Shown: positions 1-64,000 of the stretch, piece after piece | Numbering within the stretch: position 1 is the stretch's first letter | Layout of the letters: every line of letters starts with the position of its first letter | Assembly (NCBI GenBank): GCA_905221615.1 | Contig: CAJNDT010005875.1 | Span: forward strand, 186,001 to 250,000 | DNA length: 64,000 nucleotides | Direction: 5' to 3' | Origin: Symbiodinium sp. CCMP2592 | Taxonomy: Eukaryota; Sar; Dinophyceae; Suessiales; Symbiodiniaceae | Translations under genes and position numbers: made by a program | The notes under the pieces: model-generated | Seen by the model: only the letters and a program-made list of their open reading frames with translations | Database searches by the model: none | Told to the model about the DNA's origin: nothing

Positions 1-970
1 TTGGAAGCAGGCATATGGTTGTGCGTTGTGCGAAAAATACACCTCTCCTCGGGAAAAACACTACTTTCGTGCGAAAGTGCACGAAGCCTAGGAAAAACTG
101 CATTTTCAGCGAGAAAATGCACCAAACCCAGGGAAAACCAAGATTTCTTGAAAATGAGCACCGCGCCTAGGAAATATTGTAGATTTGGGCAAACTGACTA
201 CAGTCATTTGTGACTCCCAGTTTTCCGTTTCAAAAATGAAAGCAATCGGTGCATGTGCTGGCATGTACCAAAACCCTGGAAGGGTCTCCATTTTCAGCCG
301 TTGAACCACCTGTCATTTGTGACTCCCTGGTCGGCTGTTGGACAACAAGGTTCCTGAAGACAAACGTTCAAAAATATCCCAAAACCCTAGGGAGTCACAA
401 ATGACAGGAGTGCCCCCGTCGGTGTCTCTTCAGCTGAGTCCCCAAGCCCACCCGACCCTGCATTTATGGCTACTGCGGTGGCTGCCGTGTTTGTCAAGCC
501 CCTGTAGTGCCTCTGCATTGATGACAGAAACGCACGTAGTACAAGGTCGCAGAATCCCCATCCTCAACGAGTCTGAAGCAGATGCTACAAAAGCCGCGTC
601 ACATTATATTGCGTTGAGTTAGCACTGGAACTCTTCCCTGAAAGCTTGGCATGCCGTGCTTGTGCGTGCAGCTGCCGAACACAACTAGCTGCAATGGAAA
701 TCTGCTGAAAATGGCTTCCAAGAACACGAAGCTTCTGTGATACCCAGGTAGAACAAGGAGAAGGAATCACTTGCTCGCGTTTCCAGGCTTTGAATCCATG
801 CAAGTTCGCCGCGCGACCACACCAGTTGCTGGTCTCGCGCTCGTGGGCCACCGCTTGCATGGATGTATTGTTTGAGGCAGATCAGGTTCTCGTCCAAGCC
901 ACCTGAGGGCAGAAGATCCATCATACCCAAACTTCGGCAGCAATTCAGCACATGTGCAGATATCATACTG
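1..970. other. Non-coding stretch
   Basis: I see no convincing gene here. The first 200 bases hold loosely repeated short hairpins of the kind TTTCGTGCGAAA and TTTTCAGCGAGAAAA separated by GGGAAAA. The rest is mixed sequence whose open frames look like chance. Confidence 0.5.
310..407. repeat. Perfect 19-bp inverted repeat (hairpin/MITE-like)
   Basis: The arm CTGTCATTTGTGACTCCCT at 310-328 is exactly the reverse complement of 389-407. A third, direct copy of the core (CAGTCATTTGTGACTCCCA) lies at 201-219. The 60-bp loop has no open frame of note. This is consistent with a small palindromic repeat element; no flanking target-site duplication is obvious. Confidence 0.6.
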
Positions 971-1435
971 TTACATACTTGTCCTCGGTCTTTGATGGTT
1001 CAATGATGGATCCGAGGAGCATCCGACTTGAAACTCTGCCCCGCTGAAGGTCCGGATGCGGACAGTAACCAGTTTTCTGTGGGGAGAAGCTTGTGCGCCA
1101 ACTATCTTCTGGAAGGGCAAATCAGCCATCCTTCGGCGATCCCGCTCGAGAGCCTCTTCCTCAAGCCTCCGAAGATCAGCAGAGAAGCGCTCCAAGGCCT
1201 GATCTATCTGGTGAGTAAGCTTCAACCCGCAGGGGGCATCTGCAATTAAACCACGTTCTGCTCGGTGGAGCACCTCTAAGAAGTCTCCGCAGTCAATCGC
1301 GGAACTTTCGACTATTTCTCGAAGGCGGCAGAGGCAGTGGGCTTTGAAGAGCCGAGAGCGGCTGACATCTGACGGCATCCTGCGATGCTCATTGACCGCG
1401 CGCAGATCGTCGGCGAGGACGCGGACATGCTCCAT
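971..1435 (-). CDS. Hypothetical protein or exon, coiled-coil-like
   Basis: An ATG-initiated 154-codon frame. Residues about 75-105 are rich in charged heptad-like sequence (ALERFSADLRRLEEEALERD), suggesting a helix or short coiled coil. It is followed by LVTVRIRTFSGAEFQVGC, which has the beta-strand pattern of a ubiquitin-like fold's first hairpin and then breaks off. That pattern fits an exon whose donor lies near 1000, with the rest of the domain downstream on the minus strand. I do not recognise the family. Amino-acid composition is more protein-like than that of neighbouring frames, which is the main reason for listing it. Confidence 0.3.
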   Translation of the reverse strand: MEHVRVLADDLRAVNEHRRMPSDVSRSRLFKAHCLCRLREIVESSAIDCGDFLEVLHRAERGLIADAPCGLKLTHQIDQALERFSADLRRLEEEALERDRRRMADLPFQKIVGAQASPHRKLVTVRIRTFSGAEFQVGCSSDPSLNHQRPRTSM

Positions 1436-3961
1436 GCCGCCATACTCTACCGTGTCACTGCTGCCTGAAATTGCGGCGTTGAAACTGTTGAGTCACGGCT
1501 TGTATCATTAGATATCTGCTGGCATCGTCGCGGCGTGTCACGGCCATTGGCAGCAAGCTCAGGCTTAGCCGTTTCCCGCAACCGTATGCTGGGTATACTG
1601 CTACTGAGAAGAAGGCTGCAGCGGAGCCGCACCCTTCACCAAGTCTGCCTCACACAGGTTGACGGACAATCAGGCATCATTCTACATCTCCGCGTAGCTG
1701 GAGCGAGAGAGTTGTGTGCCTCATACCGTGGCCCACTTGTGGGGCGATTGATGCCGGCAAACTGGTTCCCAGCTGTCCTGCACAGTCACCAGGCAGAGCT
1801 GCCAAATCCCCAAACCCTGCTGCATCTGGCCCTTCACTGTAATGGGCTCCATTTCGGACTTTCAACAAGCCTTATCAAGCCACAGGAGTGATCTCCCCAG
1901 CACCAGCACTAGGTACCAGTTGAAGTTTCATGCATTCTGTCGCGGCACAGGGGGTATCTGACAAGAAAGCCGCAGAGATTGAAACTTGAGATCCTGGGGC
2001 TCCCCGGTTTTGAGGGAGGAGCCGAGGTTACCCACCTGCAAACATCCATACCAGAATCGCATCGTAGCCGTTCACCTGACCAAACCTCCCGCACGCTCAC
2101 TGCAGTCCTTGCGTAGAGTTCTTCGATTCGTGGAGGCGGCACCTCAGCCAAGTGAGCGGTGTTTTTTAATCTGTTTCAATTCTAAGGACGCAAAAACCCC
2201 TTCTGCCGCTGCTTTCGCAGCCTCCGCGCCTCAAAGCGTTGGCACAGTTCTGAATCATTGTATGTCGTCCCTTCCGCGTGCCCTTCCGCGGACCGTTTTG
2301 CAAACGAACCCTTCCGCAAGAGCATAAACCCCACTTGACGTATCTCCCTGACATGCGGCACGCGCGGCAACATGTATGATGAAGCCACCAACAGCCTGGT
2401 TCATTGCTGGGCTTAGGGATCTCGGGATACTGTATGTCTCCTTCGACGGACGTAGTCTTCGTTATTTCCAACACGGCGGCTTACGTATTCGGACGCATTT
2501 GTTGCTTCCGCGCCCTTCCGCGGAGCAATGCCTTCCGCAGCCCTTCCGCGTCCTTCCGCGCGCACAGTCCCAGAGCGTATGATGATCCAGAAGTTCAAGC
2601 GATGACCAAGTCGGCTGGCTCGCTGCCTTTACACAAACTTCGCCAGACGTTTTACCTTGCAGGTTTCTGGAACCCGGCAGCAAGGGGCCTGAGGCCCGGG
2701 CCCATTCTCGCTCCGGATCCGCCATCGCGACTTCCGCTACAAACTCGTGAGAGCTTCACTGAATTTCATGAAATCAACAGGGAGCTACAGGGAGCTACAG
2801 ACGTGAAGCCCTGGTAGGATGTGCTCATCGATTCAGATGTTGACGCTCAAGCCAAGCTGCAAGGCCGAAGATGCACCCATCATGTCCCGGAATCCGTCGA
2901 CAGCGGCTCACTCGCAGGACTGCTCCCCAAACGCTACCAATCACTACCAATCGTTGAGCTTAGACAGCTGGGGCCACCTCTGCAGACATAGCCGTGCAAT
3001 GCACATCCTCTGCGCCACTATAAGGCAATCCTGCTACTAGGACATTGCTCAGCTCGCACTGTCATAGCAAAAACAGCTCTCTGCTCTCGGACGACCAGCA
3101 CAGTGCATGTGACTAATGCTGCCGTTTTCTGAATCCTTCTGACATCTACCACTTTGACAGATGTGCAAGCATGTCTGACAAAGAAGCAGTCTGCTTTGTT
3201 GGTTAGTGTTGCACTGAAGACTGAAAACCCAGTCCTGTACAATTCAGACAGCATGTTGTCTACCTGTTTGGGCCGATGACGCAGCATCCGTGCACAGTAC
3301 GAGTCACAGGCCATGGCTCGCATCGCTGTGACTGCTGGCCTTGACCCTGACAGACCAACACGCAACAATGCAAAACTCCTCACAGCAGAACACTGTTCAT
3401 GAAGACTAATGCCAGGCATGGATGCTGATCCAGGATGTGCGTATCAGGCATAGCATTCGGTGCAAACTCTTTTCAAACCTGCAAGACCATCTTTGGGCGC
3501 TCGACTGGGCTGTTGGGTGGCTAGCCTCCAGGTTCCAGCATTTCGATAGAGTTCTTGGCTGAGTGCTCAGTGCCTTCCGTGATGCGACGCTGATCGGCAC
3601 CGCAGTCCACGACAATGCAATCCACCAAGGGCCTCCCCAAAATCTGCCGGTCGACAGATCAGACGCGTTTCTCTGCAACTTGCTGCCTGCATTCCTCGTT
3701 GGTCTCGAGCTTCTCCAGCTCGTCCAATCTCAAGCAGAATTACTCGTGAGAGCTGTTGGTAGGGCGCAACCTGTCTAAGGTCCTCGCAAGTCCAACCCGC
3801 TGAAGACTTCTCCGAAGACAACATGCTTCCTGAAGTCCAGGGATTTTTGCTGTTGCCACAGGTAACACGAGACAAAACGATATAATGTAAAGCACATCAG
3901 ATACTAGAAAATATAACAATACATAGCAATATAAAAAGTGTATGTATACATATATATATAT
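1436..3961. other. No gene supported; possible decayed exon
   Basis: No long protein-like frame. On the minus strand, about 3720-3540 reads as a charged, coding-like stretch (LDELEKLETNEECRQQVAEK, then a TGA, then further coding-like residues). It could be an exon remnant with one stop. The last 80 bases before the retroelement are AT-rich (TATATA runs) and form its insertion site. Confidence 0.35.
2271..2560. repeat. Cluster of dispersed CCTTCCGC motifs
   Basis: About eight copies of (C)CCTTCCGC(G) occur in two groups, 2271-2322 and 2507-2560. The spacing is irregular, so this is not a simple tandem array. Its role is unknown. Confidence 0.5.
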
Positions 3962-4186
3962 CAGTTACTACGATCGCAGACGTTCGGTGCCCTCACTGAA
4001 CAGACTATCGGCGATCGCACCTTTTTCATGCGACCGCAACGTGGGAGTCGGCCACAGTCGGATCATCAAAATTTCACTTGATCTTCACAAGTCCGATCGG
4101 ACCCCCGATCGCCGAGGGGTGCGCCATGGCATTCGCCACAGACCGCAACATCATCCGATCGGACACATCAGACAAGCGATATTCCC
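3962..4186. repeat. Split direct repeat A1
   Basis: This 225-bp copy begins CAGTTACTACGATCGCAG and ends GCGATATTCCC. I see no difference from A2 over the whole length. It forms the outer, 3' (sense) end of the element. Confidence 0.9.
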
Positions 4187-4197
4187 CGCGAACAAAA

Positions 4198-5167
4198 TTA
4201 AAAGTCTTCGATCGGATCATCGGGCTCCGGCGACGGCTCCTCCATTGGATCATCGTCGAGGGGGGCCGCGCCGAGCAAGTCAATCAACTGCCGCTCGGCG
4301 GCACGAAAAGCTGCATCAGGAGCAGCTTTGGCTCTCGTCCGAGCGGGAGTAGCGCGAGAAGCCTGGTACGCCGCGATCTGGGCGGGAGTCGGGGGCGCCT
4401 TGGTCGGCGGACTCGAGCTCCTCGTAGACACCATGATCTCGGTGCCGGGAGGGAGCTGCGTACCGGGCGGGAGCTGATCTAGCCGCCGCGGGGGCTGCCC
4501 CGGAATGACATAGTGAGCCGGTCCGCTGATGCGGACATCATCGGGCACCGTGTCGAGCGATCTGGGGGGCTGCCCTGGAACTATGTACTGAGCAGGCTCG
4601 GCGAACAAAGGAGAACGCCCTTTCGGAGCCGCTCGGCCTTGGCGCGGCAGACCAGCCTTGGGATCCACATAGTAGACCGGCTGATCCATGCCTCTGTTTC
4701 GATGAGCTCTGGCCGGGGGCGCTTTGGGCACCGGCCGCTGAACAGAGGGCACGCCCATCACTTGATCCCAGTTGAGGGGAGGATCTGCCCCGTGATTGTA
4801 GCCGGCCGGCTGGTGACGATCGCGATCACGATGAGCCGGCGGCGTGACCCAGGGGGTTTCGGCAGAAATGACACATATCCAGGCGACGATCGCAAGCCGT
4901 GCACAAAGGAGTGCGCTGGTTGGGGGCCCACTCTTCGCGGGGGACCCGAACGGCTGCGTAACATTCGTCTTGGCCGTCCCCGTCGCAGAAGCAGCCGGTG
5001 AACAGGCCGCAATCCACGCAGGGACGGCAGAGCTGATCTGTGTCGCCGAAAGCGAGCGCTTGAAGGCCAACGTCGTTGCGAGGATCCCGCATACCGAAAA
5101 GAACAGATAGGGTGGAGAGGGTGGGATTTTTCGGTATGGCCCGATCGGCTATCGCCAAAATGGCCAC
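4198..5167 (-). pseudogene. Cys-rich zinc-binding-like plus Pro-rich protein, split by a +1 shift
   Basis: Two overlapping minus frames together look like one protein. The upstream frame (down to 4826) has ten cysteines spaced C-x2-C-x2-C-x5-C-x-C-x6-C-x19-C-x2-C-x6-C-x2-C, which looks like a zinc-binding module. It runs into a stop soon after the last CHFC. The downstream frame (to 4198) is protein-like only from about 4860 onward. It is Pro/Arg/Asp-rich and contains two copies of a (Q/H)Y-hydrophobic-PGQPPR-x-LD repeat. Moving from one frame to the other needs a +1 shift near the run AAACCCCCTGG at about 4865. This could be an indel, a programmed shift or an unseen intron. No ATG is evident: the first open codon of the upstream frame is a GTG inside repeat B1. 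The gene lies between inner and outer repeats, downstream of RT. Function unknown. Confidence 0.5.
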
Positions 5168-5248
5168 GGAGAAGATAGATCAAGTCTGTTCCAACGATCG
5201 CGAAACTGATCTCCTAATTCCTACCCACCAGACCGATAATTAGGAGAC
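5126..5248. repeat. Split direct repeat B1
   Basis: A 123-bp copy ending GATAATTAGGAGAC, directly abutting A2. It differs from B2 at three adjacent-region positions (GGCTATCGCC against GGCTTGAGCC). Confidence 0.9.
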
Positions 5249-5473
5249 CAGTTACTACGATCGCAGACGTTCGGTGCCCTCACTGAACAGACTATCGGCG
5301 ATCGCACCTTTTTCATGCGACCGCAACGTGGGAGTCGGCCACAGTCGGATCATCAAAATTTCACTTGATCTTCACAAGTCCGATCGGACCCCCGATCGCC
5401 GAGGGGTGCGCCATGGCATTCGCCACAGACCGCAACATCATCCGATCGGACACATCAGACAAGCGATATTCCC
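5249..5473. repeat. Split direct repeat A2
   Basis: A 225-bp copy matching A1 from CAGTTACTACG to GATATTCCC. The RT-RNase H stop codon lies immediately beyond it at 5480. Confidence 0.9.
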
Positions 5474-5479
5474 AGGCCC

Positions 5480-8320
5480 TCAAACTCCTTTCGGAAAGTC
5501 CGAGAGGACAGTGATCCAACCACACATCAGACCTGTAGCGACATCACCACGAGAGGGATTATCCGCCGGGTTCGAATCGGTCGGTACCCGATCGATATAA
5601 ACAGAGCACCTAAGCTCCAGAACAAGCTCCCAGAAAATTCCTACGAGCTCGCAGACGTCCTCTTTTGCAGAGTAGCCTTTGATCAAAGCTGCCTCTACAG
5701 GCTCGGAATCGATAAAGAGGAGGACCAGCTTTCCACGGATCTCTTCCCTGAAAGTCTGTATCGCAGCGACCGCGGCCAAAAGTTCGATCATGCAAATTTG
5801 GGTTTTCCGGGGGAACCACCTCGACATGATCTGCCGTGACACCCCCGAGGCGAATTGCCTAGGCTGATCGTCCCTAGTGAACATCACTCCTCCAATCATC
5901 TCAGAAGAGGGATCCTTGGGGTTCGAGCTCGGCGCCGATCCATCCGTGAAAATCACCACGTCGGACTTCCGCGGCCCCGAACTGGGGATAGGCCTCGGAG
6001 GCCCATGCATCACGAGCGTCCGCCACTTGTAGAGGGAGTAGAGGAGAGCAGGCGATAGGCTCGTACTGACCGTCTTCCGGGAGTATTGCCTCTCCGACAG
6101 AGATCTCAGGAAGGCTCGGCCGATCTTCCCCCAGAGCTGCGAAGCGCCGAACATCAGCTTTCCTCTGAGCTTCCCGGCTTGGCCGGGAGACATCTCTTCG
6201 TGTTCCAGGATCGACGAGATCTCGTCGAAGAGCTCCTGCTTCCTGGACTTCTTGATCTTGAGCAAGTACTGATCGAGGTCATAGGTCACGCCCAGGATCG
6301 TGGGATCCGAGCAGAGCTGGAGCTTCTGCTGATCGAACCGGGCCCCGAGCCACCAATGGACCTTCTCGGCCAGCGCGAACACACTATCTGCCGTGGCCTC
6401 CGGCTCGAAGCCGTACTTGTCGTCATAGAAGTTGAAGCCGGCCACGATGAACACGCGCCTTAGAATGTCGGTAATCGCAGCCGAGCGGCGGTTGTAGTTA
6501 TAGACGGCCGAGACCAAGCCGAAGGAGTGGCCGACCATCACGAAGAACGCCACCTTTCCCGTGGCCGGATCCTTCAGAGCGACCACACTCCACTTGCGAT
6601 GGGCCGGAGAGATCGGCACCTGCCGATAGGCTCGCCGCTCGTCCAGGACCCAACCACGTAGCGGGGACTTCGGCAGCCGCGAGCGCAGCCACTTGATCAC
6701 CGCCACGTTCGCGTCCGTCGAGGGGAGTTCGAGTTTCTCGGTGACGATCGTCGCCATGTTGATCCCATTTGAGGTAGCACTGTCAACTCCCCTGACTTTG
6801 TTCTTTTGAACCACTTCAAAGCGCTGAGTAGGGATCCAACGATCATCGCCGACGAACTCCGAGACTTCGGCCTCGTCGAAGAAGGGACCGATCGCCGACC
6901 CTTCTCGAACATCTTCCATGGTCCCTTCCCAGACCTTGGGAGAGTGCTCGGTGATCGGAGATTTCCGAATCGCGCCTAACACCTTCGATCGAAATTCCCA
7001 GGCCCTCGAGCGAAGGGCATCAACCGAGAGATGCTCCGCATGAGGTTTGCGATCGGGCTTCCATCGGTGGGAGGAGGCAATATCGCCGACGATCGGCATG
7101 CCCGCCATGATCTGATCTACCAGGTCAGTGTCACTGCATTTGGCCTCATTCATGAGCTCCCGCCAAAGGGCGACGTGGAAGAACTGACCCATTTCCAGTG
7201 GACGATCGTCTGGGCCGCCGCGAAGAAGACGGCGCAAATGCCGATCTGGTATCTGCTTGAGCAAGGAGTCAGAGGACGGGAGCAGATCCTGAGCTCGCCG
7301 TTCCCAATGCTGCAGAAGAGAGGCTCGACGATCGCGCACTTGAGCAGGATCACGAACAATTTGCTCCAGAACATCAAGGAGGTCTGGGTCGATATCCGCG
7401 TCCTTTGTGAACGGGTGCGTAGCTTCCAAGGCGAAAGCGATCGCTTCACCCGGGTGCATCTCCGTGCCGATCAGCGGAGCCACGACAGACTTCTTCATCT
7501 GGTAACCCGCGGCGACGGCCTTCTTGCCGGCCGATCGTTGACGATGTTCCGCGGCTTTGACCGGGGCGCCATGGGGCCGCTTCCGATCGGAGTCCGGGGT
7601 CTCGAGCGCAAAAGTGAGAGTTTGCCAGGACTGATCCACGTGATCACCTGTGTTCACCGGCGCCGGCTGGAAGCCCAACTGAAGGAGTTGTTCGAACTCG
7701 TCGGCAGGGATCCGATCGACCCCCTGCACTGAGTACACGGCGAGGACCACCCGAGTTCCGATCCAGGGCAGAGTCGCGTGCAGAGCTTCCTTAGCGTTGA
7801 AGAGGATCTTATTGTCGACGAAGTCGGTGAGGAAACCGGGGATGGAGCGTCCCTCGATTTCTCTCACATCGGGCCCGAGCGGGTCTTCGATCCAGAGCCC
7901 GCCTCCTTCAAACGACCCGAGCTTGAAGACAATGTTCGGGATCGGCTCATTGCCCGAGTCACGGTGAGGTTCGGCCTCCTGATCGTAGAGGACGGCGAAC
8001 GACGTGAAGAGCGCCTCAGGAGCCTGTTGAGCGATGTACGTGGTGATCGCCTTGATCGACCACGGCCATGAGTGACAGGACGATCGCAGTCTTGTGATGC
8101 CTCCATGGCGATAGGCTCCCGCGAAGAAAGCCCCGCCTCGTTCGTCGGCAGCCTTATGCTGACCCTGAACAGGGAGCTCTGTAGCCAAGTCGAGGATCTC
8201 CTCACGCAGAAGCGGAGCTCGCTTTTTCAGGAGATCTTGTGCGCGGGATTCCAGATCACAGCCCCCACGCGCGCCGGACAAGGTAAGGTGAGGAGCACTA
8301 TCAGATTCGCTGGGAACCGA
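5480..8320 (-). CDS. Dioxygenase-like / reverse transcriptase / RNase H polyprotein
   Basis: The open frame runs from just after a TGA at 8321-8323; residues here are numbered from 8281 (933 residues). No ATG marks a start, so it is probably made by read-through from the upstream Gag-like ORF. Residues about 90-187 carry H106-x-D108, then LGSFEGGGLWI, H168 and R177, the ligand and 2-oxoglutarate-binding pattern of Fe(II)/2OG dioxygenases. RT follows: D547 in VLDERRAYRQ (motif A), FGLVSAVYNYNR (motif B) and FYDD with D620/D621 (motif C). RNase H has D780 (TDGS), E833, D858 and D902 (VPTDSNPADNPSR). The RT and RNase H signatures are those of DIRS/Ngaro-type YR elements. All catalytic residues that I can check are present. 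The role of the dioxygenase-like part is inference; it could be a degenerate beta-helix fold without activity. Confidence 0.85.
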   Translation of the reverse strand, partial: SVPSESDSAPHLTLSGARGGCDLESRAQDLLKKRAPLLREEILDLATELPVQGQHKAADERGGAFFAGAYRHGGITRLRSSCHSWPWSIKAITTYIAQQAPEALFTSFAVLYDQEAEPHRDSGNEPIPNIVFKLGSFEGGGLWIEDPLGPDVREIEGRSIPGFLTDFVDNKILFNAKEALHATLPWIGTRVVLAVYSVQGVDRIPADEFEQLLQLGFQPAPVNTGDHVDQSWQTLTFALETPDSDRKRPHGAPVKAAEHRQRSAGKKAVAAGYQMKKSVVAPLIGTEMHPGEAIAFALEATHPFTKDADIDPDLLDVLEQIVRDPAQVRDRRASLLQHWERRAQDLLPSSDSLLKQIPDRHLRRLLRGGPDDRPLEMGQFFHVALWRELMNEAKCSDTDLVDQIMAGMPIVGDIASSHRWKPDRKPHAEHLSVDALRSRAWEFRSKVLGAIRKSPITEHSPKVWEGTMEDVREGSAIGPFFDEAEVSEFVGDDRWIPTQRFEVVQKNKVRGVDSATSNGINMATIVTEKLELPSTDANVAVIKWLRSRLPKSPLRGWVLDERRAYRQVPISPAHRKWSVVALKDPATGKVAFFVMVGHSFGLVSAVYNYNRRSAAITDILRRVFIVAGFNFYDDKYGFEPEATADSVFALAEKVHWWLGARFDQQKLQLCSDPTILGVTYDLDQYLLKIKKSRKQELFDEISSILEHEEMSPGQAGKLRGKLMFGASQLWGKIGRAFLRSLSERQYSRKTVSTSLSPALLYSLYKWRTLVMHGPPRPIPSSGPRKSDVVIFTDGSAPSSNPKDPSSEMIGGVMFTRDDQPRQFASGVSRQIMSRWFPRKTQICMIELLAAVAAIQTFREEIRGKLVLLFIDSEPVEAALIKGYSAKEDVCELVGIFWELVLELRCSVYIDRVPTDSNPADNPSRGDVATGLMCGWITVLSDFPKGV

Positions 8321-9601
8321 TCAGTGGTTGCCGATCATGGCATGCGGCTCCCCACAGACCATGCACAGGTGCTTGAAACGACAGTTGTCGCCAGACACGC
8401 ACCCGAGCGAGGAGTTGAAGTAGTGGCACCGGCGAGCGCCCTGCACCTTCTTGGCCGCATCGGCGATGAGCTTCCACTCCTTCTCTGGGATCCGATTGTC
8501 CCGCTTGAGCTTCTTGTTGGGATCTTCCTTAACGACCTTCTTCGGCGGATCGTCCTTCGAAGGAGTCTGCAGTCGCTTCTTCTTCTTCCCTCCGCCCCGA
8601 GGCCTTTTGAACGGGGTGTGGGGAGGAGGAGGAACTTCATCCTCCTTGACCTGATCAGGGTTATTCGCGAGCTGCTGGCGGTTCTGTTCCATCTTCGAGA
8701 GAGTCGCTGAAGTGCGAGCATCGTTCCACAAATATTTGTGGTTGGTGAGCACCTCGACCAGGGCCTGCGAGAACGAGATGTACGTCGCCCTCTGTTCAGA
8801 CAGCAGGCGAAAGATCTTCTTCCGGATAGATCGGTCCGCCGCCATGAGGAATGGCAAGCCGGGACATTCCGAGCGGAACTGCTCCAATTCCTGCAAGTAC
8901 TTCAGCGGGCCCTCGGCGCGTGAGAACGCGCAAATGTTGAGGTATTCGAGCGCCATGAAGAAAGCATGCAGACGGTTGAACAGAGTCGTGACATCGGTGA
9001 CCGGCTCGGGTTGATCAGCCTTAGAGATGGACAGGAGATCTTCGGCGTTCCGAGAAAGTCCAGACTTGACCACTATAACATCCGAGCGGGTCCTGATCTC
9101 GGCCGGCTCGTAGAATGGAACTATCCCATGGATCAGGAAATCGCGGGACAGCCGTTCGACGAACTTCTTATGCGGCTCTTTGGCGTCGATCAGGATGACG
9201 TCGGGGTGAACCCTCACGAAGCGATCGCGAAACTCCGCGTGGTCCTCTTGGGAGAGCTCCGGGATCTTGTTCGGGTCTTCCTCCATACGAGCTCGCCGAG
9301 AGGCGTATTGCGTTTGCAGCGCTTGAGCAGCTTGCCACACCGCTGCCAAGGACATCACGGAGAGCTCCTGTGCTGCCGCATCAGCCCCGAGCGGGGTCAA
9401 GTCATCTTGCCACAGCCGGCGGATTGTCGCCTTCGCCGAGGTGAGATCCTGCCCCAGCATTGCGAACATCTCGACTGTGAGGAGACCTTTGTCGGCCGAG
9501 AGCCTGCAGAGGGCTGGATCTAGCCCCTGTCTCCCGAAGATCTGGCGCAGGTTCAGCTTCGGGGTCGCCGCCTCATTCGCGTATGCGGTGCGATCGACCA
9601 T
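8321..9601 (-). CDS. Gag-like nucleic-acid-binding protein with CCCH zinc finger
   Basis: ATG-initiated, 426 residues. The N-terminal three quarters is helical and unrecognised. A Lys/Arg-rich segment (about residues 320-370, including GGGKKKKR) precedes a CCCH finger, C392-x8-C401-x5-C407-x3-H411, followed closely by C413-x2-C416 and H420. CCCH fingers commonly bind RNA, so a nucleocapsid-like role is reasonable. The frame ends in a single TGA. The same frame then stays open into the RT polyprotein with no further stop, which makes this the Gag half of a Gag-stop-Pol arrangement. Only 87 bases separate its start from the stop of the recombinase gene. Confidence 0.7.
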   Translation of the reverse strand: MVDRTAYANEAATPKLNLRQIFGRQGLDPALCRLSADKGLLTVEMFAMLGQDLTSAKATIRRLWQDDLTPLGADAAAQELSVMSLAAVWQAAQALQTQYASRRARMEEDPNKIPELSQEDHAEFRDRFVRVHPDVILIDAKEPHKKFVERLSRDFLIHGIVPFYEPAEIRTRSDVIVVKSGLSRNAEDLLSISKADQPEPVTDVTTLFNRLHAFFMALEYLNICAFSRAEGPLKYLQELEQFRSECPGLPFLMAADRSIRKKIFRLLSEQRATYISFSQALVEVLTNHKYLWNDARTSATLSKMEQNRQQLANNPDQVKEDEVPPPPHTPFKRPRGGGKKKKRLQTPSKDDPPKKVVKEDPNKKLKRDNRIPEKEWKLIADAAKKVQGARRCHYFNSSLGCVSGDNCRFKHLCMVCGEPHAMIGNH

Positions 9602-9688
9602 GGCTGCCTAACGAGCTGTCTGAAAAGAAAAGCTACGGTCAGGGAGAGGCTCAGCTCGAGTGGCCATCGTGACTGCGAACAGCTGTGT

Positions 9689-12385
9689 TCACGGCTCCGT
9701 AAAGATCTTACCGGAACACAACGAGCACATCTGAGTACTCGGCGGAATCTCGCCGAGATCCTCGCACTCGGTGATCGCGTACCGGCCGCAGAGCGTTCGC
9801 TCCGTGCCCGTACCATCTATATACATGGCATGATATTTAAGACTCAGATCCTTTGAGGACCCCGCAGCCGATCTAGCCTTGGTGACATAGGTCAGAGCGA
9901 GATCACCGAAGTCGACCAGATTGGTATCGTCGGCCTCGAACTCCGGTGGAGATTTCCAGTCGGATGCTATCCTCTTCGTGAGCCGCTTGACCATCTCGAT
10001 CGAGATCTCTTTGCGGCTCCGAGCGTACTTCAGGACCAGCTGGCTCGGATCCTTCCAGTTCGCTTGGAGCCCGATCTCTTTATCGGGCTCCTGCGCCTGG
10101 ACCGCCGCCGAGAGCAGCGTGACTCGGCAGGAGTGCCAGGTGATCTCCGGCACGATCTTCAGGAGCTCCTTGAGCCGCTCGGGCGAGATGTGCCCGCGCT
10201 TCAGATCGTCCGAAGCTGCAGTAGTGAGCACGTACCGCAGCCACAGGATGCTCCGTTGGTAGCTGGCAGGCCGATCGGCGAATCGCTCAGCCGATTCGAG
10301 CTCTTTCATGAAGTACCCCATAGACTGGGTTAGCCCAAGAGTTAACTATTAGTTAAAATTTTGGCTGGAGCCAAAATTTTAACTAAAAGGAACCCTACAG
10401 GAAGGACGCAGGGAGCAAAAAGGGAACACGTAGATATCCAAAATCACAGTTTTGAAATGGCGCTGTGATTTTGGATATGCTCAACCTGCGATTTTGGATA
10501 TCATATCCAAAATCACAGGATTTAGTTAACTCGTTTAGGCCCGGGCGAGGCCGAAGTTTCGACGAAACTTCGTCGAAGTTTCGGCCCCTCACTGGTCGAA
10601 GTTTGAAGGGTCACAGGTCGAAGTTTCAGGGCTGCAGGTCGAAATTTCGATGGGGCTTTCGTCACAGAAATGCAGCATCTTTTGTGGTTTCACCAGAGAG
10701 AAGTCGAAACTTCGACCCATGAGGGGTCGAAGTTTCGACCCTTGGGGGTCGAAGTTTCGACCCCTGCCGGGCCAGACCTAGATCCAAAATCGCAGGAATT
10801 CGGGAAGTGTGATTTTGGATATAGATCCAAAATCACACGTTGAGAATAAAACTGTGATTTTGGATCTGGGATCCAAAATTTTGCGCTGTGATTTTGGAGA
10901 ACTCGACCCTGTGATTTTGGATATCATCTCCAAAATCACAGGATAAGATAAACATCCTGGATTCCTGTGATCTAGGATATTCCCCGGTGTTCTGGCAAAG
11001 ATAACTTTCGGGCTAACCCGGTCTATGGGGTAGTCGCGATCGTCCATTTCGAACGCAGCTGCGTGCCATCCGTCTTCCATCCAGTCGGATCCGGACACGG
11101 AGACTCTGGCCGCCGCGAACCGCGTTCCCTTCTTTTGTCGCTCGACCTTAGTCTGCCAAACCACCCCATAGAGAGCCTCGTCCTTCAGGGCGAGCGCCTC
11201 GGGCACGACGTGGAGCGCGTCGTCGAACCTGAGGGACGAGTAGATCATCACGAGAACCCGCCATGCGAAGAACGCCATGGGGAATTGGCTCGACTTAAAA
11301 CGAGCGCACACGAACCACTCGAGCGCCGCCACCAAGATCAGAGGGATGGGAACCGCTTCCCTCGTCTCTTTCCCGCGATCGCCATAGACCTTCTTCTGCA
11401 AGGCCATGATCCGGGGATCGAGGAGGTCGGGCAACGACAAGCCGATCCGCTTGCAGATCCATTTGACCGCCCCACGTACCGAAGGTATCACGGTGGGGCC
11501 GCAACCTCGGTCGGAGAGATCTAAGAGGTACTTGACGAGCACGTCGGTAGTCAGCGGGATCACCACTAGGTTCTGCGACCTCGCCCAAGTCTCAATCCTC
11601 TCCCAGTGACGAACGCACTGCTGGATAGTGCGGAAACCGCCACTCTCGAAGACGATCAACCTCAATGCATTCATCTCATCTTGAGACAGGGGTGATCCCG
11701 GCTTCGGGTTGCCCGCGATCGCGGCGTGCTCGCCGCACCTCTCCACGATCGCTTTCAGCCTCATGCCCCACTTTCGGGCCTCGCCGAGCTCACGGGTTTT
11801 GAGCGATGCCTGCGGATCTTCAGGCCTCGGCTCGATCGCCCGCGGCCTCTTGGCGAGCGGCAATGGCATAGGAGGCTCCTTGCCAGTCCCCTTCGACTTC
11901 AGTGGCGATCGCCCGAAGACGACCGGAGCTTCAGCCAAGCCGAATCCCAGATCAGTGGCCAGATCAGCCCAGCCCGCTGCTGCCGTGCTACGAACCAGCA
12001 CAAACAACAGCTCGATCGACGGAACCCACCTGCCGAGCTCCTCCTCGTTCTTCCGCCGATCTGGCGTGTGGAGTTCCTCGAGGGCAGGGACAAGATCAAT
12101 GAATGCTTGCACACACTCAGCGATCGTCCCGTCCGAAACAGCCGTGAGCTTCTCGAACTGAGCCATCCGAAGATCCACCAACCATTGGCAAAATTCATCC
12201 CCGAACAGGGGGAGGGATAGGATCTTCCGAACGGACCTATCCATGCTGGGCCTGAACAGCTGCACGAACGATCGCACGTGCCTGCTAATGGTAACCGAGC
12301 GCCGTGCCTGAGACAGGTATTGATCAATCTCACTTCCGGCAGAACATGCGCTGGGATCTAGCGCGCCGAGAGGATCGCTCGGCAT
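9689..12385 (-). pseudogene. Tyrosine recombinase, interrupted by a 715-bp insertion
   Basis: The N-terminal part begins at ATG 12385 (a longer non-ATG frame reaches 12466) and includes R386 in SSLRFDDAL (box A) and K413 in WQTKVERQ. The C-terminal part (10313-9689) has the H-x-x-R motif (TWHSCR, H codon at 10135, R codon at 10126), a Trp in the usual H/W position and the nucleophile Tyr (LKYAR, codon at 10027). Between them sits an inverted-repeat element (10316-11030) flanked by TA. Insertion plus duplicated TA is 717 bp, so both halves remain in the same frame, but the reading meets a stop at 10778 inside the insertion. The enzyme would integrate the circular cDNA of the retroelement. After the last catalytic motif a short Cys-containing tail (CSLC) precedes the stop. 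Confidence 0.8.
10316..11030. mobile_element. MITE-like element with 21-bp terminal inverted repeats inside the recombinase gene
   Basis: The left end CCCCATAGACTGGGTTAGCCC (10316-10336; 21 bases, one mismatch) mirrors 11010-11030, and similarity continues weakly for another 10 bases. A TA dinucleotide flanks both ends (10314-10315, 11031-11032), as for Tc1/mariner-type insertions. Inside are several inverted copies of TCCAAAATCACAG and many copies of GTCGAAGTTTCGAC, so it can fold extensively. No transposase frame is present, so the element is non-autonomous. Confidence 0.75.
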
Positions 12386-12498
12386 GTTTGTTCCGCGGAA
12401 GAGCCCGGCTGATCCGCCAGGAGGCTTCGGTCGCGCGGCGCACCACTCTCTTAGGAGCGTGCACAAAAACCGACCATCACCTAGGCTTCGATCGACAA

Positions 12499-14124
12499 CT
12501 ACTCCGAATTGTCCATCGTGTAGGGCCCCGTTGACGATCTGGCCGGCGGGTAAGCCGGGGCGAACGCCTTCGGCACCGTGGTCGTAGTGGAGGGGGAAGC
12601 CGTGATCTCTTGGCCCGTCTCCTCCACCCTGACCGTGCTGATCCGCTCGTACTCCGCCTGCTCACGGTGCTGGAGCACGTCGGTGAAAACCTGAGGCGTG
12701 ATCGCAGCCGACGTGCGCGAGAATCGCATGTCGGCCCTCATGCGATCGCGGGCATCGGTGACGACCTCCTCGGCAATCTGCTCCTGGCCGAGCTGGCCCT
12801 CCTCCGGCACCGGAACAGTGCTCACCCTCTGGTCGAACGGACGAACTCCAGTGGGCAGACCCTGAGCTTAGATCTAGCCCGTACGTGGAAGTTCCCATGA
12901 TCCATCGGGAACTCGTCTGTCGCAGTTCCCACTTGCCCCTGTTCGTTGGCGAACGCACTGTGGTACCAGGGGGCGATCACCGCAGACAGCTGCGCGAACT
13001 GCTGGATGTGGTCGCTGGTTCCGACAGGCCTGGATCGTGTTGATCAGAGCGGGGCCCGAGATGTGGCTGACTGTGAGCCACGTGCTAGGCACCGAAGTCC
13101 TCCCGCACTTGAGATCGATCCGGTTATTGGCGTCCCGGAACCGAAACTCAACACGATCGGCGTCGTTCCCATAGCCTTCTCGGGACGAGCGTTCTGTCAC
13201 CCTGAGCTCACAAGTGCTCATGGCATGGTCGCTCGCCATCACTGCTCCTCTCGGGCCGATCGTGTAGACTCGGGCTCCAACCTCGAACGAGGTCACGGAG
13301 ACCTTCCATCCAACGAAGACCGAGATGACGATCGAGGGTCGGAACCATCCTTCGTTGGCTGACCGGATCAACACCTCGTCACAGAACTGCTGCTGGACAG
13401 AAAGATCCGAGTCCGAGCGGTAGCCCCTGAAGACCCAATGGAACAGGACCTCGTTTCCATTGAAGACCTTCACATCCACATAGGTGGCCGAGGTATCGAA
13501 CATCACCGGCCAAGTGAAGGGCTGGAAAGCCGGGTGCGATAGCGCCCGACTCGCGTAGGAGTCCCACTGAGCACATGGTCCCCCTGTTCTCGAAGACATC
13601 GAAAAGAGCAGAACTGCCTTGATGCCATCGAGCGTATAGTTCGCGAACAGCGAACAGTGGTAGCCCGAGTTCGGGGGCATGACCGAGTCCCGCTCCGTCA
13701 GCACATTGATCGAGCTGGCGGCATTCGAGATGATCTCCTCGGCCAGCCAGTTCTGGAACGGGGAGATCACCCGGTCATCGCGGTTGTCGATGACGAGGAG
13801 CGAGTTCTGGGTCTCGTCCTCTTCCTCGACCACGAGCTGGCGAACGAACTCAGGCCGCTGAACAGCGAAGGGGTTGTGAGCAGCAGGAGCCCCACGGTCA
13901 CGACGTCCACGACGATCGTCGCGACCCCAGCCTCCAGAGCCCCAATCGCCGGATGCGGCAGCTGGAGCCGCGGGATTCTCGGGAGCCTCTGCCTCGCCTG
14001 GAGTATAGAATCCCCAGTTTCCCGGATTCTCAGGCTGACCAAGCCGGCGAGGCAACCCGAACTGGGGAGCCACCGGGGCCGCCATCTGCCGACCTTGAGC
14101 GAAGCCAGCGGGAGGGAACGACAT
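12499..14124 (-). pseudogene. Retroelement ORF1, unidentified, with two compensating frameshifts
   Basis: ATG at 14124. The first 100 residues are Pro/Gly/Ala/Arg-rich (GDWGSGGWGRDDRRGR). Residues about 100-345 form a compact, Trp- and Phe-rich region that I cannot assign. Near 13035 the ATG frame loses its protein-like character and stops at 12874. A +1-shifted frame carries a convincing continuation (APWYHSAFANEQGQVGTATD) to about 12850. The original frame then takes over again (VPVPEEGQLGQEQIAEEVV) and ends at 12499. So one longer protein, about 540 residues, seems to have been hit by two indels. As the 5'-most ORF it could be a structural (Gag/capsid-like) protein, but no motif proves it. 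Confidence 0.5.
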
Positions 14125-14168
14125 TGCTGCACTGGAGCGATCTCTCCTGTTCCTCCCACGCCGAACTT

Positions 14169-14291
14169 ATTTTTCGGTATGGCCCGATCGGCTTGAGCCA
14201 AAATGGCCACGGAGAAGATAGATCAAGTCTGTTCCAACGATCGCGAAACTGATCTCCTAATTCCTACCCACCAGACCGATAATTAGGAGAC
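14169..14291. repeat. Split direct repeat B2
   Basis: The outer copy of B, 120 of 123 positions identical to B1. It is the 5' (sense) end of the element and directly precedes AT-rich flank. Confidence 0.9.
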
Positions 14292-14581
14292 ATACACTAA
14301 TTAATATAAATATATATATATATAATATATAATAAGGGTCTCGGATCGAAGTCACTGCAAGGTTAGTGACTATAGCCGGCGAACCCCGTGTGCCAAGCAG
14401 TTAGGCACAACACCGGTCGTGCCATACGGCGACTTCACCGCCCTGGCACCGACGACAGCGACTACGGCGCTCACAAGCCAGACGGGCCATCCACGCGGCT
14501 CGAAACCTGGGAAGACCAGGTCCACTGAGGGCCATCCGCCTCCTCTCCAAGCATCACACCAGACCGCAGTACCGCGAGTCA
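14292..14581. other. AT-rich flank and probable 5' UTR of the LINE-like element
   Basis: 14292-14333 is TA-rich, the insertion site of the YR element. From about 14334 the sequence becomes GC-rich and leads without break into ORF1, so the LINE-like 5' end probably lies here. The exact border is not visible. Confidence 0.4.
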
Positions 14582-15724
14582 ATGGGCCGAGGCGACAAGG
14601 GCAAATGGCACTCATGGCAGGACGATATGTCTGCCTGGCCTGCCTCGTCTTCTGGGCAGCAGCCATACAAGGGTGGTGTGAAGGGCAAGCACAATCGAGG
14701 CAACAAGGGCAAGTGGCAAGACTGGCAGGATTGGGACTATGGCCAACCGCAGCCCTCCACTTTTCCCAGCTTCGAGGAGATGAAGCCCCGGCAGAAGACC
14801 CACCAGACGCCAGGACCTCGAGATGCCATCGTGACGATCGACGAGGAGCCGGACGATGGCTACTACGTGAATGGAGTCCAGCGGGCACTCAATGGGGTAC
14901 GGCGGGCAACGATGAAGGTACGAAAGCTCGACAAGGATGCGCAGCAGCTGGACGCGAAATGGGAGTTGTTCCAGCAGAACCTGCAGGAGTCCTTTGTGGC
15001 GGAGAGGAAAAAGTACCGAGAGAAAAAGAAGAAGCTGGCAGAGATGATGGAGGAAAACCTCGATGCCAAGGTGAAGGCTTTGGACGATCTCAAGGAGGTG
15101 ATGGCCAGGGAGAAAAAGGCTCCCCGCCCCAAGGCGGCGCCGGACACCGCTGCCCTGGAGGAGTTGAGAAGCCTGCTGCTAACTGCAGGGCAGGAAGACG
15201 AGGAGGACCTTGCCACGGTCTTGCTGGAGGCATGCCACGATGCCGACTTCACCAAGGAGACGGCCCGCCAGAACATTCTGTCGATCTTGGAAGAACACAA
15301 GAAACGAGAATGTCCCAGCACACCAGAGACCAAGGGCGCGAAGCCTGCACCACGGACACCACCGGCGGCTACATATGCCCCGGCCCGAGACGCAATGGAT
15401 GTAGACAAGCAATCAAGTGGTGCAGATGGTGCCCTCCTCCGCGACCCCTATATGGCCTCCCCGTCTACTACAACTATGTTGCCATCACCGGTCACCAGAG
15501 AGCCCAGAGAACCCAGGTCAAAGTCCCGATCGTCTACCAGGACTCCCATCAAGTTCGTGGGACGCAAGCCGCACCTGAGCAAAGCTACCAGCACACCCCT
15601 GTCACGGAAGTTGGCAGAGCGCAGAGCCGCGGCCATGGGGAATATTCAGGAGATCGACGAGGACTCAGAAGAGGACCTCCTCGCCGATTTGGAGAAGAAG
15701 AATGCCCAGGAGAATGTGGAGTAA
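14582..15724 (+). CDS. LINE-like ORF1, charged coiled-coil protein
   Basis: An ATG-initiated frame of 380 residues. The N-terminus is Gly/Lys/Trp-rich with repeated GNKGKW/KGKWHSWQD-type motifs that could contact RNA. Residues about 110-185 are a strongly charged helical stretch (KKYREKKKKLAEMMEENLDA) suited to a coiled coil. The C-terminus is Ser/Thr/Pro/Arg-rich and ends in acidic repeats. This is the composition expected of a LINE ORF1 chaperone-like protein, although no RRM or CCHC knuckle is visible. Its last 140 bases are included in a 393-bp tandem duplication. A different-frame open stretch over 14419-16413 is a by-product of composition and of that duplication being a multiple of three. 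Confidence 0.6.
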   Translation: MGRGDKGKWHSWQDDMSAWPASSSGQQPYKGGVKGKHNRGNKGKWQDWQDWDYGQPQPSTFPSFEEMKPRQKTHQTPGPRDAIVTIDEEPDDGYYVNGVQRALNGVRRATMKVRKLDKDAQQLDAKWELFQQNLQESFVAERKKYREKKKKLAEMMEENLDAKVKALDDLKEVMAREKKAPRPKAAPDTAALEELRSLLLTAGQEDEEDLATVLLEACHDADFTKETARQNILSILEEHKKRECPSTPETKGAKPAPRTPPAATYAPARDAMDVDKQSSGADGALLRDPYMASPSTTTMLPSPVTREPREPRSKSRSSTRTPIKFVGRKPHLSKATSTPLSRKLAERRAAAMGNIQEIDEDSEEDLLADLEKKNAQENVE

Positions 15725-16368
15725 CTCCTGCTTGTCGGCATCTTCGGCGATATCATCAAAGAGCTGAAGGGCTTTTTCGGTCTGTCCCTTGGCTAGTGAG
15801 CAGTGGGCTACTGCGCGATCTCTTTGAGGCAGATGGCGGCATCTCCCCTTGGCTGCCAAGCTGCGATTTTGATCCTTTGCCTGGGCATCCTTGGCTGGTC
15901 CCAGTTTACGATGAATGGAGGCACGGCCCTGTGGGAGGCCACGACCTCACGACACCCCCCCTTGCACTTGGGCGCAGCTACCATCACGCCCCTGTCATGA
16001 AAATGGGCAGAGCACAGAGCTGCAGCCATGGGGGAAACACAGGAGATCCAAGAGGATTCCGAGACGAACCTCCCCGCCGATTTCGAGAAGAAGGATGCCC
16101 AGGAGAATATGGAGTTACTCCTGAATGTCGACATCCTCGGCGATATTATAAACGAGCTGAAGGGCTTTTTCGGTCTGTCCCTAGGCTGGTTAGCAGTCGG
16201 ACACTGCTTGTTTCTTTCGAGGCTGATGGCGGCATCTTCCTTTGGCTGCCAATCCGCTATCTTGACAACATGTCTGGTCGTTCTTGGCTGGTCCCAGGTT
16301 ATGGAGCATGGAGGCACGGCCCTGCGGGAGGCCACGACCCCAAAGCACTCCCCTCCGCGAAGCAGTTT
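15583..16368 (+). repeat. 393-bp imperfect tandem duplication
   Basis: 15583-15975 and 15976-16368 align throughout (for example GAGCTGAAGGGCTTTTTCGG and TTGGCTGGTCCCAG recur 393 bases apart), with about 20 percent divergence. Copy 1 contains the end of ORF1 with its stop; in copy 2 the equivalent stop codon is lost. Confidence 0.8.
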
Positions 16369-16427
16369 GTTGATAGTACGTGTGCGGGGGGTTTCTCAGC
16401 CCACAACACCTGATCTCAGCCCACCCC

Positions 16428-17412
16428 CATGGCACACCGCTCAGCCCAAAGTAAAAGAACTCAGCCCAAACTCCGTTCCCCCATGGCACAGCGGCTTCAA
16501 CGAAACAACATGGTACCTGGAAAACGGCCTCTACTTGGGATTAGCACTCTTTTACTACTTTCCGAGCAAATATGACGTATGCGTGTTTGTTCAGTTCCCC
16601 CATGGCACAACCATAAAACCGAATAACACAGATCGAACACGGCGTAGCCAGTGCCTTGCCTACACCACACCAGAGGCTCCTTGAAGTAACAGTTTTCACA
16701 ACTCCGAAGATGCTTCCCCCATGGCACAGCGGCAAAAGCAGGTTTGTATGCGGTTTCAAAAGGTTTCAGAAGGTTTTTCAAGTGTTAGGAATAAGGTTTC
16801 TAGGGTTGGAGAGGGGTATTCCTCTTATATAAATACTGATGCCTAACTATACCCCTACTATACCCTCGGGTGTCCCGGCCCGGTATTGGCCCAAATGTGC
16901 CTCCGGCTTGGCCAAACCCCAAACCCCCAAACAAGTTCCGCACTTGGTTGCCAAAGTCTCTCCAGGTTAGTATGCGGTTTCAAAAGGTTTCAGAAGGTTT
17001 TTCAAGTGTTAGGAATAAGGTTTCTAGGGTTGGAGAGGGGTATTCCTCTTATATAAATACTGATGCCTAACTATACCCCTACTATACCCTCGGGTGTCCC
17101 GGCCCGGTATTGGCCCAAATGTGCCTCCGGCTTGGCCAAACCCCAAACCCCCAAACAATTTCCGGACTTGGTTGCCAAAGTCTCTCCAGGTTTGTATGGG
17201 CTTTCGAAAGGTTTCAGAAGGTTTGTCAAGTGTTAGGAATAAGGTTTCTAAGGTTTTAAAAGGGCCGAGGGTGTTTAGCAATTGCATCATGATCGTGAGT
17301 TTGATCACATAAGAAATATTGCTGTGCCTTGGCGTTTCCTGTCTTCCCACACATGTTTGTTACATGATGCCGTTACAGCAGGATTACCGGAAACCCCATG
17401 GCACACCGCGAT
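16428..17412 (+). repeat. Dispersed CCCCATGGCACA motif
   Basis: At least five copies of CCCCATGGCACA(C/G)CG or close variants lie at about 16427, 16478, 16598, 16715 and 17396, mostly preceded by pyrimidines. Their regular base context suggests a repeated functional or replicated unit; the role is unknown. Confidence 0.5.
16740..17270 (+). repeat. 224-bp tandem repeat, about 2.4 copies
   Basis: Copies start at 16740, 16964 and 17188 (partial) with AGGTTNGTATG. Copies 1 and 2 are nearly identical; the third diverges after GGTTTCTA. Each full unit contains a TATATAAATACTG stretch and a CTATACCCCTACTATACCC stretch. Units of this sort upstream of a long ORF2 recall promoter monomers of some LINEs, which is inference only. 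Confidence 0.85.
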
Positions 17413-17584
17413 TGGGCCAAGTTCTCGTGGTTGGGTCGTGTAACCCCCTATACCCAGTACGAACTGCCACTTGTGCTTATTGTCCCGGGTGGAGCAATGG
17501 CAAGACACCTGGAGATCACACCAGCCAGAAGCGGACTCCCAGGACACACCCAACACAAACTTCGATACAAGATGCCGGACCATC

Positions 17585-20500
17585 ATGACGGACATGCTTG
17601 AGTTTATGCGGGTGGCCCTATGTGGATGGCTGAATGGTTTGCAGCTGATTGCAGGAGCGACCCTGATGGCTGTGCTAATCTCAGCGAGTACGAAACGATC
17701 CTGCCGGTGGAGGCCGGTCCACAGAAGAATGCAGGTCATCAACATGAGAGTGCTGCTGGCCTTCGCGATCCTCTCTGTTTCGGAAGCAGGCGTGGACAAT
17801 GACCGACTGCATGAGCCCCATCCCACGATGCAGTGGAGACAGCGCCTACCTGCAGTCCCCCGGCAAACTGACCTTGAGTTGTGGGCATCAGGACAGCTTA
17901 CGGCAAGGGAGCAGATGTTGAGGAATGAAGACAGATGGATAGCGGAAAGACCATTGATGCACTCTGAGGGCGAGAGTGCACCACCAACGCTCACTATCCC
18001 TGTCATGCGCACCGATGACGGTCCACCGGTGCTCACGGAGGAGGAGCGTCGGGCTACACATATTTCGGTGTGGCTCGCCTCACCCTTCTTTGAGGTTGAA
18101 GTGGTGGACCTCGGGATTGCCTTCCCGATGTCGCAACAACGATTCCTGGATGCAGTTCGTGGCACCACACGATGTATGCCGGACTGGGCTGAAACCATTC
18201 TCCCAACAACGCCACAGGTGGGACCCTACTACGGGAGCTGTGTCGCGATTCCGGCGTGGATCCCTGCGGCAGGAAAACACGTCCTGGTACTTGACAACCG
18301 AGCCATTGGGGGACACACCTTCCCCTTCTACCACGAGGGTAATGTCACACGCGCGAGCCTACGCAAGCAGGTGCCTCAGGAGGACGAGAATGCGGTTGAG
18401 TTCTACGTTTTCGGTGCCTTATCTCCTCTTGGGGAAGAAGGACGAGCCCCGATACAAGGTGGCCTGATCAAGACTGTCTTCATTGGAGAGCCCTGCGACT
18501 GGGAACCCCCACTGCAGCCTCGGCTTGATGATCCCCTGTGGTGGTGCCCCCGAGCAGGTGTACCGCAGGGCGACCGAGCCCCACATGTGGTATACCAAGG
18601 GCCTGAGGACCAGTTAGTCTACGAGGACTTACCGGGAGCTGATGAACATCGAGCGGATCTTGCCGAAACCCTTCTGCAGTATCCGCCGAATCAGTGCTGG
18701 ATTAAAGTCCCTGATCAACCAGCTGAGGCCCTTTGTCATGCTGGCAGGAGTATCACTAAGCAAGTCGCAGTGAACCCTGGCCCGCGCAGTACAAAGGAGG
18801 ATGACCCTTCGGCGACTATCATTTTCCTGGATCTGCGAGGTTTGACCCACTTCCCGCAATGGGTACTGCTCACCGGCGACCTCTTCAACACAGTTGAGTA
18901 CCTCGAGGGCATCCAAATTCCCGTTGTACCAGGCTGGACGGTGTTGATTGAGGGCGGCGAAGCTACTGACAACCCGGAAGTATTGCGTGTCCGTGATGGC
19001 GAGACCCTCAACTTCTTCATGAAAGAGGATGGGGAACTCACTCCTTCCCCGGCCTCCCATCATGAAGATGGACATGATGAAGATGGTTCGGGTGATGACG
19101 ATATGGATTCCACACGGAACTCTGGGACGAGTGACGACTCGATTGCCCCTCCTCTACCAGATGGACGACCACGAGGCCCTCCTCCGCCCCGTCCGGTCAA
19201 CCGAAGCCGATCACCTAGAAGACACCAGGATAGCCCCCAACCTACATCGATTTCGCTTGCTACCGCGACCTCACAGCCAACCTTCGACATGACAAAGATG
19301 ACTCTGCAGTGGCCCCACTGCTTCGAGGAATTATGCCCATGCTTCCACCCGTGGCCACCAGATTGGTTGGGATGTCAGCTAGAAGGCATTCGGCTACACC
19401 CGGCCGCCAGAGATGCTGTTCAGAAGTCAGTCCACTGGGCTGATTTGATGCCCAAGTTCTTACAAGGACAAGGGGAGTTCCACCTCTACACTGACGGCTC
19501 GGCACATGAAAGCACTGGTCGAAGTGGCTATGCTGTGGTCATCCTGTGCAAATTGGGTGCCCTGGTTGCAGTGCTGGGTGTGCTTGGTGGCCAGATCATG
19601 GGCAACACGCAGTCCGACTGGTATGCAACTGACACCCCGGCCCTCTACGCGGAACAAGTGGCCCTGGCATCAGCCTTCCTTTGGATCCTGCAAGCTCGCT
19701 CGATATTCCCACGCATGCAGTGCAAGCTTTTCATTGATTGCATTTCTGCGGGCAACGCAGCGTCGGGCCACTGGAGGCCAATGAATGCTATGGGTGCACA
19801 GACACGGGACCTCGAACTCTTCCTGAGAGAAGTCGATGGCATCAACATAGCGATCGAGCACATCAAAAGCCACGTCGGCAACGATTGGAACGAACTCGCA
19901 GACAGCATTGCCAAAAGCGCTATGAAAGGCTGTCGGCAATTCGCGGAACCACCCAGCGCAACTGTTCGCGCTTTCATCAGCCAGGACCTCTCCTGGCTTG
20001 GAGTTGAAATGATGACCAGGAGAACGGGAGCCTTGTGGTATGATAGTGGAGGTCTATGCTGGGATGAAACACCATACCACCCGTCCGACCTCACCCTAGA
20101 GGAGCTCATACCGACTACCCCTCCGTTGCCACTCCGTGCGGAGACTGACCAGGGTGACTTTGCCCTTCAAGTTGGATCTTTCAATGTGCAGGGATTGGCG
20201 AACAATCATCGCTACATGGAGGAACAATTTGAGTACCACGATCTTGGTGTGGTGTTCCTCCAGGAAACCAAGCAGAAAGGAGGGCAATGCTGCAGCAAGA
20301 GATTTCTCAGACTGGCATCCGATGCCCAAGTCCACTGGGGTGCAGCCATCTGGCTGCGACGAACAGATGGATTCATACTTGTCAATAGCCGCCCGGTACT
20401 TCCACTGGAGGAAAACATCACCACGGTGCATCAGGAGCCCAGAATGCTCGCAGTCACCATCCAGATCGGGGACAACAAGTGTGGCCTGATCTCAGCCCAC

Positions 20501-23500
20501 TGCCCCCACGCTACAAAGCCACAGGAACGTGACCTTTTCCTTTCACGGTTCGAGAAAGTGTGTGCGAGACTGCGGGACTGTGCTATCCTGCTATGTGGTG
20601 TAGACCTTAACGGCAGGGTGCAGCCCAACATCCCCAATGTGACGGGCGAACTTGAAGACGGTGAGCCGGATGCGACAGGCAAACGCTTCACAGAGATCCT
20701 GGGCAACAATGGAATTTGGATCCCGGCCACCTACCCGACCCTGCACGAGGGTGCCACGGCCACCTACATGCACCCCTCTGGTGCTGAGAGTCGTATTGAC
20801 TTTCTCGCACTAGGAGGTCGAGCTCGAGTCATTGAGGCTCGCAGTTGTGTCAACCCCCAGCTTGACAACTGCAGTCCGAATGACGATCACCGCGCAGTCA
20901 CCCTCCAGCTCCGAGGCCAATTCTCGACTAGGGCTCTCGGCCAGCGAATTGTACGGAAGCGCTTTGATCTGGCAAAATTGTGGACGGATGAAGGACGGAA
21001 ACTCATTGGGGTCGCCTGTGAATCCTTCCCTCAGCCTGGCTGGGGAACCCACCCGGACCGCCATTGCCAGATGATTCAGAACCACCTTGTGGAGACCCTG
21101 CACGCACACTTTGAGAGCAAAGGCCACAATGGTAGAGCTTCGTACATTCCTGATGAAGTTTGGATCCTCAGACAGAGGAAACACTCCCTGAGATGGAGGT
21201 CCCGAAATCGCAGGCTGGCTTGGAAAAACCTGCTCAAGACGGCCCTCTACAAATGGAGAACTGGCGAGGAGGATCCGAATCACGAGGAATGCAGCAGACA
21301 GGCTGCCCTATATGAGGTGATTGCGGCGGCCGTACGCTTCACCACTGGGAGGATCCGGCGACTCATTGCGCAGGCGAAAGACACCTTCCTACGAGGAGTT
21401 GCAGCTGAAGGACATCAAAGTGCTTCAGCAATCATGCAGAGAGTCAAGGCGGCTGGACTTGGAGCAAAATCTAAACGCTCGGTTGGCCGCGCGCTCCCCC
21501 GGCTCCTCAACCCGGCAACTGGTCTGGAAGCTGCAAGTGCAAAAGATCGTGACACCATTTGGTTGGAGCATTTTGGAGCGCAGGAAGAGGGCGAGGTCAT
21601 GCCTACGACAACGCTGCTCCAACGCTGTTCTGCATGGCGGGAAGAGCGGAACTTTGATTGGACCTGGAAGGATTTGCCAAGTGTGAGAGACATTGAGGAC
21701 GTGATGCGTCGCACTAAGAGGAACAAAACTCCAGGGCTTGATCACCTACCTAGTGACTTGTTTGCCTCATGTCCGGTGGCATGTACGAGCCTATTCTACC
21801 CCCTCTATGTGAAGACGCTCCTCAATGGCAGACAACCTATTCAGTGGCGAGGCGGGGTCCTCTACGAGGCCTTCAAGAAGAGTGGACAGGAGTACCTCCC
21901 CGAAAATCATCGAAGCCTGTATGTCTCGAGCTTCGCGGGTAAAGTCCTCCACAAGGCTATGCGGTCAAAGATCGAGGAAGGGGTTAACTCCCTGCTCCAC
22001 CCCCTCCACTGCGGCACCCGCCAAGGAACTCCAGTCCTATTCCCGTCCATCTACGTTGTGTCACACCTGCGGAAGTGCGCGAGGCAACGCCGCAACGCTG
22101 CCGCTGTCTTTATAGACACAAGGGCGGCCTACTACAGAGTGGTCAGGGAATTGGTGGTGGGTGATCTGCAAGCAGGTAGGGATGTCGAAAGTCTCTTCTA
22201 CCGATTCGGTCTTGATGGGGAAGATATTTCGGAGCTGCTGCAGCTGATCCAAAGTGGTGGTATGATGACTGCTGCTGAGGTCACCTCTCCCATACAAGCT
22301 GCAGCCAGAGACTTCCTACGATTCACCTGGTTCAGCTCCCGTTTTACGGATGGCGGTCGAGTGTGCGAGGCCGCTGCTGGATCCCGACCGGGGGCGTCAT
22401 GGGCTGACTGCATATTTGCCTTCTTGTATGCCCGGGTTCTCTACCGCATCCAGGAAGTGCTATCTGGAGAAGATCTCGGTGCAGTCCTACCGTGCAACAT
22501 GGATGCTGGGCCCTTCGACTGCAACCCGGATCAGCAGCCCACGTGCTTGACGGAGATCATGGACTCAACGTGGGCTGACGACTCAGCCTACATTGTTGAG
22601 GGTGACTCGCCGGGTGACCTACTACGCCGCGCACAGAGGATCACGGCAGTTGTGTTGACGGTGTTTCGTAGCCACGGCTTGGACCCAAATCTCAAACGCC
22701 ACAAGACGAGCATCTTGCTCAGACTCTGTGGTGCCGGATCTAGGGCGGCGCGCCACGAGTTCTTCACCGACGGAAAGGCAGTTCTTCGCCTACCCGACCT
22801 CGGCGAAGAAATACATGTGGTGTCCCACTACAAGCACTTGGGTGCTATGTTGGATGCGGTGGCAGCAATGCGACAGGAGAGCCGCTACCGAACGGCGATG
22901 GCTGCTGCGGCGTATGACGCTGCCAAGGATCTTTTGCTACAGAATCGGGCGGTGTCGCTTGCCACTAGATCGGAGCTGTACCAAACGGCGGTCGTATCCA
23001 CCTACCACAACCTCGCCCTTTGGATACCGGAGGGAGATGCTTGGCACAGACTATGTGATGGTTTTTCCCGAATCACACGACGTCTACTGTGCCACTCAGT
23101 CCGGCCAGAGGAGTTGTGGCGGCTCCCGACACCAGTCATCCACTGGATCACAGGATGCTGGCCTCTGCCCTTCTTCGCCAAACGAGCTCGCCTTTCGACC
23201 TTGATGTCATTGGCGCGGACCGGGCCGCCGCCACTGTGGGCCTTGTTACAAGCTGAAGGGAAGTGGTGTGCCACTGTCCAAGAGGACCTCAGGTGGCTTG
23301 TTAAAGGGGCTGATGCCGACTGGCCAGGAGCCACCGACACTGAATGGCCAAACTGGGTCCGTGTTATGCGCGAGGCCCCCGAGAGGGTTAAGCGACGAAC
23401 ACGGAAAAGGCTTTGTGAGGATTTCTTGGAGTTCAAGGAGGCAGCTATCCTTCGAGCATGCCACTGGAAGCTTTCTAGATCCCTTGTCCATGCGGAGGAT

Positions 23501-24472
23501 ACGATCCCAGTGACTACGCAATGGCTGTGTAGAATGTGTGACAAAGCATTTCGCAGTCGGGCGGGCCTTGGGGCTCATTTTTTCAAGACGCATGGTCGTT
23601 GTGCGGAATACCGTTGCTTCGTTGACGGGAGCTTCTGCAAGGCATGCAACAAGGAATTTTGGACAAGTGGGCGACTTGAGGATCATCTCCGCGCATCGGC
23701 CAAGTGCCTACGCATCCTCAAGAAAAACTTCCAGCCGAAGACGGACGTGATCCCTGGCTATGGAAGCAAGCAAAGGCGCCAGAATGAGGTGGACAAGTTC
23801 ACCCCTGCTGCCCCCACCCAGGTTGCTGAACCCCTGGCCCAGGAGGTCTTTGATGGGTGGACCCAGTACCAGAAGCAAGCCCATGAGTCGCTTTGTGACG
23901 TCCTATTGGGCGACCTGAATGATGTCCAGGTCGACTGCAGCGTTCGGGCAGTACTGGCGAGGAACCCGCTTTTTCCGGAGGAGATCCAGCAATTGCTTGA
24001 GTTCCTGACCGGCGAGGTCTGTGAGATTCATGCGGACAAGGACTTGGACCAGTGGAGCGAGCCTGAGTTTGCCTCCATAGTCCATGCCCTCCGAAACAGT
24101 GTGGAACCCCATGCTCCTCATGCTGTTGAGCAAGAGAGGTCGCAGTACCTCCTATCGATGCGTGAGTTTGAGAAGATAGTCGATTCCTTTGACTGGCCGG
24201 AAGCCATTTTGAGCTTCCAAAGGAGCCACGTGACCCGGGCTGGCTCACATTTTACCCTGGACGATTGCTGGAAAGCTGTATGGTGTCGTGCCAGTTGTGA
24301 GTCTGTTAGTACAGCCGTGGCCCTTGATCCAGTTCTAGCACTCCCTGAGACGCTGCAGCAGCTATGGCGAGACCTGTTGAGCGGAGCCTCACCGGTTTTG
24401 CAAGCGCCGGCTAACTTTTGGGAGCATCCGGTTTCGCGGCCTTTTCGGTCGTTCCGGGCAAATGCAACTTAA
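17585..24472 (+). CDS. LINE-like ORF2: RNase H, AP-type endonuclease, reverse transcriptase, two zinc fingers
   Basis: The first in-frame ATG is at 17585, giving 2295 residues. Residues 1-620 are unassigned; 480-600 is acidic then Pro/Arg-rich. RNase H comes first: D637 (LYTDGS), E690, D718 (LFIDC) and D773 (NELADS). The exonuclease/endonuclease/phosphatase domain follows: N867 (FNVQG), E894 (LQETK), D1007-x-N1009, D1072 (SRIDF) and D1101-H1102 (DDHRAV). RT has D1511 (FIDTRAAY) and D1665-D1666 (TWADDS). Near the C-terminus are C1982-x2-C1985-x12-H-x4-H and C2018-x2-C2021-x12-H-x6-C fingers. The frame is uninterrupted and all catalytic residues are present, so this copy may be recent. RNase H ahead of the endonuclease is unlike the usual I-clade order, where it is C-terminal to RT. 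The product would nick target DNA and prime reverse transcription there. Confidence 0.9.
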   Translation: MTDMLEFMRVALCGWLNGLQLIAGATLMAVLISASTKRSCRWRPVHRRMQVINMRVLLAFAILSVSEAGVDNDRLHEPHPTMQWRQRLPAVPRQTDLELWASGQLTAREQMLRNEDRWIAERPLMHSEGESAPPTLTIPVMRTDDGPPVLTEEERRATHISVWLASPFFEVEVVDLGIAFPMSQQRFLDAVRGTTRCMPDWAETILPTTPQVGPYYGSCVAIPAWIPAAGKHVLVLDNRAIGGHTFPFYHEGNVTRASLRKQVPQEDENAVEFYVFGALSPLGEEGRAPIQGGLIKTVFIGEPCDWEPPLQPRLDDPLWWCPRAGVPQGDRAPHVVYQGPEDQLVYEDLPGADEHRADLAETLLQYPPNQCWIKVPDQPAEALCHAGRSITKQVAVNPGPRSTKEDDPSATIIFLDLRGLTHFPQWVLLTGDLFNTVEYLEGIQIPVVPGWTVLIEGGEATDNPEVLRVRDGETLNFFMKEDGELTPSPASHHEDGHDEDGSGDDDMDSTRNSGTSDDSIAPPLPDGRPRGPPPPRPVNRSRSPRRHQDSPQPTSISLATATSQPTFDMTKMTLQWPHCFEELCPCFHPWPPDWLGCQLEGIRLHPAARDAVQKSVHWADLMPKFLQGQGEFHLYTDGSAHESTGRSGYAVVILCKLGALVAVLGVLGGQIMGNTQSDWYATDTPALYAEQVALASAFLWILQARSIFPRMQCKLFIDCISAGNAASGHWRPMNAMGAQTRDLELFLREVDGINIAIEHIKSHVGNDWNELADSIAKSAMKGCRQFAEPPSATVRAFISQDLSWLGVEMMTRRTGALWYDSGGLCWDETPYHPSDLTLEELIPTTPPLPLRAETDQGDFALQVGSFNVQGLANNHRYMEEQFEYHDLGVVFLQETKQKGGQCCSKRFLRLASDAQVHWGAAIWLRRTDGFILVNSRPVLPLEENITTVHQEPRMLAVTIQIGDNKCGLISAHCPHATKPQERDLFLSRFEKVCARLRDCAILLCGVDLNGRVQPNIPNVTGELEDGEPDATGKRFTEILGNNGIWIPATYPTLHEGATATYMHPSGAESRIDFLALGGRARVIEARSCVNPQLDNCSPNDDHRAVTLQLRGQFSTRALGQRIVRKRFDLAKLWTDEGRKLIGVACESFPQPGWGTHPDRHCQMIQNHLVETLHAHFESKGHNGRASYIPDEVWILRQRKHSLRWRSRNRRLAWKNLLKTALYKWRTGEEDPNHEECSRQAALYEVIAAAVRFTTGRIRRLIAQAKDTFLRGVAAEGHQSASAIMQRVKAAGLGAKSKRSVGRALPRLLNPATGLEAASAKDRDTIWLEHFGAQEEGEVMPTTTLLQRCSAWREERNFDWTWKDLPSVRDIEDVMRRTKRNKTPGLDHLPSDLFASCPVACTSLFYPLYVKTLLNGRQPIQWRGGVLYEAFKKSGQEYLPENHRSLYVSSFAGKVLHKAMRSKIEEGVNSLLHPLHCGTRQGTPVLFPSIYVVSHLRKCARQRRNAAAVFIDTRAAYYRVVRELVVGDLQAGRDVESLFYRFGLDGEDISELLQLIQSGGMMTAAEVTSPIQAAARDFLRFTWFSSRFTDGGRVCEAAAGSRPGASWADCIFAFLYARVLYRIQEVLSGEDLGAVLPCNMDAGPFDCNPDQQPTCLTEIMDSTWADDSAYIVEGDSPGDLLRRAQRITAVVLTVFRSHGLDPNLKRHKTSILLRLCGAGSRAARHEFFTDGKAVLRLPDLGEEIHVVSHYKHLGAMLDAVAAMRQESRYRTAMAAAAYDAAKDLLLQNRAVSLATRSELYQTAVVSTYHNLALWIPEGDAWHRLCDGFSRITRRLLCHSVRPEELWRLPTPVIHWITGCWPLPFFAKRARLSTLMSLARTGPPPLWALLQAEGKWCATVQEDLRWLVKGADADWPGATDTEWPNWVRVMREAPERVKRRTRKRLCEDFLEFKEAAILRACHWKLSRSLVHAEDTIPVTTQWLCRMCDKAFRSRAGLGAHFFKTHGRCAEYRCFVDGSFCKACNKEFWTSGRLEDHLRASAKCLRILKKNFQPKTDVIPGYGSKQRRQNEVDKFTPAAPTQVAEPLAQEVFDGWTQYQKQAHESLCDVLLGDLNDVQVDCSVRAVLARNPLFPEEIQQLLEFLTGEVCEIHADKDLDQWSEPEFASIVHALRNSVEPHAPHAVEQERSQYLLSMREFEKIVDSFDWPEAILSFQRSHVTRAGSHFTLDDCWKAVWCRASCESVSTAVALDPVLALPETLQQLWRDLLSGASPVLQAPANFWEHPVSRPFRSFRANAT

Positions 24473-24739
24473 TTAGGCAGCGGACAACCACTGAAAGCAC
24501 GGAAATGCGGAAAAATAATATAATATTAAAAATATATGGTATGCTATTTGGTCGTGAAAGTCGGCACAAGGACTTGAGCAGGCCCAGAGCACATCTCTTT
24601 CTCCTCAACCAATTGCACCGCTTGCAGTCAGAAAATCGATGAAGTCCTGCAAAGCGATTCAGAGATTGCACATGATCTGTGCTTCACATCACAGATTCAA
24701 CTGACAGGCCTCACGCCAGGATTGAATTACAAACGGATC
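24473..24739. other. 3' flank of the LINE-like element
   Basis: AT-rich sequence over 24505-24545, then mixed non-coding sequence. No gene is supported. Confidence 0.4.
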
Positions 24740-24934
24740 TCAGCGTGACTCCCTACTGACGTCATCGACTCTGTTCAAGCTTGCCTGCCGCTCCCGTTGC
24801 CGAGCGATGGACAGCACTGTTCGACCTGCTTGGATCTTAGTTCCAGCTGCGGTGCCGGAACTTGAAAGCTTGTTACGCTCAACAGCGAGGATGCCTTCGT
24901 TGTCTTTGATGTTGACATCTGCCTTTGCGTCCAC
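24740..24934 (-). pseudogene. Ankyrin-repeat-like remnant
   Basis: The minus frame contains VDAKADVNIKDNEG, which matches the turn of an ankyrin repeat (LLDAGADVNIKDNEG-type). It is followed by about 45 residues without a clear repeat. No start or flanking repeats can be traced, so it looks like a fragment or single exon lying downstream of the first Mei2-like gene. Confidence 0.35.
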
Positions 24935-25029
24935 GAGCGCCTGAGGGATGTCAGGAGTTCAGGATTCCGGCTCGTGTTGCTGAAGCCCCTCGAACAACAG
25001 GCATATGAGAGCAGCCGTCGCCCGGTTTT

Positions 25030-25325
25030 CTCCCGCAAACTAAACGTCGGCATGTTGCGAGGGCGCCAAGTACGCGCCAGCATTGTTCCCTCTCTACTTA
25101 GGAGCAATGAGCAGCTGGGCTTTTTAGCTCGCAGCATGTGTTGTGCGGGCAAGATGCTGTACAAGCCGGCCAAACACGGCTTCGCGGACAACAAGGTCGA
25201 ACGCGAGCAGAGTAACATTGGGTAAAACTTTGGGTTGAACTTTGGGTACAATCTTGGGTAAAACAGGGGTAAAACAGGCACCCGAATCGAGGTCGAGGTC
25301 TCGAAGTGGGTGCCTGCAAAAGGCA
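25030..25325. repeat. Mei2-like gene 3' flank shared with the array
   Basis: Sequence such as GTTGCGAGGGCGCCAAGTAC, CTGGGCTTTTTAGCTCGCAG and ACAAGCCGGCCAAACACGGC recurs in every spacer of the Mei2-like array (36455-36600, 37520-37660, 39400-39540). This shows the two loci share a duplicated unit wider than the gene. 25220-25275 adds imperfect TTTGGGTAAAAC repeats. Confidence 0.7.
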
Positions 25326-25370
25326 AAACCGAAAATCAGTGCGAGATTTTTGTGCGAGTCACCTCCGAGT

Positions 25371-27792
25371 TTACCTGTTTGAGCCTGGACGTGGGTTCCG
25401 AACCCGTCCGGAAAGCTTTCTTGGAGCATCTGCGCTCGCCTGACGCCTGTGCCTCGAGCCCGTCGCCTTGCCTTCCACTTGGATGCTGGTGTGGTGACGA
25501 TTGCGAGGGGGTCGCGAAGACTTCGACGGCTCTGGAAAGGCCACTCGGACGCCGTTCTGAAGAACGATTGGCCTGTAGTCATCCGGCACACTCTCGTGCA
25601 TGATGGGGCTGTTGCGGTAACGCTCCACATGAGACTCAAGTCCTTGATGTGGTTCGCTCCAGCTCACTCCGCAAAGCTTCTTGCTCCGTACCACCCAGTT
25701 GGAGTAGCCGCTGAATTTGGCCCAGAATTCCGGGACATACGTAGGATCCACCAAGTTCACGAAGGCATAGCCCATGCAAGCCCGCGTCCGAAAGTCGATC
25801 GGCAAGTACAGGAAGTTGTACTTGCCCTCAAAGCCCTCTTTGTCGAGCATCGCAAGAATCATGGAGCGATTGTAGTTGTTGGGTAGATTTCTAAGCATCA
25901 CTGTCGTCCACTCTTCCATGGGTAAGTCACACTCGGTGCTCTTTGCCTTGCCATGGCCTCTTGGAAGACTAACCTCTGTCTCCAAAGCTGTGTTGCTCCT
26001 CCGGCTGCGTGCGTGCCGTCGCCGGGGCGCCTTGCTCGGAACCATCAGATCTGCATTTCTCCAGGTCTCAGCGGAGTTCTGCATCTGGGAACTGCTGCCC
26101 GACCCCGGCACCAAGCCGGCAGGCATCAAAACTGCCGTCCAACCTGTGGACGTCTCTTGCTGGGAAGAATTCGCAGCTGGCGCACTGCCTTGGCTCACTC
26201 CCGGCTCTTGTGCCAGACGGCGAAGAAGTTCATTCTCGTGCTCCAACCTGGCCACCTCCGCCATCAGCCTTTGCAGCTCATCTGTTGAGACACTCCTGTC
26301 TGAAATGTGGCTGGGGGTTGGAGGCACAAGACCCGGCATGGGACCGTGGCGACCTCCCTGCTTCGGCTGTGTCGCTCCACAGCTGGCGCTGGACCAATCC
26401 ATGCGCCTTGCGGGCTGGGCCAGGGGTTGTGCCTAAACGGTTTAAACTGGCCCACGTTCAAAGAGCAAATGCCTAAACATGTCCCATTTTCGGATCCCAG
26501 TATTTGAACTGTTCAAACGAACCACATGTTCAAACTGGTTAAACGAGATCCTTTAAGCATATCAGGGCCCCGTTGTTTAAGCAGCTATCTGTAAACGCGT
26601 CGAGCTTTCGGAAAGGAGCAGGAGCCGCAGCCCTGAATCTAGGATCTGGTTTACAGACTCCCTCACAACTAAAGAAAACTTTCCTGGCCGGGTTTGGGTC
26701 TGGAATATTACTTTCAATTACGCCACGATTTCGTATGGAGAAAAGGGAGCACATTCAAAGAACGATTGTTTGCGGGTCTGAAGATTTAGGGATGGAGGCG
26801 TCGAACTTGCTCTCACTTTCCGGCAAGACTGCTGCTGAGAGTTTGCTGATGCTTGCTTGTTTGCTGCTCTGAGAACGAAGCACGGCTGCTTTGAGAACCA
26901 AGCCCCTCCTTTCAGCAGACGCTGTTTGCCGGAGCAAGGCTTTCTGCAAAAGTTCAGGCCCTTCGGAAAAGCTTGTAGAAAGAAGCAACTTTCATTCCTT
27001 CCTGAGCTACAGGGAAGGGTTTCGGGACCCACATGAGCCTTGAGCTAAAATAGAGTCTTGAAACATGTTGAAGCACCAGGATTTCGCCTGGAGCCAGGAT
27101 GTCTAAACTGTCTAAACATTGATGCCAACCTATTTCAATATGTTTAGACGCAATGATTCCCGAGCACGATGATTTGATGTAGTCTATAGTTCTGCCAGAA
27201 GAGCTTAAGCAAAACCTGCTTAGGCTTAAACGACAGAAACGTCGAAATGATAGGTGCAACAGGCATGACGACAGAGCAGGGACGACAGGTGCAACAGATT
27301 TGACAGGTGCGACAGGTAGACAGTTTCGGTTCAAGAGTTGAAGCGGCTCTAAGATGAAACGTGTTAAGCCCATCCCTGGCACCTTGGACTTGGCGTTCTT
27401 GCGACATGGTGGAAGTCCTGCCCTGCTCGGGGCGAATTCCTTCCACTAGGAGAATCCTCGATGTGATGATAGCAGGGCAGTGGCAAAGACCTTTCGCCTT
27501 CTGTGAAGTCTGGGCTCGTTTCCGCATCACTCCAACTGTCAAGTTCGGATTCCATAGACTCCCCGGAGGAGTTCGGAGACTCTTCCGATGCCTTCTCGTT
27601 GTCCTCCGGATCTGAGGGCTCAGCCGCGTGGCGGCGCGAGTAGCCGACGTAAAGAATTGAGTCGGAGTGTGCACGCATCACTCCGGATGAGAAGGCATCT
27701 GAATCTGAAGCATCGTCAACGACTTCTATGAATGTGTTGCGCAGCACCCATCGTGGACTGGATGAGGCCTGCTCCTGTTGCACGGACTCCAT
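25371..27792 (-). CDS. Mei2-like RNA-binding protein, two-exon divergent copy
   Basis: Exon 1 is 27792-27383 (ATG at 27792) and exon 2 is 26406-25371. Joining them at AAG|GT...AAG|G restores the frame and gives 481 residues, collinear with the intact array copies. The N-terminal third is acidic and Ser-rich with the conserved PCYHHI-DSPSGR block. A short leucine-zipper-like coiled coil follows (LMAEVARLEHENELLRRL). The C-terminal third is a Mei2-type RRM (RRM_2): TTVMLRNLPNNYNRSM, GKYNFLYLPIDF and GYAFVNLVDP. After the RRM come the conserved SWSEPHQGLE region and a basic tail. Mei2 proteins bind RNA and in yeast control meiosis; the role in dinoflagellates is unknown. This copy differs from the array copies at many positions and is the only one with the intron. 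Confidence 0.85.
26407..27382 (-). other. 976-bp intron in the divergent Mei2-like gene
   Basis: The donor is CCAAG|GTGCC and the acceptor CGCAAG|GCGC, so both splice sites lie within an AAGG(T/C)GC direct repeat. The interior has clusters of GTTTAAAC/GTTCAAAC motifs near the acceptor (26437-26550). The array copies read straight through this position. Confidence 0.7.
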
Positions 27793-28836
27793 CGCGCGAA
27801 GGCACGATCTACAGGTAATCGACAGGCAACTCAGACAGTCACCCCCTGAACCAAGATCGGGGCAATGTGCGAGCAGATATCAGAGTGCCACACTCCGGCT
27901 TCATGAACCCTCATACGTCCTGCACAACATGTGCTGCCGCCTGGGTCGTTCCGACATGGCCTTCCAGGACCGCCCCAAAGAGTGGAGTCTCGCCGTCCTT
28001 CCACAGATGCTGCGTGAAGGCTCGGACAATTGCTGGCCACAGATACCGGCTGCGGTCGCCTTGTTCTGAACATCGAGCTGTGGCTTCGGTGCTTTCTCCC
28101 ATCTCAACAACCTTGCAATCGCCCATTAAAGATCGCACGGAGTGTCACTCAGCTAAGACTTGGACATCTCCATGATCTGCCTATTGCCAGTTCTTGCAGC
28201 CACGTGCAAGGCCTCAGCTTCAGAATTCAAGTTTCTGCACTCGCAAAGACAGCAGCGGTTTTGCACGCTCTGTGCGGCTGGCAGTGATCTTCCGTACCCC
28301 ATATCTTGCATAAGGGTCTGCACCTGCCTGGGAGCGTCAGGACAGAGACGTAGCGCTTTTGAAGCGGCTGCCCTGCAAAGGCCTCCAGGGCATCGAAAGC
28401 CCCATCAAAGTCCCCCTGCCAGGCGGCATCGTAGAGCTCCCGACCTTCCATCTTCCATGCGTTTGCAAAGGACTGCAGATGCTCATGCTACGCTTACTCG
28501 CACCGGATCACAAAAGTGTTAGACACATGCTCCACCAAGCAGATCGTTCAAACCCCTGTTTTTGATCCGGCTGGCTCACGCTGCGCTGCAGTCATTGCCA
28601 TTGCATCTGCAGATTCCTGGAGCCATGAATTGCGGTAATATCTTGCACATGCGTCCCCGTTGGTTGAAACTACGGCTCTCTTCGCCGGCAAAGCCGTCCA
28701 GGCTAGCCCCCGTGTCGATGAAGCTGTCTTTCTGCCCGAGGTCTTTGAAGGCCCTCAGGATGGCCAGTCGACCACCAAAGCCTCCAAATACATGCACTCC
28801 CAAATAGTACCCGTACCCCTTACCTAAGAAACCTCT
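27793..28836. other. Intergenic sequence with ankyrin-like remnants
   Basis: Apart from the fragments listed separately I see no intact gene. The first bases after 27792 share the upstream flank of the Mei2-like genes (AGGCACGAT...GGCAACTCAGACAG) for about 55 bases. Confidence 0.4.
28136..28451 (-). pseudogene. Ankyrin-repeat protein remnant
   Basis: The upstream part reads ELYDAAWQGDFDGAFDALEAF, like the first helix pair of an ankyrin protein. After a frame change the downstream part reads EALHVAARTGNRQIMEM, a typical ankyrin helix (LHVAARxGN). Stops follow at once. The pieces need at least one shift or an intron to be joined. Confidence 0.35.
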
Positions 28837-29778
28837 CTACAAAACCCTTATATAGTGTACACCGCTTGCAACCCTCGTAGTCGGAGAGTCGCGGTCAGCC
28901 ACCCTGCACAATCCTGGGTAAAGCCTAGAGAATGTTTGGACCACCCACCAGCCTCCAGATACAAGAAATACAACGTTATCATGCGGCCACTTGGAGCTCT
29001 CGTGCTTCATCTGCCTGACCAAGTCATCCACGTGGTCTGCCGCGTTGGAAGCTTCCAGGAAGCTGGCGGTGTTCAGAGTCGTAGAGAGTTTTCGTAAGTG
29101 GGGCGGCCCGATCACCACCACTTTTCGATCGAGCAACGATGGAAATGTTGATGGAACAACTGGGTTTGGCGGATTGCCGTAGTTGCCGCTACCTGCCGGA
29201 CTCTCTCTGCTAGTGAGATCTAGGTAAAAGACGGAGGTGATGAATCCTTTGAAGTTGTGATGCATTTCGTGAGTCTGGAGGAAGCTGTCGAAGTCTGAAC
29301 CGACATTATTCTGGCACAAGAAGAAGGTTCCAACCAAGACGTACATGTTGGAGTCATCCTCGGAGCCAAGCTGTTGCAGAGATGTGGCCAGATCTTTGCA
29401 TTGGTCCTGATGGTCCGAATAGCTGATCCCTTCCAGGTTGGAACCTGCTGCCCCACTGACACAGAAGACATCGCCGTCGCCAATGCGAATAAAACTCACG
29501 GGCTTACGCTCCCTGAGTCTCCTCTCGACGTCCTTTGTTGATGACTTCCGTAGGTGCTTCTGCATCGACTGTGGCACACAGTCCTGCGATGCATGGTAAC
29601 CGTGAGCTGCTGCATGGGTGTCCCGCACATGAGCTGACAACTCGTGGAAATACGAGGATGCATTGGCCGTTTGCCGCTCGGCCATCTCTGCAAAGTAGGA
29701 CTCAGTCTTGCTGACATGAATTGCATCAGCGCAGGTCCACCAGAGCACGGAAAGACAACTCAAAGGCCACGAAGCCAT
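28837..29778 (-). CDS. Secreted or membrane-anchored GT-D-fold-like protein
   Basis: ATG-initiated, uninterrupted 313 residues. The N-terminus (residues 2-20, Trp/Cys/Leu-rich, ending CADAIHV) looks like a signal peptide or anchor. SFIRIGDGD at 95-103 matches the S-hydrophobic-R-hydrophobic-G-D-G-(D/E) signature of GT-D-fold glycosyltransferases (DUF1792 type). The later KVVVIGPPHLRKL and NVVFLVSGGWWV strands fit the second half of such a fold, where a product is checked against a nucleotide-sugar site. Activity is inferred only from this pattern. A single exon is plausible because the frame is open throughout. The C-terminus (SGVHYIRVL) looks natural. Confidence 0.6.
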   Translation of the reverse strand: MASWPLSCLSVLWWTCADAIHVSKTESYFAEMAERQTANASSYFHELSAHVRDTHAAAHGYHASQDCVPQSMQKHLRKSSTKDVERRLRERKPVSFIRIGDGDVFCVSGAAGSNLEGISYSDHQDQCKDLATSLQQLGSEDDSNMYVLVGTFFLCQNNVGSDFDSFLQTHEMHHNFKGFITSVFYLDLTSRESPAGSGNYGNPPNPVVPSTFPSLLDRKVVVIGPPHLRKLSTTLNTASFLEASNAADHVDDLVRQMKHESSKWPHDNVVFLVSGGWWVVQTFSRLYPGLCRVADRDSPTTRVASGVHYIRVL

Positions 29779-31395
29779 CGAGACTAGAACATATGAAATC
29801 TTCCTGACTTAGACTGGTCGAGCCAATATGGCCAACCCTGTGGCCGAACCCGTGTGAGAGCGCGCAGACCGCCCGACATACATTCTCAAGGACAGCAGGT
29901 GAGTCTGGTAAGATGCTCTCTAGTAATTTTTTTTGGAACTGATATCAGCAGCTTCTGTGCAGATCCCTGGGCGCCGGGCTGTGGTCAGTCCGCCGTTCTG
30001 ACCTCCTTGCGCCTGCAACAAAGTTCACGAACGACATGAGAGCTGACGTCACAGGCAGCGGAGGGCCTGCTACATGCTGCTCGAGAGGTTCGGCCTGCTG
30101 TGCATTGCAAGCGCCCCACGCACGCATCCAACACGTGCAGAAGTGCGGCGAATGTCATGACTATGCAAAAGGTGGAATCCTGGACGGTCGCATCCTCCAC
30201 GATCTGCCCGGGCGACGACATGCGAAGCGTGCGAACATCATGCAGACCCTACAGCTCAAAGTGTATCAGTTCATCGTTGGGTTTTGTTGGCGCCTGTTTC
30301 CCCCTGCAGCAACGACATGTTCTGCAACACACGGTTAACGAATTTACAACTCCGGCCGCTGTGGCCTGAACTGCGGGCGTGCGAGCATCGCCGAGCCTCC
30401 TGAGCAGCTGCGCACTGCTCCAGACACGTCCACGCGAAAGGCCCTGGCGGCTTTGCGCTGGCTCTTTCCGCCTGTGTCTCCTGTTCTTCAAAGGTGAAGA
30501 ACGAGTGACACAAGCTGGCAACGACATCGTTTTGAATCTTCACGCCGAAAACTAGTTCAGATAAGAGCTTCCCTGACACTTCCGCGGTAAACCACTTCGC
30601 CATAGTGTTGAACCAGCTTCCGCGAATCAGTCCTCTTGCTGCGAGGGTTGCACTAGCCCGCCGATTTGTCTGATCCCAGCACCTGAACCGCACAGCTCTT
30701 TCGGGGTGATCTTCTGCTGCCGTGAAGCACGCTCGGCCTACCAGCAAGATACCCGCGAAACACCCGCCGCAGCACTCGCACGCCTGACTGCAAGCGCAAA
30801 GGTGTCGCCTTTCATGCTCCGCAATGCCACCTTAACTCCAGACAAGCTCTGAGCTCAAGGCTGTCATCCGGCTAGATGTCGACCAGGTCTAAGCAGCCAT
30901 AAGGGAAGGAACTCGGCATGTCAGCCTTCACTGGTTCCAATTATTCGCCTTGACAGCTGTCTTAGCAGTTCCGCAACAAGGGGAGCTTGCCATGTCCAGT
31001 TGTCAAGAGCAGACGTAATTACAGCTCCTGCCTTAAGTCAACTCTAACAGCAAGACTGTGATACTGTCGAATGTCGCCTTCTTGGTAAGGGCTCATCGGT
31101 CGAGCCAAGCAGCTTCAAGGGCCAGTCACACGCAAAGCGTTCGCACGACCCTTGAAGAGAGCTTCGGGCTCCACAGGTTCAGTCTCTCACACTCGAGGTT
31201 GTCCCGTCGCAGGTGACATCTCTCGGCGCGCCTGTGAAGGTGTTCTGCCTCCGCGAAGGAAACGAAGAAGTTGGATCCGTTCGTGTTGGGGCCGTCGTTT
31301 GCCATGCAGAGAAGACCTGCCAGCAGCCAGACAGAGACCATGAGAGACAGGGAGGCAACGAAAGCAAGAGCGAGCAAAAGAAAGAGAGAGAGAGA

Positions 31396-31480
31396 GACTC
31401 ATGAATATGCATACATATGTATGTCTGTCTGTCTGTATCTGTATGTATGGATAGATGGATGGATACATGGATGGAGTATC
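31396..31480. repeat. Tetranucleotide-like microsatellite
   Basis: A run of GAGA units followed by degenerate GTCT, GTAT and GGAT units (ATGTATGTCTGTCTGTCTGT and on). Confidence 0.7.
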
Positions 31481-31857
31481 TACGTATGCATGTGTATCAT
31501 GTGTATATACGGGCGGAGCGTGCCCTGTGTTTTCAATGGTTTCGGTAGGCGCCTCGTCGCGAGACGGGGTCCCTGAAGCCTTCATCAGCGAATCGCCGTG
31601 ACCAAACGGACTCTCCGCCCGTCCTGTCGTGCAGCTTTAAGAAATGGGATCGTGGTGTGGTAGTGCGTCTGATCAGTTTGAGCTCGCAGCCCATTGGCAT
31701 TCTCGAAATCGCCACCCTGCTTGCATTCACAATCAGGAACCGAGGATCCATTTGGAGCTGCTATTAGCAGCATGTTGTTTGTCTTGTGCTGTGGGTTCTC
31801 CCCTTCTGCTCCCGGCGTTGTCTCATGCTGACGGTTTCTGTCCTTATGCGAACCTGG

Positions 31858-32100
31858 CTTTTTCCTTATGCTGCCCCCCTCGCCCCCGCACCCCCCCCCC
31901 TTTTCTTATGCTTACCTTCTGCACCCTGCACCACAATTCCGCCCCCTCCCCCTTTTCCCTTAGGCTCTTCGCTCCCCCCCCACCTCGCTTATTTTCTTTT
32001 TCCGCAAGTTTGGTGTTGCTGCGTTGCTGTTGTTGCCTTTTCCGCTTCCCGTTGACCTCTCCCTGCTTCTGGACCATCCCCCGCCTCCGGCTCCCCCGGC
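31858..32100. repeat. Polypyrimidine-rich low-complexity tract
   Basis: The plus strand is overwhelmingly C and T, with C runs up to nine or more. No coding interpretation is credible. Confidence 0.7.
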
Positions 32101-35100
32101 ACCCCTCGGACTGTGGGCTCAAAGGCGAAATTCGAAGCCCACAAAGTGCCGTAAAGCCGGTTTCCTGATTTGCTCCACCTGTGTCGTACCTATGCAATCC
32201 CAGGTTTTCGCCCTGAAAATCTGTAAATGCCCACCCTCAAACTGTGCAAAACATCATTAAGTCTGCGAAGCCTGATGATGAACTTCTAGCTTTTTGCTTG
32301 GGGAAGTGCAGGTTTTTCCGGTCGAGCTGCCTCCTCCTTCGGGGCCAAATGGCCCGCGATAAACCCTCCCATTGCGGCGTTAAAGGCCAAATCCAAAGCC
32401 GAAAAATGCCGCAATCTGCTTTCAAAAATTCGTCCACTTGTGCAAACTTAGGCGCTGGGCTTTGGCCCTGAACGTGCAAAACTCCGAAGAGCTGCAAAAG
32501 CCAGCAGCGCCCCTCAAACAACGGCTCAAGTTCGAAATGTGCAACAAATACCCATGCGTCGGTTGTCACCCGTGTGCACAACCCTGAACATCTGGAAAAG
32601 CCACGCTTATCGCTCAAACACAGGCACACAGTGAGCACGTGCTCGCAACCTGATTTTGACGTGAGAGCGCAGGATTGTTGCTTCGGGCTGCCTGAACTTT
32701 CGGGGCCCTTACACATGTTTCCTGGCTTTATAGACAAACTCAGGTCCAATACATGTATGCGGGGGATGGGAGGAAAAGGGTGGGGGGAGAGGGGGCAGCA
32801 TAAGGAAAATTGAAAGCCGGCGTCGCGTAAGAAAAAGCCAGGTGCGTATTTCAAAAAAAGCCCGGCGGGCAAGGACAAACCAGGTGTGCGTACGGAAGGG
32901 AACCCAGGAGCATAAAAAGAAAAACCATCCGCAAGAGGCCTGAAACCATGGCCCCTGCATTTCAATTCAAGGGGGGCGGAGGGGGGAGCTGGAGAACAGA
33001 GAGCATCAGGGAAAAAACCTCAGAATTAAAACCGAAGCGAGCCCGTTGTCAGCAGCCAGATTGTGTGCTGCATTGCTCAGCAAGCCTGGATCATCAAACC
33101 AGGAATCATACGATGCCTCAGACTTCGCTGCGGTGTCACAATAGACTATTGCTGGCTGGGACTGTATGCGACATTACGTTCCCAGCCATGATGCAAGATG
33201 CTGCCCTTGTAGTGGAATGGTTTCCCACGCGCTGTGGTTCCTGGAGGCGACATTGCTGCAACGGCTGCATGCAGGAAAACCATCCAAGATACCTGGATGC
33301 TCGCCCGTGCAAAGCCGGCGGAAATTCTCCGCTGTCTTTGGCACCTACACGAGGCTGAAGGATTGTCCACATGTCGAAAAGCAAACGCTGTATCCCGGCC
33401 AATAAGAATTCATACATCTTTCCCCATTCCACATCGTCTCTCCGTGAGGACGCACAACTCCCACATGTAAAACGACGGGCACAGCTTTCTCAGAAGCCCA
33501 CAGTGTCGGCATAAAGGGCAAAGACCTGAGCGGCCCAGCAGCGTCACTTCGACTCAGGCAGAGTTCGTGATCCATGGCCACTTTGGCCTGCCAGAGGAGC
33601 TTCTCCAAGGCTGCAACTACTCTCTTGGCTTCAGCACCGTCGATGGCGACTTCCAGCCAAGCCCTAGGCCTCTGGCGAAGCACCAGGGCATCACATGTTC
33701 AGGTCTCTTGCTTCTATGTTACGTGCAAAAAAGAAATTTCAGCTTTTGCTTAGATTAACATGTCAATCCACTGCAACAGCTTTCGTAGCAGTACTAGCAC
33801 GAGTACTGACGACGACGTTCAGGTGGTCTCTGCAATAAATGGAACTGACAGCATGAACAGAAGAAGGCGCAGCGCATGCATACGTTCGGCTGCCAACTGC
33901 ATGACTAAGAACACTAGGCCGCGCAATAGCCCGTCACCCAGCACCACTTGTGAGACACTCTCGCATCGCCAGAAGGCACACTGGAACTATGTCTGCACCG
34001 ACAGGAGTCCTGTCTAGAGTTGCGTGGAAGTGTTGCATGGCCAGAATATGCCGAGCACGGCATTGCCAACTACGCAAATGACAGATGGTTAGTGCTTTCA
34101 ACGTGGCAAAGCACGGTTTCGTATCATGACAGTTAGTGTTTCTACCGACCCCTTTGCGAAGCCATGACTTGCGGACGGAGGATGCAGAGCAAAAGAGACA
34201 CACACACACAGGCTTGCGCGCTCGCGCGCAAGCGTGATCGGATGCGTTCTGCAGCGGCTCAGTTTGCAGCTCTCCAAGCCAGATTAGCATAGGTCTGCTG
34301 GAGAACTGAACCCAGGATTTCTTCGTGAACTGAGTTTGACACAATGAGCTGATGTCATGGTCGACCGGCCCCTCTTCCTGCCAAACCCCGCCAGAATACC
34401 ACCTCACATCTCAGAAGCTCTGCCTCTTCCTGCTTCTTCTCCATCTCTTGAAGAGCTTTCTTTAGCCTCAATCTCAAGGAGCAGCATGCAAGCCCAAGAA
34501 GGCTGTACGTTGTACATTTCAGCGATCCGTCGACGAGATTTGATTTTTGAAAGCCTCTGGGCTCCCGGCTCTTCATACCTTGTAGGATGCTCGGCATACA
34601 GTGCGAACTTCTGCTGCATAGTGAAACCCCATATCACACCATGACATGGAGTTCAGCAAAGCGACTTCCGGCGGATATCCGCGTTGCGTGGCTCTATCCT
34701 TCCGTGCAAATGCCAGTCTGATCGCCAGTTGCATCCGATGCTCCGATACTCTCTTCTTCTCCCAGGCACAAGGGGCGAGTAAGGCCCCCCAGGCGCTAAA
34801 GCCCGCCCGGCTAATACGGGCTTGTTTTTGTCCATTCAGGTTCATCCCCCATCTTTCAGGATATACGACTTTGTTCAACACTGTGATGCCAATCACCCAA
34901 TTTCTGGAAACAAGTTACGAGCAACTTGCCAAGATTAAATTTCAGGGGATCGTCGACATGTGAACAGAACTCGGTCTAACTCAAGTAAGCCTGCAACCAC
35001 TCCTGTAGGAGGAACGGGTTCTCAAGTCCATTGCATGTTTTGAAGAGCATCCTGGGGACTGTATCCGCATCCGGCCTTTGTCTGAAAAACATGCTATGGC

Positions 35101-35597
35101 GGCAACTACATAACGACAATAGCGTACGGAAAAGCTGGATCACGAAGTTGGGCCTGTTGCGCTGGTGTTCCCCGATGCTTCATCAAGCGGCCGATACTTG
35201 CTGGCAATCGGTCAAGGGCAATGCAGACGCACCGCCCCGATACTCTCTGTCTCTCTCCCTCTCTCTCCCTCGGTCTCTCGGTCTCTCGGCCTGGCAGCAC
35301 GCTGTAGGTCGTTCGCCGCAGCCTGAGGAGTCGTTCGAGAAAGCCAACTTGACGCAGACAGCTTCTTCGCGAGCTTGGACTACCGATGGCCACCTGCTAC
35401 GTTTTGTCCTGCAGATCCTCTGTGGGGCAGTGCGCCAAGTACGCAACAGCCTTCCCTCAAACTTAGGAGCGGCTGCGCCTGCAGGAGAGATGCTATACAA
35501 GCCGACCAAACCCGGCTTCGCGGACAGCTTCACGCGAGGTATACTTGGGGAGCATGCGTTCGATCTGAGTGCCGGCAAACATCGTGCAACTCATCTC

Positions 35598-36299
35598 TCA
35601 CATTCCTCTGGTCGCCGACGGAGGCAGTGTACCCAACAGTTGGAGTCTTCTTTCATGATGGGCTTCTGGGGCCGCTCCACACGAGACTGCCATTCGGCGA
35701 AGAAGTTCATTCTCCTGCTCCAACTTCGCTACCTCCGCCATCAGCCTCTGCAGTGCATGTCTCGAGACATCCCCTCTGCCGGCGGAATGGGCCTCTGGTG
35801 CCTGGCTATGAGTTGGAGGGACAAGCTCCGGCATAGGATCGGACCGAATTTCCTCCGCCGGCGAGCCTGTGTCGCCGAAGCTGGCGGCGGGCCAGTCCAT
35901 GCATCGCGGACTTGGCGTCTGTGCGACATACTGCCCCGCAGCACCGGGCGTGCTCCTCCCACTGGGAGAGTCCGCGATGTGATGATAGCAGGGCAGCGGG
36001 AAAGACTTTTCGCCTGCCATGGTGTCTGGGGTTGTTTCTGCATCACTCCAACTGTCGAGTTCGGATTCTGTGGACTCTCCGGAGCAAGTCGGAGACTCTT
36101 CCGACGCCTTGCCACTCTTGCTCTCATGCTCTGATTGCTCAGCTGCATTGCGCCTAGAGTAGCCCTCGTACAGGACGGAGTCTGAGTTTGCACGCATCAG
36201 GCAGCTTGAAAATCCGTCTGAATCCGAAGCATCATCGACGACTTCGAGGAATGTGTTGCGCAGCATCCATCGTGGACTGGATTGCTGAACGGACTCCAT
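35598..36299 (-). CDS. Truncated Mei2-like protein, copy B
   Basis: ATG at 36299, 233 residues. The acidic N-terminus, PCYHH-DSPSGR block and coiled coil are present. After LLRR the sequence departs from the family: the whole RRM and basic tail are deleted, and about 25 novel residues lead to a stop in what is elsewhere 3' flank. No frameshift precedes the junction, so a short protein could still be made, but it would lack the RNA-binding domain. Confidence 0.65.
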   Translation of the reverse strand: MESVQQSSPRWMLRNTFLEVVDDASDSDGFSSCLMRANSDSVLYEGYSRRNAAEQSEHESKSGKASEESPTCSGESTESELDSWSDAETTPDTMAGEKSFPLPCYHHIADSPSGRSTPGAAGQYVAQTPSPRCMDWPAASFGDTGSPAEEIRSDPMPELVPPTHSQAPEAHSAGRGDVSRHALQRLMAEVAKLEQENELLRRMAVSCGAAPEAHHERRLQLLGTLPPSATRGM

Positions 36300-36665
36300 C
36301 GCGCGAGGCACGATGTAAAAGGCAACCAGTTGGCAACTCAGACAGCTACCCTTTGAGCCAGAATCAGAAAGTGAGCTCCTTCAAACACAGAACCCCGAGC
36401 GTCGACAAACATAGGGCGGAGATCCGGCATCTTTTCTCTCGCAAGCTTAAGATTGCATGTTGCGAGGGCGCCAAGTACGCGCCAGCGTTGTCCCTCACTT
36501 AGGAGCTTTGGAACAGCTGGGCTTTTTAGCTCGCAGCATGTGTTTCGAATGTTCGAACACCTGTACAAGCCGGCCAAACCCGGCTTCGCGGACAGCTTCA
36601 CGCGAGGTATACTTGGGGAGCATGCGTTCGATCTGAGTGCCGGCAAACATCGTGCAACTCATCTC

Positions 36666-37367
36666 TCACATTCCTCTGGCCGCCGACGGAGGCAGTGTAC
36701 CCAACAGTTGGAGTCTCCTTTCATGATGGGCTTCTGGGGCCGCTCCACACGAGACTGCCATTCGGCGAAGAAGTTCATTCTCCTGCTCCAACTTCGCTAC
36801 CTCCGCCATCAGCCTCTGCAGTGCATGTCTCGAGACATCCCCTCTGCCGGCGGAATGGGCCTCTGGTGCCTGGCTATGAGTTGGAGGGACAAGCTCCGGC
36901 ATAGGATCGGACCGAATTTCCTCCGCCGGCGAGCCTGTGTCGCCGAAGCTGGCGGCGGGCCAGTCCATGCATCGCGGACTTGGCGTCTGTGCGACATACT
37001 GCCCCGCAGCACCGGGCGTGCTCCTCCCACTGGGAGAGTCCGCGATGTGATGATAGCAGGGCAGCGGGAAAGACTTTTCGCCTGCCATGGTGTCTGGGGT
37101 TGTTTCTGCATCACTCCAACTGTCGAGTTCGGATTCTGTGGACTCTCCGGAGCAAGTCGGAGACTCTTCCGACGCCTTGCCACTCTTGCTCTCATGCTCT
37201 GATTGCTCAGCTGCATTGCGCCTAGAGTAGCCCTCGTACAGGACGGAGTCTGAGTTTGCACGCATCAGGCAGCTTGAAAATCCGTCTGAATCCGAAGCAT
37301 CATCGACGACTTCGAGGAATGTGTTGCGCAGCATCCATCGTGGACTGGATTGCTGAACGGACTCCAT
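36666..37367 (-). CDS. Truncated Mei2-like protein, copy C
   Basis: ATG at 37367, 233 residues. It is nearly identical to copy B, including the same deletion junction, with one residue differing near the C-terminus (Ala for Thr). The deletion therefore happened before these two were duplicated. Confidence 0.65.
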   Translation of the reverse strand: MESVQQSSPRWMLRNTFLEVVDDASDSDGFSSCLMRANSDSVLYEGYSRRNAAEQSEHESKSGKASEESPTCSGESTESELDSWSDAETTPDTMAGEKSFPLPCYHHIADSPSGRSTPGAAGQYVAQTPSPRCMDWPAASFGDTGSPAEEIRSDPMPELVPPTHSQAPEAHSAGRGDVSRHALQRLMAEVAKLEQENELLRRMAVSCGAAPEAHHERRLQLLGTLPPSAARGM

Positions 37368-37766
37368 CGCGCGAGGCACGATGTAAAAGGCAACCAGTTG
37401 GCAACTCAGACAGCTACCCTTTGAGCCAGAATCAGAAAGTGAGCTCCTTCAAACACAGAACCCCGAGCGTCGACAAACATAGGGCGGAGATCCGGCATCT
37501 TTTCTCTCGCAAGCTTAAGATTGCATGTTGCGAGGGCGCCAAGTACGCGCCAGCGTTGTCCCTCACTTAGGAGCTTTGGAACAGCTGGGCTTTTTAGCTC
37601 GCAGCATGTGTTTCGAATGTTCGAACACCTGTACAAGCCGGCCAAACCCGGCTTCGCGTACGATTCGTGAACGCGAGATAACACAATCTGTTGTTGGGAC
37701 AGGCAACCTATATCGAGCTAGGAGCCTGCGAAAGTCAAATTCAGAAATCTTGCAAGACACCGGATT

Positions 37767-39245
37767 TTATCTGCCTGGGCGTGGACCTCGAACCCGTCCG
37801 GAAAGCTTTCTTGCGGCATCCGCACTTGTGTGTCGTTTGTGCCTCGAGCCGTGCACCTTGCCGTCCACTTGGCTGGTGGGGTGGCGACTGCGTGGCGGTC
37901 TCGAAGACTTCGACGGCTCCGGAAAGGCCACTCGGACGCCGTTCTGAAGAACGATTGGTCTGTACTCATCCGGCACACTCTCGTGCATGATGGGGCTGTT
38001 GCGGTAACGCTCCACATGAGACTCAAGCCCTTGATGTGGTTCGCTCCAGCTCACTCCGCAAAGCTTCTTGCTCCGCACTACCCAGTTGGAGTAGCCGCTG
38101 AATTTGGCCCAGAATTCCGGGACATACGTAGGATCCACCAAGTTCACGAAGGCATAGCCCATGCAAGCCCGCGTCCGAAAGTCGATCGGCAAGTACAGGA
38201 AGTTGTACTTGCCCTCAAAGCCCTCTTTGTCGAGCAGCGCAAGAATCATGGAACGATTATAGTTATTGGGTAGATTTCTAAGCATCACTGTCGTCCACTC
38301 TTCCATGGGTTTATCACACTCGGTGCTCTTTGCCTGAGTGGGACTTTGGCTGGCTCTTGGGAGGCTGAGCTCTGCCTCCAAAGGTGCGTTGCCCTTGCGG
38401 CTGCGCAAGCGTCGTCGCCGGGGCATCGTGCTGGCAACCGTCAGATCCGGGTGTGGCTCATAAGAGCTCGTCCAGGTCTCAGCCGAGAACGGCATCTGTG
38501 AACTGCTGCTCGATGCAGGGACCAAGCCGGCAGGCATCAAAACTGCGGTCCAACTCGTGCCGCTGTCTTGTTGGGAGAGATTCACAGCTTGCGCATCACC
38601 TTGGCTTCTGACTTCTTGTCCTGGTGCTGGCTCCTGCGCCAGTCGGCGAAGAAGCTCATTCTCCTGCTCCAACTTCGCTACCTCCGCCATCAGACTCTGC
38701 AGTGCATGTCTCGAGACATCCCTTTTGCCGGACTGGGCTTCTGGCACCTGGCTATGAGTTGGAGGGACAAGGTCCGGCATAGGGTCGGACCGAAACTCCT
38801 CCGTCGGCAAGCCTGTGTCGCCGAAGCTGGTGGAGGGCCAGTCCATGCATCGCGGAGATGGCGTCTGTGCGACATACTGCCCCACGGCACGGGGGGTGCT
38901 CCTCCCACTGGGAGAGTCCGCGATGTGATGATAGCAGGGCAGTGGGAAAGACGTCTCGCCTTCCATGGTGTCCGGGGTCGTTTCGGCATCACTCCAACTG
39001 TCGAGTTCGGATTCCACAGACTCCTCGGAGGAATTCGGAGACTCCTCCGATTCCTTGCCACTCTTGCTCTCATGCTCTGATTGCTCAGCTGCATTGCGCC
39101 TAGAGTAGCCCTCATACAGGACGGAGTCTGAGTTTGCACGCATCAGGCAGCTTGAAATTCCGTCTGAATCCGAAGCATCATCGACGACTTCGAGGAATGT
39201 GTTGCGCAGCATCCATCGTGGACTGGATTGCTGAACGGACTCCAT
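37767..39245 (-). CDS. Mei2-like RNA-binding protein, copy D (full length)
   Basis: ATG at 39245, 492 residues, no intron needed. The order is an acidic Ser-rich N-terminus (1-130), the PCYHHIADSPSGR block, a coiled coil around 185-210 (LEQENELLRRL), an RS/basic stretch (PRRRRLRSRKGN), and a Mei2-type RRM starting near 318 (TTVMLRNLPNNYNRSM ... FLYLPIDF ... GYAFVNLVDP). A basic tail ends the protein. A longer frame begins four codons upstream at a GTG, but the ATG (MESVQQ) is shared by all copies and is preferred. Likely a cytoplasmic or nuclear RNA-binding regulator. Confidence 0.9.
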   Translation of the reverse strand: MESVQQSSPRWMLRNTFLEVVDDASDSDGISSCLMRANSDSVLYEGYSRRNAAEQSEHESKSGKESEESPNSSEESVESELDSWSDAETTPDTMEGETSFPLPCYHHIADSPSGRSTPRAVGQYVAQTPSPRCMDWPSTSFGDTGLPTEEFRSDPMPDLVPPTHSQVPEAQSGKRDVSRHALQSLMAEVAKLEQENELLRRLAQEPAPGQEVRSQGDAQAVNLSQQDSGTSWTAVLMPAGLVPASSSSSQMPFSAETWTSSYEPHPDLTVASTMPRRRRLRSRKGNAPLEAELSLPRASQSPTQAKSTECDKPMEEWTTVMLRNLPNNYNRSMILALLDKEGFEGKYNFLYLPIDFRTRACMGYAFVNLVDPTYVPEFWAKFSGYSNWVVRSKKLCGVSWSEPHQGLESHVERYRNSPIMHESVPDEYRPIVLQNGVRVAFPEPSKSSRPPRSRHPTSQVDGKVHGSRHKRHTSADAARKLSGRVRGPRPGR

Positions 39246-39644
39246 CGCGCGAGGCACGATGTAAAAGGCAACCAGTTGGCAACTCAGACAGCTACCCTTT
39301 GAGCCAGAATCAGAAAGTGAGCTCCTTCAAACACAGAACCCCGAGCGTCGACAAACATAGGGCGGAGATCCGGCATCTTTTCTCTCGCAAGCTTAAGATT
39401 GCATGTTGCGAGGGCGCCAAGTACGCGCCAGCGTTGTCCCTCACTTAGGAGCTTTGGAACAGCTGGGCTTTTTAGCTCGCAGCATGTGTTTCGAATGTTC
39501 GAACACCTGTACAAGCCGGCCAAACCCGGCTTCGCGTACGATTCGTGAACGCGAGATAACACAATCTGTTGTTGGGACAGGCAACCTATATCGAGCTAGG
39601 AGCCTGCGAAAGTCAAATTCAGAAATCTTGCAAGACACCGGATT

Positions 39645-41123
39645 TTATCTGCCTGGGCGTGGACCTCGAACCCGTCCGGAAAGCTTTCTTGCGGCATCCG
39701 CACTTGTGTGTCGTTTGTGCCTCGAGCCGTGCACCTTGCCGTCCACTTGGTTGGTGGGGTGGCGACTGCGTGGCGGTCTCGAAGACTTCGACGGCTCCGG
39801 AAAGGCCACTCGGACGCAGTTCTGAAGAACGATTGGTCTGTACTCATCCGGCACACTCTCGTGCATGATGGGGCTGTTGCGGTAACGCTCCACATGAGAC
39901 TCAAGCCCTTGATGTGGTTCGCTCCAGCTCACTCCGCAAAGCTTCTTGCTCCGCACTACCCAGTTGGAGTAGCCGCTGAATTTGGCCCAGAATTCCGGGA
40001 CATATGCAGGATCCACCAAGTTCACGAAGGCATAGCCCATGCAAGCCCGCGTCCGAAAGTCGATCGGCAAGTACAGGAAGTTGTACTTGCCCTCAAAGCC
40101 CTCTTTGTCGAGCAGCGCAAGAATCATGGAACGATTATAGTTATTGGGTAGATTTCTAAGCATCACTGTCGTCCACTCTTCCATGGGTTTATCACACTCG
40201 GTGCTCTTTGCCTGAGTGGGACTTTGGCTGGCTCTTGGGAGGCTGAGCTCTGCCTCCAAAGGTGCGTTGCCCTTGCGGCTGCGCAAGCGTCGTCGCCGGG
40301 GCATCGTGCTGGCAACCGTCAGATCCGGGTGTGGCTCATAAGAGCTCGTCCAGGTCTCAGCCGAGAACGGCATCTGTGAACTGCTGCTCGATGCAGGGAC
40401 CAAGCCGGCAGGCATCAAAACTGCGGTCCAACTCGTGCCGCTGTCTTGTTGGGAGAGATTCACAGCTTGCGCATCACCTTGGCTTCTGACTTCTTGTCCT
40501 GGTGCTGGCTCCTGCGCCAGTCGGCGAAGAAGTTCATTCTCCTGCTCCAACTTCGCTACCTCCGCCATCAGACTCTGCAGTGCATGTCTCGAGACATCCC
40601 TTTTGCCGGACTGGGCTTCTGGCACCTGGCTATGAGTTGGAGGGACAAGGTCCGGCATAGGGTCGGACCGAAACTCCTCCGTCGGCAAGCCTGTGTCGCC
40701 GAAGCTGGTGGAGGGCCAGTCCATGCATCGCGGAGATGGCGTCTGTGCGACATACTGCCCCACGGCACGGGGGGTGCTCCTCCCACTGGGAGAGTCCGCG
40801 ATGTGATGATAGCAGGGCAGTGGGAAAGACGTCTCGCCTTCCATGGTGTCCGGGGTCGTTTCGGCATCACTCCAACTGTCGAGTTCGGATTCCACAGACT
40901 CCTCGGAGGAATTCGGAAACTCTTCCGATTCCTTGCCACTCTTGCTCTCATGCTCTGATTGCTCAGCTGCATTGCGCCTAGAGTAGCCCTCATACAGGAC
41001 GGAGTCTGAGTTTGCACGCATCAGGCAGCTTGAAATTCCGTCTGAATCCGAAGCATCATCGACGACTTCGAGGAATGTGTTGCGCAGCATCCATCGTGGA
41101 CTGGATTGCTGAACGGACTCCAT
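39645..41123 (-). CDS. Mei2-like RNA-binding protein, copy E (full length)
   Basis: ATG at 41123, 492 residues, differing from copy D at only a few positions (for example Ala for Thr in LVDPAYVPEF, Cys for Gly in VLQNCVRV, Asn for Ser near the tail). Same domain order as copy D. It is the 5'-most gene of the array in sense orientation. The near-identity points to recent duplication or gene conversion. Confidence 0.9.
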   Translation of the reverse strand: MESVQQSSPRWMLRNTFLEVVDDASDSDGISSCLMRANSDSVLYEGYSRRNAAEQSEHESKSGKESEEFPNSSEESVESELDSWSDAETTPDTMEGETSFPLPCYHHIADSPSGRSTPRAVGQYVAQTPSPRCMDWPSTSFGDTGLPTEEFRSDPMPDLVPPTHSQVPEAQSGKRDVSRHALQSLMAEVAKLEQENELLRRLAQEPAPGQEVRSQGDAQAVNLSQQDSGTSWTAVLMPAGLVPASSSSSQMPFSAETWTSSYEPHPDLTVASTMPRRRRLRSRKGNAPLEAELSLPRASQSPTQAKSTECDKPMEEWTTVMLRNLPNNYNRSMILALLDKEGFEGKYNFLYLPIDFRTRACMGYAFVNLVDPAYVPEFWAKFSGYSNWVVRSKKLCGVSWSEPHQGLESHVERYRNSPIMHESVPDEYRPIVLQNCVRVAFPEPSKSSRPPRSRHPTNQVDGKVHGSRHKRHTSADAARKLSGRVRGPRPGR

Positions 41124-41383
41124 CGCGCGAGGCACGATGTAAAAGGCAACCAGTTGGCAACTCAGACAGCTACCCTTTGAGCCAGAATCAAAGTTTTCCG
41201 AACATCCAGGATTGCTCTAATGACTCGAACGTGACCTGACTCCCCAGTGATCTGCCCGGCTCAGCAGACTCAGGTCCCTGCCTGGGTTTTGCCCAGGGCC
41301 TCCTGCGCCAAGCCACGCCGGAAAAAAGCCTGGCAAGCCAACAGAAAAGAAGGAAACTGAAAGACACCAATACAATTTTCAAT

Positions 41384-41513
41384 ATGAATATTGATGCTCA
41401 TATCAACAATAATACAAATACTAATAAAAACAATAATAATAATAATAATAGTAATACTAATAATAATAACACTCATAATAATAATACTCATACTCATAAT
41501 AATGATAAAAAAA
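41384..41513. repeat. AAT/ACT-type trinucleotide microsatellite
   Basis: A degenerate run of AATAATAAC and ACTAATAAT units, followed by CATAATAAT variants. Confidence 0.8.
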
Positions 41514-41690
41514 ACAAGCCGCCGCCAAAGTCTGCCTTGGCATTGTCTTGGTCCACTTTCAACGCTCGCGTGGCGTGATGCACCGTGGCCTCAAAGGCCT
41601 GCATCAAGGCGGCAATTTGGGTGGCTTCAGGCCCAACACGGGGTTTAGGGGTTTAGGGGTCCATAGGGGTTTATATGTGCCAGCATCCGC

Positions 41691-41981
41691 GCCCCCCCCC
41701 CCCCCTCCCCCCCCCATGGTAATCCCCCTCCCCCCCCCTGTGGTTCCTGTGGTTCCCCCCCCCCTGTGGTTCCTCTTGGTTTTCCCCCTCCCTTTTGTGG
41801 TTCTTCTGGTTCCTGTCTCCCCCCTCCCCCCCTGTGGTTCCTGTGGTTCCTCCGCGTGGTTGCTGCTGCTTTGTTGTTGCTGCTGTTCTTCTTCTTGTTC
41901 TTGTTCTTGTTCTTGTTGTGTGGTCGCCCGGGTCGGGGGGGGGGGGATACCATTGGGGGGGGGGGGGGGGGGTCGAGAACG
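41691..41981. repeat. Polypyrimidine/polypurine tract with C and G homopolymers
   Basis: 41691-41935 is almost only C and T, with recurring CCCCCTGTGGTTCCT units and TTCTTGTTCTTGTTCTTG. It switches at about 41936 to long G runs (up to 18). C-rich then G-rich on one strand allows hairpin, triplex or G-quadruplex structures. Confidence 0.8.
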
Positions 41982-42173
41982 CGGAGCGCGGGCACATATA
42001 GGGGTTGATAGGGGTTTATAGACTAGAAAGTACTACAACATACTAGAATATATGGAGAACAGTCCATAATATACTATACTAATGAAGGGGGCTTGGGATT
42101 TAGGGGTTAGGATTACTTAAAGGGCACTTTGAAAGAGATCTAGACGCGGTTCTAGAAGCGGCGGTTGGGGTTT

Positions 42174-42262
42174 CTTGGAGGCCCAGGGAACTTAGTAAGT
42201 AGCGTATAGGGATATAGTTGCGGTAACTCCATTTAGGGCACTTATAACCCTACTTATAACCA
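42174..42262. mobile_element. Partial MITE, same family as 57092-57224
   Basis: It starts CTTGGAGGCCCAGGGAACTTAGTAAGTAG and shares GGTAACTCCATTTA and CACTTATAACCCTACTTATAA with the complete copy (motifs quoted separately). The right inverted repeat is missing. Confidence 0.65.
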
Positions 42263-42266
42263 ACAT

Positions 42267-42375
42267 CCTACGGTTGATGATATAAATCCTGCATCACCTT
42301 CATGACTCTAGACTATGGGATTTATGGTATGTTCCTCATTGGGGGTAATGCAGGATTTATATTGCCAACCGTAGG
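42267..42375. mobile_element. MITE-like element with 28-bp terminal inverted repeats
   Basis: 42267-42294 (CCTACGGTTGATGATATAAA and on) mirrors 42348-42375 with three mismatches. There is no coding capacity. It lies directly beside the partial MITE. Confidence 0.65.
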
Positions 42376-42498
42376 GCCCAGCATTCTTTGAAGGACCTGG
42401 CCTTGAGCTGCAAACAGGCCTGCGCCAAGTTCAGGTGAAGGCCTTGAGCAGAGAGACCGAGACTAATAATGTATGTATATATACATAGATTATGTGTG

Positions 42499-42501
<3 letters not shown>

Positions 42502-42533
<32 letters not shown>
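42502..42533. repeat. (AT)n microsatellite
   Basis: Sixteen consecutive AT units. Confidence 0.9.
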
Positions 42534-42535
<2 letters not shown>

Positions 42536-45500
42536 GAAGATCTCGTTCAGACCGAGCTCCAGGCTCATACAGTGTCGTGCCATACTACCATGGCATGCTT
42601 CTGGTAGGAGTTCCAGTGCCTGCGTCGGGGATCGAAGAAGCAGGCATGGGTCACAGCAGAACGCCGGCGTTAGACTAGAGGTGTAACAGGCAGAAGCATC
42701 TTCATCTCGAAAGTGGAACAGAAGCGATCCACATGAATGTGAGTTGCACCTCTCAAGACCCTCAGAGAAGCTTCTGAAGAAGCTGGGTTGGGAAAGGGCC
42801 AAAGGGGGTCTAAGTCAGTGCCACTCTTAATGCCCAACTGCTGGGCTGGGCCTCTCCGGTCTCCACCTTCGGTACAGACAGGCCCGGGCTATGTACAGAG
42901 GCATGCAACAAGCAGTGCACTTCCAGAGAAGTACTCTGGAAGTGTGCTGCTCTCGTATTTCCAACCGAAGCTGAGATTTCCTACTGTCGGCCCGGCTCTT
43001 CATGGAGCAGGTTACAAAGGGAGAGTAAAGATGATCTGCAAGAAGGTGTCCAGGCTAGGCATCCGTTGCATTCGCAGGCACGTCTCCAACAGCCGAGGCC
43101 GACATGCGCTCAAGTCTTTCCTGAAAAAGCTTAGATGAATCGTGCATAGCTGGACGCAGCTGCGTAAGGATTCCTCTCAAGACTCGAGCACAATGAGCTT
43201 GAAGTGGCGATGAGGAAACCTGTCCTGTCGCACGTCTTTGGTGCGGCCAAAGTTGTTGAGCGCGCATACGCCGGGTATGCCAAAGAAGCACGGCGAGTTA
43301 CGTCTGAAACTCGCAGGCAGACTCGAGAGTAGAGTTCAGAGACGGCAGGCGACTGCAGCAAAGCATCGACGTGATGTTGTAAGTCTTCCCATCGACCTTG
43401 GCGCATTAACTCCCCGACGCATCTTGTGTCACTAACGGCGGCAGGACGGTTGGCTGCAGAAAGGCGAGTGACACCCAGGAGCCTTCTTGAGGACTGAAGC
43501 ATTCGGCGACCTGAGCGCAGGCTTGTGCCGTGCCTCAAAGAGGATTGCGGAGGCAGCTGAGGACGCCACTACGGAACTGACCTCGTTGCCGCCGAAGATG
43601 TACAGCTTGCTGGAACAACCTGAACCATCCCAAGCCCACGCTGCAGAAGGCACAAAGGCAAGCAGTTGCTACAGGGTCCCAGCATGCCGAGCTGAGCGTG
43701 CCCCGGACGAGATCCAAGCTCGGCAGTGTCTGGCGTCAGTGGCTCCGGCCGCACACGATCCCAAGCAGCGGACTTTTGCCAGCGAGTAGAAGTAGAACAA
43801 CCACTGTTTTGTTTCTTTGCAGAGATGAGAAGGCAGACGGGACACTCGGCAGCCCCCAGTAGCTTTGAGCCTCGAGCCGGACTTTGTATCTAAACTCTGG
43901 ACGAAGGACGGACTTGAAGCTTCTGGACACTGAGCTCTTGTGGCTTCGAGCATCGCGTTGCCGCTGCTTTGCTGCCCTTGAGGCCCGAGATTTCCTATTC
44001 CCTAAAGCTACAATCTGCAGCTGATGCACGAGAGCTCCTCGAACATCTGCCACTGGGTGAAACCACGGCAGGGAATCATGCGACCAAGCTTATTCAAACT
44101 ATGAAGCTTGAGGCTGTTACACCTGCTTGCCCCTTCACGTACCGGACCCGTCATCCGGAGAGTGTCCTGCGGAGAAGATGAAGCAAATCGTCTCAGGTTG
44201 TGTTGCCAGGTGGGAGCTGGGAAAAACACTCGCAACTTTCACAGCAAGCTGAACCCGGCTCGCCGTCACAATCGGTTTATCACCAGATGATCTGGAGGTT
44301 GTCTCCAACGTGTGCTCACAGCTGTGCAGAAGACATGGCTCAGGCTGACATTTCTCTCTGCACTGCGAAAGCATTTGACTTAATGCTGAACACCTGATAT
44401 CACATAATCAAGCCGCTCGTAGTTGTTTGACATTTCGAGAAATGAAGACTTGATCTGAGCCAGCTTCTGCCCATGCTGCAGCTGCCGAAGTTCGATATCT
44501 AGTGTACATTGACAGTCACGTCAGCTCAGGTTCACCGACTCGGTCGAGTTGGCCTGGAGCCTAGCGGCATTAGCTCGATCTGCTGCGCTTGTCGCACAGT
44601 CATGTCCTTCACTTTCTTTGCAAACTTGTCTGTCCGAGTCTTCATGCCGCTGTCTTGGAAGAACAAGAAGACGGCAAATGACTCGGCCAAAACGAGTGGC
44701 ACACCTGCGACACATCCATTTACACGCAGCTGCCTGGACCTGGACAGTCACGGACGTGCCGACAAGTGACAGAACCAGCCCCCTTTCCTCAACAGCCGCC
44801 CGATTTGGATAAAGACCTCGGAGCGAACGTACAGAGTTGGAGCTAAAGGATGAAATCAGGTCTCGTATCCTGTGTTGGATATGTTGCATGTACACCCCGA
44901 TATCGATATCCCAAGCAACCCTCACGGGTAATCAGAAAAACCTTAAATATTCGAAAGACGTCAGGACGGCCACAACTTCCAGATGTTGAATTTGAGAAGT
45001 GTAATGAGGACTGAGACGAACAACTGTATTAACGGATGAGAAAGCATATGCAGCGCCAAGAGACTAATGCACACGCAGCAGGTTGAAAGTATCCATAGCT
45101 AAGCTGAGCCCCGCCAAGCGGCCCAATGAAGGGTGCAGTTTGTCAAAGCGAAGACTGCAGTGATGGCACCTTTGAGCATCTTGTCATGGTGAAGTCACGC
45201 TCCATTGTACCATTGTCAGGGAGCGCATTTTGCACAAACACTCAGAACTTCTAGATCTTCGTTGAGATCCTGAATTTTGCCTGCCAGCGCACACTTGTTG
45301 AATCGCTTTGTATGCGACATCGCTCGCATGATGGCCATCAGAATTCCCTGTGCAGTGCCGCGACTCACGACACCCAAGTCTTCGGCACTGGCAGCAACAC
45401 ATCCCACGTCACATAAACTTTTAAATGCAGCTGGGGTTCAAACATCAGCGGGAAGATGATAAACATGATATGCAGGCCTTGGAATGTCGAAACCAAAGTG

Positions 45501-45668
45501 TGCAAGACTACATGTTCGAAGCGTGCGAAAACGCATCGGTAACATCTTTGCTTTCACGCAATCACCTTCTGACCAGGCACACTGAAAGATTCTCGCTGCA
45601 GCGCCATCGCGCTTCTGCGAATTGTTCTCAAGCTGCCCAGGGGTAGGAGCGTGACAAGTTGCAGGAAG

Positions 45669-45803
45669 CCATGACTGCTGCTGCTGCTACTACTACGACG
45701 ACTACTACCCCTACCACCGCCAATACCAATGGCACCACCACCACTACCACCACTACCACCACTACCACCACTACCACCACCACCACCACGACAACTACTG
45801 CTG

Positions 45804-45863
<60 letters not shown>

Positions 45864-45866
45864 GTT
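45669..45866. repeat. Trinucleotide microsatellite (CTG/ACT/ACC)
   Basis: Runs of CTG, ACT, ACC and then about 20 ACT units. Long Thr- or Leu-only frames result but have no gene context. Confidence 0.9.
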
Positions 45867-46009
45867 AGTACTACTCCTACTCCTACTGTTGCTCTGCTGC
45901 TGCTACGCTGCTACAGCTGCTGCTGGGGCTACTGCTGCTACTGCTACTGCTGCAATGCCACTACTGCGACTACGACAACGACTCTACTGCATGGGCCACA
46001 AAAAACTTT

Positions 46010-49000
46010 TGCCTCGTTCATCGTGATGTAATCGAGCTGGTGCATGGCAGGCCAGACAGAAGCCACGAGAACAAAGTGGAACGGCATCCGTGCCCCTCTT
46101 ACGGCTTCCCCGACTTCTTCTCTGAAGCGTCCACGGATCAACTCCTTTGATGCTCGCGCGACGCTGTGCCACAATCTGATGTGTGTATGTGTGTTGGCAG
46201 GTATCTGATCTGCCAAGCATCGTTAAAGGTGGCTAAACCTTCCGTCACGTCATCGTCGCCATACCTTGGAAACCATCTACGAAACAAGCTTTTCCTTCAA
46301 GCCTGCAATCATTTTCTTGCATTCCTCATCGCGAATGCCAAAGCCAGTCGTATTGTCGCACTTGTAAAGAACGATTGGTGGCCAAGGACATTGGACATGC
46401 GGACTAAACTGGTTGAGGCCAACGGAGCTGCTCAATTATGTACGGCAAGGACACATACAAACGAAGCAATATGTAGACAAAATCTGAGGTATATGCACAG
46501 CCAAGCTACCAATGTGCGATGGATGCATTGACCAGCGCTCGGTCACAAGACAACTTTTCCCCTGTAATTGGATTCAAATGCCGATTACTACAACAAAAGC
46601 ACTGCGCATTCTGCGCAGAGAATTCGGCGAGCTCCGCCTTCAAGCCATTGCTTTCGATAAGAAAGTCATAAAACCGTGTCGCAAAAGCCAGGCTTACCTC
46701 AGCTTCATCCATCGCATGGGTGGTTGTCAAAACCAAGGTCCGTTTTGGGGTCCTGAATAATAGAATACGGCACCTAATATTTAAAGTACCCAAAAAGGGA
46801 CACTACCCACATGGTTCGAACATATCTCGCAACAAGTTAAAGGGCAGGATGAGTTGTGGACAAAAATTCGACCAAGAGGCTAGCAGAAGCGCAGCAGACC
46901 GCAAGCCGGCATTGAACGGCATGTGAATGCGCAGCAACTCCAACGCCCAGGTACAGGCCGCAATCTCCGAAATAACCTTTCCCAAGATGATTGGCAATAA
47001 CACCACTTTTCCTGCTGCCTTGGAATCGTAGAGCTTCGAGTGGTAGAACGCGGCCAGCTCGAAGCTGCACCAAAGCCTAGAAAAATAAGTTCTGTCCCAT
47101 GCGACCAGCAGTGTCCGCGACTTGTTTAGAATACCACCAATGGCGTTGATGCCTTGCGTCTTCCTGCGATGCCCGAATGACAATCCGGCAGCGCACAAAC
47201 AATCCAGCCAACAACACGGCTTACTTGTCGCACCCTCAAACCTGTTTGCCATTCTGCTATTCGACGACAAAAACATATACGAACAAACAGACATTTGTGT
47301 CCATACACTGCATCAACAGTCGTGGATCGACGGGATAGCTTAACTACTTAGCCAAAACATCGCATTACCCTGAGTGCGTATTTCCGGGCACCAGAAAACG
47401 TAGGGGGGATAATTCTGGGAATTCTCGATAGGGTTGCGTTGCGGCGTCCAACGGAATAAGTCGCGTGCTAACAAAGTTTTGACCAACCACTACAGGCAGC
47501 GTGTCCACTTTCTGGTTGTGAGTCGAAGCTGCGCCGGCCGGACACGCTGCCCACCAAACCGGGGTCGGCTCCGGTGCGCACTCCCCTGCTCTTTCTGCTG
47601 GCGACCGCCTTTCCTGCTGCCGACCGCCCGGTTGGCGACTGTCAGCGGGTGAATGTTCAGGCAAAGCGAAAAAGGTGACGAGGGCGGGAAGTCGAAAAGG
47701 CGATCGAGCCGAAAGTATCGGGGCTCGGTCGCTGGTGTTTGTTCCTACACGAATTTCGTGTTGCACTAAACCAGCACTGTTTTCACGACGCCGTGAAGTT
47801 ATCCCACTTTTCGCCTGCTTGAGCGAAGGAGTCTCGAGCGCGGCCTTTGGCCGCGAGGTGAAAAGCGCCTGAGCGAAGCCACCGATGCACAGCCTACGGG
47901 CGAGCTTAAGCCGAAAGCCTAGAGGCGGGGTGGACTAAACCACAACCTTAAGGAGTGAAGGGGTGAAGGCGGCCGGCTGGCAAAGCGAAGGGAGTTTAAG
48001 CAGAAGTCTATCCGACCCGGGCTGGGAGGGCGGGAGAGAGAACTCAGCTTGAGCCGGTCGCTTGCAATCGGCTTCCCTGGGATAGTAAACATCCCACTTT
48101 TCGCCTGCTTGAGCGAAGGAGTCTCGAGCGCGGCCTTTGGCCGCGAGGTGAAAACGCCTGAGCGAAGCCACCGATGCACAGCCTACGGGCGAGCCTAAAC
48201 CGAAAGCCTAGGGCCTACAGGCGGGGCGGACTAAACCACGACCTTAAGGAGTGAAGGGGTGAAGGCGGCCGGCTGGCAAAGCGAAGGGAGTTTAAGCAGA
48301 AGTCTATCAGCCGTTAATTTCCTTGGCGAACGCCACAGTCATTGATGACACTCAAGATCAACGGTCGCGCATAGCGACTGAAAAGCCGGATCCTTTCTCG
48401 TGCCCACGTCGGAAGCCGCTGTAACAAAAGTTGCGCGGCGACTTCTTGCAAGTAAAACTCAACCGTCTTAGTCTTACTCCACCTTCCCCTCCAGGCCACA
48501 AGAGGTAGGTCCTCTGTCTCAAAGTAGAGCCTGCAACTCCGGGTCCTCGACGGCCGTTGAGATCCAAAGGCGCCTCGCTGACAGGTCGCACCGAAGTGCC
48601 CGCATTGATGGAGACGAGGTCCAAGGAGCTGCCCCGAAGCGAGGCCCCAGATCGGCACAAAGTGCAGGGAAAGCTCGCCGACCGGCTTTCTTCGCAAAGT
48701 CTCGCAGGCAACCGCTATGGCCGTGAAGTACAGAGGGGCATCGGCCTGAGCCTCGTTCAGACCAGCAGCTCGCTCACAGAATCGTCCCCAGGCAGATAAC
48801 ACCGCCCGTTCGGGCTTTCAAAAGGAAGGCTGTAACTCTCACAGTCGGGCTCGCAGAGTCGTTCAGCAAGTAGACCAAAGGCAGGGGATGGCCTGCCGGA
48901 GGCGAAGCAACTAGTTGCTCCACCTCTTCGCGGCGCAAGGCCGCACCTCTCATAGTTCCTGAGGCCAGGCAAGCCAGACCCCTGAACGAAGGCTTGGGCC

Positions 49001-51127
49001 TCCGCTCTAGAAGGAAAGGCGTGGCAAACGGCAGTCTTCTCCAATCGGCCCACGCGGTCTCGCGGGACCCGAGCAGCAAACGTTTCGTAGGCCTCGGTAA
49101 CGAAGCCACCGGGCGTCGAAGAACACCTCAAAACCACGTAGATGCGACTCTGGATGGGCAAAGGAGGCGAGGACTGCTGATAGTCGCAATCACCCGCCAC
49201 AACCTGAGCAGCGGAGAAGCCAGCACGAAGGGCCCGAGCAATTCTCGCAGCAGCCGGCCAGCCCTCCAGATCACCAAGGTTCCGGGCCAGGACCGAATGA
49301 GGGCCCAGATTCAGAGCCCCGAGCTCTGCGGCCGAAGAAGCCCCAAGAAAAGCCTGATCCGAAGACCTGCCTCCTGAGACTCGGGAGGTGTAGCCCTCCC
49401 CAGCAAGGGGTCCAGTCGAAGTCTGGGAACTTGTAGGGGCCTCGTCGTTCACAAGTATAAAAGAACCGGTCGGGGAACTATCTGCAGCCGCGGCAGTAGA
49501 GGTAGAAGTCCGCTCGATTGAGATCCGGAGGCCGGACAGCTGTAGAACAAGGCGTTCCACAGGGTCCCCACCACCACTCATTCACGAAGACGGTACTCAC
49601 GCAGCCTCCTGTGCAGTTGGCCCCGGAGATGCGGAGCTCCCTCCAGATCCACCCAAGAAATAATCACTCGCGGCAGGCCCGCAATGCCCCTACGGATTGT
49701 CGAGGAGAGCAGGAAAGCAGTCACACGGATACTCAATGCGCAGCCAATGGAGCAGCAAAGGATACCCAGTAGGATCGCCACCCACAAAGGAATAGAATGG
49801 CAGGTCGGCCCGACGAACCTAAACTCGCGGACCAGCTCGGGCAGGGCAGCCCACATTTGAGAGAGAACTCAGCTTGAGCCGGTCGCTTGCAATCGGCTTC
49901 CCTGGGATAGTAAACATAGCCAACGGGTACAAACACAACGTCCGCTTCTTGGTCGTCGCACGAAGCTGCGCCCGGCCAAACATCACGCCCGGGGTCGGCG
50001 CCAAGGAGCTCGTTTCTGCGCCGCCCCGGCACACCCTCCACAACTAAGCCCACCACGGTGCCAAATCCGGCCGGCCACGGGTTAGTTGAAGAGGACGTGG
50101 TCGCCTAGGAGGAGGACGACTCAGGACTCCTAAGGGCGGGGTTCGCTGGCCAGCCAAACCGAAGGGCGCGTTGTCTCGTCGATCTGGGCCAAGATCTTCT
50201 TCACGCCGCTCTCGGCGGCCGTCTGAACGAAGACGTGCTGGACAACGTGCTCGGTTCTGGTTGAGTCTTCAGAGTATCATGACATTCCATTGCTTTTACA
50301 TGTCCGGGCTTTGGAAGCCTTGGGCCGCAGCTGGAAAAGCTCGGCCGGCATCCTGCGCACCGTCGGAAAGGGCGTCGTCGTCGGAGCCGCTGAAGTCGTC
50401 GACTCAGCGGTCGAAGAGGACGAGGATCCATGTGGACGGAGTCGGCTGGAAGATCCAGAGAACCTTGACGAAAAGGCAGCCGTCCGCCGGACAGGCCCCA
50501 AGGGCGGTGTCGCCCGAAGGGTCATATGCGGCAACGGCCAGGAGGAGTCACCGAAGATTCGAAAACGAGGGCGACTTGGACTGCTGCCGCAGGTGGTATT
50601 ACACGCCGCTCGTGGCGCCTCCAACAAGGTTCGAGGTCGTCGTGAATCCCATCATAGATCCCGCACACACCACACAACGATGCGCAAAGGTGGCGGTCAC
50701 AGCACTTTGCCTAAATGGCCCGCACGGAGCACACCCTCTCTTGCGAAAGCCTGATCCCGAGTTCGGAACCGGAGGTGGCTCAGCGTCGGAGTCGGTTCCA
50801 GGCCATGGGCGCCGACGACGAAGTTAAAAACTCCGCCCATTTCAGTCGCGGCGAGGCCAAGAAGTTGGCGAAGGAGTCAGTAGCCAAAGAGGGGCGACCC
50901 ACGAGCGAAAGAAGTCGAAAAGGCGATCGAGCCGAAAGCTTTGTCTTCGGGGGCATAGGACCTTTGTTTCTCCTTGGCGTTGTTGTTGGATTCTGACAAA
51001 AAATAATTTGACGAATGGTTGACTGTGTCGATTGTACATGTCTGAAGTTCCAGAATTTCCAGGATCGGCAGCAGTGGTCCTTGCTTCGTCTTTCTGATGT
51101 ATACAGACCTTGTCGAGGAAGATGGAA
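46010..51127 (-). CDS. Multi-exon membrane protein with FLDKVCIHQ and RLWC motifs (partial gene)
   Basis: Four exon-like segments read in order on the minus strand. One, about 51127-51080, contains SIFLDKVCIHQKDEA. Two, 47163 to about 46810, continues in phase with KTQGINAIGGIL, then YFSRLWCSFELAAF and a hydrophobic VVLLPIIL segment. Three, about 46700-46506, has LAEFSAQNAQCFCCS and TGEKLSCDR. Four, about 46190-46010, has ELIRGRFREEVGEAV and a hydrophobic FHFVLVASVW. I associate FLDxxCIxQ ... RLWCxFELA ... CFCCSxxH with a large family of uncharacterised multi-pass proteins in dinoflagellates. The WC-x-FEL part resembles the end of TIR-like folds. The join of exons one and two is exact; other borders are approximate, and 5' exons and the stop were not located. 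A MITE lies between exons two and three. Confidence 0.55.
46725..46801. mobile_element. Small MITE-like element in an intron
   Basis: It starts TGTCAAAACCAAGGTCC and shares with 52953-53039 the ends and, in inverted orientation, the core (ATACGGCACCTAATAT against its reverse complement). It lies between two exons of the FLDKVCIHQ/RLWC gene. The right terminal repeat is worn. Confidence 0.5.
47801..48308. repeat. 290-bp-period direct repeat
   Basis: ATCCCACTTTTCGCCTGCTT begins copies at 47801 and 48091. Both run to AGAAGTCTATC with a few indels (212 and 218 bases). Between them lies the GAGAGAACTCAGCTTGAGCC block that also occurs at the element's 5' side. Confidence 0.85.
48314..48562 (-). 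pseudogene. C-terminal fragment of a tyrosine recombinase
   Basis: It reads YFETEDLPLVAWRGRWSKTK then TVEFYLQEVAA. RGRW...Y is the end of the catalytic domain with its nucleophile Tyr, in the style of dinoflagellate DIRS-like recombinases. The preceding H/R-x-x-R region (expected RRGGAT-like) is disrupted, and everything upstream in this frame belongs to unrelated sequence. Confidence 0.6.
48757..49581 (-). CDS. Retroelement ORF, unrecognised, 274 aa
   Basis: ATG at 49581 within an ATGA overlap with the stop of the upstream small ORF. The N-terminus (DPVERLVLQLSGLRISIE) is followed by a Ser/Thr-rich linker and then an ordered-looking region (RIYVVLRCSSTPGGFVTEAY; AFPSRAEAQAFVQGSGLPG). I believe related ORFs are common in Symbiodiniaceae retroelements, where a Gag-like or accessory role is likely, but I cannot name a domain. 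The frame is intact. Confidence 0.5.
   Translation of the reverse strand: MSGGGDPVERLVLQLSGLRISIERTSTSTAAAADSSPTGSFILVNDEAPTSSQTSTGPLAGEGYTSRVSGGRSSDQAFLGASSAAELGALNLGPHSVLARNLGDLEGWPAAARIARALRAGFSAAQVVAGDCDYQQSSPPLPIQSRIYVVLRCSSTPGGFVTEAYETFAARVPRDRVGRLEKTAVCHAFPSRAEAQAFVQGSGLPGLRNYERCGLAPRRGGATSCFASGRPSPAFGLLAERLCEPDCESYSLPFESPNGRCYLPGDDSVSELLV
49578..49856 (-). CDS. Small transmembrane ORF, 92 aa
   Basis: ATG at 49856. One hydrophobic segment (about residues 22-50, LWVAILLGILCCSIGC and on) is followed by an Arg-rich tail ending RRLREYRLRE. The stop TGA overlaps the next ORF's ATG (ATGA at 49578-49581), an arrangement suited to termination-reinitiation. The bicistronic layout supports both ORFs being real. 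Confidence 0.5.
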   Translation of the reverse strand: MWAALPELVREFRFVGPTCHSIPLWVAILLGILCCSIGCALSIRVTAFLLSSTIRRGIAGLPRVIISWVDLEGAPHLRGQLHRRLREYRLRE

Positions 51128-52952
51128 ACTCTGTATGATTCCAAAAATGCACGGGCATGATGCCAAGAGAACCTTGGATCGGATGTTCATCGGAAGCACC
51201 CTGCCTACAGACAAAGCAGCAAAAAGCAACGCTCTGTTTACGCATGCTCTGCCATGGGACAACACGATGAAGAATAAGATCGAACTCGGAAAGAAGCCCC
51301 GCCAGCTGAGCACCCCAACACATCCGATGCGATACTGCAGTGCACACCACATCAATCCCGCTGCCACGGCCTCGCAGCAGCATGGTTTCGACCGACACTA
51401 GTGAGCACTAGAGCAGAAACTGATGCTCCTGCTGGAAGTGCGGCAGTCACTCTCCAACGTTTGCTACCTTGACATAAAAAAACACGTTGCAGCTGAATGG
51501 GATCTGGCAGACACTGATCGTCGCGGGCAAGGCATTGAAGTAGTAGAGCAGCGTCAGGTACTTTTGCCACCAACAAGCATGCCAGCCTCATGCTTCGATG
51601 CAAAGGCCACAGGCACAAAAAGGATGTCCTACTGGCGTTTAAAGCTATGCAGTTCACGGCTTTGGTATTCGGTACGTTTCCACTCAATATTCGTGAAGCA
51701 AGGTCGAGCTATGTCCAGTCGAGCCGCTGTGCGATAAGAAAATATCTAGCTCACCCACGACATAGCTCTTGTCGTAGTCATTCTCGCCTGGGGACACCAC
51801 TTCATTCACCAACTACTCACCAGCGACTAGTGCAACGATGTCCAGGGCCGCCCAAGGTGCCTTCGGTAACAGTGCCTGTGCCGCCGGTCGTTGACTTCAT
51901 GACGTGGCCGAAGCTGTTTAGGAGCACGGCGGATGTCGTGCCACGGAGAAGCGTCAGATCACGCAGGTGTGCAGTGCATCTCCGCATGTTGGAGATCCTG
52001 CACAGTTTGCACAATCATTGAAGCCAGGAGTGCCTGCATGTGTCTGCACACGGAAGCACCGATGCCGTCAGCTCGCTGAAAACACCCCATCCGAGTCCTC
52101 TGCTCGACGAGATCCTCCGATGAATTCTGGTCCATTGTGCCAAATTGTGCCAAAGAGGTCAGGGATCCGCAGCAGAGTTCATCGTTTCAGCGCGTTGAGT
52201 CGCGTTCGCCCAGCCCATGCATGCAACCAACTTCCGCATGGCTCGAGCTGTTGCATTCAGAACGAGCTTGATCGACAGCAAGTACTACGGTACTAAAACA
52301 AGCTGGACTACACGGCATGTCACTCGAGGATGTGCTTGGGTGTCTCCGACACTGTTGAGAGCCCCTGAGCACGTGCAAAGCAGAGATCCTGTACATGCTG
52401 CATATAGGCCCGTCTTTCTATACTCTGCTTTCAACAGCACGTAAGATACACAGGTCTCCTGCGATTGGCGTTGTCGGTGTGGTGACTGTCGTTTTGGCAG
52501 CCTGTGCACCTGGCAGCCACATCAGCTTGGGAGTGGGATCCCATTCTCCGACATCTCCGAATCGCAGCCTTCCACCGCCTGCTTTGTCGCATCTTTGGCC
52601 GCTTGAGCGGCCTCGGAGCTAGTGGCCGCGACATGATACACAGCAGACGCCAAGCGATTGCTCGATCAAAAGTCGCACAGCCATGATAACCCCTGTCGAG
52701 TTCTGCACGTCGTTAGCCTGCTGAGAGAACTTCTGAACCTGCTCATGCACGAAATGCAGGGCATGAAGTCCTTGAAGCGGCACTGCGCCTCTTGCACTTT
52801 GGCATTGAAGTTCTTCAGGGCCTCGAACTTCAGGAGCGTGTCCTCAGGACACCAGGCACCAGGCTGACAGAGGCAAACTGCGCGCTCTCCTCGGCACCGG
52901 CGCCCCCTCGTGCGGCTGCCAATGCCTCGGAGAAGGCTGTCAATGTGGGTGG

Positions 52953-53039
52953 TGTCAAAATTATGGCCCCTTTTGGGGAACCCTGAATATCAGGTGCCGT
53001 ATTATATTAGGGACCCAAAACGGGACCATAATTTTGACA
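52953..53039. mobile_element. 87-bp MITE-like palindrome
   Basis: TGTCAAAATTATGGCCCC on the left mirrors GGGACCATAATTTTGACA on the right. The core is CTGAATATCAGGTGCCGTAT. Related to 46725-46801. Confidence 0.7.
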
Positions 53040-54454
53040 ACTACTCATGTGGAGGGTTCAGAGTCAGGCTGTCGACTTGAGCAGAAGCGCTCCGGTGACT
53101 GTCGCCAGCCCAGAGATCAGCGCAGGGGCAATGGAATCCGCCGTAATGAAAAGGGAGCCTCGGCTGGGCAGCGGACTGCAGCGAAACATGTGGCCATGGC
53201 AGACCGGTACCGAGCAGCTGCCCAGTAAGATGAAGGCCACCGCACAGGCGAAGGTGCCTAGATTGCACAGCCCGGGCCACTCAGACACATCTGCAGCGCA
53301 TGTCCAGGACATGATGGGCTCTTATGCAAGCGAGACTCCAGTGATGACCAGCGAGAAGAGCAAAACTTGTGCATCGTTCAATCCTGGGCACTCACATTCC
53401 AGGCAGACTTCCAGGGACAGCGGCATCTACGAAACGTGGTCTTCCGTCTCTTCTGCGAGATGCCAAGCTCGGTCAAGGTCTCCTCAAGTGCCTGTTGCAG
53501 TACAGCTCATACTGGAGCCTTAAAACCTAGAATGGTGAGTCGTACTTTCTACGGCCTGCTGCGGTTTTGTGGGGCCTGCTACGGTTCCTTCTTATGATTA
53601 CCGGATAAGTTCTCCCAAAAACCCGAGTCTGAGTTTACGGCCCCAATGTTCGCCAGTGGTCTGCAGCGGTGAGGTTCCAACGCACCCGGCCTCCCCCACC
53701 GTCGACGCGTCCGACTGCATGCCAGATATCGAATTCCTAGCAAAGGACATGGGCTCTGGCCGAAAAACCCAGCCGGTGTTATCCCGTTTCTCTAACTTCG
53801 CCGAAGCGGGACGCCTCCCTATTTCCCGAGCCTGCGAAATATGGCATGTTCCTTCCGACACTACAGGCTGACAAGCCCTTTAACGCGAGTCCCTCACATG
53901 TCGCATGTCAGTGTCTAAGTTGCGAGCATGAGCTGGGCTTGAAGACTCCGCGAAGAGGAAAACACAAGCCTGATCACATCAAGCTGAGCAGTCGCATTCA
54001 GAACAGATTTGGTGCCTTTAACCTCTGCCGAGCAACTCTGCCGTGCGCCTTCCGACATAGATCCTGCAGGCTGCAAGTCTTTCCAGTGCTCGAAGCTCGA
54101 ACATGGTGTACCTACTCAAGTGTTCAACCCGAGTAGCGTGGCAATCAGCCCGATGAGGACGGGTGCCACCGTCTCAGGGGTGACGCAGGCACCCAACAGC
54201 AAGTAGAGTGAGAATGCAATTCCTGAGTTGTGGCCAGCTGTCGCTGCTGCCCCTAGCTGGCCAGACTGTGCAAGTAAGTACCAGTGAAAGGTCGTTTCCA
54301 AACACGGAGCTGAAATATTGAAACACGCCCATGCAGCCGCAATGGAGTTAGACCCGAAACATGCAGCTCGGACGAGAAACCCAGCGTTATTCCAATGTGC
54401 AAGAAGGTCAGGAGCAGGAAAAACATGTTGTCACCTGCGCAAGAACTGCCCGCA

Positions 54455-54475
54455 ATAATTAATTGCGGGCTGGCC
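54455..54475. repeat. Short perfect hairpin
   Basis: CCCGCAAT-AATTA-ATTGCGGG. No uridine tract or gene context points to a role. Confidence 0.4.
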
Positions 54476-55383
54476 AGGCAATCCAACACAGGAAAAGATG
54501 TTGGCCGGGTCGCGGAACAATCGGCTTGCCCGAAGATTCAGCCTCGGGTTCAACAATCCGAAGACCCAAATGCTAATCTATGGCCATCTGCGGCACTCCC
54601 CTGCTACTGTGCTTCTTGTCGCAAAGAGACAGCCGACGCCGATGAACTGAAAGGCGTCCGGCTGCCAGCTGCGTCTGCGTCAGTATGACCTGCAACTGTC
54701 CACAACCCTGCAGGTCCTCCTTGATCTGAGGTCTCTCTGGAGGTCTCTGTACACCAAGTTGCTTTCAGAATTAGAGCACTAGCTTGCCTGATCGATGTGC
54801 CGGCACAAATATTCCACTATTGTGTAGAAGAGCCTTGGCAATCACGGTTTGAAGGCTTAGAACTCGTCTGAGCACTCCGTGCTCTCTCTCAAACACAGAG
54901 GTGGATTGGTGCAACCTGGCCACATGAAGACTTCTGTCGTCAGAATAATGATCCAGCCTGCGGAATCTGAACGTAAGCTCCGAGGCGACACGGGAACAAT
55001 CTGAATCGTAACTTACAGCTCAAGCACGAATGAGCCTGCTTGTGAGAGCGGATAGCTTGAGTTCAACTCCTTTCCGCCGTGACGTGCAGTCGACTTCGTG
55101 CGTCATTGTCGCGGAGCTGGGGACCCCGCCCCAAGCAACAGTGACGAAAGGAAGTAGACCTCATTCGTTCTGCTACCCATTATCTGACCCGCGGGTCAGA
55201 GATCATCTCCCTTGTCAAGTTGAACATGCAGTCGAGGCACCCCTTGATAGTCCGTGATGTTGTAGGAGTTCACCAAGAAAACCGCCGCCTGAGGCTTCCA
55301 AGATTCTCAGAAACTGTCTTGCGACATGTCAGATCATACTGAGAGTGTAGGGTTAGCATGCAAAATGCCGGAGTATGCGCCGC

Positions 55384-56220
55384 CTACTTCTGAAGCAGGA
55401 ACACGATACAAACCGCAAAGCGCTTCTGCTGCAAGGCGGGTCGGATCTTTGACCAAATATCCCCGTCTCTCCTTCGTTTGCCGTACCGAGCGTCCGCAGG
55501 TACCATGAGCAGTTGCATAATGCCAAAGTGGAGAATCACTAGCCTTGACACTTGGTCAAGTCCATCCGAGAAGCTGCGGCTCATGGCCAGATGCGGCCAA
55601 AGTGCAGGGAAGCGTAGACGAGGCCGTCGGAGTAGAATGACATGCCTGTGGCTGACGCACACGAACCGTACGTAAAGGCACTCGAGCTCAAGTCCCCAGT
55701 TTGACGGATGTCCGGCGAGGGGCTGCCCACGCGGCGGAAGACGACGCACTCCACGAAGGTTAAGAGATTCGCACTCCTTCCTCACAGCTGCCCGACCCAC
55801 CGGCATGAGACAGCGCTTCCTTCGGCCGTTTTTGTCCCTGGGACCCTCGCCAAGTAATCCTTCTGCTCGGCTGTAGAGATCCTTCTCTGCTTCGGACATC
55901 TCAAAGTCGACGACTTGGTCCACGACCTGACACCCCGCCAGATTCTCGTGCTGCACCGCACCAGCCTCTGTGAGAGAAGTGGCCTCCTGCACTCCGTCTG
56001 CAATGGAGGTCAGGCTCTCCGAGGCCTCGAAGGAAGAGCGCACTCGAGCGCTGGGGTCTGAGGCGAAGAGGCCCCGACAAACCGCGCAAGAACGGACAAG
56101 AGGTTCTCTCGCACCGCTTCCGGCCTCGAATATGCTGGGAAAATCTGAGAAAGCTGCCCCAAACTGCCCCAAACTTGCCTCCAAGCTGCCCCTTCCGTTT
56201 CCCTTTTGTGGGCCCTCCAA
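55384..56220 (-). CDS. Unidentified ORF or exon
   Basis: 278 codons open without an ATG at the upstream end, so if real it starts with an exon. The Ser/Glu/Ala-rich first half (SEAEKDLYSRAEGLLGEGPR) is followed by a more hydrophobic second half (MSRSFSDGLDQVSRLVILHF). Upstream, another frame (56509-56230, KRSPKALAALAFASLLRLAS) may continue it after one shift. No family recognised. Confidence 0.3.
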   Translation of the reverse strand: MEGPQKGNGRGSLEASLGQFGAAFSDFPSIFEAGSGAREPLVRSCAVCRGLFASDPSARVRSSFEASESLTSIADGVQEATSLTEAGAVQHENLAGCQVVDQVVDFEMSEAEKDLYSRAEGLLGEGPRDKNGRRKRCLMPVGRAAVRKECESLNLRGVRRLPPRGQPLAGHPSNWGLELECLYVRFVCVSHRHVILLRRPRLRFPALWPHLAMSRSFSDGLDQVSRLVILHFGIMQLLMVPADARYGKRRRDGDIWSKIRPALQQKRFAVCIVFLLQK

Positions 56221-57091
56221 GGTGACCTCCTTCTCCGGCCTCCAACTCCGGGCCGGCGAGGGCCTCCGAAGGCTGAGGCTCAGCTTCGGCCTCGAAGGCT
56301 CTCAGCAAAGGCTCCGAAGCCAAGCGCAAGAGCGAAGCGAAGGCTAAGGCGGCTAAGGCTTTGGGACTTCTCTTCCTGCCCCTCCCCTGACTCTCCTCTC
56401 TTCCTCTCTTTCTCTTGGGGTCGAGCTTCTGCCACGAAGTCTGCCGCCTCTTCCATTGCCTTCTGCTTCGCCTTCCATCTCGCCGGAGCTTCAGGAAGGC
56501 TGACATCACCGAATGCCCGACGAACCTGCCACAAGATGGGCCAAATGCGCCATCCGTCTGCGGCCAGGATCTTGGCTTTTTCAGTCTGATAGAACCTCGT
56601 CTACAGGCGCTGAAGACGCGCTCAGCGTACCGCTGTGAGTCAAGCCGTCAATGCATGTGCCCAAGATCTTGGTGTGGGGCCTGTAGCCCAGGATCGTGAT
56701 GAAAAACGGCAAGACCAGGCAGACAATGACGGCGATCGTCGCCTCTGAAGGCTTGCACCCAAGTTGAACAGGTCGAATACTGCAGGACTCAGATCGGCAC
56801 AAAAGCTTGGCTTCGCAAATCCATGAAGTTCCCACGGTCACCAACGGAGTTCAGGGTCAACATGCTGTTGACTCCTTGCAAGCTGGCTTTCAAGCAGGCG
56901 GGCTTACGCTCGCCTCGAAGCGGAGACGTCTGTCCTGACTGGCCGCTGTACTGGAACTCCGAGACCTGGCCGTCTCTGCGAAAGACTGAGTTCACCAGAA
57001 GACGCTTCGATGTCAAGCGGCGACAGCATCCGCGATGCTCGGCAGGAAGGGAGCCACCGTCGTTGCCGCACGCCTCGGCTCTGAGACCGCA
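56221..57091. other. No gene firmly supported
   Basis: It contains the possible membrane exon near 56760-56640 (minus) mentioned under 51128-55383. The rest is Arg-rich compositional frame. Confidence 0.3.
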
Positions 57092-57224
57092 CTACTTGGA
57101 GGCCCAGGAAACTTGGTAAGTAGGTTATAAGCATGGTTATCATTGGGGTAACTCCATTTAAGGTACTTATAACCCTACTTATAAGTTATAAGCTACTTAC
57201 TAAGTCCCCTGGGCCTCCAAGTAG
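57092..57224. mobile_element. Complete MITE with about 40-bp terminal inverted repeats
   Basis: Left CTACTTGGAGGCCCAGG and right CCTGGGCCTCCAAGTAG match perfectly over 17 bases. Similarity continues through CTTGGTAAGTAG against CTTAGTAAGTAG to TTATAA. The internal GGTAACTCCATTTA is shared with 42174-42262. Confidence 0.8.
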
Positions 57225-59396
57225 GCAGAAGGATCCCAACTGCACAGGTCAAACACCTGCCTTAGCTCCAAGGCACAGTTGGTAGATCCTGCTGGCCGTG
57301 CGGTTGCTGAAGCTCAAGACCTGTCAGGAAAAGGTTGGCGCCAGACGTCAGAGTTCGATGTGAGACACACTTTGCGATTTCGAGACTGATCGGATACAGC
57401 CAGCCGCCTCGGGCAGCGCTTGCCCGAGTGCCATATGAGTGCCACCAAAGGCATCGGTGCCGTAGGTGCCGTACCTGCTCAAGAGCTTGCTGCTAATAGT
57501 TTATTGTATCTGCTTGGGATGCACCTACAGTACAAGAGAGCAACGAATCACAAAATGCAGATGTGATGGAACGTCATGCAAAAAGCAAGAAGAAGACTCG
57601 GGGCAGATCTTTCAGGCGGCCAGGACCAAACACCGCATCGAGATCGGACACCACAAAGTGCATGTGTTTGGATCGCTGAGATTGGAAGGGCGAAATTGTG
57701 CAGCTATGTGAATATGAAGGTGCAACCGGGGCGCCTGGTGGAGTCCGGCATGCAAGAATCGCCCGGCGACACAAGCCTCACACGACAAGTCTGTCAGTTT
57801 CTCGGAAGTCCACCACGCTGCCTCCAAAAGGGACCGTTTGGGGAGTGCCTGATATAATTACCTTGACCAGGAGATATGAGCTTAACCGCATGATGCCAAG
57901 CTGCGCAACCCGTGGCGTACATTGCATCGAGGTTAGAACCACCTTGCCGGTTCTCCACGGCTTAGAGGTTTAGGGCTCTAGGCCGTAATGGCAAAGTTCT
58001 GAAAAAAGGGTCCACCTGCTCTACTTGGGACTTGAAGGCTCAAGGCTTGAGAGGTTCAGGGTTTTGGGGCGTTTGGTGTGGGGTGTTGCTTTGGGGTGTA
58101 GGCCGAAGGCTGGGGGCTCAGGGTTCCAGAGTGTGATGTTTAGGGAACAGGTTCAGGTTTGGAGGCTCTCGGGTTCAGGATCTAAGTTGCATCATTCTGA
58201 ACATAAACCGGCCTGGTTTTGCTCTTGGAAACGGAGAAAGCGAAACAGGCAGCAGCACGCACAAGTCGGTTCTGAAGCTCGCTAGTTGAAGAACAGAATT
58301 GCGTGATTCCGAAGTTACTGAAGTGTGCATGGGAGCAAAAGAAAAATGTCATACCGCAGGCTAGGCCTGGCTGCAAGCTTTCATGCCAGGCCACATCAGT
58401 CCGGCTCACGATAGGCGTGAAGATGCTCAACGTCGCCAAGTAGAAGGCACTCAGCGGATGCCAGACATAGACATTGCCGTACGCAGAGTAGAGCCATTCC
58501 TTGGAGAGAGCACTGCTCGTCTCTCCAGCCCTGAGCAGAGTCCCAGCCAATACTTTCTTGCCTGCCCTATCAAAGGAAAGGTTCTAGCAGGCCCGAGAGA
58601 TGCAGATGCAGTAACAATGACACATGGCTCCTGTCATACTGGGTCCTCGATGCGTCACAAACGATAGCATTGCAGCACAGAATCCGATCTTGCGGTGATG
58701 CTGCCTCGGCTGAAGCCGGTGTCACAACATAGGTGGGGCTGCTTGAATTTCAATTCTCAGCACCACTCACCGAGCGGCCGAGGTCGTCGTCGAAACCCGG
58801 AGCTACCACGCGCAAGCGGAGAACTTGAGCACCCGCCTTGGCCCTGCGGCTTTGGTAAATCTCGTGAAGCAGCGCACTTTGCGTGCAAAGAATCACGGTC
58901 CCTCCGCTGCCTCTGAGATGCCCAGACCGTGAAGTCGCTCTCTGCCTGGCCAGGGCTCTCGGGTCCCCCGATGCGTCGTCGTTCCTCTCGTTGTCTTCGC
59001 CCTCGGTCACGGAGCTTCCCGGGCCTGGAAGCCTGCCGTGCCCATGGAGTCCCGGGTGTTCACTTCAGCCATGCGCTCCTCGGATCTTGCGAGCGTTGAA
59101 GAGGGAGCAAAGCTACAAAACCCATTTCCCATCTAAAGACAGAAGGATGTACATTGGGAGTCCGAGGAGCGTGCTGCAAAACACCCCGCGATGCAAAAAG
59201 CGCTCCAAGGCTACCACCGGCTCCACGAAGGATCCTGCGGCAAGATAGCCCCGGGATCGTGCTGAGACTCAGACTTCAGCCGAGAGGCCTGAACTCAGGG
59301 GGGTTCGGGTCATCTCCCAAAGAGACATCGCCAGCGGTCTCCTTGTCTCATCAAATGGAGGGTCATGCAATATGTATATATAACTATATAACTTAG

Positions 59397-59450
<54 letters not shown>
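59397..59450. repeat. (CAAT)n microsatellite
   Basis: About 13 uninterrupted CAAT units. Confidence 0.95.
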
Positions 59451-59695
59451 GTCCTATTCAATTATAAGTTAAGGCAAGTGTCATTCCACGTCGGCACGCC
59501 AGCCACATCCGACAAGCATGTGCTATCCTAAGATCACAACGACACGCACTGTCTTCCTCGCAGAGCATCGCACGAGAGCCTGCAGAATCCATCGTGGCTC
59601 AGGACGAAACGATCGCTGTGCCGGTCGTCAGCTCCGAGCTTTTGGCCTTGGAATTTCGGAATCGAAACCCGATGATGGCATCCGAGTACTTGGGA

Positions 59696-59788
59696 GTTTC
59701 CGAAAATGGGGGACCCTAGTGTAGCACCCTAAATAGTAGGATCCTTATTCTAAGGACCCCAAAATATGGTACCCCTAATTTCGGAAAC
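59696..59788. mobile_element. MITE-like palindrome
   Basis: GTTTCCGAAAATGGGGGACC on the left mirrors GGTACCCCTAATTTCGGAAAC (21 bases, the last being the outer C) on the right, with a few mismatches. The core is GGATCCTTATTCTAAGGACC. The TCC/GGACCC style resembles the 52953 family. Confidence 0.6.
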
Positions 59789-62700
59789 CCCCACTTCAGG
59801 TTACAGCCCGCTCCAACGTGGAAGGCATGAGACCTGAGAAGCCTTGGGCAAGCACAAGCAGAAGTCGCACGGAGCTCTCCGTGCCAATTCGAAGAGAGAC
59901 CTGCAGGATTCTCCGGCTCGTGGCTGCAACGACTATCGATTTGAAGCAGCCGGTGGCGCTCATTCTCCCTTGAAGCTATGCGTCTCAAGTATGCAGAAGC
60001 ACGGTCGGCCCAATGGGAACTAGACAACGCGTCGGCCGGGGCAGACCCAGGTTTGCAGCAGGGAGGACTCATTTTGGCCCTGGCCTTGGCCTTGGCTTTG
60101 GCCTTTGCTTTGTTGGTTTGTTTCGACCTTGTGGGCCTTTCCATGCCGCCTTCGGCTCGGGTGCCGCCTTCCCCCCCCCCACTCGGAGCCCTTTCAGGCA
60201 GCATCGCTTGACGCGTCTCCGATGCCTTACGCAGCCTCGAGCGGCCCTTTAGCAGGTGTGATTCATGATCCTGTCCTTCCTAGTCTGGATTCAATACATA
60301 TCGTAGAAAGACACGGGGACGCGCAGATTGGGGACGAAACTGAAGCTGCTCTCAAGCAAAGCTGCAGCCGTTCCAAGCTAAGCAGACCATGCGAACACTG
60401 TCCAGCTGCAAAGTTGCAATCCAAGATTAATTGCGGGCTCTTGGGCACTGGCTGCGGCCCCTCCAACATCCAGCACTGCGGCAGAAACATGTGGATACCT
60501 GGCCGGCGGAGTCCGTGGCGTTGCTTCCGTGCATGAAATCTTGAAAGTCACGCCTCCCGCCTGACATCTAGAAGCCCATTCCGCAGCGTGGCGAAAAGCT
60601 TTGGTGCCCGAAAGTACTCCAGCTGCACCAAGCCAAGCTGCCCCACCTGTTGCTGCCCAACACAACAGTTGCGGAGGCTGATACAAATCGAGAAGAGAGG
60701 GGCCAGGATTGTCAGGTCTGCGCAAGAAAGAACAGAGCAGAACTCGAAGAGCAGCGTCAGTGCGCAGAGACAGTGTGGTAGCGTCTTCAGGAGCTGCGGG
60801 CCCAAGATCAAGCTTTACGTAAGCTCCGCACCACCGAGAAGTTCTCACCTGAGCTCAAGTGAGCTCAAGACGCACACAGGCTCCACTACGCACTACCCCC
60901 CTATGCTCGCCCTTTGCTACCGAAGCCACCAAAAACGCTGCTGTTGGCACCGGCCACCAGCAGTGAGCTTCTGTCCCCGGGCAAGAGGTGGACCGAAGTG
61001 AAGGAGAGATTGGCCTGGGCCCAGACTTTCGAGTGCTCAGTCTTTTTGAGGCTGGCCTGTGCAGACAAGCATCTTCAGAGCCCACCTGCCTGAGATGCTT
61101 TTCGATGGAATTGCAAGCTGCAGGTACCGAAAGGGAGGCATGCTCCTGCTTTCTTCATCTTTCTGCGAGTTGCAAGTGAGCCAACACCTGGAATCCTGGC
61201 TCCGAGGCAGGTCCAAGGCAGCTCACCAGGAGACAGCTGCCGGTGTCCACGAGAGACACCTGGCCGGTGCGGGATGGCTGCACCCTGCCATGCCCTTTCT
61301 CAACGCTTCGACTCTTAACTTCGATCATATGCTACCTTCTTTGATCGCAAGCTGTGCCTTGGTGGAGGCTCCACCGAAGAACGAATCCTGCCCAATCGTC
61401 CGGTCGGCTAGACGCACGGACCTCACAGTACCGAGAATCGTCACTTACAAACAAATTGCGAAAACTCAATCCATGCAACAAAGTCACGAGCCATGAACCA
61501 CGGAGATCTGCATGACGCAAGCTGTCAGCTCGATGCGCAGATGCGAAGAGCTTGTGATTGTGTCTGAAGCCTAGCAGGGCAGCTTGGGGCCGTTCCAGGG
61601 GCTGAACCCTTGCAGAAGCAAAGTCAGAATTGACTTTGATGCCGTGCATGCGCAGAGTGAGAATGAATACAGTAGTCGCAGTCGCAGTGTTCAGCCCCGT
61701 CACCTGGTACAAAGCTTGCAGCTCACCGGCGCTGCCCATCAGCATTAGCCGCTGTATGACCTCACTTCATCGGCAAAGAGTCCCAGGCCCTTGGGGTCCC
61801 TGCTAGAGCTCTGATGACAAGAAGCTTGTTCAACACCATTTCGAAAATAGACCAGCGGCGAATGCCATGGCCAGGCTGTAAAGCACGACCGTCAGCAGCA
61901 ACTTCCTTCAGAATACACTTCCCAAGTCACTGGAGACGCAGGTTTCAAGATGTTCCAACTTGTTTGCCTTGCGTTTTAACCTACGTGTTCAGAGCTTCGC
62001 CAGAATCGGCCGCTCGCATCTCCAAAAGCTCCTGCTCACGCTGTCACTGAAAGGGCTTATTACTAGCATCATTTCGATTAGTACTACTACTTTTATTTCA
62101 ATTGTTTCTGTTATTACAATGACTATGAGTATGATTGTTTTTGGGCCCCGGCCAGATCATCTCCACCAGCGGGGGCGGCTGCAGCACCAGGTCAAAGAGA
62201 CCCCGCCAGGCCCTGCGCCAAGTGCCGAACTGCGAATGGACCGGAACAACGCAGTATCAAGTGCGGGGGCTAACGGAGGTCCCATGGTTCGTGGTCACTT
62301 GAGACCAGGGATGGAGTTGAGGGCAAGTTACAAACATGCTTGTTTTGAGCTGCCGCGGAAATCCGCTAAAAGCCGGGGAGCGCCTTCCGAGGCAAGTTTT
62401 GGGGGCAGCCTTGGCCTTGGCTATGCCCATGACTCCATGACTCTGCAACCCTCTCACCAAAAAGAAGCAGTTTGGATTCTGGATCTTTGCCGAAGAGCGG
62501 CCGCCCTTTTTTTCTGCCTCACGCGGGCACGAGCACAGAGCATCCAGACTGACATGAAAGCAGAACTTCGGATCAGCGCCGCGCTTCGGATCACCAGGCC
62601 GCTTCTCCTTGCCAGGGCTTCGCTCAACAGGTGACTTAGCATTCGATCTGCGAAGATAGTATAGTATAGTTTATGAATAGTACCATTATAGTACACTACA

Positions 62701-62967
62701 TCAATTTTTTGTATAGGATATGAAAGGTAGTATACTATAGGGCAGCAGGCCTCAGCTTTGCTTGTGGCGGCGGTTTTGCTCTTCTCCAGCTCCTGACATC
62801 AGAGTCGAGGAATTCGAAGCCGAAAGAAGTATCCAGAAAGAAAAGCTACAGTCTGGTTCTCAGTTGGGAATACAGGAATGGATTATGAAAAATATTATTG
62901 GGGATTGTATGGGGACTACTACAGCGATCCATTCCCCCATTCCAAGCACCAGACAGGCTGCCTCGCC

Positions 62968-63558
62968 CTAGAAGCTTCGGTGATCTTCAATGCTCCACAT
63001 CCCGGCGTTTCTCAATAACCGCACAGGCAAAGCCAGTAGGGTTCTCTGAAACCAAGGGTTGCCTACTGTGACACATACAATGGCTTTCCCGGCCTTGTCA
63101 TGCTGTTGAGAACACACTAGTTCGAGACGGATGCTAAACGTGAGACAACGCCGTGCAGCTAGCCGCTCAAACACAACCATGCTGGCTACTCGCACTGACC
63201 TGCTCAAGCATGCAGAGAGCTTGCGGATGTTTGTGAAGGCGGGCTGGGTGGGCCTGCTGTCTGACAGCATTGACGACGTCAGCTTCGTCGGCCTTGCATG
63301 ATACGCAGGAAAATGAAAGTACAGATGGTGACCCCTCGCTGCTAAAATCCAAAAGCCAGAGATGGACAGACCACACGCACGGGGAATGCACACGATCGAT
63401 GGCAAACCACAGTAATACCAACTCAACATCCTCGAAAGTTCAAGCACCACATCCTCGGGACCTATCAGGTTCCGTATCAGCCCATGGGATTCATGAAAGC
63501 ACGTGCTGGGCGCCTCTCCGTCTCCAGACTCTTCATCACTCTGGCTCCTGAAGTACAT
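62968..63558 (-). CDS. Hypothetical protein, 196 aa
   Basis: An ATG-initiated open frame. The N-terminus is acidic (SQSDEESGDGE) and the middle mildly hydrophobic. No motif recognised. It may be chance or an exon; length alone is the support. Confidence 0.25.
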   Translation of the reverse strand: MYFRSQSDEESGDGEAPSTCFHESHGLIRNLIGPEDVVLELSRMLSWYYCGLPSIVCIPRACGLSISGFWILAARGHHLYFHFPAYHARPTKLTSSMLSDSRPTQPAFTNIRKLSACLSRSVRVASMVVFERLAARRCLTFSIRLELVCSQQHDKAGKAIVCVTVGNPWFQRTLLALPVRLLRNAGMWSIEDHRSF

Positions 63559-64000
63559 GGGCTACTTTGCACAGCATTTCGTCCCCTTTCTCGGTTTGGG
63601 AACTGCAGTGTCCCGTTCTGTAGGTTTGCCGGTCAAAGTCCAGTAAAATCTTGCGACTCAGTGGCAGCGGCACCACAGGCGCACCTCAAGTCAAGTAGAA
63701 TTTGAACACCCTCACTGATCCTCTAACCCTCAAAAACAAGGCATGCTGAGGATGATTCTGCCCATGCGCGCAGCATTCTGGGTTTTCCATGGCATACACC
63801 ACGGAAACGAAAATGGCAACCACTCCACAGCTGCATGGGGGGGTTATACTACAGCTTGGGATAGCAACGTCTCAAGCCCGCACACAAGCTTTGCAAACGG
63901 CTTCACGAACTTACCTCAAGGTTGCACTTCGACTCATTACTGTAACTGTCTTGACCCTTCAGCCAATGGCTCCATGACCATGCTCTTTGCTGCGGTGAAG
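63559..64000. other. No gene supported
   Basis: Mixed sequence with no protein-like frame to the window's end. Confidence 0.4.

Follow-up and report, generated by a model that had tools for sequence, protein, structure and literature searches.

Organization of the retroelement

The window, that is the whole stretch of 64,000 nucleotides of Symbiodinium sp. CCMP2592 analysed here, harbors on its minus strand a whole retroelement copy (3962..14291), found by repeat search, whose limits are set by split direct repeats in the order A1 ... B1 A2 ... B2. In the sense of the element, A1 forms the 5' end (14169..14291, 98% identical to 5126-5248), followed by the ORFs, B1 (5249..5473, 100% identical to 3962-4186), A2 (5126..5248), one further ORF and B2 at the 3' end (3962..4186). 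Repeats B1, A2 and B2 recur in copies C1968, C5373 and C36, and A1 recurs in C1968. The A-B-A-B arrangement is a DIRS/Ngaro/VIPER trait, and similar repeats are present in the related locus L014.

The genes, all on the minus strand, are arranged as an ORF of unknown kind, a recombinase-like region, a Gag-like ORF, Pol and a small Cys-rich ORF. The first (12874..14124), taken from the open-frame list, gave no match in a Pfam search. The tyrosine-recombinase-like region (9689..12661) consists of two open frames, 12661-10778 and 10345-9689. It is broken up by an insertion of 714 bp (10316..11029, no strand assigned) that has inverted repeats, was identified by repeat search and copy comparison and is missing in all four copies compared; a 3-bp overlap at its junction in the copy alignments suggests a short target duplication. 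In copy L009 the region is open and shows a weak PHROG (phage) integrase match (E 0.011), its HxxR and Tyr being read by eye; the L009 frame matched no Pfam family, and no recombinase in the PDB. The Gag-like ORF (8321..9601) ends in a CCCH-type zinc-finger-like stretch (weak zf-CCCH_4, E 0.55).

Pol (5480..8281, within an open frame that starts at 8320) comprises the dioxygenase-like domain described below, a linker, a reverse transcriptase (RT) and an RNase H. The approximate limits of the RT (6002..6871) come from the alignment with related Pol proteins, its motif C (...FYDD...) being read by eye; alignments of it with L011, L012 and L014 have E values of about 1e-21 to 4e-24, and RVT_1 matches, both below cut-off, are found in L011 and L014. 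The RNase H (approximately 5492..6001) shows weak RT_RNaseH/RNase_H matches, the sole family that Pfam reports on the window Pol and below cut-off, and copy L009 a PHROG RNase H match (E 0.084). RT and RNase H share one frame, as in DIRS, Ngaro and VIPER. The Cys-rich ORF (4198..5148), located between A2 and B2 in an open frame that overlaps the end of A2, may be a gene of the element, since a similar stretch occurs in the S. microadriaticum protein P0006.

Gag and Pol are separated by an in-frame TGA (8321..8323, minus strand) that is conserved among copies: a single TGA splits one shared Gag/Pol frame in all 10 distinct copies examined, including two that are well diverged (13 alignment rows, 3 of which repeat a copy). 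Because the frame continues from Gag into Pol across this conserved stop, Pol probably arises by read-through of the TGA, which would be the simplest account of its expression; alternatively, a non-ATG start codon or splicing may be used. The Pol frame has no in-frame Met before residue 262, which lies beyond the dioxygenase-like domain, and residues 1-45, ahead of the domain, show dN/dS values of 0.06-0.12. Production of Pol, and of its oxygenase with it, may depend on read-through.

Elsewhere in the window, a 2333-aa open frame on the plus strand (17471-24472) is LINE-like, with RNase H, RVT_1 and C2H2 finger matches, all below cut-off, and an endonuclease-like stretch read by eye. On the minus strand, 37767-39257 and 39645-41135 form a tandem pair of nearly identical 496-aa frames, whose C-terminal part presumably resembles a Mei2-type RRM.

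A TET/JBP-like domain in Pol

The first-pass annotation had placed a 2OG/Fe(II) dioxygenase-like domain at the N-terminus of the RT polyprotein, at 7700..8290. The interpretation is supported and the N-terminal location stands, while the span has to be corrected: predicted fold and conservation place the core at about 7658-8146 on the minus strand (Pol residues ~46-208). The proposed ligand motifs, H106-x-D108, LGSFEGGGLWI and H168-x8-R177, are indeed read in the minus-strand frame 8320-5480, as HRDSGN at residues 106-111, LGSFEGGGLWI at 121-131 and HATLPWIGTR at 168-177. The corresponding minus-strand codons are 7958..7966 for the metal ligands H106-x-D108, 7778..7780 for the third metal ligand H168, and 7751..7753 for R177, the proposed 2-oxoglutarate ligand.

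Concerning the fold, a first AlphaFold model, for which 14 rows were used, was of no more than fair quality (pLDDT 73.8), with CcTet as top match in Foldseek and ALKBH5 in VIA-align; it was superseded by a 21-row model predicting, with high confidence, a double-stranded beta-helix, in agreement with the fold expected of a dioxygenase. Among the best structural matches are Naegleria TET1, TET2 and Coprinopsis CcTet, at 11-20% identity in the structural alignments. The domain presents the traits of the 2OG/Fe(II) superfamily, i.e. the (predicted) beta-helix, the HxD...H triad and a basic residue after the last His.

Tet_JBP (PF12851) is the sole 2OG family that Pfam reports, in 8 of 12 members of one set (best E 0.029), 7 of 15 of another (best 0.0055), and 1/6, 1/8 and 1/10 in other protein sets; the window's own domain, like many single members, gives no match in Pfam to Tet_JBP or any other dioxygenase. 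A whole-genome Tet_JBP search yielded 93 matches at E<=1 among the best 150 candidates scored (best 2.2e-4), none of those scored exceeding the curated cut-off of 34.9 bits (best 29.6 bits), and at this loose limit E. coli, alone among 14 control genomes, gave a match as well. Frames of at least 800 aa hold 64 of the 93 matches listed, including all of the first 20, and the best match listed in a shorter frame has an E of 0.0045 (550 aa). Higher significance was obtained for fetched relatives, with L067 at E 9.3e-7 (28.7 bits) and others at 1.6e-5, 4e-5 and 5.8e-5; L067 matches the window domain at E 1.4e-26 (Z set to 1e6). In sequence searches of the PDB, TET2 ranks first for both L067 (E 0.61) and a 22-row profile (E 0.42), neither being significant alone, but the aligned TET2 stretches are the ligand motifs, HRDxHN and LHAT; profiles A2, A4 and A5 found no match in the PDB. 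N111 occupies the place of the Asn at H+5 of TET2, which contacts 5mC. PHROGs, also considered as a source of domain identity, were discarded, as the three families they offered matched weakly and were of a different or unknown kind. The resemblance to TET/JBP enzymes suggested by the first-pass annotation is supported by profile, motif and fold, though under Pfam's curated cut-off. We therefore call the domain TET/JBP-like, a divergent branch, without claiming proven membership.

Two other assignments within the superfamily should be considered. The domain could be an AlkB/ALKBH5/FTO-like dioxygenase that repairs or demethylates element RNA or cDNA, e.g. at m6A or 6mA. This is unlikely, as in the sets of 12 and 15 members Pfam reports Tet_JBP but, even at E<=10, not one AlkB-type family, and as TET2 can be aligned at HRDxHN and LHAT. 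It could also be a protein hydroxylase (P4H/PHD-like) with Gag, the RT or some chromatin protein of the host as its target, to which we give rather less credence: Pfam likewise reports no prolyl-hydroxylase family for any member of the two sets, and TET-type structures rank higher than prolyl hydroxylases in the comparison with the model.

Conservation and selection

The ligand motif goes beyond chance. His, Asp, Asn, His and Arg are invariant in 16 rows with 25-84% identity to the window domain, and all 22 rows of a broader alignment (about 18 groups, several rows being close pairs) have H, D, N, H, T, W and G, with the Arg in 21 and a Lys in one (L075). An alignment of about 13 groups (15 rows) likewise keeps H, D, N, the second His, T and W, and several Gly are kept in both. 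It should be noted that the rows lean towards intact domains, since resemblance to the window domain or P0016, or the Tet_JBP score (L067-L074), guided their choice. Among 30 near rows taken from full-length genome matches (the window, 7 near-identical and 22 at 86-99%), H106, D108, N111 and R177 are present in all, H168 in 27, and one row carries an internal stop. A protein database search retrieved 11 relatives, several of them assigned to Symbiodinium species. Loss is more frequent here: all four ligands are kept in 4 of the 10 same-family proteins (P0001-P0010), which are mostly automatic gene models; losses are H168R in P0003 and P0004 and D108E in P0006, and P0008-P0010 are cut or scrambled models. 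Overall, most copies and also divergent families retain the four residues. Neither outcome named as refuting in the first-pass annotation, a predicted structure other than a beta-helix jelly roll or loss of these residues in most copies, was obtained.

The loss of H168 in 3 of the 30 near rows, as well as in P0004 and in P0003, which stands for a cluster of 128 proteins, would be compatible with a former enzyme that now binds DNA, RNA or iron without catalysis. Such a role would not need the iron ligands, which are nevertheless kept in 22 of 22 rows over about 18 diverged groups, making it very improbable.

The domain is kept intact by purifying selection across related elements. The median dN/dS is 0.075 over 347 pairs with dS of 0.1-2, the pairs not being independent. 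Three full frames show values of 0.04-0.07 in the domain versus 0.02-0.04 in the RT, and the L011/L012 pair 0.11 in the domain versus 0.10 in the rest; the L014/L015 pair has too few changes for a figure. An origin of the domain as a decayed remnant, or as a frame open by chance, as might be supposed from the window copy alone, in which Pfam finds nothing, is hardly credible: a dN/dS of about 0.07 contradicts a remnant, and the high-confidence fold and the many near-identical long-frame copies also speak against it.

Distribution of the domain in the genome

A search of the 1.098-Gb genome with the window domain gave at least 150 matches: every one of the 150 candidates scored was a match, and 4,993 had passed the first look; many copies are 99% identical and have a 946-aa open frame. 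A second query, for which the best 150 of 5,112 candidates were scored, revealed additional families, whose frames in some cases span about 1,000 to 3,500 aa. On contigs C3402, C5096, C313 and C5218 the domain lies inside open frames of about 3,500 aa.

The domain is also found in a different type of element. L075 (L075:2495-9901, minus strand) encodes a Ty1/copia-type polyprotein of 2,469 aa in which the oxygenase lies between integrase and RT, with matches to rve (weak, E 0.047), Tet_JBP (E 6.5e-4) and RVT_2 (E 1.5e-15, over cut-off); it is here that the 2OG-binding Arg is replaced by Lys. The relatives P0011-P0013 show rve matches below cut-off. A tree of the domain, with long rows and rooted for drawing only, sets the integrase-type or presumed integrase-type P0011, L075 and L071 apart from the 19 others, with values of 89/88, below the tool's star.

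In other relatives a methyltransferase-like segment adjoins the oxygenase in the same frame, as in L076 (L076:611-4459, plus strand), with motifs VFSGT/VFCGTGG and PPCGT read by eye. The segment also occurs in L016, L017, L035, L067, L070 and P0019; it lies 3' of the oxygenase in L076 (which holds L067) and L016, and before it in P0019. Methyltransf_31 matches weakly in L016 (E 0.11) and L017 (E 0.059), while the L076 segment matched no Pfam family and nothing in the PDB.

Proposed function and substrate

Our main reading, to which we assign a probability of roughly 0.68, is that of a divergent TET/JBP-like 2OG/Fe(II) dioxygenase, fixed in the Gag-Pol of a tyrosine-recombinase-type element, that would oxidise 5-methylpyrimidines in element or target DNA. 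Read-through of the TGA would yield a Gag-dioxygenase-RT-RNase H fusion, which would be packed together with the element RNA. The domain would then, most likely, target 5-methylpyrimidines and oxidise their methyl group (5mC, or T to 5hmU), be it in the element cDNA, a circular intermediate or the integration site, and the new copy could thereby evade methylation-based silencing or bear host-like modified bases. Since a TET/JBP-shaped domain is kept by selection, the elements that bear it may edit their own or host DNA.

With respect to the substrate, the first-pass annotation had suggested a link to 5hmU and a role in marking or protecting cDNA; 5mC would be at least as plausible as thymine. 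It is a good candidate, at a little under even odds, because CG methylation is widespread in Symbiodinium (PMC5890265). Thymine is possible, as 5hmU occurs in dinoflagellate DNA; in Breviolum (PMC11071213), 5hmU is described as enriched in the majority of repeat classes, with the strongest enrichment over Maverick/Polinton DNA elements, and its main role is suggested to be the modulation of repeat activity. That strongest class differs from the element classes carrying the domain here. Another nucleic-acid base is an unlikely substrate, and a protein a more unlikely one. The window element has a CpG observed/expected ratio of 1.08, the remainder of the window one of 0.80, and four further loci with domain-bearing elements (with flanks) range over 0.68-0.83, a comparison that gives no consistent sign of protection or C-to-T change in domain-bearing elements.

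A bolder proposal is that retroelements of at least two classes are the genome's main TET/JBP-like store and a source of its 5hmU, each hydroxylating thymine in its own cDNA, with a writer-and-oxidiser pair where the methyltransferase-like domain adjoins the oxygenase in the Pol of related elements. We consider this improbable; if true, the 5hmU in repeats would be written by the repeats themselves, and one Pol would hold both writer and oxidiser inside one retrotransposon.

Comparison with known systems

Naegleria TET1, TET2 and Coprinopsis CcTet, of which TET2 is the one aligned at HxD and LHAT, are to our knowledge not fused to a reverse transcriptase. VIPER encodes its recombinase ahead of the RT, and we know of no oxygenase domain in it. 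This element of kinetoplastids has split direct repeats in common with the window element, the plan A1 ... B1 A2 B2 being described for VIPER, Ngaro and PAT-like elements (PMC6681497).

A literature search of titles and abstract openings found, among the entries listed, no report of a TET/JBP-like domain in a dinoflagellate retrotransposon, nor do passages of PMC12344493, PMC12477816 and PMC11453091 bear on the subject. A close known system is found in the same host group. Dinoflagellate DIRS elements carry Dnmt3, and SymbioDIRS-Dnmt3 of Symbiodinium (PMC5890265) shares with the window element the A-coding-B-A-B repeats and a DNA-modifying domain in the Pol frame with RT, and has a tyrosine recombinase, to which the putative recombinase of the window element would correspond; that domain, however, is a Dnmt3 cytosine methyltransferase in place of a TET/JBP-like oxygenase, and the words dioxygenase and TET are absent from the main text of that paper. 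Kyakuja and other fungal mobile elements bring their own TET/JBP dioxygenase, as here, but they are DNA transposons and some Helitrons (PMC12730594), whereas the carrier described here is a retroelement. TET/JBP domains in fungal DNA transposons and DNA methyltransferases in dinoflagellate retrotransposons were known before; the oxygenase in Pol joins both, being under selection in tyrosine-recombinase-type elements and present also in an integrase-type one, and the elements that bear it supply candidate enzymes for base modification in dinoflagellates.
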